A DNA stretch of 31,505 nt, taken from IMG/VR virus record IMGVR_UViG_3300025168_000376, positions 1 through 31,505 of that record; one strand, written 5' to 3'. Of this stretch, positions 1 to 31,505 are shown in pieces. Source of the DNA: a virus. Both the position numbers and the translations under genes were made by a program. Each line of letters opens with the position of its first letter. Position 1 is the stretch's first letter. Below the pieces are notes generated by a model. It made no database searches and was not told the DNA's origin. It saw only the letters and a list, made by a program, of their open reading frames with translations.

Positions 1-2
1 CT

Positions 3-1319
3 TTTCTCGTCCCCTACATCAGTTTAATTGACCAGACATGGCAGAGTTTTTACAAACAGGGCATCAAAGACATTGGAGTCATCCAGGCAGATCACGAATT
101 GTACGATCTTGATGCTACCTGCCAGATATGTTCTGTAGAAACACTGTCAAGACGTAAGATTTACCCTGATGTCGATCTTGTTATTGTCGATGAGGCGCAC
201 AGAAGGAGTGCTTTTGTCCTGCATTGGATGGAAATGGGTGCAACCTTCGTCGGTTTGACCGCAACACCGTGGTCTGTAGGCATGGGCAATCACTGGAAGT
301 CCTTAATTGTCGGTAAATCTACTCAGGAAATGATTAATCAGGGCTTTTTATCTGACTTCAGGGTGTTCGCACCGTCTTCGCCTGACTTAAAAGGCATTAA
401 GACAGTCGCTGGAGAGTATCATCAGGGCCAATTGTACAAACGAGTCGCCAATACCACGCTTATTGCCTCAATTGTCGATACCTGGTTAGAGAAATCCAGT
501 CATGAGAAGACTTTACTGTTCGCTGTTAACCGCGCTCATGCGGCTGAGATACAGGCCCGTTTCTTAGGCCGAGGCATTGCAGCAGGCTACATTGATGCAA
601 ACACGCCACCAGACGAGCGTGAGAGCATCAGGAGAGACTTTCACTCAGGGGTGATAAAGGTTGTCTGTAACGTGGGATGTCTGGTTGCGGGGGTAGATTG
701 GGACGTTAGAACACTTATCCTAGCTGCTCCTACTAAATCAGAGATTAAATACGTCCAAATGGTCGGTAGATCACTCAGAACAGCGGATGGTAAGGATTAT
801 TCTCTGATCCTGGATCATAGTGATACGACTCACAGACTGGGATTTGTTACTGACATCCTCCACGATCAGCTAAACGATGGCTCCAGGAAGCAACCTGCAA
901 AGAGAGAGAAGCCAGAGCCTAATCCTTGCCCTAGATGTGGTGCATTGAAGACCTCATCTGTCTGCCCTCACTGCGGATACCGATACATTCCGCAGTCTAA
1001 GGTAGAGAACGAACGGGGTGAGTTGGTTGAGGTCAAGAAGGCTAAGAAGCTAAAGAAGGAATACTGCAAGGAGGCAAGGCTAGAGGCGTATGCCATGTTC
1101 TTGCACTTTGCTAGGAGAAGAGGATTTAAAGAAGGTTGGGCCTACCACAAGACAAAAGCGTTAACAGGAGCATTCCCATGTCAGAAAGTGCCACCGATAC
1201 CACCGAACGAGGAGATTCTCAAGTTCATCAAGAATCAGACAAGCAAATGGTCGAGGGAGAAAAAGAAGCTTTCTGGCGGGACAGATTTAGAGAAGCAAAT
1301 ACCTTTGCTTGCGAAGTAG
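3..1319 (+). CDS. SF2 DEAD/DEAH-type DNA helicase, 5'-partial
   Basis: Superfamily 2 helicase that probably unwinds DNA during phage replication or recombination. The reading frame is open to the left edge from base 3, so the N-terminus with Walker A lies outside the window; the TTG at 99 is not needed as a start. Visible motifs in order are a motif Ia-like stretch (FLVPYISLIDQTW), the DEAH box (VIVDEAHRR), motif III-like GLTATP, then the second RecA domain with TLLFAVNRAHA, a motif V-like region ending in VAGVDWD, and motif VI QMVGRSLR. After it comes a four-cysteine zinc ribbon (CPRC...CPHC, about bases 929-982) and a basic C-terminal helical tail. The last 142 nt overlap the next gene in another frame. 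Family assignment is secure; the exact role is inferred. Confidence 0.93.
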   Translation, partial: FLVPYISLIDQTWQSFYKQGIKDIGVIQADHELYDLDATCQICSVETLSRRKIYPDVDLVIVDEAHRRSAFVLHWMEMGATFVGLTATPWSVGMGNHWKSLIVGKSTQEMINQGFLSDFRVFAPSSPDLKGIKTVAGEYHQGQLYKRVANTTLIASIVDTWLEKSSHEKTLLFAVNRAHAAEIQARFLGRGIAAGYIDANTPPDERESIRRDFHSGVIKVVCNVGCLVAGVDWDVRTLILAAPTKSEIKYVQMVGRSLRTADGKDYSLILDHSDTTHRLGFVTDILHDQLNDGSRKQPAKREKPEPNPCPRCGALKTSSVCPHCGYRYIPQSKVENERGELVEVKKAKKLKKEYCKEARLEAYAMFLHFARRRGFKEGWAYHKTKALTGAFPCQKVPPIPPNEEILKFIKNQTSKWSREKKKLSGGTDLEKQIPLLAK

Positions 1320-1444
1320 AGGCGAAGAATCACGATCTACAGTTTGAGGTTGATCTACTACAAAAACAGTTAGCTTATGCTGATAAGAGACTAGATAGCG
1401 CAATTGACTGGTGGAGGGAGTTACAAAATGGCAAAGAAATATAG
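1178..1444 (+). CDS. small coiled-coil protein overlapping helicase end
   Basis: Predicted 88-aa protein starting MSESATDTTERGD. I chose ATG 1178 because AGGAG lies 7 nt upstream at 1166-1170; the longer reading frame to 1136 has no such site. The protein is acidic and mostly helical, with a likely coiled coil in the second half (VEAKNHDLQFEVDLLQKQL). No family recognised. Its first 142 nt are also helicase coding sequence in a different frame, and its end overlaps the next gene by 17 nt, so it is part of a compact translationally coupled run. Either it is a real overprinted gene or the two frames together mark a helicase tail extension; the ribosome site supports a real gene. Confidence 0.6.
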   Translation: MSESATDTTERGDSQVHQESDKQMVEGEKEAFWRDRFREANTFACEVEAKNHDLQFEVDLLQKQLAYADKRLDSAIDWWRELQNGKEI

Positions 1445-1664
1445 CAAGGCTCACTATAAACACTGGAAGGTTAAAACCCCAGGACGGTCTGATGGTGTAC
1501 GCTCGGCAGTGAAGAACCTTAAGAGCAAGAAAGAGGAGTCTGAATTAATTGCAGAGCAAACCAAAGCTTTCCTAAAAAGTGGGGGAAAGATTGAAGTCCA
1601 TGAGCAGGACTTTTGCACCGACATATCAAAAGTTGCTTATGGCTATCAGAAGGCTACCTATTGA
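1428..1664 (+). CDS. small basic hypothetical protein
   Basis: Predicted 78-aa lysine-rich protein beginning MAKKYSKAHYKHWK. ATG 1428 is chosen over the upstream in-frame ATG 1404 because GGAGGGA at 1413-1419 sits at a good distance from it. The composition (many Lys, few hydrophobics, KSKKEESELIAEQTKAF helix) suggests a soluble nucleic-acid-associated or regulatory protein, but no family is recognised. It overlaps the preceding gene by 17 nt and its TGA shares a base with the ATG of the next gene (TGATG at 1662-1666), so these genes are probably co-transcribed with the helicase. Confidence 0.7.
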   Translation: MAKKYSKAHYKHWKVKTPGRSDGVRSAVKNLKSKKEESELIAEQTKAFLKSGGKIEVHEQDFCTDISKVAYGYQKATY

Positions 1665-2143
1665 TGAACGCTCCAATAAAAGCCAAGCAGATTAAGGGTA
1701 AGGCTCAGTCCCGTGAAGCTATGCTGGAGTTCCTTACAACAGCGACTAAAGCAGTAGACATGCAATACCCTGTCGATATCAGCATTACCACGGATACTGG
1801 ATTGCTTGACTGTTATGCAGTGTTCTGGATTTGGATGCGGCACATGACAAAGCATCTTAAAGAAAACTTCCCTGGCAAGTACGATAACTTAACTGACAAT
1901 GGTGAACCAGATCCAGATGATGAAAAACCCTGCTTGCATGACGTTGTGTGCATAATGTTTCTTGGCGAGACTAAACTTAAAAAAGCAGGGAAGACAATCA
2001 TTCTTCCTACTATGAAATCTCTTACCAAACCTAAGATGAGTACAGGGCAAGTGATAGACTTTCTAAGGCGAATAGAAGAGTGGTCTATATCCGAAGGCAT
2101 TATCCTGCCCCAACCACCCAGCGAATACACAGAGGCTAGATAA
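1664..2143 (+). CDS. phage protein of unknown function, weakly NinB-like
   Basis: Predicted 159-aa protein. The start at ATG 1664 overlaps the stop of the previous gene (TGATG), which fits better than the longer upstream frame from 1613. It begins MNAPIKAKQIKGKAQ. The order of elements, a substitution-like N-terminal strand region with an aromatic core (CYAVFWIWMRHM), a middle HDVVCIMFLGE segment and a C-terminal helix after MSTGQVIDFLRRIEEW ending in GIILPQPPSEY, resembles the layout of lambda NinB-type recombination proteins, which often lie beside phage replication genes. The resemblance is from memory and weak; no catalytic residues can be assigned. The stop overlaps the next ATG (TAATG). 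Confidence 0.7.
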   Translation: MNAPIKAKQIKGKAQSREAMLEFLTTATKAVDMQYPVDISITTDTGLLDCYAVFWIWMRHMTKHLKENFPGKYDNLTDNGEPDPDDEKPCLHDVVCIMFLGETKLKKAGKTIILPTMKSLTKPKMSTGQVIDFLRRIEEWSISEGIILPQPPSEYTEAR

Positions 2144-2349
2144 TGAGCATTAATGAAGCAACCTCAGAAGAGTGGGATCACGCATACAAAAGGCATTACC
2201 AGATGGATATAAGCAACATACTAACCCAGGACTTTCAGGTCACTGTGGTACGAGAGTTCTGCAAGCTACATGCCGAGGTTGCTGAAGATGAAGCCGTCCG
2301 TAAAGCCTGTAGTGTCCTGATGGAATACTGTAAGCCTGTTGATGATTAA
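2143..2349 (+). CDS. small acidic hypothetical protein
   Basis: Predicted 68-aa protein starting MSINEATSEEWDHAYKRHYQ, coupled to the previous gene by a TAATG junction at 2141-2145. It is acidic and helical with three cysteines (FCKLHAE, KACSVLMEYC). No family recognised. It is the last rightward gene of the left arm and its stop overlaps by 4 nt the stop of the convergent structural gene that ends at 2346. No terminator hairpin lies between the two transcription units. Confidence 0.65.
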   Translation: MSINEATSEEWDHAYKRHYQMDISNILTQDFQVTVVREFCKLHAEVAEDEAVRKACSVLMEYCKPVDD

Positions 2350-4988
2350 CTTTCAGGCAAATCTTTTCCTCTTTCTGATTCTGCCATCTTATTAAGACTT
2401 TGTATCGTGAGAAGAATGCTTGCTCTTAATGCAGTCATAGAGGTAGCTGCTTTCCCTCTCCCAGCCATTGCTTTTGCCATTGTGTCGCTATTCGCTAAGT
2501 TAGCTATAATCCCAATCTGTATTTGCTTGAGCCTAGCATTGAAAGCCTTGGGAAGGTTAGTAAGAGGCGAAAGTTGGGCAGCCGCAATTTCAGCAGCAGC
2601 AATGCTAGACCCAGAATCGGCAGATTTTAAAAATGAAGCGTAAATCTCTGCATCCTGAATTAATTTTCGTTGCTCGCTAGAAAGTATCTGCCAAAACCTG
2701 CCGCTTTTTATTTTTTCAATATAGGAAGTAAACACCTGGGGATCAATTTCTAGGTGACCCTCTCTATAAGAAGTTGTGTTGTCTAATATGTCTTGAAAGA
2801 CCAACTTCCGCAAATCGTTATTTTCAATAACGCCTTGTGAAACTAGCTCCATTAACTCTTGTGATGAACCAGATTCAATAATGGCAGAAACGGCTTGTGC
2901 GTCTGCTGCCTGTTGCTGGAATAATTCGTTCAGAATTCCTTTATCCAGCTGTTTAATGTTTCTTTGGTATACATCCAAGACTGTTCTTATATTTTTAGGA
3001 ACTAAGATCTCTCCACCACGCCCCATTGCCAGAAGCCTGGAATTGATAGTGCCAGGACTTCTAAGCAAGTCCGTAATCAAAGCAGAACTAAACTTTTCAA
3101 ACTCTTCTTTCGGAAGCTCCCTTTTTGCTGCTATTGCAACGTCTTCCGTAATGTCTCCAATCAAAGAATTAAATAATTTTTCTCCAGAACCAATTTCATC
3201 ACGGCTGACGCGAGAAAAAGATAAAGCATCTAAAACAGCCGCCCTGTCCTTATAAATCTTATTTGCCTTTTCAAAGGCTGATTTTACACTTCCTGAAGAC
3301 CCCTCTGGGGAAGTTATAACCTCGTGAAGATCCCTTAAAAGCCTTGAGGCAATGCCCTGCGATTGAGTCTTTGTGCCTGCTCCTGGGGTCTTTTCTGCTT
3401 CATCAATTAGCGTTGATCGTATTTGAGCAAGCGCCCTGGCAGCTTCTGCTGGGTTTTGAGCCTGAAGGTCTTTTAGTTGAGAAATTTTCCTAATTATATC
3501 TTGCAGGGTTGGGCTTAACTCAGGGCCAACCTTTACGTCTTGGCGAACCTCTCTCGTGACAAGCTCCATATCATCTACAGACCGTCCCTGCCAAGATGTT
3601 TCAGACCCGCTTTTTCCTTCTAACCTATATTGGCGGCTTAACTCAGCAGCCTTCTTCTTTAGAGAAGATACATCGTAAACAACGCCTTTTTCTCCAGCTA
3701 ATTCAAAGTAATCATCATATGCTTGGTTTGATAATGTCCTGCTACGCTCTGCAAATTCATCAACGCCTCGGGAAACTGCTTGACCTCCCTGCTCTTTTGA
3801 CGTTTCTGAGAAGGGGAAAGACATGCCTCCTGGGGCTTCTCCAGCTATATCTCTAGTAGCCTCTTTTGATGCCTCCCTTCTCGCTTGGCTTATCAGGTCT
3901 AACAACCCCCTGTCGCCAAGGTTAGCAATTTCTAACTCTAAAATTCCTTCTTCTGACCGAGGAAAAGCTTGCTCTTCTATTGTTGAAGCAACCCCCGCTC
4001 TTCTCCTGCCAGATATGCCTTCAACTCCTCTAGCCCCAGGGTAACCAGAGCCTAATCCTTCTGATATTGCTGTCGCTCTCTGGGAGAGTGGACCTCCAAC
4101 TTGGGCAGCGGGCATTCCCTGACGAACCCCTGCATCTAAAGCTTCCTGCCTTCTTCTTACTAGCTCATCCCCTTCGTTAGACCTGAACCCTCTCCCTAGC
4201 ACGGCGTTACCAACCCTAGCAGTAAAGTCTGCTACCCTGCCTCCAGCCACGTTAATTAGGCCAGACTCAAGAGCCTCTTTCCCGACATCGCCAACCGTTT
4301 GATCCTCTAAGCCAGTAAACTGGTCTATTACCTCATCTAATGTCTTCCCTGCAAAAGCGCCAACAAACTCGTACAAAGCTCTTTGTAAAATGCTTTTCGC
4401 AGGAGCAAAAGCAGAACCAACAGCAGCTACAGTCTCAATAGACGCTAAATTGCCAAGATCAGCAATATCAGAAATATTGAACTCTTTAGGAGAGTCAATC
4501 TTATAAAATTGGCTTTGTTCTTCCCCCTCGCCTGGGATCATAAACCCCATGATTCGACCGCCATCTGGGTCTTCCAAAGCAACAGCAATAGCCTTTTCTG
4601 GCAGCTCCCCTGATTGCTCTAAAAAACGAACAGCATCTGGAGCAGATTCAATTCGAGACAGCTTCGCCCGTAAAGCAGGATTATTTAGATCCCAATCATT
4701 TACGCTGGTTGGTTTAAAAAACTGCTCCCCCAGTTTTGCTCTGTGAAGTGCTTCTTCTTCGGTACTTCTAAGTATTGCTTTTACTCTGGCTTGGTCAGGA
4801 TCATACTTTGGGGTTGGATCTATTAACCCCCTAGAAACGGCTGAATCAAACGCTAATTGGTCTTCGTTGTTTAAAAGACCTCGGCGGTCAGCTTCAATAA
4901 GAACATCTACCCTGCTATATAACTCTGGCCTGTTTGAACTATCTGTATTTTCAGGCATCAAGCTAGCCATTTTTGGATTTTGAGCCAT
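2346..4988 (-). CDS. large putative internal virion protein
   Basis: Predicted 880-aa protein at the distal end of the leftward late block. It starts MAQNPKMASLMPEN, one base after the stop of the upstream 451-aa gene. The sequence is long, mostly helical and rich in charged residues, with a more hydrophobic Ala/Gly-rich segment about residues 178-215 (ASIETVAAVGSAFAPAKSI). I see no lysozyme, transglycosylase or protease signature. Position after the two tail tubular genes and two other structural-type genes is where podoviruses encode internal core or ejection proteins that are pushed into the host with the DNA. The role is therefore inferred from position and size, not from a recognised domain. 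Confidence 0.75.
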   Translation of the reverse strand: MAQNPKMASLMPENTDSSNRPELYSRVDVLIEADRRGLLNNEDQLAFDSAVSRGLIDPTPKYDPDQARVKAILRSTEEEALHRAKLGEQFFKPTSVNDWDLNNPALRAKLSRIESAPDAVRFLEQSGELPEKAIAVALEDPDGGRIMGFMIPGEGEEQSQFYKIDSPKEFNISDIADLGNLASIETVAAVGSAFAPAKSILQRALYEFVGAFAGKTLDEVIDQFTGLEDQTVGDVGKEALESGLINVAGGRVADFTARVGNAVLGRGFRSNEGDELVRRRQEALDAGVRQGMPAAQVGGPLSQRATAISEGLGSGYPGARGVEGISGRRRAGVASTIEEQAFPRSEEGILELEIANLGDRGLLDLISQARREASKEATRDIAGEAPGGMSFPFSETSKEQGGQAVSRGVDEFAERSRTLSNQAYDDYFELAGEKGVVYDVSSLKKKAAELSRQYRLEGKSGSETSWQGRSVDDMELVTREVRQDVKVGPELSPTLQDIIRKISQLKDLQAQNPAEAARALAQIRSTLIDEAEKTPGAGTKTQSQGIASRLLRDLHEVITSPEGSSGSVKSAFEKANKIYKDRAAVLDALSFSRVSRDEIGSGEKLFNSLIGDITEDVAIAAKRELPKEEFEKFSSALITDLLRSPGTINSRLLAMGRGGEILVPKNIRTVLDVYQRNIKQLDKGILNELFQQQAADAQAVSAIIESGSSQELMELVSQGVIENNDLRKLVFQDILDNTTSYREGHLEIDPQVFTSYIEKIKSGRFWQILSSEQRKLIQDAEIYASFLKSADSGSSIAAAEIAAAQLSPLTNLPKAFNARLKQIQIGIIANLANSDTMAKAMAGRGKAATSMTALRASILLTIQSLNKMAESERGKDLPES

Positions 4989-4989
4989 T

Positions 4990-6345
4990 TTAATATCCCA
5001 ACATTGCTTTTACTTCGTCATTAGTCAACTCTGGAAGCGGATCAATTCTTTCCGACTTTCTTCCTACTGATGCTTTTCTAAGGGTAAGAAGTTCTTGGAA
5101 TACCTCCAGACTAGCCAAAACAGCTTCTAAATCGTCTTTCGCTTCAAGTCCTCGTATCACTTTCGCAGCCAACTCTTTTTCTGTTACTGAGGCTCCTCTG
5201 GTACTTTGTATACCCTTTGTTACAGAGCGGGCGTTAGATATTAAGTTGTGTAGTTGTGACCGCACAGTCTTAATACTAGCGGCTTCCTCCGACGAAATGG
5301 GCTTTCCAATTATGCTTGCAAGTGTTTCTACAGCCACTTCTCCAGCGGGGAGTTGCATTAATGTTCCTACTACAGAGGAGTCGATTGCCCATCCTTGTAG
5401 TCCAAAAGCTCTTTCTGGGTTCCGTAAATTAGCGATGCCATCCCTTGTGGCATCAAGCAGACCCTGGAGTTGATCCGTTTGTTGGTCTAAACCCTGATCT
5501 CTGGTGTTAGAACCCACTGTCCGTCCAGTACCCCCCATTCTCACAGTAAACCCGCCCTGTCCGTCTGATACAAATTCCACCCCTCCACTGGGAAGGCTTG
5601 CTCGGGTTCCTTCAACTAATCCCTCTTCAAAAGCTTTATCAATTGCTTCCGTATCTGAAGCAAGAACCGACCTAACAGGAACTCCTTCTTTAGTTGAAAA
5701 GTTAATTAGTTGAGCGTTTACAATCTCTTTTTTACCTAACAGAGCATCTCTTGCTTCCCCTAATGTGTGTGCAGAATCTCCTGCTCTAGCAGCATTTACT
5801 AGAGTCCTGTGAACGCTTTTTAATTCATTATCGGATAATTTCTCCCCAGCAAGATTCTTTTTAGTTTTTAATGCCTGCTGAAGATCCCCAATTACCGCAA
5901 GTGATTGCGCTCTATTCCCTAATATCTCTTGATTTCTGTCTGTCTGGCCTTGCTGATGTTCAAGTACACTTTGCCCATGTGTAATTAGTTCTCTTGCTTC
6001 TCTTGCTTCCGCTCTAGCGTTAGCATCCTCATCTCTTCCAGCTTTTGCCCGCGCAAGCTTTAAAGTAGTAGCAGTGTTTTTCTCTTGTTGAGCTAATGCA
6101 GCTAATTCTGTTGCTCGCTTTTTATCGCCTCTTCTTGCTGCTTGCATAGCTTGAATTGAAAGATACCCAGCAGTGCCTGGAGCAAAACCTGAATCTTTAA
6201 GCTCTTCAGCTTCTTCTCCAAGTATTCTTTTATCTCTCATCTGCCCAGGTACACCACCAATAGCTCCACCAAGGTCACTAAACCCCTGGAGCATACCTCC
6301 TGCATTGCCTAAGTTAGCCAGAAATTGTTGTGAAAATGTAGCCAT
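4990..6345 (-). CDS. putative internal virion protein, 451 aa
   Basis: Starts MATFSQQFLANLGNAGGMLQ with an excellent Shine-Dalgarno (AGGAGATAG just upstream of 6345). The N-terminal 40 residues are Gly/Ala-rich; residues about 75-150 form a long Ala/Glu/Arg-rich helix probably in a coiled coil, followed by a mixed central region (about 215-275, VEFVSDGQGGFTVRMGGTGR) and more helices to the end. No enzyme motif seen. It lies between two other genes of the same character downstream of tail tubular protein B, so an internal core or ejection role is likely. The only spacing to the next gene is one base. Confidence 0.7.
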   Translation of the reverse strand: MATFSQQFLANLGNAGGMLQGFSDLGGAIGGVPGQMRDKRILGEEAEELKDSGFAPGTAGYLSIQAMQAARRGDKKRATELAALAQQEKNTATTLKLARAKAGRDEDANARAEAREARELITHGQSVLEHQQGQTDRNQEILGNRAQSLAVIGDLQQALKTKKNLAGEKLSDNELKSVHRTLVNAARAGDSAHTLGEARDALLGKKEIVNAQLINFSTKEGVPVRSVLASDTEAIDKAFEEGLVEGTRASLPSGGVEFVSDGQGGFTVRMGGTGRTVGSNTRDQGLDQQTDQLQGLLDATRDGIANLRNPERAFGLQGWAIDSSVVGTLMQLPAGEVAVETLASIIGKPISSEEAASIKTVRSQLHNLISNARSVTKGIQSTRGASVTEKELAAKVIRGLEAKDDLEAVLASLEVFQELLTLRKASVGRKSERIDPLPELTNDEVKAMLGY

Positions 6346-6358
6346 TGTCTATCTCCTG

Positions 6359-7201
6359 TTAACTAAACAAGCCGCCTAATGCAGCTTTAGCCATGCTTGT
6401 GCCAAAACCACCAGCAATACCAGCCTGACCAAGTGCTGATGTAAGCAGAGCTTCAAGACCCGCTGCATAAGTCTCTCCGTAAGCATTTGTCGCTTGAGAT
6501 ACTGACTGTCTCTGTTGTTCTGCTCCGGTCATTCCTGGCTGCAACGATCCGACAAGCTGTGCTTGTGGAATGTAACCAGCAGACAACATACCTGCACCCA
6601 ACTGAGCCTGACGTAGTTGCTCCTGACCTGCAAATTCCATAGCACCTAGCCTGTTCCGGCTATAAGCCTCTTCTTGTGCTTTAGCCATTTCTAGTCCTTC
6701 AGGAGTCCCACCAAACATACTGGTTTGTACACCCAGCCGTCCTTGTCCTTGTAAGCGTTCTTCTAGGGCAAGTCTTTCACGTTCTCTCTGAGGATTGATA
6801 GAGTCCATCATTCTCTGGAAAACCTGTTCTTCACGAGCGGCAGTATCTGTTTCTGCTGCCTCAAACATGCCTTGAGATCCTGCTAAACGATTCTCGTAAA
6901 AAGCTTGTTCGTCAGGGGAAAGGTTTAGCCTGTAGTCTGTCTGAGCAGGGACAACAGTACCATCAGGCAATGTAGTCCCAGGCTTTTCCATCATTCCGAA
7001 ATCACTGCCAGTAGCGGTTGTTACGGTATAAGGCTGGAACTTTAGTCTGTCAGAAAGGACACCAGCAAGACCGTCATCTCCTGCAAACTCACCATAAGCC
7101 TGTTCGCCTATCTCGCCTACTTTGTCATAACCCTCTTTTGCAAAAGCAAGCCCTGCGGCAGTGCCTAACCCGCCAAGAACATAATCTGTAGTGGTTGGCA
7201 T
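6359..7201 (-). CDS. putative internal virion or tail protein, 280 aa
   Basis: Predicted 280-aa protein starting MPTTTDYVLGGLGTAAGLAF, preceded by GGAGGG 8-9 nt before its ATG. The N-terminus and C-terminus are small-residue hydrophobic helices (residues about 8-20 and 255-280), while the middle (about 95-215) is rich in Gln, Glu, Arg and Met with AFYENRLAGSQGMFEAAE and ERERLALEERLQGQGRLG. This pattern of amphipathic helices with hydrophobic ends is typical of small ejection proteins of T7-like phages found directly after tail tubular protein B. Function is inferred from that context. The start is coupled by TAATG to a possible 16-codon mini-ORF. Confidence 0.72.
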   Translation of the reverse strand: MPTTTDYVLGGLGTAAGLAFAKEGYDKVGEIGEQAYGEFAGDDGLAGVLSDRLKFQPYTVTTATGSDFGMMEKPGTTLPDGTVVPAQTDYRLNLSPDEQAFYENRLAGSQGMFEAAETDTAAREEQVFQRMMDSINPQRERERLALEERLQGQGRLGVQTSMFGGTPEGLEMAKAQEEAYSRNRLGAMEFAGQEQLRQAQLGAGMLSAGYIPQAQLVGSLQPGMTGAEQQRQSVSQATNAYGETYAAGLEALLTSALGQAGIAGGFGTSMAKAALGGLFS

Positions 7202-7251
7202 TAGGAAGTCCCTCCGCTAATGAAAGTTCTTGTTTCCATATTATTATTCAT
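7201..7251 (-). CDS. possible 16-aa coupling mini-ORF
   Basis: A 16-codon frame (MNNNMETRTFISGGTS) exactly fills the gap between tail tubular protein B and the 280-aa gene. Its ATG overlaps the upstream stop (ATGA) and its TAA overlaps the downstream ATG (TAATG). It contains the strong GGAGGG ribosome site of the downstream gene. It may be only a coupling device that keeps ribosomes moving between the two genes; a functional peptide is not shown. Confidence 0.25.
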   Translation of the reverse strand: MNNNMETRTFISGGTS

Positions 7252-8795
7252 ATCGTTTTACCTACTAAAGCAAGCACGTTTATTTCCTGTAATGACATTT
7301 CTTTACCGTCAATGTCAGATTCCATGTTGATTGACAAAGTTCCACCACTACCGCTCGTATTCACGCTGGGACGAGCGATAAACAGTCCATTGGTGAACTC
7401 GTCTTCATTAAACTCAGATACGTTATATTCAGCTAGAGTAGGGCCAACAAGCGTTATTTCTTCAACAGCAGACGAAGAATTAAAATTATACGCCCAACGG
7501 ACTGCTATAACTGAGTCTTTCCCGCCCAGAATAGTGGCTCTTAGCTTCTTTAGAAATTTAAGTTTGGCCGGATCTCCAAAGGACAGCTCAGGACTTGTGT
7601 ACTTAAACACATAAGAATCGCTATTATCCTGATAACCTGAATACTGTCCAATGCCGTGTTCACTGCCTATTAGCAACGTCCCGTTATCTTGTCTGACATA
7701 AGAAGTAAAACCTGTCTCGGGCCACCTTGTAGCTCGATAAGAACCGTTGTCTAAAGCTCCTCTTAGGTCAAAGCAGAACGTCATGTTCTCGCTAGAAAAG
7801 GTTAACAAGTAGAAGTTTTCTTCTGGATGGTACACAGACCTGAAGAAATCTGTCTCAGCCGTTAACGTAGCAATAATGTCTTTAGTAATCGTCCCTGACA
7901 AACTACTTAGTGGCATGGATTTCTCTTGTATCGTCCTGCCAAAGCTTTTCAGTCCTGTTTGAGACAGGAATAATACATCCGTTCCAGTGGCCTGTACCGT
8001 ATCTCTATCGACACAACCAACCCCGGAAATCGTATCAGCCAACGTCATAGAGGCTGGAGCAGTAGCACCTGAGTAAACAACTACACTGTGTTTGCCAAAA
8101 ATAATCAAATGGTTGTTATGGGCAGACAAAGCAACAATCTCGTCATACCCGTCAGGCCAGACCTTAGATATGTCTATAGAGCCAGAACTGCCACTTGTCC
8201 ATATATGCCCTGCTAAAAGGTCAGACCAGTACACCGTAGACTTATCAGCAGCAAAGTCTGCCGTCCAGAGTCTACCATAAGCTGCTAAAACCTCGTTTCC
8301 AAAGATAGTAGAAGAAATGCCAGCAGCACTATTGACCGAACTAAGTAACACTACGTCAGTGTTTGCCCCGCCTGATGTCCCTGAAGCAACAGTATTATAG
8401 ATTAGAGGGGCGTAACCACGCTGAAAGAAGTAAATGCTGTCGTTAAAGTTAACCATCTTCCAGTTGTCAGCACTAATGCTGTAGCCGCCTGGAGTCTCAT
8501 CAACCAACGTAGTTGTGCCGCTGATTATCTTGTTATTACCAACAGAGAATACCTTGGTTGTTCCTGCATCATTCTTAAACTCTTTGATCGCCCGTATCCT
8601 TCCAGATCCCAGAACGGTCTTGTTTGTAGTAATGACACTTAGTCCTTTACGGGCAGCAATACGTCCACGCTGATCTATCACAGCGTTGTCTGCTATTTCT
8701 GCAAAAGACGGGTCTTGAGCCAAAGGAGAGTCTTCGGTATTAATTCCCTTAAAAGCTGGTGCTACCAGATTGATGCTTGCTAGTTCTTGGGCCAT
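7248..8795 (-). CDS. tail tubular protein B-like (tail nozzle)
   Basis: Predicted 515-aa beta-rich protein that would form the distal nozzle of the short tail. It starts MAQELASINLVAPAFKGINT, followed by the family-typical EDSPLAQDPSFAEIADNAVI and a GRIAARKGL segment, and then many propeller-like strands (GVGCVDRDTVQATG, VLFLSQTGLKSFG). This N-terminal pattern (a short greeting, 'gi-te-spl', then nav-d-rG-l--R-G) is what I know from podoviral tail tubular B and related tail proteins. The gene follows tail tubular A by a few bases and is shorter than T7 gp12 (about 790 aa), as in many marine podoviruses. Confidence 0.82.
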   Translation of the reverse strand: MAQELASINLVAPAFKGINTEDSPLAQDPSFAEIADNAVIDQRGRIAARKGLSVITTNKTVLGSGRIRAIKEFKNDAGTTKVFSVGNNKIISGTTTLVDETPGGYSISADNWKMVNFNDSIYFFQRGYAPLIYNTVASGTSGGANTDVVLLSSVNSAAGISSTIFGNEVLAAYGRLWTADFAADKSTVYWSDLLAGHIWTSGSSGSIDISKVWPDGYDEIVALSAHNNHLIIFGKHSVVVYSGATAPASMTLADTISGVGCVDRDTVQATGTDVLFLSQTGLKSFGRTIQEKSMPLSSLSGTITKDIIATLTAETDFFRSVYHPEENFYLLTFSSENMTFCFDLRGALDNGSYRATRWPETGFTSYVRQDNGTLLIGSEHGIGQYSGYQDNSDSYVFKYTSPELSFGDPAKLKFLKKLRATILGGKDSVIAVRWAYNFNSSSAVEEITLVGPTLAEYNVSEFNEDEFTNGLFIARPSVNTSGSGGTLSINMESDIDGKEMSLQEINVLALVGKTI

Positions 8796-8802
8796 TAGTT
8801 TC

Positions 8803-9450
8803 TCAAGGGGTATAGAAAATAAGTTCTTCTGGGTGTCTGCCAGCGTCCTGCGCTATTGCATCTGACAGGTATTTGTTTGCCATCTCGAAATACTCTGGAG
8901 TAGACGTACCGCCTGTTTCTCCTCGCTCTCTTGAAGCAAAAGCTACCGCAAGATGTAATACAGGGACTGCTGGTATGCTTAAAGTATCAGTGTCTCCGCT
9001 CAGACTAGCGTTACGCTTTGCAGCTTTAAACTTCAAAGAATAAACACCATCAGGCTTTGGGTAAACTTCTAAAATCATGTCACCATTAGAGTCAGCACCG
9101 TTGTAAGTATAGTACTGTGGTGCGCCACTCAGAGGCGTTTGTAGCAACAGTTGTTTTTCAAACCAGTTGCTTGTTCTGTATTCCATAGTGATGTTTGACG
9201 TATCGTTTATCACCAGAAACTCTTTAATCTTATGCCCTGAGCCTGTTAGCGGGTAAGTGTAATCTCCATTAGACGTTGTAATCGTTATTAGAGTCCTTAA
9301 CTCAGACCAATCCCAGGCATTTTCTACAAGGTCTTTAGCATCATTGATTAAATCACCAATTAGCTTGCTGTATGAAGTAGCAGAGACTGTGGAAACCTCT
9401 GTCTCCCGCAGTCTTCTTAATACGTTGTTTACTAAATCTAAATAGGTCAT
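8803..9450 (-). CDS. tail tubular protein A-like (head-tail adaptor)
   Basis: Predicted 215-aa adaptor that would join the portal to the tail nozzle. It starts MTYLDLVNNVLRRLRETEV after AAGGAA 8 nt upstream. Family features are the N-terminal helix with 'l-n-vLrrLre-evst', then LINDAKDLVENAWDWSEL (helix with the conserved Trp-Asp-Trp), a YPL strand after the small loop, and a C-terminal helix AVAFASRERGETGG. Length is close to T7 gp11 (196 aa). It lies directly upstream of tail tubular B, the standard order. Confidence 0.88.
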   Translation of the reverse strand: MTYLDLVNNVLRRLRETEVSTVSATSYSKLIGDLINDAKDLVENAWDWSELRTLITITTSNGDYTYPLTGSGHKIKEFLVINDTSNITMEYRTSNWFEKQLLLQTPLSGAPQYYTYNGADSNGDMILEVYPKPDGVYSLKFKAAKRNASLSGDTDTLSIPAVPVLHLAVAFASRERGETGGTSTPEYFEMANKYLSDAIAQDAGRHPEELIFYTP

Positions 9451-9476
9451 TAGACCATTCCTTTAAATATAATCAT

Positions 9477-11660
9477 TTAAACCAGACCATCAAACAGTCC
9501 CTTTTTACTGCTCGACATATTTTCGCTCATAATTCGATTAAGAGAAACAATATAGTCTTTGCGTGGCTCGTAAGCTACGGGCGTAAACTGAGGTAAGCCT
9601 AAGTCGTCTCTGTTATAAAAAGCATCAGGTGTGCCACCAAGCATACCCCCGCCACCGCCGCCACCGCCTTCAGTAGAATCATCAGGAGGAGGAGTCTCAG
9701 TAGGAGGAGGAAAAGTCGATGTTGGAGGTTCTTCTGGCGGAGGCTCTACTACGTCTGGAGGAATAACAACCTCAGGCTTAGGCTTAGGCTTAGGCTTAGG
9801 CTTAGGCGGCGGCGGCGGCGGAGGTGGAGGTGGAGGCGGCGGTGGTACAACTGTTGGAGGTTTTTTTGGCGGAGGCTCCTCTGTTACCTTTGGAGGAATA
9901 ACAACCTTAGGCTTAGGCTTGGGTTCAAGAGATTTGTTGTGGGACACAACGCCGTCAACCATATAAGTATGAGTAGATGCCGTAGTAAAGTTATAAACTT
10001 TGACATTTTCTTTACGACTTTCAAGGCTTGTAAGTTCAACCGTCCCTTTAGCTCCGATCAATAAATCGCCAGCCTCTAATTGTCCGATTGAGATTCCGTA
10101 ACTTTCATATACAGACGTAGAAGCTTTAGGGTTAACTGACTTCCAACCAGCTTCTGTCATAAATGGATGAGCTTCAGTAGCTGTAATATGTCCATTTAGC
10201 GTCCACAACGAATGATCCTGTGCTTCAATATCGTGTACATAGGATACGGTATCAGTTGTTCCTTCGATGGCCTGTACTTCATCGCCGACTTGAATATTTT
10301 CAATATTCTTTTGTGTTCCATCAGCCATATCAATTTTCGTGCCAGCAATAAAACAAGTTGCTACAACTTTTTCTTTACTTGTATCAATTCTAGGTTCTTC
10401 CGGCTTAGGCTGTTCACCCGGCTTAGGCTCTTCACCCGGCTTAGGCTCTTCACCCGGCTTAGGCTCTTCACCCGGCGGGCGCTCATCACCCGGCGGGCGC
10501 TCATCACTCGGCCGGGGATCTTCATCAACAGGACGCTTATCATCCCCAGGAAGTTGATCCCCAGGAAGTTGATCGCCTGGTGGTTGATCGCCTGGTGGTT
10601 GATCGCCAACAGGCTCCTTCCCAGCAGATTCATCACCACCAGCAATCGCTGATGCAGGCTCAAACCAGTTTTCAGGAAGATTATTAACTGCATTCCTATG
10701 TGCAGCCCCTATTAGTTTTGTTCTAAGTCCCTCTAAAATCCAATTTGATTCTTCCCACCACCCGCGTTTCTCGGGACTATTGAGAATCCCTTGAAATATC
10801 TCTTCAATCTTTCCCATGAGGTCTTCTTCAGAAGTCCCTGCAACTATCTTACCAGCCTCTCTCAAGTCTTCAAATATTCCCCCAACCTCTTCTATTATTT
10901 TCTTAGGAAAAGCTAACAGGTCTGATCCTGCTTTTTGAATTGACCCTGTGATTTCTCCAATAATGTCTGGCAGCGGCACAAACGTACCGTCCGGGTTCCT
11001 GAATTTAATCTTTAGAACATTGCCAGGAATCGGCAGAGCAATGGGAAGCTTGAGCAAGAAACTATCACCGTCTTTTGGATTTATCTCAACACCAATGCCG
11101 CCGCCCTCTAAGGCTTGATTCTGGAGGATTTCCATTACTTCCTCTTCAATCGACTTTTTACCAGAGCCGCCAGCCGATGGCGTCCCCATACTTTTTATTA
11201 CACTAGCCGCTGTTCCTTGCATTGCGTTTATGTACGAAGAAACTTGTAAATCGTCTGCGGTTGTGTCTCCTGTTAAATCAGAATCGCCGTTTAATAAATC
11301 ATCTTCAGGTACTACTTCTTGATTAGAATCTTCAGCAACAGCGCGTAGCACTGATGGCGGTGGATTGTCTACTCGGTCTTGAACAACCAAACGAAGATGT
11401 TCAGGCACATCTTCTATTGTCATCTGCCCAGTCAGAATCAAAAAAGCCGTTGCGTTCCAGGCATGTTGCGCCCCAGACAAAACAACAACTCCAGGGTCGA
11501 AGGAAGGTCGTGTATTGTCAAAAGGATCCTCCCCTCTTCTGGAAGCAAAATCAGGGGAGAAGTCGTATGGATTTTGACTTCTATCCCCTCCGCCTGGATT
11601 CCCTCCGGTTTCGTCACCGTACCCGTAATACCAGTCAGCTATTATATTTTTCAGACTCAT
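9477..11660 (-). CDS. virion-region protein with Hint (intein-like) domain between proline-rich arms
   Basis: Predicted 727-aa protein with a perfect AGGAGGT ribosome site. Residues 1-345 are acidic, Gly/Pro-containing and of unknown fold. Residues about 351-425 are proline-rich repeats (PPGDQ, PPGDER, PGEEPK). Residues 436-575 are a Hint domain beginning CFIAGTKI, with TATEAHPF in block B (T495, H498) and ending VVSHN; there is no room for a homing endonuclease. The residue after Asn575 is Lys, not Cys/Ser/Thr, as in A-type bacterial intein-like domains. A second proline-rich arm follows, with 14 consecutive prolines (606-619), eight glycines (665-672) and a 55-residue tail. It sits immediately upstream of tail tubular A and after the lysozyme, so a tail or virion role with self-cleavage is inferred. 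Confidence 0.85.
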   Translation of the reverse strand: MSLKNIIADWYYGYGDETGGNPGGGDRSQNPYDFSPDFASRRGEDPFDNTRPSFDPGVVVLSGAQHAWNATAFLILTGQMTIEDVPEHLRLVVQDRVDNPPPSVLRAVAEDSNQEVVPEDDLLNGDSDLTGDTTADDLQVSSYINAMQGTAASVIKSMGTPSAGGSGKKSIEEEVMEILQNQALEGGGIGVEINPKDGDSFLLKLPIALPIPGNVLKIKFRNPDGTFVPLPDIIGEITGSIQKAGSDLLAFPKKIIEEVGGIFEDLREAGKIVAGTSEEDLMGKIEEIFQGILNSPEKRGWWEESNWILEGLRTKLIGAAHRNAVNNLPENWFEPASAIAGGDESAGKEPVGDQPPGDQPPGDQLPGDQLPGDDKRPVDEDPRPSDERPPGDERPPGEEPKPGEEPKPGEEPKPGEQPKPEEPRIDTSKEKVVATCFIAGTKIDMADGTQKNIENIQVGDEVQAIEGTTDTVSYVHDIEAQDHSLWTLNGHITATEAHPFMTEAGWKSVNPKASTSVYESYGISIGQLEAGDLLIGAKGTVELTSLESRKENVKVYNFTTASTHTYMVDGVVSHNKSLEPKPKPKVVIPPKVTEEPPPKKPPTVVPPPPPPPPPPPPPPKPKPKPKPKPEVVIPPDVVEPPPEEPPTSTFPPPTETPPPDDSTEGGGGGGGGMLGGTPDAFYNRDDLGLPQFTPVAYEPRKDYIVSLNRIMSENMSSSKKGLFDGLV
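9804..9845 (-). repeat. polyproline tract (14 Pro) / G-rich plus strand
   Basis: Encodes 14 consecutive prolines (residues 606-619 of the Hint protein), followed by KPKPKPKPKP. The plus strand is a run of ggcggcggaggtgg-type triplets. The mix of CCN codons shows selection for proline rather than simple triplet slippage. Translation of such a tract depends on EF-P in bacteria. Confidence 0.85.
9936..10355 (-). other. Hint / A-type intein-like domain coding segment
   Basis: Encodes residues 436-575 of the 727-aa protein. The first residue is Cys (TGT on the minus strand at 10353-10355) and the last two are His-Asn, with Lys then Ser following. Block A (CFIAGTKIDMADGTQ), VGDEV, block B TxxH and terminal block F/G (THTYMVDGVVSHN) are all present, so the N-terminal acyl shift and Asn cyclisation residues are intact. 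The length of 140 residues is mini-intein size. Confidence 0.88.
10401..10508 (-). repeat. six 18-bp tandem repeats (PGEEPK/PGDERP)
   Basis: Six direct 18-bp units in register with the reading frame. Four read cggcttaggctSttcacc on the plus strand and two read cggcgggcgctcatcacY. They encode the proline-rich linker just before the Hint domain. Units are nearly identical at DNA level, so copy-number change by slippage or recombination is likely. Confidence 0.85.
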
Positions 11661-11662
11661 TT

Positions 11663-12151
11663 TCAGAAACCTCCTGTAGAAACAGCTATTACCCTGTCTC
11701 GCAGTCTTTCAGCACGTTCAGGTGTCTGATTTGCCCATCTTGAATCCATCATCTCTTCTGAAGCCCTTTGCCACTCGGAGTCTTCGATAGCGGCCTTGAA
11801 GTTCTTAAACTTGCCTAATCCACCCTGCCCAAGCTGAAAACACATGTTAATCAGGACATGTTGCATTTCTTGTGGAAGCTCTTCCCAGCTATCATAAATC
11901 TTCTGGCATCCATCAATCGCAATTTGTATGTCTCCCTGGAACAGCTCATAACACCTATCCTCTGAGATACGCTGGTCATCAGTAACATCAGCGCCAATCC
12001 CGTAAATGTCTAGGCTGCTTTCTGGATCTGTTTCCAACACTTTATGACCTATTCCGACTGTTTTGTGGTGTTCACTACAGAAATACGCATGGAGTACCTT
12101 GCCTTCGTCAGCAGATATTTCTTCGTAAACCTGTTTTACATCAACAGTCAT
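11663..12151 (-). CDS. T4-type lysozyme (endolysin, GH24)
   Basis: Muramidase that cuts peptidoglycan at lysis. I chose ATG 12151, one base after the upstream stop and after GGGAAA, giving 162 aa, almost the T4 lysozyme length (164). The longer frame to 12199 would overlap the holin candidate by 47 nt. The catalytic pattern is E-8-C-5-T: Glu16 in DEG, Cys25 and Thr31 before VGIGH, the variant in which Cys replaces Asp20 of T4. A Trp-Arg-containing C-terminal segment (SEWQRASEEMMDSRWANQTPERAERLRD) matches the family. There is no signal peptide or SAR helix, so release would depend on a holin. It follows the EF-hand membrane protein in the lysis region. Confidence 0.93.
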   Translation of the reverse strand: MTVDVKQVYEEISADEGKVLHAYFCSEHHKTVGIGHKVLETDPESSLDIYGIGADVTDDQRISEDRCYELFQGDIQIAIDGCQKIYDSWEELPQEMQHVLINMCFQLGQGGLGKFKNFKAAIEDSEWQRASEEMMDSRWANQTPERAERLRDRVIAVSTGGF

Positions 12152-12152
12152 G

Positions 12153-12485
12153 TCATTTCCCGTTGTTCTTGGTATAGGCTTGAGCGCCAAACCAGACACT
12201 AATTAAACCGCCGACACTGACAAAGTATATTGAACTCATGGCCTCAAGCAACTCAGCAGCCTTATCCAAGCCTAAAAAGTCGCAGAAGACAACTAGAGCA
12301 GGGTAGAGCAACATGCCTAGTAGTGCCAACCAGCACATATTCCGCTGGGCATCCGCTTTTTCATGCGTTGCTTCTAATTGCTGCAACCGCGCAGTTGTTT
12401 CAAGCTCCTCATCTGAAACAATACCATCGCCATCTGCATCGTATTTTGCGTATTCACTGCCTGGCTCTAGTTGTTTTGGAGTCAT
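12153..12485 (-). CDS. EF-hand membrane protein, candidate holin
   Basis: Predicted 110-aa protein. Residues 16-27 form a textbook EF-hand loop (DADGDGIVSDEE: ligands D16, D18, D20, S24, E27 with Gly at position 6 and Ile at position 8). After a charged helix come two membrane segments, about residues 50-69 (MCWLALLGMLLYPALVVFCD) and 85-103 (SIYFVSVGGLISVWFG), and a short polar tail. The gene lies directly upstream of the lysozyme with a one-base gap and overlaps the lipase stop by 4 nt. Two-helix topology, size and position fit a class II-like holin, with a cytoplasmic or periplasmic calcium-binding head. Holin function is inferred; the EF-hand and helices are seen. Confidence 0.78.
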   Translation of the reverse strand: MTPKQLEPGSEYAKYDADGDGIVSDEELETTARLQQLEATHEKADAQRNMCWLALLGMLLYPALVVFCDFLGLDKAAELLEAMSSIYFVSVGGLISVWFGAQAYTKNNGK

Positions 12486-13054
12486 ACCTTCCTCTGTGGC
12501 GCTTTCATTTTCACATAATTCTTTACAAAATGATCTTTAATGTAGCTTTTTGGCTTACCAAAGGTTAATAGCTTGTTGTGTCGCCGCATCAGCGGAGGAA
12601 TCATTGGAACCATATCCTTCCCATGTCGGTACTGAGTGACCAGTATTTGATCCAAAATCTTCAGTCGTCCACATCGAGGAGCGCCAAATGTCACTATCTG
12701 TGCAGGAGGTATCTCATCTCTCGTCATTAAAGCACCAGTAATAAGAGCTACTGCACCTCCCAGACTATGCCCCGTTAACTCTATTTTCTTGTAATCAATG
12801 TCCTGTTCTAAGCACATTGATGTGACTTTGTTCACAAGCCTTCTACTTGCCTTGAGAAACCCAGCAGGACACCAGCCTAGCTCTCTCGTCCATAGAGGAA
12901 GGATGCGTATGTCTCGTATTGCATCCTTGGGTTCATCAGTACCCCTGAAAGCAAACACATTGCCCTTTACCAGCACCTCAATATTAGCTTCCTCGAAAGT
13001 GCTTTCTTGATAGCTTTCTCCGCAAATCCTAGCTAGCTTCTGATGACTAGTCAT
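12482..13054 (-). CDS. class 3 lipase-family serine hydrolase
   Basis: Predicted 190-aa alpha/beta hydrolase of the fungal-type class 3 lipase family. Visible features are the FRGTD oxyanion-side strand (residues 36-40), the nucleophile elbow GHSLGGA (Ser97), FGAPRCG after the next strand, Asp147 in YRHGKDMVP and His175 in IKDHF, which complete a Ser-Asp-His triad. It lacks a signal peptide, so it would act from the cytoplasmic side or after holin opening. Its start overlaps the lipoprotein gene (13047-13054) and its stop overlaps the EF-hand gene, so it is embedded in the lysis region. A role in attacking membrane lipids at lysis is inferred; a virion role is also possible. Confidence 0.9.
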   Translation of the reverse strand: MTSHQKLARICGESYQESTFEEANIEVLVKGNVFAFRGTDEPKDAIRDIRILPLWTRELGWCPAGFLKASRRLVNKVTSMCLEQDIDYKKIELTGHSLGGAVALITGALMTRDEIPPAQIVTFGAPRCGRLKILDQILVTQYRHGKDMVPMIPPLMRRHNKLLTFGKPKSYIKDHFVKNYVKMKAPQRKV

Positions 13055-13289
13055 CGCTGTCTCTAGGCCAAAGCCTTACGCCCAGCCTTAGACGATCAGC
13101 ATCATCTTGTGCTAGTTGCTCAGTGGTTTTCCCACAATCTCTGTGCGCGTTGTCACGTTTGACGGTAAAAGCTCCATCTACGAAAGGGATTCCACTTGGG
13201 ATTTGAAAGCTTACAGTGCGAGTTGAGCATTCAGGAACTGTCCCACAAGATGCAAGAAGTAAGACGGGGATAAAAAGTAAGTATTTCAT
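13047..13289 (-). CDS. small lipoprotein, candidate outer-membrane spanin
   Basis: Predicted 80-aa protein with a lipoprotein signal peptide: MKYLLFIPVLLLASC with the lipobox LASC and Cys15 as the lipidated residue. The mature part is about 66 residues with two more cysteines (C20, C52) and a charged tail. An AAGGAG site lies just upstream of the ATG. In Gram-negative phages a short lipoprotein within the lysis genes is commonly the outer-membrane spanin (Rz1-like). Here it is separated from the likely inner-membrane partner (13662-14156) by two tiny genes, so pairing is inferred. It overlaps the lipase start by 8 nt. Confidence 0.72.
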   Translation of the reverse strand: MKYLLFIPVLLLASCGTVPECSTRTVSFQIPSGIPFVDGAFTVKRDNAHRDCGKTTEQLAQDDADRLRLGVRLWPRDSDD

Positions 13290-13311
13290 AAAACTCCTTT
13301 ATTTTCGAGCT

Positions 13312-13488
13312 TTAGAGGTATTTAGCTAAAAATACAGAAGCCAGGATGAACGGGTAAACTCCCCAAATAGACATTTCCATCCTATCCATTCTTTGAGACC
13401 CCCGCTCTAACCGTTCTTCAATATTTTTAAATCGAAGCGCGCACTCCCTTTCGTGCGTTTCAATCTTGGCAAGTGCATCCTTAGCCAT
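13312..13488 (-). CDS. 58-aa coiled-coil/tail-anchored membrane protein (XhlA-like)
   Basis: Predicted 58-aa protein read directly from the minus strand: MAKDALAKIETHERECALRF, then an amphipathic NIEERLERGSQRMDRMEM helix, then one C-terminal membrane segment (about residues 40-58, SIWGVYPFILASVFLAKYL). Its ATG overlaps the stop of the upstream 53-aa gene (TAATG at 13486-13490). The plan resembles XhlA-type holin-associated proteins that recur in phage lysis regions. It is short enough to be missed by common length cut-offs. Confidence 0.78.
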   Translation of the reverse strand: MAKDALAKIETHERECALRFKNIEERLERGSQRMDRMEMSIWGVYPFILASVFLAKYL

Positions 13489-13649
13489 TATTCTTTCGCC
13501 TTACCAACATTGATCGCCAGCAGATCGACTATCTTGTACGCCTTTGCAACCATTGAGTCATCTTTTGGCGTAGGAGTCACAGCAGCAATTGCACTACATG
13601 ACGCAACTAAAGCCGTAATAATATTTATGATTTCTATAATCTGATCCAT
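13488..13649 (-). CDS. 53-aa membrane-associated lysis-region protein
   Basis: Predicted 53-aa protein: MDQIIEIINIITALVASCSA, then IAAVTPTPKDDSMVAKAYKI and VDLLAINVGKAKE. An N-terminal hydrophobic helix with Cys18 is followed by a TPTPKDD linker and a second helix. Proteins of this plan recur next to lysis genes in many phages as hypothetical proteins. Its TAA overlaps the ATG of the 58-aa gene, so the two are translationally coupled. The exact role is unknown. Confidence 0.75.
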   Translation of the reverse strand: MDQIIEIINIITALVASCSAIAAVTPTPKDDSMVAKAYKIVDLLAINVGKAKE

Positions 13650-13661
13650 GCTGATGTCCTA

Positions 13662-14156
13662 TTATTCAGTGTCGTTGAGGGGGTTTTCAAGTATTGTCAT
13701 AATCTTTTCTTCTAAGTCTTTTCTTAGCTCCCTGGTCTCTTTGTCCATCTCTTTGAATCGGGTATTCATACCACGCTCCATTGCATACACATCATTTCTA
13801 ATTTCTCTTTGTGTGTCTGCTGATGTCTTATCAGTAGCTCTTGCTAAGTCCATTACTTCACTAGTCTCCTCTCTTACTATATTAATATCCCCTTTGGCTG
13901 TATTAATATCCTCTCTTGCTGCGTTAATATCTTCTCTCAAGTCAGTCTTAATAATTTCTGTTAACTCTGTTAGCCTGACAAGTTCTGCTTGTATCGCTTC
14001 TGGCTTTAAATTAGCTAATGCCTCTTCAGCAACAAGTAGCCTATTATACAGCTCGAAACCTCCCCATAGACCACCAATCAGTGTACCTAACAACGGGAGT
14101 ATAAACAGCATTTTACTGCCGCTCATCTTTATTCCTTCGTACTCTACTTCTGCCAT
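13662..14156 (-). CDS. coiled-coil membrane protein, candidate inner-membrane spanin
   Basis: Predicted 164-aa protein with one membrane segment near the N-terminus (about residues 16-36, MLFILPLLGTLIGGLWGGF) followed by a long coiled coil. Residues about 76-100 contain three seven-residue repeats (EDINAAR, EDINTAK, GDINIVR). Two starts are possible: ATG 14156 after GGGAGGG, and ATG 14126 (MSGSKMLF) after AAGGA at better spacing. N-in topology with a long periplasmic coil is the plan of an inner-membrane spanin, which would partner the lipoprotein at 13047. The coil is long for a spanin, so a tail or other membrane role cannot be excluded. Confidence 0.7.
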   Translation of the reverse strand: MAEVEYEGIKMSGSKMLFILPLLGTLIGGLWGGFELYNRLLVAEEALANLKPEAIQAELVRLTELTEIIKTDLREDINAAREDINTAKGDINIVREETSEVMDLARATDKTSADTQREIRNDVYAMERGMNTRFKEMDKETRELRKDLEEKIMTILENPLNDTE

Positions 14157-14177
14157 TTCCCTCCCTGTTGTTTCGTA

Positions 14178-16730
14178 CTACCGATTATATTGACTGCGTA
14201 TCATTTCTTGTAGTTTTTCTTGGGTTTTACCCGCCATCCTGTAAAAACCTGCTACGTTATCAGCAGTCTTCTGCCCTTTATATACTTGCGAACTATCGTA
14301 CCAACTCTGCTTATCTGCCAGTTGTGTTTGTGAGGCGTACTCACTAAACCCCGCAGAATACCCAATATACGAAACAACAATAGTCTGGTCGCCGTAATCA
14401 TTAGTGTTCTCGTTGTCTTGTTGTAACTTGTTTAATTCTGCTTGTAAGTTTGATGCTATGACAGTTGAACTAACAGAGTCTGCCAAACTTTCTACTGCGC
14501 TTGATTGTCTTTGCTCTTGGAACGTAGGTGCTTCAACTTCAAACTTAGCAAAATCGGGTGCTGTGTTACTTAAAAATTGCCCTATTGATTGCCCTGCTCC
14601 TAATGCATCATCAAACGAACTTTCAAAGTTTTGATCAGCTATTGTAAAGTTAGAACCATCGTCAAATGTTAATTCTTGTTGTTCTTCTTCTTGTTGTTCA
14701 GCCACCTCAAAAGCAGTTACCGCAGGGCCAGAATCAACTATCTCTACTGCCTGGATCTGCACTTGCCCTGTAGATTGCTCTTGTTGTTCTACTACAAAAG
14801 TATTACCTGTAGATTGCGTTATTTGCTGGGAACTTGTAGCTACAGCACTGCCACTTGAATAAGAGTTTGAATTAAAACTACCGCCTGTTGTGCTACCTGA
14901 TCCCTCGTCTAATTGTTCTTGTAAGACTTCAGCAACTGTTACTCGCTCTTCTTGTGTACCACCAAAAGCTATTGCCGATACAACTGCTTGTGTACTAGAA
15001 GCAATAAATCTTGTGCTTTTAGATTTACCCTCCTTTTCTTCTTTGAAGAACTCTTCTTCATCTTCTTCATGTGCTTCATCAAACTCTTGAAAAACTTCTT
15101 CTTCGTGTTCTTCTATTGCTTCACGCTCAATGTCTTCTAACTCTTCTGCATATAATATTCTATTCTCTTCAACAGGCTCCCACTCTTCTTCAGTAAATAT
15201 TTCTACACCTATTGTTTCTTCTAATATATAAATTTCTTGCTCTGTAGGGTTTTGAGCTAGTAGCTCTGCCTCTTCTAAAACCTCTACCTCATAAAATTCT
15301 TCTTCGTATAACTCCTCTAAGTCAGTTGCAGCTACAAATTCTTCTTCAGAAAACGCTATATTTTCTCTCTGCTCAAATTCTTCTACCTCATAGGCATTCC
15401 AGTCAGCATCTGTCGCATACAAGATTTCTTCAGGGTTTGTTACATACAAGACTTCTTCTTGCGCTAACATTTGCTGCTCTTCGTATGATTCTTCCCAAAA
15501 ATCCTCTTCTTGAGCGTAAACACCCATACTTTCATCTGTCTCAGTTCCGTACTCTTCTTGTATTGTTTCTCCTGCACAGCCGCCTTCAGAGCAAGGATCA
15601 TCAAGACCTAAATACTCGTCATCGTAACCGTAATCTGTATATTCCTCATTGCCATATTCATCATAACCATCGTCATAGCCATACTGACTGTCATCTGTTC
15701 CATATATGGCATCTTCTAACGCTTGTTGTTGTGCCAGGGCAGACGAGTAACCATCACATGAACTAGAATAAAATACGTCTAAGTCGCATTCGTATACTAA
15801 TTTAGCGGCTGCATAACCATTACAACTTTCATCATGCAAAGTATTAAGCCCACACTGCTGGACTAAGTAAGCTGCTGCATACCCAGTACACTCTGAGTTA
15901 TATAGTGAATTAATAGCACATTGTTGCGCGAAGTAAGCTGCTGCGTATCCTGAACAGGTGCTAGCGTATAAGGCATTTATCTCACACATTTCTGCCTGTG
16001 TTCCTGAGTATAGTGAACCACCATTTTCTATATCAGGGCCACCGTATCCAGCTAAGTATGCGTCTAATGTAGCGTACCCACTCTGACCATCATTGTAGTA
16101 TAGGAATGTTTTAGTATCTGTCGGGGTAGTAGAGTGTTTACCTTGTTCACCTATAACAACATCATGGTTAATAATGTCTAGCTCTCTGTACCTGAATTCG
16201 TATGAGTTATTGGCGTAAAGGATTGCTTCAAAACTATTGCTTGAACTTCTTTGGAACTCTCTCAGGTAATACCAACCAAAGACAGCATAGTCTCCGAAGT
16301 CTTTAAACAACATCTTAGAGGCTTGTCCTCCTGACGCTGTACCCCTTATTAAATCAGTCCATAGAGGATATAAGGTATAGTCTCTGTAAGGTAAGGATTG
16401 AGGTGTGAAGTCTGAACAGTTAGATGAATTACCGCCAGCCGATCCACTTCTAAGGTTTACACAGCCATTAGTAGACATTCTAGCGTGTGACCAAGTTTGC
16501 CCCCAACGATTCCATTCCATTCCCAGAGATACTTGGTTTGAATATTGGTCATCACTAGCGTTTAAGTTAGTAGTACCTGACATGTTATAGAGGTCTACAA
16601 GGTCTTGACCACCTTCGTAGATGTATACTCCACTGTTGTAACAATTCTGGCTGTTAGAACAGGTGCCGTTATTGTCTGCTATTGCATTACCAACAAACAG
16701 AATCCCTAGCAGTAAAAGAAGCTTTTTCAT
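14178..16730 (-). CDS. exported NIDO-like protein with Cys repeats and acidic region
   Basis: Predicted 850-aa protein with a Sec signal peptide (MKKLLLLLGILFVGNAIADN, cleavage probably after AIA). Residues about 50-215 look like a nidogen-like (NIDO) domain: YPLWTDLI, FGWYYLREFQ, FEAILYANNSYEFRY. Residues 249-336 are four exact-length 22-residue repeats, with Cys at 249/271/293/315 and again ten residues later, and a shared GYAAAY core. Residues about 335-380 are Tyr/Asp/Gly-rich, and 390-570 are extremely Glu-rich. The rest is Gln/Ser/Thr-rich with a helical C-terminus. Its ATG overlaps the stop of the 401-aa exported protein (ATGA). It lies among tail fibre and lysis genes; function unknown, possibly surface-exposed or periplasmic. 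Confidence 0.85.
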   Translation of the reverse strand: MKKLLLLLGILFVGNAIADNNGTCSNSQNCYNSGVYIYEGGQDLVDLYNMSGTTNLNASDDQYSNQVSLGMEWNRWGQTWSHARMSTNGCVNLRSGSAGGNSSNCSDFTPQSLPYRDYTLYPLWTDLIRGTASGGQASKMLFKDFGDYAVFGWYYLREFQRSSSNSFEAILYANNSYEFRYRELDIINHDVVIGEQGKHSTTPTDTKTFLYYNDGQSGYATLDAYLAGYGGPDIENGGSLYSGTQAEMCEINALYASTCSGYAAAYFAQQCAINSLYNSECTGYAAAYLVQQCGLNTLHDESCNGYAAAKLVYECDLDVFYSSSCDGYSSALAQQQALEDAIYGTDDSQYGYDDGYDEYGNEEYTDYGYDDEYLGLDDPCSEGGCAGETIQEEYGTETDESMGVYAQEEDFWEESYEEQQMLAQEEVLYVTNPEEILYATDADWNAYEVEEFEQRENIAFSEEEFVAATDLEELYEEEFYEVEVLEEAELLAQNPTEQEIYILEETIGVEIFTEEEWEPVEENRILYAEELEDIEREAIEEHEEEVFQEFDEAHEEDEEEFFKEEKEGKSKSTRFIASSTQAVVSAIAFGGTQEERVTVAEVLQEQLDEGSGSTTGGSFNSNSYSSGSAVATSSQQITQSTGNTFVVEQQEQSTGQVQIQAVEIVDSGPAVTAFEVAEQQEEEQQELTFDDGSNFTIADQNFESSFDDALGAGQSIGQFLSNTAPDFAKFEVEAPTFQEQRQSSAVESLADSVSSTVIASNLQAELNKLQQDNENTNDYGDQTIVVSYIGYSAGFSEYASQTQLADKQSWYDSSQVYKGQKTADNVAGFYRMAGKTQEKLQEMIRSQYNR
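15723..15986 (-). repeat. four 22-residue Cys repeats in the 850-aa protein
   Basis: Encodes residues 249-336. Consensus C-x2-N/D-x-L/F-x3-S/E-x-C-x-G-Y-A/S-A/S-A. Spacing of both cysteines is exactly 22 residues in all copies, while codons differ between copies, so the repeat is old and under protein-level selection. Confidence 0.85.
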
Positions 16731-17932
16731 CCTTTTTCTTCTGCTTTACGTTTTGCTGCTTTCCTTGCTGCTCTCTTTTCTGCCCTAGTAGGTGCTATCT
16801 TGTTAAGGTATGCTTTTTTGTCAGGTCTTTGATCTGTATTTTCTTCCCAAGCAACCCTAGCTGCTTCCCCAATCTCTCCTTCGTAAGGGCAAGGAGTGCC
16901 AGCCATCAGCATAGAAGTAAAGACTCGCTCGTCCTGGCACATTAGGCTTACTGCCGCAACTTTCATCCCCATGTCGTAAAGCGTCTTAGATAATTTAATA
17001 CGCTCACAGTTCATATCTCTAACGCTCTTACCTGCTGATAAACCAAATAATTGCCCTTGGAAAGCGCCACTGATACCCGTGGTACATAAATCCTGAGAGT
17101 AACTAGCACCAATGGAAGGAGCTATTGCGCTTGCAGGAGGTGCCTTTGTCTCAATCTCTTGCTTGATTGTTTGATTAGTTTCATTCCTGTTGGTGTTTTC
17201 GTTCTTATTGGTATTTTCGTTCTTATTGTTTGTTGTCACATTACTATCTGACGTACTTTCACTTTTATTAGTATTGGTGTTGGTGTTGTTTGAAGTGCTG
17301 TCAGAAGTATTAGTATTGGTGTTGGTGTTATTCGATGCGCTATTGCTATTAACATTTTGATCAACAGTTGACGTAGTTGTATTTGTGTTGTTGTTATTAG
17401 CTGTTGAATTTACCGTTGAATTATTAGTGTTGGTGTTGGTATTTGTGTTGGTGTTGGCGTTGGTGTTATTCGTTCCGCCTGAACTTACATTGTTATTTGT
17501 GTTGTTACTTGTACTCGTATTGGTATTCGCATTGGTGTTGATATTGGTGTTACTTCCGCTATAAGTCGTATTATTAGTGTTAGCGTTTGTGTTGGTATTA
17601 GCGTTGGTGTTCGTGTTTACGCTGGTGTTGGTATTAGTGTTCACGTTGGTGCTGCTATTAGTGTTCACATTAGTATTAGCGTTGGTGTTCGTGTTGGTGT
17701 TCGTGGCCGTTGACGTACTCGTATTTACATTAGTATTGGCGTTAGTATTTGTATTGGTGCTGGTATTCGTATTGGTGTTCGTATTGGTATTGGTTCCTGT
17801 TGAAGTAGTCGTCTGGTTATTATCTTCACAAAATTCTGTACCAGATGTACAGTTACCTGATTGGGCAGCAAACAAGTTCACAGGCGTTAACATAGCCAGG
17901 GCAGCTACAAAAATGAATATTTTTTTTATCAA
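16727..17932 (-). CDS. exported Asn/Thr-repeat protein with conserved Cys domain
   Basis: Predicted 401-aa protein with a Sec signal peptide (MIKKIFIFVAALAMLTPVNL, cleavage near FAA). The start is TTG 17932, the only start in frame before the signal peptide, after AAGGA 9 nt upstream. Residues about 38-255 are almost pure Asn/Thr/Ser repeats (NTNTNAN, NTNVN). Residues about 275-355 form a compact domain with Cys283, Cys309, Cys332, Cys348 (DLCTTGISGAFQGQLFG, NCERIKLSKTLYDMGMKVAA, MAGTPCPYEGE) that I recall from other marine-phage hypothetical proteins. The last 25 residues are very basic. The pair with the 850-aa gene is translationally coupled. Function unknown. Confidence 0.82.
   Translation of the reverse strand: MIKKIFIFVAALAMLTPVNLFAAQSGNCTSGTEFCEDNNQTTTSTGTNTNTNTNTNTSTNTNTNANTNVNTSTSTATNTNTNTNANTNVNTNSSTNVNTNTNTSVNTNTNANTNTNANTNNTTYSGSNTNINTNANTNTSTSNNTNNNVSSGGTNNTNANTNTNTNTNTNNSTVNSTANNNNTNTTTSTVDQNVNSNSASNNTNTNTNTSDSTSNNTNTNTNKSESTSDSNVTTNNKNENTNKNENTNRNETNQTIKQEIETKAPPASAIAPSIGASYSQDLCTTGISGAFQGQLFGLSAGKSVRDMNCERIKLSKTLYDMGMKVAAVSLMCQDERVFTSMLMAGTPCPYEGEIGEAARVAWEENTDQRPDKKAYLNKIAPTRAEKRAARKAAKRKAEEKG
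17168..17821 (-). repeat. Asn/Thr low-complexity repeat tract
   Basis: Encodes about 218 residues dominated by NT, ST and AN pairs, with irregular 6-bp and 12-bp periodicity (plus strand gtgttggtatt-like). Frequent synonymous changes interrupt the DNA repeat, so it is maintained at protein level but is still prone to slippage. Confidence 0.85.
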
Positions 17933-17944
17933 CTAGCATAGTCC

Positions 17945-18439
17945 TTATTCTGGTGCGGCAGGCCAATCCCCACCACTTCCATCTGGGGCCGGTGATGCTA
18001 AATTAGGCCATTTTGCATGAGCCGTAATATCTCGCAGCGCCTGTCGATAGGTCGCCCAATCAGCGTTTAATGTTGTGCTGGTTTCCTGTGATTTAATCAC
18101 CATCCAATCAGACTCAGTCATAAGCGCATCTCTTTTTGCTCTGTTACTTGCTGCCACCGCTGCATTATTGGCTGTTACTACCGCTGCTTTTTCTGCATCA
18201 GTCATGTCAGTGACTCTGCGGGTATAGACCTTGCCACCTGATAGGTATGGCGTAACGCTTTCATTCTTTTGAGTCGCTGCATCAAAAGGTAGAAATGTTA
18301 CGACTTCAGCGCACTCATTAAGCGTTAACCACTCTGCGTCAGGGCCACTTTTTGGAAAGGAGGTGTTAGGAAATAAAACCTTACAGTCTGCAATATCCCC
18401 AATATCTGAGCCATCTAACTGGGCTATTTTCATCATCAT
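17945..18439 (-). CDS. tail fibre assembly-type protein
   Basis: Predicted 164-aa protein starting MMMKIAQLDGSDIGD, with AAAGGA 6 nt before the first ATG and a TAATG junction with the LamG fibre gene. The C-terminal third (KRDALMTESDWMVIKSQE, then WATYRQALRDITAHAKWP) closely follows the pattern of tail fibre assembly proteins and their relatives (R-x-x-L-x-x-sDW ... yRqaLRDit). These act as chaperones for fibre trimerisation or as small fibre-tip proteins. Position directly after the fibre gene supports the call. Confidence 0.82.
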   Translation of the reverse strand: MMMKIAQLDGSDIGDIADCKVLFPNTSFPKSGPDAEWLTLNECAEVVTFLPFDAATQKNESVTPYLSGGKVYTRRVTDMTDAEKAAVVTANNAAVAASNRAKRDALMTESDWMVIKSQETSTTLNADWATYRQALRDITAHAKWPNLASPAPDGSGGDWPAAPE

Positions 18440-20484
18440 TATTGTCCTTTGTCTGGGAATGCTTCTGTCGAGGGGGTAAAGTTGCTGGTGTAACGGGCAA
18501 AATTGCTGATTCTAAACTCATCAATGTAGCCGTCCCACGGAGTTGCTACCGCTGTAGCACTTGACCACTCACCCCCGATATAAAATATGCCTTCCGTTAG
18601 AGCAAATGCTGCGGCGTTTGTCGCTGTTGTGCTGCTTGCAGTACCATCGAGATAACATTTTATGACGTTAGAGGTATCACGCACTAGTGCAACGTGATGC
18701 CAAGTGTCTACTGTAAACTCTCCACCAGTGAAAAAGTTTATATAGCTAGTCGCAGCAGTGTACCCTCGAAAAGTACTGCCACTGATGCCAAGCTCTATAG
18801 TGTACTGACCAGCACACCACAAAAAAGCAGTGCCAGTATCGTCGGCTCTAGCCCAACACTCTATGGTGAACGGGCCTTCAAGCGATGAAACGTTATAACG
18901 ACTTGCATCACCTAAACGCACTTGTGCGGCATCGCCAGTTCCATCTAAAGCTAAAGAAGCTGTGCCAAACTTTTTCTGAGTTGTGCTGGAATCAGCATTA
19001 CCAAGCAACAGCATAGTATTCTGTGCCGCACTATCAAACACTTGCGCGTCAGCCGTATTGAGCAAGAGTTTAGTGTTGGTGATGGCAGCGAGTGGGGCTG
19101 TTGGAACAGTGTATGTTGTGCCTGAATAAACGGCTGTCCCTTTGACGATACGAACATCTGATATTAGCCCCTTGTACGGGTTGGTACTGCTTCCAGTGCT
19201 ACCGATTTGCAACGCAGCACTGATGTCGCCTATGCTAATACCTGAAGCACTGCTGCCAGACCTAACCCCGTTTATATAATGGTATCCTGTGCCACCGCTT
19301 ACAACAAATGCGACATGATTCCACTGCTCATTCATTTGAGTAACTGTGGCACTGTTGGACGTTACAGCACTGCCAATGCCTTGATAAAACTGCATTGAAG
19401 TTGGTGGATTCCCAGCCACGCTATAATAGAAACCAGATGATCCATTTTGCTCAATCACGGTATTAAGAGCTTCGTTTTGATGTGGGTTCACCCACGCTTC
19501 AATCGTAAAGGTATCACCTAGATTCCAATCGGCACTGTCTGCCGCTGACAAATATTCACTACCCGTGCCGGGGAAAAAAGCACTTGCCCCATTGACTGCT
19601 GTGTCATAGCCCTTGCTGGTCAGGATCGGGGTAAAGGCGGATATACTGGGCGTTAAACCACCTCCAGTTGTATTTTTTGTTATCACGTGGGCTGAGGCAG
19701 AATTATCTTTAAATTGGTTAGATTGACAGGTTAGTAGCTTGGTGTTTGTAATTGCAGTGAGTGGGGCTGTGGGCGCTGTAAAGTTGCCTGTATATAAACA
19801 AGTGCCTTTCAATATTCTGAAATTAGATATGTAACCAAGGCAACTATCTTGGAAGGCTCCATTGTAAAGTGATGCCCCAACTGTAGCCGTCCCATCGGCA
19901 TCCGCAGTTACTGTAAAAGTAGCTCCTAGAGCCGTACCATCCACCCAGCAAGTAACAAGATCACTACCGTTTCGTGTGACTGCGACATGATGCCAAACAC
20001 CCACCGTTAACGGACTGCCTGTACTAAAAACCTTATAACCACCCTGATAAAGTCTCAGCGTAGTCCCTGAAAGAAGACCAAGCTCCATATCGTTAGCATT
20101 AATAACATCGCCGATTGCAAAGAAATATTGATTGGCCGTTGAGTTTAACCGCACGAAAAACTCAATGGTATATTCGCCATCTAACGTAAAATCAGAACTA
20201 CTCGCGGCTTGAATCGCAGTTTGTAGATGGGATGATCCACGAGTTCCTCCACCAAAATGATTTGACCACTCACCATCTACCCTAGCAAAAGGCCCGAAGG
20301 AACCTTGAGAGACATTCCCGGCTGTGGTTATTGTATGGTTGCTGTCTGACCCATCGTCATAAACAATGTTAGTGCCATTGTTAGAGCCATCAAAGTGGCT
20401 TAAAAAACTGACGTTATCAAACTCATCGTCGCTTGGTAGATCAACACCACCACTACCCATCAGTATTTTAGTAGCACCACTCAT
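18439..20484 (-). CDS. tail fibre with three LamG/concanavalin-like domains
   Basis: Predicted 681-aa protein made of three jelly-roll lectin-like (LamG-like) domains, at about residues 25-245, 300-470 and 480-675. Each contains the typical strand pairs: YTIEFFVRLN with WHHVAVTRNGS; FTIEAWVNPH with WNHVAFVVSG; FTIECWARAD with WHHVALVRDTS, followed by a D/N-G loop (WVDGTA, YINGVR, YLDGTA). Each domain ends in an 'fris...f..sTcLYtgnFT.Pt.pl' segment. It is coupled by TAATG to the repeat tail protein upstream. LamG domains bind sugars, so this is the likely receptor-binding fibre. There is no signal peptide and no tailspike hydrolase motif. Confidence 0.88.
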   Translation of the reverse strand: MSGATKILMGSGGVDLPSDDEFDNVSFLSHFDGSNNGTNIVYDDGSDSNHTITTAGNVSQGSFGPFARVDGEWSNHFGGGTRGSSHLQTAIQAASSSDFTLDGEYTIEFFVRLNSTANQYFFAIGDVINANDMELGLLSGTTLRLYQGGYKVFSTGSPLTVGVWHHVAVTRNGSDLVTCWVDGTALGATFTVTADADGTATVGASLYNGAFQDSCLGYISNFRILKGTCLYTGNFTAPTAPLTAITNTKLLTCQSNQFKDNSASAHVITKNTTGGGLTPSISAFTPILTSKGYDTAVNGASAFFPGTGSEYLSAADSADWNLGDTFTIEAWVNPHQNEALNTVIEQNGSSGFYYSVAGNPPTSMQFYQGIGSAVTSNSATVTQMNEQWNHVAFVVSGGTGYHYINGVRSGSSASGISIGDISAALQIGSTGSSTNPYKGLISDVRIVKGTAVYSGTTYTVPTAPLAAITNTKLLLNTADAQVFDSAAQNTMLLLGNADSSTTQKKFGTASLALDGTGDAAQVRLGDASRYNVSSLEGPFTIECWARADDTGTAFLWCAGQYTIELGISGSTFRGYTAATSYINFFTGGEFTVDTWHHVALVRDTSNVIKCYLDGTASSTTATNAAAFALTEGIFYIGGEWSSATAVATPWDGYIDEFRISNFARYTSNFTPSTEAFPDKGQ

Positions 20485-21518
20485 TAGGACATATCCTGCC
20501 CAGCAGTAAAGCCGTAATAAGTTGTCCCCGCATCTACCGTATAGAAGACAAATATATCAACGTCATCATCTCCAGTTGAGAGCGTAGGCGCTTCATCACC
20601 CGCCCACTTGATGCTTGAATGCCATGTAATCACTCTAGCAGTGCTTCCTTGAATAACCCGCAACGTAGCCGCGCTGACCTTGCCACTTGCGGCAGGGTTA
20701 GCAAAAGAAACAGTAGTTGCTTCGGTTAAATCATGGCTGAAGTTGTCGCCTAGTTGAAGATTCAAAGATACTGCATTGGAGCTTGAAGTAACGGCTGTGT
20801 ATTCTCCTGAAGTACCAGCGTCATTTGTTACTACACCGTTGGCATCTGCTGTCACAGCCTTAGATGCTGCTGTTAATCCAAGCGTAGTAATGTCGAGGTA
20901 ATTAAGTTCTGCTGTAGTCGCAGTTACTCCGTCGAGTATATTGAGTTCTGCCGCTGTTGAGGTTACACCGTCTAAGATGTTTAGCTCGGCAGCAGTAGAA
21001 GTTACTCCATCCAGGATGTTTAGTTCTGCGGTGGTGCTTGTAACACCATCAAGAAGATTAAGCTCTGTAAAGGTAGACGTAACTCCGTCTAAAATGTTCA
21101 ACTCAGCGGCTGTAGAGGTTACCCCGTCAAGGATATTAAGCTCTGCTGCTGTTGACGTTACGCCATCAAGTATATTGAGTTCAGCAGTAGTAGACGTAAC
21201 TCCGTCCAAGATATTAAGTTCTGCTGCTGTCGATGTAACACCGTCTAAGATGTTAAGTTCTGCTGCGGTGGAGGTAACACCATCTAAGATGTTGAGTTCA
21301 GCTACGGTAGACGTAAGTGCCGTTGTTCCGTCATTCAGCGTTGCGTAGGTTAATGTTCCGGTGAAAGTAGGCCCAGCAATGTCTGCCTTAGTAGCAATCG
21401 CTGTAACAATATTGTCGAACTCAGTTTCAAACTCCGTACCCTTAATAAGCTTTCCACTGGCACCAGAGGACAACCCATCTTTGGCTGCAAAGTCTACGGT
21501 CTTTGTATAATTAGACAT
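20484..21518 (-). CDS. tail protein with 13-residue ELNILDGVTST repeats
   Basis: Predicted 344-aa protein starting MSNYTKTVDFAAKDGLSSGA, a fibre N-terminal anchoring type with KLIKGTEFETEFDNIVTAIA. Residues about 71-207 are eleven 13-residue repeats (AELNILDGVTSTA; Glu at 74, 87, 100 and so on to 204). These repeats are common in phage fibres and form a slender fibrous shaft. The C-terminal 130 residues (about 215-344) are a beta-rich domain. The ATG follows GAGGGAA 9 nt upstream. It lies just past the capsid terminator and is coupled to the LamG fibre gene, so it probably joins the fibre to the tail. Confidence 0.87.
   Translation of the reverse strand: MSNYTKTVDFAAKDGLSSGASGKLIKGTEFETEFDNIVTAIATKADIAGPTFTGTLTYATLNDGTTALTSTVAELNILDGVTSTAAELNILDGVTSTAAELNILDGVTSTTAELNILDGVTSTAAELNILDGVTSTAAELNILDGVTSTFTELNLLDGVTSTTAELNILDGVTSTAAELNILDGVTSTAAELNILDGVTATTAELNYLDITTLGLTAASKAVTADANGVVTNDAGTSGEYTAVTSSSNAVSLNLQLGDNFSHDLTEATTVSFANPAASGKVSAATLRVIQGSTARVITWHSSIKWAGDEAPTLSTGDDDVDIFVFYTVDAGTTYYGFTAGQDMS
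20889..21308 (-). repeat. eleven 39-bp repeats encoding fibre shaft
   Basis: Eleven in-frame 39-bp units (period checked from the Glu positions 74-204, always 13). The amino-acid repeat is nearly perfect but synonymous positions differ widely between units, for example ctcagcggctgtagagg against ttctgctgctgttgacg. Confidence 0.9.
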
Positions 21519-21552
21519 AGCTAGATTCCCTCAAGCAATAAAAATAGGGGCG

Positions 21553-21577
21553 AAAAAGGGGGTCAATGAAGACCCCC
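21553..21577 (-). terminator. intrinsic terminator after capsid gene
   Basis: On the minus strand GGGGGTC-TTCATT-GACCCCC is followed by TTTTT (stem 21558-21564 with 21571-21577, loop 6 nt). It lies 11 bases past the stop of the capsid gene and before the fibre genes, like the T7 late terminator behind gene 10. Confidence 0.88.
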
Positions 21578-21588
21578 ATGAACGCTCG

Positions 21589-22563
21589 TTACTCAGCTAT
21601 AGCGAGAACGAAACCAGCTTCAGGACGATACACCTGAACACCATACAGGCAGTCTGCCGTGTACAGAGTTGAGAGGTATTCCTGCTTGTACTGGGTCTGT
21701 GAACGTACTGACTGCTGCTCCGCAAGGACAATAGCGTCTTTGTGGAAAAGCAAAGCACCACGGGTGTCGATAGAAGACGCAGTGTTATCACCAGCGGCCT
21801 CAATCGTTGCACAGTTAGCAGAAACGTAAACGTCTACACCGTACAGATTACCGATAAGACCTGAATTTGTAGTCTGACCACTTACGAAGTCAGAAGATAC
21901 ATATCGGTCAAGACCCATAATCGTCTTACGAACAGAAGGAGGAATAATAAGTACACGACCTTCCATTGGTACGTTGTTGTCGTCTAGCTTCTGTATCATG
22001 TCACGATAAAACGCATCAGTAAAAACGTCAGCAGCAACCGCTGTGTCATCTGTATACTGAGTTGTTGTACCGCCATCGTTAAAGAAACAACCTGTGTGCT
22101 GGTAGTCAGTCGCAGCAGCGCCGTGTACTACCACTCCACCATCACCAAAGCCAGTACCGCAAGCATGAAGGTCAGTGTCTACTCGCACTGCGAGAGAGTA
22201 ACCAGCATCGTCGGTGTAAAACTGACGCAAGCTGCTAAGAGCCTGTACCTCAACAATGTCCTCGATCAACCTTGAGTATTCAAAGTGTCGATTGATGTCG
22301 ATAGTCAGTTCACTCTCAGTGTTGGCAATGATAGTAACTGCTGTATCAGCAGCCTTAGCATTAGCGTCACCGCGAGTGGGCTTGGGAATGTGCAACTTGT
22401 CGCCTTTCTTGCCGTTCATAGCAATCTTTTTGACAAGCGGAGCCATTTTTAAGTTTTTCTGGTAAGCAGCAATAATCTCATCAGACCATATTTCAGGTAT
22501 GAATGTTGCCGCCTCTGTAAGCGCAGTATTACCACCCGCGCCAGGATATGTTGCTGTAGCCAT
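21589..22563 (-). CDS. major capsid protein
   Basis: Predicted 324-aa capsid subunit, size and pattern of marine podovirus (HK97-fold) capsid proteins. It starts MATATYPGAGGNTALTEAAT after AGGAGAAG. Typical segments are FIPEIWSDEIIAAYQKNLKM with MAPLVKKIAMNGKKGDKLHI (N-arm and E-loop start), a helix EYSRLIEDIVEVQA, VEGRVLII-like PMEGRVLIIPPSVRKTIM, and a C-terminal QVYRPEAGFVLAIAE strand. It follows the scaffold gene and is followed by an intrinsic terminator. No separate decoration protein is seen next to it. Confidence 0.93.
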   Translation of the reverse strand: MATATYPGAGGNTALTEAATFIPEIWSDEIIAAYQKNLKMAPLVKKIAMNGKKGDKLHIPKPTRGDANAKAADTAVTIIANTESELTIDINRHFEYSRLIEDIVEVQALSSLRQFYTDDAGYSLAVRVDTDLHACGTGFGDGGVVVHGAAATDYQHTGCFFNDGGTTTQYTDDTAVAADVFTDAFYRDMIQKLDDNNVPMEGRVLIIPPSVRKTIMGLDRYVSSDFVSGQTTNSGLIGNLYGVDVYVSANCATIEAAGDNTASSIDTRGALLFHKDAIVLAEQQSVRSQTQYKQEYLSTLYTADCLYGVQVYRPEAGFVLAIAE

Positions 22564-22578
22564 TTTACTTCTCCTAAG

Positions 22579-23415
22579 TTATTTGACTCGACCCTCTTGG
22601 TAAGCTCTATAAATTTCTGGTTGTAGAGCCTGATACCTATCTGGGTCTGTTCTCATAAGTTTAATAATGTCGGTCCTGCGATAAGTTTTTTTTCGAGATC
22701 CCTCTGCACTACCTTGTGCGCTGCCTGTATTGGCTGATTTAATCTGCTGCTTCCGATTTTGAATTTCAAGACTGGCGGCTTGCTGGGCGTTTTCCTTTCC
22801 AGCATTTGTTAAACCTTTCCAAGTCGTAAAAAGCTCATTAGCAGCTTCAGCATTATAATTTGCATTTGCGTCTGCAAATAACTGCTGCCTAATATTAGAG
22901 TCATCTATCCATGCTTTGAAATTCCCATCTTTGAGAATGTCATTCATGTCAGGATGTTTGCTTTGTAGTTCCGCTAAGGACGTTTGTTTCTTGAACCTAG
23001 CAGTGTACTCTTCTGCCTCCCTAATTTTAGGATGATTATCAATCGCACGATTAACGGCGGCTTGAGGATCTGTAAAATAATCCAACTCATCTTCTGGCCC
23101 AACTTCTTGTTGGGGTGCTGGTTGTTGCGTCTGATTCGTAATGTAATCATCGACAACTTTGCGAAGATCTCCTACCTCAGTAGACTGACGACCTAAAAGC
23201 TTTTCAGCTTCTTGGTGCATCTGCACAACTTGCTCCAGAGATTTACCTGAGTATTTCTCCGGGACTTGAGGCTCTTGAGGTTGCTCAACTTGACCCTGTG
23301 GCTCCGATAAAACTGGCTCCTCTTCAGTGATCTGCTGAATCTCTTGACCTTCACTTTCAACGCTGACCGCTTGCTCCTCTTCTGGAGGCAGGTCAACCAT
23401 TGACGCTCTTGACAT
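22579..23415 (-). CDS. capsid scaffolding/assembly protein
   Basis: Predicted 278-aa protein directly upstream of the capsid gene. The N-terminal 55 residues are acidic and Pro/Gln-rich (PPEEEQAVSVESEGQE), the centre has EKYSGKSLEQVVQMHQEAEKL (typical of podoviral scaffolds) and helices to about residue 240, and the end is basic (RKKTYRRTDIIKLMRTDPDR ... YQEGRVK), where scaffolds contact the capsid. GGAG lies 8-9 nt upstream of ATG 23415. It guides procapsid assembly and is normally lost on maturation. Confidence 0.9.
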   Translation of the reverse strand: MSRASMVDLPPEEEQAVSVESEGQEIQQITEEEPVLSEPQGQVEQPQEPQVPEKYSGKSLEQVVQMHQEAEKLLGRQSTEVGDLRKVVDDYITNQTQQPAPQQEVGPEDELDYFTDPQAAVNRAIDNHPKIREAEEYTARFKKQTSLAELQSKHPDMNDILKDGNFKAWIDDSNIRQQLFADANANYNAEAANELFTTWKGLTNAGKENAQQAASLEIQNRKQQIKSANTGSAQGSAEGSRKKTYRRTDIIKLMRTDPDRYQALQPEIYRAYQEGRVK

Positions 23416-23441
23416 AACTAAACTCCGTGATTATCAAATCA

Positions 23442-23663
23442 TTATGGAGATGTGTTTTTCCTACCTGCTTGTTCGTGTTCTCTTACCCATTTCATGTGTC
23501 TACCAGGGAAATCCCCACTAGACCCATCTAAGATAAAAGACGGGGCAGATAGCATTTTTTTAGCATCTTCGCCACAACCGCACCTGCTAGTTGTTACGTT
23601 TTTGCTAACAAACTTTTCAAATACATGCCCGTTAGGGCAATGAAAATCGTAAACTTTTAACAT
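23442..23663 (-). CDS. FmdB-like small zinc-ribbon protein
   Basis: Predicted 73-aa protein starting MLKVYDFHCPNGHVFEKFVS. The opening Y-D-F-x-C-P-x-G-H followed by a CGCG knuckle (Cys9, probably His13, Cys28, Cys30) and the PSFILDG segment match the FmdB/regulatory-type zinc ribbon. Small versions of it occur next to capsid genes in many podoviruses. A structural or DNA/RNA-binding role is possible; the actual function is unknown. Confidence 0.78.
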   Translation of the reverse strand: MLKVYDFHCPNGHVFEKFVSKNVTTSRCGCGEDAKKMLSAPSFILDGSSGDFPGRHMKWVREHEQAGRKNTSP

Positions 23664-23711
23664 TCTACTCTTTCCAGCTTGCTTTCATAGACTTTAAAGT
23701 TAGTTTTTTTA

Positions 23712-23957
23712 TTAAGAAGCTTCTTGTTGGGCTTCTACCTGCTCTCTTCCTGCCTCAATCGTACCTTCTAAGTTCATAATTGAGTTAAAAGCGGCAATTT
23801 GGCCCTTTCTAAAGAATAAATCTTCTAAATCCTTAACTGTCTGTATATCGGCAAGACGGTCAGCATTGCTAGAAACGTCTTTTAAGAGTTGTTTGAAGCC
23901 CTCATGGTTAAATAACTCGTTATAGTTATTGTAATAGGTTTCAAGCTCTGGAGTCAT
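23712..23957 (-). CDS. small helical hypothetical protein
   Basis: Predicted 81-aa acidic helical protein starting MTPELETYYNNYNELFNHEG after AAAGGAAG. It contains GFKQLLKDVSSNADRLADIQ and FFRKGQIAAFNSIMNLEG. Proteins of this plan are usual between portal and scaffold genes in T7-like phages and are annotated as hypothetical. No motif indicates a function. Confidence 0.75.
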   Translation of the reverse strand: MTPELETYYNNYNELFNHEGFKQLLKDVSSNADRLADIQTVKDLEDLFFRKGQIAAFNSIMNLEGTIEAGREQVEAQQEAS

Positions 23958-23973
23958 AAACTTCCTTTGTTAT

Positions 23974-24033
23974 CTAGTATGGTTTTTTTACTTTCTTTTT
24001 TTTCTTAGGCTTACTTTTTACGCCGTGAGCCAT
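23974..24033 (-). CDS. possible 19-aa lysine-rich microprotein
   Basis: Frame MAHGVKSKPKKKKKVKKPY, read from the minus strand, starts after AGGAGAAAGCAA (Shine-Dalgarno 7 nt from the ATG). It overlaps the end of the 61-aa gene by 23 nt and ends just before the 81-aa gene. Ten of 19 residues are Lys. The ribosome site is strong, but no homology support is available here. Confidence 0.4.
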   Translation of the reverse strand: MAHGVKSKPKKKKKVKKPY

Positions 24034-24196
24034 TTGCTTTCTCCTGCGCTTTTTTAGAAAGATCGTTGAAGTGAAACAGCTTTACAGATGTCTTCCCGTG
24101 ATTCCTGCCTGAATGCAGATCACCGTTTGGCATCTTATGCGTTCCCCCGCTAAATGGTGTTCCGTCACGCTTGTAATGCTTCATTCCTTTAGCCAC
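24011..24196 (-). CDS. small basic structural-region protein
   Basis: Predicted 61-aa basic protein (GTG start 24196, after AGGAGG; an in-frame ATG at 24184 has no such site). It reads MAKGMKHYKRDGTPFSGGTH, then LFHFNDLSKKAQEKANGSRRKK. The pattern MAKG-KHY--dG--f-G--HKMPnG-lHSG is one I recall near portal genes of T7-like phages. Function unknown; size and charge suggest a DNA- or capsid-associated protein. Confidence 0.72.
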   Translation of the reverse strand: MAKGMKHYKRDGTPFSGGTHKMPNGDLHSGRNHGKTSVKLFHFNDLSKKAQEKANGSRRKK

Positions 24197-24204
24197 TTAA
24201 CCTC

Positions 24205-24486
24205 CTACCATTTAACCTTATTAGACCAATATGCCGCAGAACACTTTCCTTTTGCAATATTCTTGGCATGTCTAGCCTTAAAAGACTTTCTTCTGGCTTT
24301 GTCCTTTGCAGATTGAGGGTTCTTCCCCGCACCACTAACGCCTTGCTGACCAAAACGAATAGTTTTTACACTACCATCCTCGCACTTAGCCACAACAACG
24401 TGACTTTTAGTCGGATGATTGGGCGTTTTTTTAGGCTTATTGTAGCCACTAACCCCAATTCTTTCTAATCGTGCGTCTTTTGCCAT
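24205..24486 (-). CDS. small basic portal-adjacent protein
   Basis: Predicted 93-aa basic protein starting MAKDARLERIGVSGYNKPKK. Visible family-like segments are TPNHPTKSHVVVAKC, IRFGQQGVSGAGKNPQSAKD, and KSFKARHAKNIAKGKCSAAY with WSNKVKW at the end. I recall these from hypothetical proteins next to portal genes in marine and other podoviruses. The ATG overlaps the stop of the 56-aa gene (TAATG at 24484-24488). Function unknown. Confidence 0.8.
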   Translation of the reverse strand: MAKDARLERIGVSGYNKPKKTPNHPTKSHVVVAKCEDGSVKTIRFGQQGVSGAGKNPQSAKDKARRKSFKARHAKNIAKGKCSAAYWSNKVKW

Positions 24487-24656
24487 TAGCCTGTACCAAA
24501 AGATTCAGACACTACCTTTGCAGGACGACCTCTTTTCTTAGGCAGTTCCTGTCTATCAGAGAACATCTTCTCCAACGCTTCTAAGCGATCCCATTTCGGT
24601 TTGAGGTAATTGTCTACGTTCCTGAGGAGAATCTGGAGTTCGTGGTCTGTTAGCAT
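24486..24656 (-). CDS. 56-aa protein overlapping portal 3' end
   Basis: Predicted 56-aa protein read from the minus strand: MLTDHELQILLRNVDNYLKP, KWDRLEALEKMFSDRQELPK, KRGRPAKVVSESFGTG. It carries an AT-hook-like KKRGRPAK. AAAGGA lies 8 nt before the ATG and its TAA overlaps the next ATG (TAATG). Its first 101 nt are also the end of the portal gene in another frame. Coupling on one side and a ribosome site on the other make it credible despite the overlap. Confidence 0.65.
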   Translation of the reverse strand: MLTDHELQILLRNVDNYLKPKWDRLEALEKMFSDRQELPKKRGRPAKVVSESFGTG

Positions 24657-26574
24657 TTTCTTTTCCTTTGATTTCTCTTTCTTTAAGGAGAGTCTGGGCC
24701 GTCTTTAAGCGACGATCAAACTCTTTGTCTTCGCCATCACCTTCTTTTAAGTTTCGAGTGATAGCGTTAATGAGATCAATTTGTAACTCTTTTGGTGCTA
24801 TATCTGCTTCAACAGCTAGCTTAACGGCTCTAGCGCCAGACTCTTGAGATTGTGCAGTTAACGCTGCTGTTTGTGAATTCGTTAACTCAATCTGAGACTG
24901 CTGTGATGCCATCGCCATTTGTTGCGCTTCTGGGTTAGGCTGCATCGCTTTCTGCATAGCCGCCATAAGATCTTCACGGTTCGAGAGGTTCATATTGTCA
25001 ATAATAGACTCAACCAACGTAGCATAGAGCGGAGAGTCCTGCTTCATCGTCTGTAGCAACTGAACTAACTGCGTGACCTCGTATTCCCTCGCTATAATGC
25101 CCAAAGTGCTACTGGCGTTAAACTTGTAGTCAGCAACAGGGTAGTTCTCAGGATCAAACTGCATGTAGCGATAAGCTGCTTTCTTGACAAAAGGTAGTAA
25201 GAAAGACTGCTGGAAGTTAATCAGGGTACGTTTGTGCCGCTTGATAATGGCCCCAAGAGACATTGAAATCCCTGCTGCCGTAGCTTCGCCGTTTACCTGC
25301 CCCGCAATTCCTGCCGAGTCTACTGCGCCAGTAGCCTGTTGTACCATCTGCTGCAAGGACGCTGCCTGGTTAAAGGTAATTGAGTTAACCTGCCCGAAAT
25401 TAAAGGGCTGTAGGACTTCTCTGGGATCACCACTGGTGAGGATTATCTTCCCTGGACGTATTTCAGGCTTTGATCCTCTAGGAAGTCGGGTGGCATCAAT
25501 TGCCATCATGGGATGAATAGTCAGGCTTAACGCATCAATTCTGGCTCTTAACTCAGTATCAAGGGCTTTCTGAGAATTATAACCCTTTTCGCATACGCCT
25601 CGACCCCAGAACCTGCCTGGGACAACATCCCAAGGAAAGGCGATAACAGGTCGATCCTGCATCATATAAGGATTAGCTTCCGCTTTTAACAGAATACCGC
25701 CATTAGCAATAACGACAATAGCTTCAACGTACTTTGAATCTTCTACTTCTTCAGAAAGATCTTCTATCTCTTCGTCTAAAGCCTCTTCAAGCATCTCCCT
25801 TGGAACTAAACCGTAATATTTAGTCAGCCGAACCTTGTCATCATGGTAGATAGTAAGGTCACGATCTGGCTCTAAGTCTGTGTCTGGAGTAGCCAAACCA
25901 ATATAAACATCTCTGTAAACGCCTTGCTCCTGAAGTAGTTCTACCTGATGAAGACTGACAAATTCATCAATGGCAACACCCATAGCATCTTCAATAGAGG
26001 TTGAAACAGGGTCAATCAGAAAGTTCTGTGGCATGACAGGCTTTAACTTAACCTTAACCCTTTCCTGTATATTGACACCGACCGCTTGTAATTCACCGCC
26101 CATAATAGGCTCTGATGCAGGAATCATCTCTTTCATTTCTTCGATGACCAGCTCGCCAATGCCTGTGCCAAACACAGCAGCATTGATTAAGCATTCTGCT
26201 ACAGCCTTACGGACTTTACAGTCTTCAAAGTCTTCAGTGAGCTTGTTTCTCAGGAATTGGACATCTTGCGGTTCCGTGTCGCCTACGTTATCTGAGACAT
26301 CAAACCACTTACCACGGCCAAAGGTAGCCTCTTCAAGCTCTGCCACATTGGATTCAACCGCTTGTTGTAAGGCAGGAGATATAATCCTTGAACGCTCTGA
26401 AGCTCTTTCGCTGTCAGCAGAATCCCAGATACCACGCCAGAGTCGGTAATATTCTTCAAATCGGTCAGAATAATTAGATTCGTAGTTATTCCGCCAGTCA
26501 TCACACTTAGTAATGACCCATGATTCAATAGACTGTTCTACTAAGAGCGGGTCTAATTCGTATAGCTCACTCAT
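24556..26574 (-). CDS. portal protein (head-tail connector)
   Basis: Predicted 672-aa protein forming the twelve-subunit DNA gateway at the capsid vertex. I chose ATG 26574 (MSELYELDPLLVEQS) because GGAG lies 7 nt upstream; the GTG at 26586 would place that site inside the gene. Family-like features are the N-terminal helices with IWDSADSERASERSRIISPA and ALQQAVESNVAELEEATFGR, the central RPVIAFPWDVVPGRFWGRGV, QATGAVDSAGIAGQVNGEAT, then long helices with a Gln/Ala-rich C-terminus. It lies between the large terminase and scaffold genes, the standard order. Confidence 0.92.
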   Translation of the reverse strand: MSELYELDPLLVEQSIESWVITKCDDWRNNYESNYSDRFEEYYRLWRGIWDSADSERASERSRIISPALQQAVESNVAELEEATFGRGKWFDVSDNVGDTEPQDVQFLRNKLTEDFEDCKVRKAVAECLINAAVFGTGIGELVIEEMKEMIPASEPIMGGELQAVGVNIQERVKVKLKPVMPQNFLIDPVSTSIEDAMGVAIDEFVSLHQVELLQEQGVYRDVYIGLATPDTDLEPDRDLTIYHDDKVRLTKYYGLVPREMLEEALDEEIEDLSEEVEDSKYVEAIVVIANGGILLKAEANPYMMQDRPVIAFPWDVVPGRFWGRGVCEKGYNSQKALDTELRARIDALSLTIHPMMAIDATRLPRGSKPEIRPGKIILTSGDPREVLQPFNFGQVNSITFNQAASLQQMVQQATGAVDSAGIAGQVNGEATAAGISMSLGAIIKRHKRTLINFQQSFLLPFVKKAAYRYMQFDPENYPVADYKFNASSTLGIIAREYEVTQLVQLLQTMKQDSPLYATLVESIIDNMNLSNREDLMAAMQKAMQPNPEAQQMAMASQQSQIELTNSQTAALTAQSQESGARAVKLAVEADIAPKELQIDLINAITRNLKEGDGEDKEFDRRLKTAQTLLKEREIKGKENANRPRTPDSPQERRQLPQTEMGSLRSVGEDVL

Positions 26575-26598
26575 ATCTTGCTCCACGCATACGCTAAT

Positions 26599-27861
26599 TT
26601 AATACCCTGCAATAACGTCCAGTATCTCTGGTTCATCAAACTCAAACTCGTTGATCCCATATGGAACCTGGGCTAGTTGGTCAATATAACTTAACGAGTC
26701 TACTAAGTCATCATGGGTGAGCGGATCAGGAAACTGAAACAGCTCATCAAGGAACTGGATATTCCAATCGCCCTTTTCTAATGAAATAACCCCGTTTTCA
26801 AATCTGCCCTGTAACGACCACATGATACGGTCTGTCTTCTTTCGGTTGCCGTGGGTTAGCTCAACAACCCTAAAAAATTTGTTATATTTCTTCTGCATGT
26901 CTGTTAACGGCGACATGACCGCTTGCTTGGCAATACCCCGCTCAATACCTACAGAGACAGGATCGTACTTATCAACAACATTGAAAATCTTCTGGGCTGT
27001 TTCTTTAAGATCCCATCTGCCGTGAATAATCTCCTTAATATACCAGTCACCATTGTCCGTTACCATCACGACAGAAATCGCTGTATTATCAAGTCTTGAG
27101 TTCTTAGAACGCTTTTTACCCACCTCTTCAAAACCAGCAAGGTCGATAGCAATGTAGTAATCACCCGCTTCAGGTTCAGTCCCGTACTTAACCCACTCTT
27201 CCTTGAACATCTCTGAACCACGGGCCTCGAAAGAGGCTAGAAATTCCTGTCGGAACGCATATGAGGACATTGACTTCTTAGCGGTATCAATTTCTTCAGG
27301 GTCTAACAGGGGATTGTCATAGGAAGTGTAATGCCAGGTCTTGTAAGTCAGGTCATCACCTAACTCGCCATACTTATAGAGGTCATAAAAGTGATTGCGA
27401 CCAATGGGTGTTCCAATGAACATGGCTGAACCCTTCTGGTCAGTCAATGCAGGTCTGAGAATCTGTTCAAAGACTTCAGGCTTCATGTCAGCGTACTCAT
27501 CCAGCACCAGGAACTTGAGGGATACACCCCGCATTGTCTCTGGTCGGTCAGCACCCTTGAGACTGATAGTCGCCCCATTGATGAGTTTGATCTGAAGATT
27601 GTTGATATGTGACCCTGAAATGACAGGATGGCCCAACTCTAAGAGAGTTTGCCACATGATATCCCTTGCCTGACCCTGAGTCGGTGCAACATAGAATACA
27701 TGGCCTTTATCAGCCTGAAGAGCGTTAACAATAAGCATCCACGCTGCTAGTCGAGATTTGCCTGTACGACGACCCGCCGCAACAATCTTAAATCTGGTGG
27801 GATCGCCCCAGACATCTTGCTGCCAAGGGAGTAATTCAATGTTTAACTTAGTCTCAGACAT
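26599..27861 (-). CDS. terL: terminase large subunit
   Basis: ATPase and nuclease that packages and cuts phage DNA. Walker A is GRRTGKS (residues 30-36), Walker B is FLVLDEY (Asp121, Glu122), with the coupling motif GTP at about 150-152. The RNase H-like nuclease domain shows AIDLAG (Asp240), a GIERG acid (Glu307) and HDDLVD (Asp384, Asp385, Asp388). Length is 420 aa, shorter than T7 gp19 (586) but normal for many podoviral terminases. The ATG has no strong ribosome site and starts 3 bases past the stop of the 2OG oxygenase, so it is probably reinitiated. Confidence 0.95.
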   Translation of the reverse strand: MSETKLNIELLPWQQDVWGDPTRFKIVAAGRRTGKSRLAAWMLIVNALQADKGHVFYVAPTQGQARDIMWQTLLELGHPVISGSHINNLQIKLINGATISLKGADRPETMRGVSLKFLVLDEYADMKPEVFEQILRPALTDQKGSAMFIGTPIGRNHFYDLYKYGELGDDLTYKTWHYTSYDNPLLDPEEIDTAKKSMSSYAFRQEFLASFEARGSEMFKEEWVKYGTEPEAGDYYIAIDLAGFEEVGKKRSKNSRLDNTAISVVMVTDNGDWYIKEIIHGRWDLKETAQKIFNVVDKYDPVSVGIERGIAKQAVMSPLTDMQKKYNKFFRVVELTHGNRKKTDRIMWSLQGRFENGVISLEKGDWNIQFLDELFQFPDPLTHDDLVDSLSYIDQLAQVPYGINEFEFDEPEILDVIAGY

Positions 27862-27864
27862 GGC

Positions 27865-28464
27865 TTATCGTAAAGAAATATCTCTTTGGCGGAACCAAAT
27901 ATTGCACGACCATTTTACCCCCGCCTTAACTGGCAAAGACCCATGAAGACTTTCATACATAGGGATGTCAGGAACGTCTTCATCTATGTTTTTAAAAACC
28001 AACATCCTCCCCTTTTTAGCAGGGACTGTCACTCCCATATTAGGGAATATTGTTTCTCCTCCTTCTTCTACATCGCCAAGGTATAATAAAGCAGTTTTTA
28101 GCCTTTGCCCCCAGCCAGCGCAAGATTTTTTCCGCGCTTCTGAATCAACAACCATAGCGTCCGTATGGGGTTTGTATTCCTGCCCTAGCTCATACCTAAG
28201 AACTTGAAACCCTTCTGCATGTGTAAAAGGTATGCCAACTTCTCTAGCTACCCTGTGTCCTAGTTCGTAAACAATTTTATTGCTATCCTTTTTTAACCAA
28301 TGTTGATAGCTTGTTCTAGCGTCTACTACTTTAGTTTCAGAGCGTATAGCCCCTCCTTTAGACCTTACTAAATCATTTTTAGCAAGCTCAATAAGATAAT
28401 CACACTCGTAATCAGATAAGAAATTATCAATTACTGTAAAGCAAAACTGGTTATTTAAAACCAC
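27865..28464 (-). CDS. 2OG-Fe(II) dioxygenase, prolyl-4-hydroxylase-like
   Basis: Predicted 199-aa oxygenase that would use 2-oxoglutarate, O2 and Fe(II). The iron ligands are His100 and Asp102 (YKPHTDAM) and His174 (ESLHGSLP); Lys184 (VKAGVKW) would bind 2-oxoglutarate. The GGETIFPN turn and the helix before KGRMLVFKN are typical of the P4H-type double-stranded beta helix. Start is GTG 28464 (GAGG about 9 nt upstream). It sits between SNase and large terminase genes. The substrate is unknown: a proline in a phage protein, a host protein or a nucleic acid are all possible. Confidence 0.92.
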   Translation of the reverse strand: MVLNNQFCFTVIDNFLSDYECDYLIELAKNDLVRSKGGAIRSETKVVDARTSYQHWLKKDSNKIVYELGHRVAREVGIPFTHAEGFQVLRYELGQEYKPHTDAMVVDSEARKKSCAGWGQRLKTALLYLGDVEEGGETIFPNMGVTVPAKKGRMLVFKNIDEDVPDIPMYESLHGSLPVKAGVKWSCNIWFRQRDISLR

Positions 28465-28476
28465 CCGTTGCTTGCC

Positions 28477-28869
28477 TCAACCCCAGACATGAACCTTCTT
28501 CTTTCCCTGGTATTCTACGCCTAGACCTTCACTAATAAGGGTTTGAGCAATGTCTACACCACCATCTATTGTGTATAAATTAGCCAACACCCTGCCGTAT
28601 TTGTCTTCTTTGCCACCATCAATGGATTCTAACCAGACCTGACTTCCGCATAACTCAACCATTCGATCCTTTGCCTGATAACCCATAGCTTTTTCAACCT
28701 TATTTCGGGTACGAATCTCTGGGGTATCAATAGAAGCCACACGAATGGAACTTCTTTTCGATAGGTTAAAGGGCAATCTGATCTGACAAGTAATAGTATC
28801 GCCATCATAAACAGAGACAACATCAGCTTTGAAAAAGTATAACTGCTCAAAATTAGTCATAGGCTTCAT
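28477..28869 (-). CDS. SNase-like (thermonuclease family) nuclease
   Basis: Predicted 130-aa nuclease of the staphylococcal nuclease family. Catalytic-type residues are in place: Asp22 and Asp24 in YDGDT, Arg43 and Glu51 in SIRVASIDTPE, and Arg93 in KYGR, matching Asp21/Asp40-region, Arg35, Glu43 and Arg87 of nuclease A. It lacks a signal peptide and so would work inside the cell or in the virion. Two starts (28869 and 28860) are possible; the first overlaps the upstream 38-aa gene. It lies between terS and terL, perhaps for DNA trimming or host DNA breakdown. Confidence 0.9.
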   Translation of the reverse strand: MKPMTNFEQLYFFKADVVSVYDGDTITCQIRLPFNLSKRSSIRVASIDTPEIRTRNKVEKAMGYQAKDRMVELCGSQVWLESIDGGKEDKYGRVLANLYTIDGGVDIAQTLISEGLGVEYQGKKKVHVWG

Positions 28870-28969
28870 TTTTCTTCGTTTTAGGGTCGTCTTTTAGAAA
28901 TCTACCTTTGGAATCCCTAGCTCTCTTCTTAGGCTTCTTCTTAAAAAGATTCTTGAGCCAATTAATCAT
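28853..28969 (-). CDS. 38-aa basic protein between terS and SNase
   Basis: Predicted 38-aa protein: MINWLKNLFKKKPKKRARDS, KGRFLKDDPKTKKNEAYD. GGGAG lies 6 nt before the ATG, and the gene overlaps the small-terminase stop by 8 nt and the SNase start by 17 nt. The ARDSKGRFLKDDPKT motif recurs in tiny phage proteins near terminase genes. Too short for many gene callers. Function unknown. Confidence 0.65.
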   Translation of the reverse strand: MINWLKNLFKKKPKKRARDSKGRFLKDDPKTKKNEAYD

Positions 28970-29375
28970 TAAACTCTCCCTCAATAACAGGTTGGTCAGG
29001 GACATCGACTTGATTAACACCTACGATATTGATCTGAATGGCGCTTCTACCTCCATCTTTAGCAACATCCTTCTCAAATGCAGCAATAGGGGCTAGTCGA
29101 TCAATCAACATCTTCCAGGCAGCGGCTTGATGTTTGTGTTCATCATTGAGCGCAGCATCAAAAATACTCTGTAGGACTAGCTTGGACTTGGGGGAAGCCA
29201 GCATACGGGATTTGTAATCATTGATAATAGCAGCATCACCCTTGGGACGACCTACTGCATTACGATTACCTCGCTTCTTGGCTTTTACTTCTGATTGCTT
29301 GGGTCTACCACGCTTTCTTTTCTCAAGATTGAACTCTTTACGTTCGGCAACCTGAGCTTTTAGCTTTTCATCCAT
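28962..29375 (-). CDS. terS: terminase small subunit (putative)
   Basis: Predicted 137-aa basic-then-acidic protein starting MDEKLKAQVAERKEFNLEKR. Two AT-hook-like GRP cores (KRGRPKQ, VGRPKGD) precede a helical segment (AAIINDYKSRMLASPKSKLV, LQSIFDAALNDEHKHQ, AWKMLIDRLAP), as in podoviral small terminases, which recognise the packaging site. The C-terminus is a short strand-rich tail. Position at the head of the late block, before terL, supports the call, although an SNase, an oxygenase and a 38-aa gene intervene. Confidence 0.72.
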   Translation of the reverse strand: MDEKLKAQVAERKEFNLEKRKRGRPKQSEVKAKKRGNRNAVGRPKGDAAIINDYKSRMLASPKSKLVLQSIFDAALNDEHKHQAAAWKMLIDRLAPIAAFEKDVAKDGGRSAIQINIVGVNQVDVPDQPVIEGEFND

Positions 29376-29386
29376 AGAAATCTCTT

Positions 29387-29410
29387 AAAACCACCCCCCG
29401 AAGAGGGTGG
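29387..29410 (-). terminator. hairpin with T-run between small acidic gene and terS
   Basis: On the minus strand CCACCC-TCTTCGGG-GGGTGG is followed by TTTT (stem 29391-29396 with 29405-29410). It lies in the leader between 29495 and terS. It could be a weak terminator or attenuator that sets late transcription. Confidence 0.5.
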
Positions 29411-29494
29411 GAAATGGAGTACCAAAGCAAGGCACCTTAAAACCCTGCCTCACGGCCCATCCTACCAAGATTAACCATTGCAAGTACATGAATA

Positions 29495-29623
29495 TTACTC
29501 ATCTTCTTCCTGTTCTTCTTGAAATTCATTCAACAAGTCATCAAAAGAGTCAGCTATCCGCTCTAAAGAAGAAGCAATACTCCGCATAGAAGCTGACATC
29601 GCAAAGAAATCCTCTTCATCCAT
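29495..29623 (-). CDS. small acidic protein at head of late block
   Basis: Predicted 42-aa protein starting MDEEDFFAMSASMRSIASSL, then ERIADSFDDLLNEFQEEQEEDE: one amphipathic helix and a strongly acidic tail. ATG 29623 follows GATGAGG (5 nt). A longer 61-aa version from ATG 29680 (MSFNFLLCKMN) is possible but its ribosome site is weaker. Function unknown; the ERIADSF(D)LL pattern is common in tiny phage proteins. Confidence 0.55.
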   Translation of the reverse strand: MDEEDFFAMSASMRSIASSLERIADSFDDLLNEFQEEQEEDE

Positions 29624-29691
29624 ATAGACCTCATCACTATGAAAAACATTCATCTTGCATAACAGGAAGTTGAAACTCATTCATAAACCTA

Positions 29692-29707
29692 AGTTTCACG
29701 TGAAACA
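29692..29707. promoter_or_regulatory. parS-like palindrome
   Basis: AGTTTCACGTGAAACA contains the perfect 14-bp palindrome GTTTCACGTGAAAC (29693-29706). The bacterial ParB-binding site consensus is TGTTTCACGTGAAACA, so 15 of 16 positions match. It stands in non-coding DNA just upstream of the late block. Confidence 0.75.
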
Positions 29708-29821
29708 TTAGCAGAGCTAATACCTACATAAGCTAATCTAATGATGCTCAGTTTGGCTTATTTTGTATCTGGGTGGGAACTACATAATAAAGCATCGCGG
29801 CGCTAGGCCCCCCGTCCCGTC

Positions 29822-29935
29822 ATCATTCTAATCAATAGTACCCCTGGACCATAATCATTCTGAGTGATGATTGATTCTATGAATGATAGTACATGGTAAT
29901 GATTGATATCAGTGATGATCAGCCAGGATGATGAT
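29822..29935. repeat. iteron-like ATGAT/ATCAT cluster
   Basis: Eight copies of ATGAT or ATCAT (at 29822, 29854, 29867, 29883, 29899, 29915, 29928, 29931), two of them inside AGTGATGAT (29863 and 29911), plus the palindromes TGATATCA and TGATCA. Such density is far above chance in 114 nt and suggests binding sites for an initiator or repressor. Confidence 0.55.
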
Positions 29936-30162
29936 GGTATAGCTGGTTAATAAGGTGTGTGAATGGGATAGGGTGCCTATCAAGCACATTTGAACCACTA
30001 TAAATACCAGTGATGTTTAGTGTCATGCCCTATAAGTCCTGAAATATTTTATACTTTTTTGAGCAAAATATCTATAGCGCAACATTCATGCCAATGATGA
30101 TAGTTCCATTAGTCGTGGGATAGTTTACCTTAGTGTCTACATTCATTCACAAGGTAATCAAC

Positions 30163-30357
30163 ATGATCCGAACCATTACAGCAACCATCATAGCCCCAAT
30201 CATTGCACTAGCAGGGTTCCGGTTCTCAAAGCACTACCGATGGGGAACCACTAGGGCTAACAGGACTATCTATGCATTAGTCGATACCATTCACGCAAAC
30301 TGTTTAGCTGATCGCATTAGACCAATGCCAGTTGAGCTGATCGATTGGAATGACTAA
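30163..30357 (+). CDS. 64-aa hypothetical protein with N-terminal membrane-type helix
   Basis: Predicted 64-aa protein starting MIRTITATIIAPIIALAGFR. I chose ATG 30163 (AAGGT 8 nt upstream) over the GTG at 30133. The first 18 residues form a hydrophobic helix (membrane anchor or signal-like), followed by a basic stretch (FSKHYRWGTTRANR) and a polar C-terminal half. No family recognised. It is the first rightward gene after the regulatory region and is closed by its own terminator, fitting an early gene. Confidence 0.65.
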   Translation: MIRTITATIIAPIIALAGFRFSKHYRWGTTRANRTIYALVDTIHANCLADRIRPMPVELIDWND

Positions 30358-30378
30358 CCAATAACACAACCACTACAT

Positions 30379-30400
30379 ACCCGCTTAATTGCGGGTTTTT
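30379..30400 (+). terminator. intrinsic terminator after 64-aa gene
   Basis: ACCCGC-TTAATT-GCGGGT followed by TTTT (stem bases 30379-30384 and 30391-30396). A second small hairpin GGGTA-GTAA-TACCC follows at 30401-30414. Confidence 0.85.
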
Positions 30401-30438
30401 GGGTAGTAATACCCGATAAACCAACAATAGGTGAGAAT

Positions 30439-30714
30439 ATGATTATTAAATCAATTGAAATAAAGAAAAAAGACGGAACGTCTTGCGGAACCATTAACAC
30501 AATCAACCGAACCCCTAGAAACTTTTCACGCTCAATCGCAAAGCAATATATCTATTTTAAAGATTTACCCGTATCGGCTGAATTCACAATCAACGGCAAT
30601 ACTTGCAAGAAACGGTCAACACGCACAATGGATTTGACATACAACGGTTTCACCAAATGGTTTTATGCCAGACAGCGTGACCGATGCGTAGTCGGTCAAT
30701 ATTCCGTGATCTAA
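30439..30714 (+). CDS. 91-aa basic hypothetical protein
   Basis: Predicted 91-aa protein starting MIIKSIEIKKKDGTSCGTIN after AGGTGA 6-7 nt upstream. It is basic and strand-rich, with Lys/Arg/Thr-rich segments (TPRNFSRSIAKQYIYFKDLP, KKRSTRTMDLTYNGFTKWFY) and three cysteines. No family recognised. Terminators on both sides make it a single-gene unit. Confidence 0.7.
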   Translation: MIIKSIEIKKKDGTSCGTINTINRTPRNFSRSIAKQYIYFKDLPVSAEFTINGNTCKKRSTRTMDLTYNGFTKWFYARQRDRCVVGQYSVI

Positions 30715-30734
30715 CCACTAACCCCAACCATCAG

Positions 30735-30759
30735 GCCCTGTAACCAGTCAGGGCTTTTT
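30735..30759 (+). terminator. intrinsic terminator after 91-aa gene
   Basis: GCCCTG-TAACCAGT-CAGGGC followed by TTTTT (stem 30735-30740 with 30749-30754). It separates the 91-aa gene from the next rightward gene. Confidence 0.88.
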
Positions 30760-30792
30760 GGTGCAAGCAATTCAATAATAAGGTGAGAAATT

Positions 30793-31505
30793 ATGAGAAA
30801 ATTTGCACGAAACAAGATAGCTATAGCGATTAAGCCAAAAGAGCGCGGATATATTCTATATCAAGGCCCGTCACAATTAGACGGCCAGCCTATTGTAGTA
30901 ATAGCCACCATGACTACTAGCAACGTGAAAACAGGCGACATGGTGCAAACATGGATTTTGCGAAGCGATATCAATCCCGTCGAGGCTTCCAAAGTTGGCG
31001 AAGATAAAAGCATATGCGGCAATTGCCCGCAACGTCATCACACTGGCGGCGCGTGTTATGTCAATATTGGACAAGCACCTAATCAGGTATATAAAAGTTT
31101 TAAACGCGGGATATATCCTGTTTTTGATTACTCTTTACACTCTCAATACATAGTCGGCAGAAAAATCAGATTGGGCGCTTATGGCGATCCAGCCGCAATT
31201 CCATTCGACATTGTCGAACCATTCGCCAAGCTTGGCATCGGGCATACTGGCTACACTCATCAGGCGAACCATAAAAGCTTTGATGATAGATACTTTTCTT
31301 TATTGATGGCGAGTGCCGATACCCCGAAACAATCATTAGCATTACAAGCGCGAGGCGCAAAAACCTTCCGTGTAGCACTTGCAGATGATTCGCTGTTTGA
31401 ACATGAATCAGAATGCTTTGCCGATAGTGAAGGCATTCAATGTGCCGATTGTTTACAGTGCAACGGACAGCGGGGAAATATTGCAATTCAAGTACACGGA
31501 TCACG
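30793..31505 (+). CDS. conserved phage protein of unknown function, Cys-rich, 3'-partial
   Basis: Frame open from ATG 30793 to the right edge (237 codons, no stop), after AGGTGAGAA. It starts MRKFARNKIAIAIKPKERGY. Distinct segments are KTGDMVQTWILRSDINPVEA, a CGNCPQRHH...GACYVNIGQAP cysteine cluster, RLGAYGDPAAIPFDIVEPF, IGHTGYTHQ, LLMASADTPKQ and a second cluster ECFADSEGIQCADCLQC. I recall this pattern (ICGdC-h--......CYVN-GQAP, lGAYGDPAaiPf, GYTHQ) from a widespread but uncharacterised phage/plasmid protein. The cysteines suggest zinc or iron-sulfur binding. Nothing more can be said about function. Confidence 0.82.
   Translation, partial: MRKFARNKIAIAIKPKERGYILYQGPSQLDGQPIVVIATMTTSNVKTGDMVQTWILRSDINPVEASKVGEDKSICGNCPQRHHTGGACYVNIGQAPNQVYKSFKRGIYPVFDYSLHSQYIVGRKIRLGAYGDPAAIPFDIVEPFAKLGIGHTGYTHQANHKSFDDRYFSLLMASADTPKQSLALQARGAKTFRVALADDSLFEHESECFADSEGIQCADCLQCNGQRGNIAIQVHGS

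Follow-up and report, generated by a model that had tools for sequence, protein, structure and literature searches.

A Hint domain with a conserved basic +1 residue in the proline-rich linker of a phage virion-region protein: a putative self-processing cassette

The window, that is, the whole stretch of DNA analysed, is a 31.5-kb virus record in IMG/VR, and all of its features described here lie on the minus strand. A gene of this marine phage running from position 11660 to 9477 encodes a 727-aa Hint-bearing protein (9477..11660), which is preceded by a phage lysozyme gene (11663..12199, PF00959). The next gene encodes an SU10-type adaptor (8803..9450; SU10_adaptor PF24175, 58.6 bits; phrog_10775 'tail protein') and is followed by one for a nozzle/tail-tubular-B-like structural protein (7248..8795; phrog_5107, phrog_3287 and phrog_578); the portal of the window is likewise SU10-like. 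An earlier note on this DNA had put the Hint-bearing gene among virion genes, directly before tail tubular A. These neighbours agree with the general placement, and a gene with a connector role does adjoin, since the SU10-type adaptor is the functional counterpart of T7 tail tubular A; however, its family is SU10_adaptor, and it matched no T7 gp11 family in Pfam or PHROG. From gene order only, we infer that the window protein is a virion component. Also encoded in the window are a class 3 lipase (12482-13054, PF01764), whose gene adjoins that of the lysozyme among the virion genes, two long proteins (14178-17932) whose N-termini resemble signal peptides, one being very Glu-rich and one Asn/Thr-rich, with no Pfam match for the first, and a tail-fibre-like protein (20484-21518) in which (S/T)TAELNILDGVT is repeated many times.

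The window protein is a succession of short conserved regions and low-complexity arms. Residues 72-98 (11367..11447) resemble the CD1375 family (CD1375_fam, NCBIfam, 23.7 bits against a cut-off of 22.5) and phrog_1382 (E 0.0014), a 25-residue motif that is normally a tiny stand-alone phage protein and is found here inside the N-terminal part. A middle region (aa 166-304, 10749..11165), delimited by iterative HMM searches, is common to relatives with and without the Hint; its structure model (pLDDT 52) was set aside. The Hint domain (aa 436-575, 9936..10355) then lies between two proline-rich arms, as the earlier note had described. The N-side arm (aa 346-435, 10356..10625) carries PPGDQ and PGEEPK repeats and is rich in Pro, Glu, Asp and Gly (26% Pro, 16% Glu), and the arm behind the Hint (aa 576-690, 9591..9935; 38% Pro) includes 14 consecutive prolines (aa 606-619, 9804..9845). 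The protein ends in a tail (aa 691-727, 9480..9590) that is common to relatives with and without the Hint and bears the family motif YGLPQF..V.Y...DY...L.RI..ESLF, which reads LGLPQFTPVAYEPRKDYIVSLNRIMSENM in the window protein; the part C-terminal to the Hint amounts to 152 aa. A copy of the gene that is 98% identical is carried by locus L002, where the repeat number in the PPGDQ/PGEEPK arm is unlike that of the window gene.

The Hint domain is real and not a chance resemblance, as Pfam and PDB sequence matches, the structure model and the fold search all show. In the profile search that the earlier note had asked for, Vint (32.2 bits) and, across residues 446-575, PT-HINT (30.1 bits) matched the window protein above their cut-offs, while an AXH match over the same region stayed below its cut-off and was taken as fold similarity, not membership. 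Sequence matches in the PDB were bacterial intein-like (BIL) domains (E about 6e-5) spanning residues 436-575. The AlphaFold2 model of the domain has a pLDDT of 95, and its best Foldseek matches were again BIL domains (E 1.8e-10, TM 0.83), with BIL2 of Tetrahymena (6y75/6tmm, TM 0.83) and the Clostridium thermocellum BIL (2lwy, TM 0.75) outranking all true inteins. The domain has exactly the 140 residues, C1 to N140, that had been claimed for it. Its first residue, Cys436 (10353..10355), the predicted nucleophile of an N-S acyl shift, is its only cysteine; block B contains the TxxH motif (T495-H498, 10167..10178), and the domain ends in S-H-N, with His574-Asn575 (9936..9941) as predicted site of Asn cyclisation. 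In a 46-row alignment, C1 and the terminal HN are invariant and the T and H of block B are at least 90% conserved. The residue at +1 is indeed lysine (Lys576, 9933..9935), not C/S/T, and a classical or class 1 intein was rejected on this ground. A Hint fold with N-terminal Cys, TxxH, C-terminal His-Asn and no C/S/T at +1, lying in a variable region of a non-conserved protein (a Pro-rich linker with Hint-less relatives), is characteristic of A-type BILs, and the A-type kind proposed in the earlier note is the nearest known one, where nearest refers to fold and sequence and not to a tree with reference BILs. No close cultured relative of the window Hint was found: identity reaches about 33% at best, and those full-length matches that were checked or annotated are helicase inteins.

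The Hint domain is under purifying selection. Most Hint pairs with substantial dS gave dN/dS values of 0.12-0.15 (0.119 for the window Hint and that of locus L085), within a range of 0.04-0.41 over all computed pairs, the highest value being that of L008/L113, which differ by few substitutions. The +1 lysine is retained with either codon, AAA or AAG. That the domain folds but does nothing, as a dead relic, is most improbable given the low dN/dS at high dS and the invariant catalytic residues.

Relatives of the window protein were gathered through the neighbouring nozzle-like gene (7248..8795). Directly upstream of the adaptor, they encode fast-evolving linker proteins, and those closest to the window end in the family tail motif. 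Not all members of this family carry the Hint: among 71 loci with any upstream ORF, many of them truncated, it was found in six (L008, L012, L019, L020, L021 and L023), and L003-L005 keep the middle region and the tail without it. Two further loci, L086 and L087, found via the Hint itself, bear two Hints. Two of the six (L019 2-1444 and L020 1-891) have, at the position of the window Hint, one of a different subtype (CPSPDMPIKI...SHNK[ST]). Wherever the Hint is present, C1, the T and H of block B and the HN are kept, so the expected conservation of the Hint residues in homologues is borne out, together with the purifying selection. The suggestion of the earlier note that self-cleavage might mature a tail structure probably does not extend to the family, since presence in only 6/71 relatives, many with truncated upstream ORFs, makes a general tail-maturation role unlikely. 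Among the relatives, no Hint-less allele nearly identical to the window gene was found, and at the DNA level there was no similar cultured phage.

The same Hint module recurs in phage structural proteins that are otherwise unrelated, again within proline-rich linkers. L085 has one in a 2044-aa DUF4815-like tail protein that is unrelated to the window protein; at the protein level, this Hint is 82% identical to that of the window. The DNA homology between the two genes (79%) begins at base 1306 of the window gene, with the Cys1 codon, and stops at base 1727, within the codon for the +1 Lys, so that Lys576 belongs to the homology block, which ends at its codon. Outside this block, the DNA matches between the two are proline repeats only. 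L086 and L098 have nearly the same homology limits, and in the tree the window Hint joins L085 and L086 (93/98), away from the other Hints of its own protein family. In the L085 tail protein (913-7044), as in that of L191 (1229-7477), a second, divergent Hint-like domain (CVHVDSY...HHN) lies at the C-terminus, after the Hint and a polyproline arm. Alleles with and without a Hint coexist for a portal-adjacent protein of another phage group: between L258 (Hint) and L200 (Hint-less), the flanks are 98.4% and 100% identical, and a 546-base Hint-holding stretch stands in place of a 135-base linker, the Hint-less allele coding for an uninterrupted chain. Since the linker itself is swapped, this is an exchange as a linker cassette and not a clean insertion, and a need for chain continuity is not strictly proven by this pair.

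Such sporadic presence, allele polymorphism, transfer among unrelated hosts and tandem duplication would also be expected of a selfish or passenger mini-Hint that spreads among disordered phage linkers and excises itself without benefit to the phage. This is a possible, if doubtful, account, as the module lacks a homing endonuclease domain, its 140 aa being fully used from C1 to N140, and sits in linkers rather than in conserved active sites. It is compatible in its chemistry with the explanation that we favour, and differs from it only in the matter of benefit.

We also compared the residue that follows the Hint. In a first scan of 30 viral clusters (70% identity), +1 was Lys in 16 and Arg in 5, compared to about 0-11% Lys at positions +2 to +10; among cellular Hints, 3/18 had a +1 Lys. 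The query of a second scan was the N-terminal part of the Hint only, and so could not select for the C-terminus; here, 35 of 37 Hint clusters had a basic +1 residue (27 Lys and 8 Arg, the others being 1 Ala and 1 Gly). The +1 Lys is hence a hallmark of the class and not an idiosyncrasy of the window protein. The repeat unit of tandem arrays is CF...HNK. In a Vibrio phage helicase, by contrast, the same searches found a true intein that is followed by Cys.

The fold, the conserved residues and the selection on them, together with the +1 Lys/Arg, the transfer and the alleles, suggest the following chemistry. Cys436 would attack the preceding peptide bond in an N-S acyl shift aided by T495 and H498, and Asn575 would cyclise with the aid of His574, which would free Lys576 and let the 140-aa Hint leave the chain. 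The freed amine of Lys576 would then attack the Cys436 thioester, leading to a relinked chain of 587 aa (435+152), as in A-type BILs without C/S/T at +1, with double cleavage into 435, 140 and 152 residues as a minor or alternative outcome. As the nucleophile at the N-terminus and the HN at the C-terminus are both conserved, a reaction at each junction is suggested, and we regard processing at both ends as very likely; for a Hint so processed, ligation would have slightly better than even odds and cleavage only slightly worse than even. Two reviews (PMC7664689, PMC5874633) have A-type BILs cleaving and in some cases splicing without a +1 nucleophile, contrary to a third (PMC7765530), in which A-types are unable to ligate. 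The expectation of cleavage, possibly with splicing, put forward in the earlier note is supported as an expectation.

The abundance of lysine at +1 raises a different route, in which Cys436 would hand the N part to a Lys side chain and so form an isopeptide link, either at the +1 residue or on a different virion or host-surface protein. Tetrahymena BIL2, the top fold match (TM 0.83), reportedly splices by forming an isopeptide bond with the epsilon-amine of a Lys (PMC8616854), and +1 is Lys in 27/37 clusters and kept by AAA or AAG. However, Arg, a poor nucleophile, takes this position in 8/37 clusters, which indicates charge rather than acylation; moreover, identity to BIL2 is only 24%, and the acceptor described for BIL2 is a lysine in the ubiquitin-like domain that comes after it. 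Such acyl transfer is thus very unlikely. Quite unlikely, too, is a broader reading in which the near-mandatory +1 Lys of the phage structural class would serve amine-directed protein splicing or conjugation in virion assembly, relinking through its alpha- or epsilon-amine or onto neighbouring virion or host-surface lysines and so linking tails covalently without ATP.

Evidence on relinking versus breakage comes from VrlC-type tail proteins, five of which (L308, L343, L346, L330 and L342) have one to four tandem Hints directly before a conserved DP[LV]AQ[ST]F motif. When the flanks of L346 are joined, the resulting sequence has matches in 1378 phage records, and in at least 906 of these the match spans 80% or more of the query in one place; the usual state of VrlC is therefore an unbroken chain. 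Joined VrlC flanks match the VrlC of many cultured phages without a Hint, and no Hint was seen in the VrlC of cultured phages. For the window gene, no precise empty site was found, and the portal-adjacent group has a swapped linker, so that VrlC comes closest to one. In Sinorhizobium phage phiM12 (KF381361, 54324-55376), the VrlC region is annotated as three hypothetical proteins where relatives have one. The unbroken VrlC chain favours excision with ligation over breakage; however, it does not prove ligation, because the two halves might remain together after cleavage and some relatives terminate at HNK. The protein of L134 (1-2514) stops immediately after HNK with the next gene starting right behind, which looks like a gene fission behind the Hint, and those of L133, L135, L138 and L157 likewise end exactly in HNK.

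In these HNK-ending proteins, nothing large is left to ligate, and this would fit cleavage, double or single, without ligation, the Hint being a self-cutting linker that parts a 435-aa from a 152-aa piece, of which the latter may dock to the adaptor by its conserved tail motif. Lys/Arg at +1 would work against transesterification and in favour of Asn cyclisation, the class is not C/S/T at +1, unlike the HN|C of the Vibrio phage helicase intein, the flexible arms suit separation, and characterised BILs yield mainly cleaved products according to one review (PMC7664689). Nevertheless, Hint-less alleles keep both parts in one chain, a cut in VrlC would break what at least 906 phage records have as one continuous chain, and both active ends are conserved, which together leave cleavage without ligation rather unlikely. 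In summary, the window gene probably encodes a linker protein with an active A-type-BIL-like Hint cassette and a basic +1 residue, the most likely product being the relinked 587-aa chain.

In phages, Hint domains are generally regarded as enzyme inteins. What emerges here is a distinct class in linkers of connector-region, VrlC-type tail and portal-adjacent proteins, with tandem copies, turnover of alleles and a near-fixed +1 Lys/Arg. Activity of these Hints would mean post-translational self-processing of phage structural proteins, would offer mini-Hints from nature for which no +1 nucleophile is needed, and would allow a direct test of the +1 amine against mere positive charge. No paper describing a phage-structural Hint class was found in a search that most subscription papers lay outside, and the class is widespread and apparently undescribed.

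Several known systems share parts of this design. Pretoxin HINTs usually precede a C-terminal toxin. The window Hint matches pretoxin/polymorphic-toxin HINT (PF07591) above the Pfam cut-off, and its plasmid matches (31-35% identity) are mostly annotated as such, but it is followed by a Pro arm and a short conserved phage tail peptide; toxin delivery was rejected, as Pfam found no toxin in the 152-aa Pro-rich tail with its conserved phage motif. With 140 aa and no endonuclease region in Pfam, the domain is not a homing intein, and with a terminal HN and a Pro arm instead of a sterol-recognition region behind it, it is not a Hedgehog-type Hint either. Uncultured Caudovirales proteins in BFVD, one with collagen repeats, share the Hint fold in phage proteins, a likeness by annotation only. 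In Achromobacter phage JWF, a tail-fibre-like protein (L186 3077-4528) has a C-terminal Hint without the terminal HN. The class 1 mini-intein of the Vibrio phage 268E42.1 helicase agrees with the window Hint in catalytic residues and in size (about 33% identity). It interrupts a conserved helicase motif, however, and its +1 residue is Cys (FQDE|CFPAGT..VVHN|CHH), whereas the window Hint has a basic +1 residue and lies in a disordered linker. The best whole-domain match, BIL2 of Tetrahymena BUBL1 (6y75, 6tmm; 24% identity, TM 0.83), also lies between independent domains, with Lys acyl transfer reported for it (PMC8616854); it differs in its eukaryotic polyubiquitin-like locus, and has zinc-linked control and a next-domain lysine acceptor. 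The A-type BILs, such as that of C. thermocellum (2lwy, TM 0.75), share the fold, Cys1, TxxH, the terminal HN and the lack of C/S/T at +1, and likewise occupy variable regions of non-conserved proteins, as two reviews describe them (PMC7765530, PMC5874633). The phage class differs from them in its structural host proteins, a +1 residue that is nearly always Lys/Arg, proline-rich arms and frequent head-to-tail arrays of the unit CF...HNK, and looks like a phage-structural branch of the A-type BIL domains that would process both junctions.
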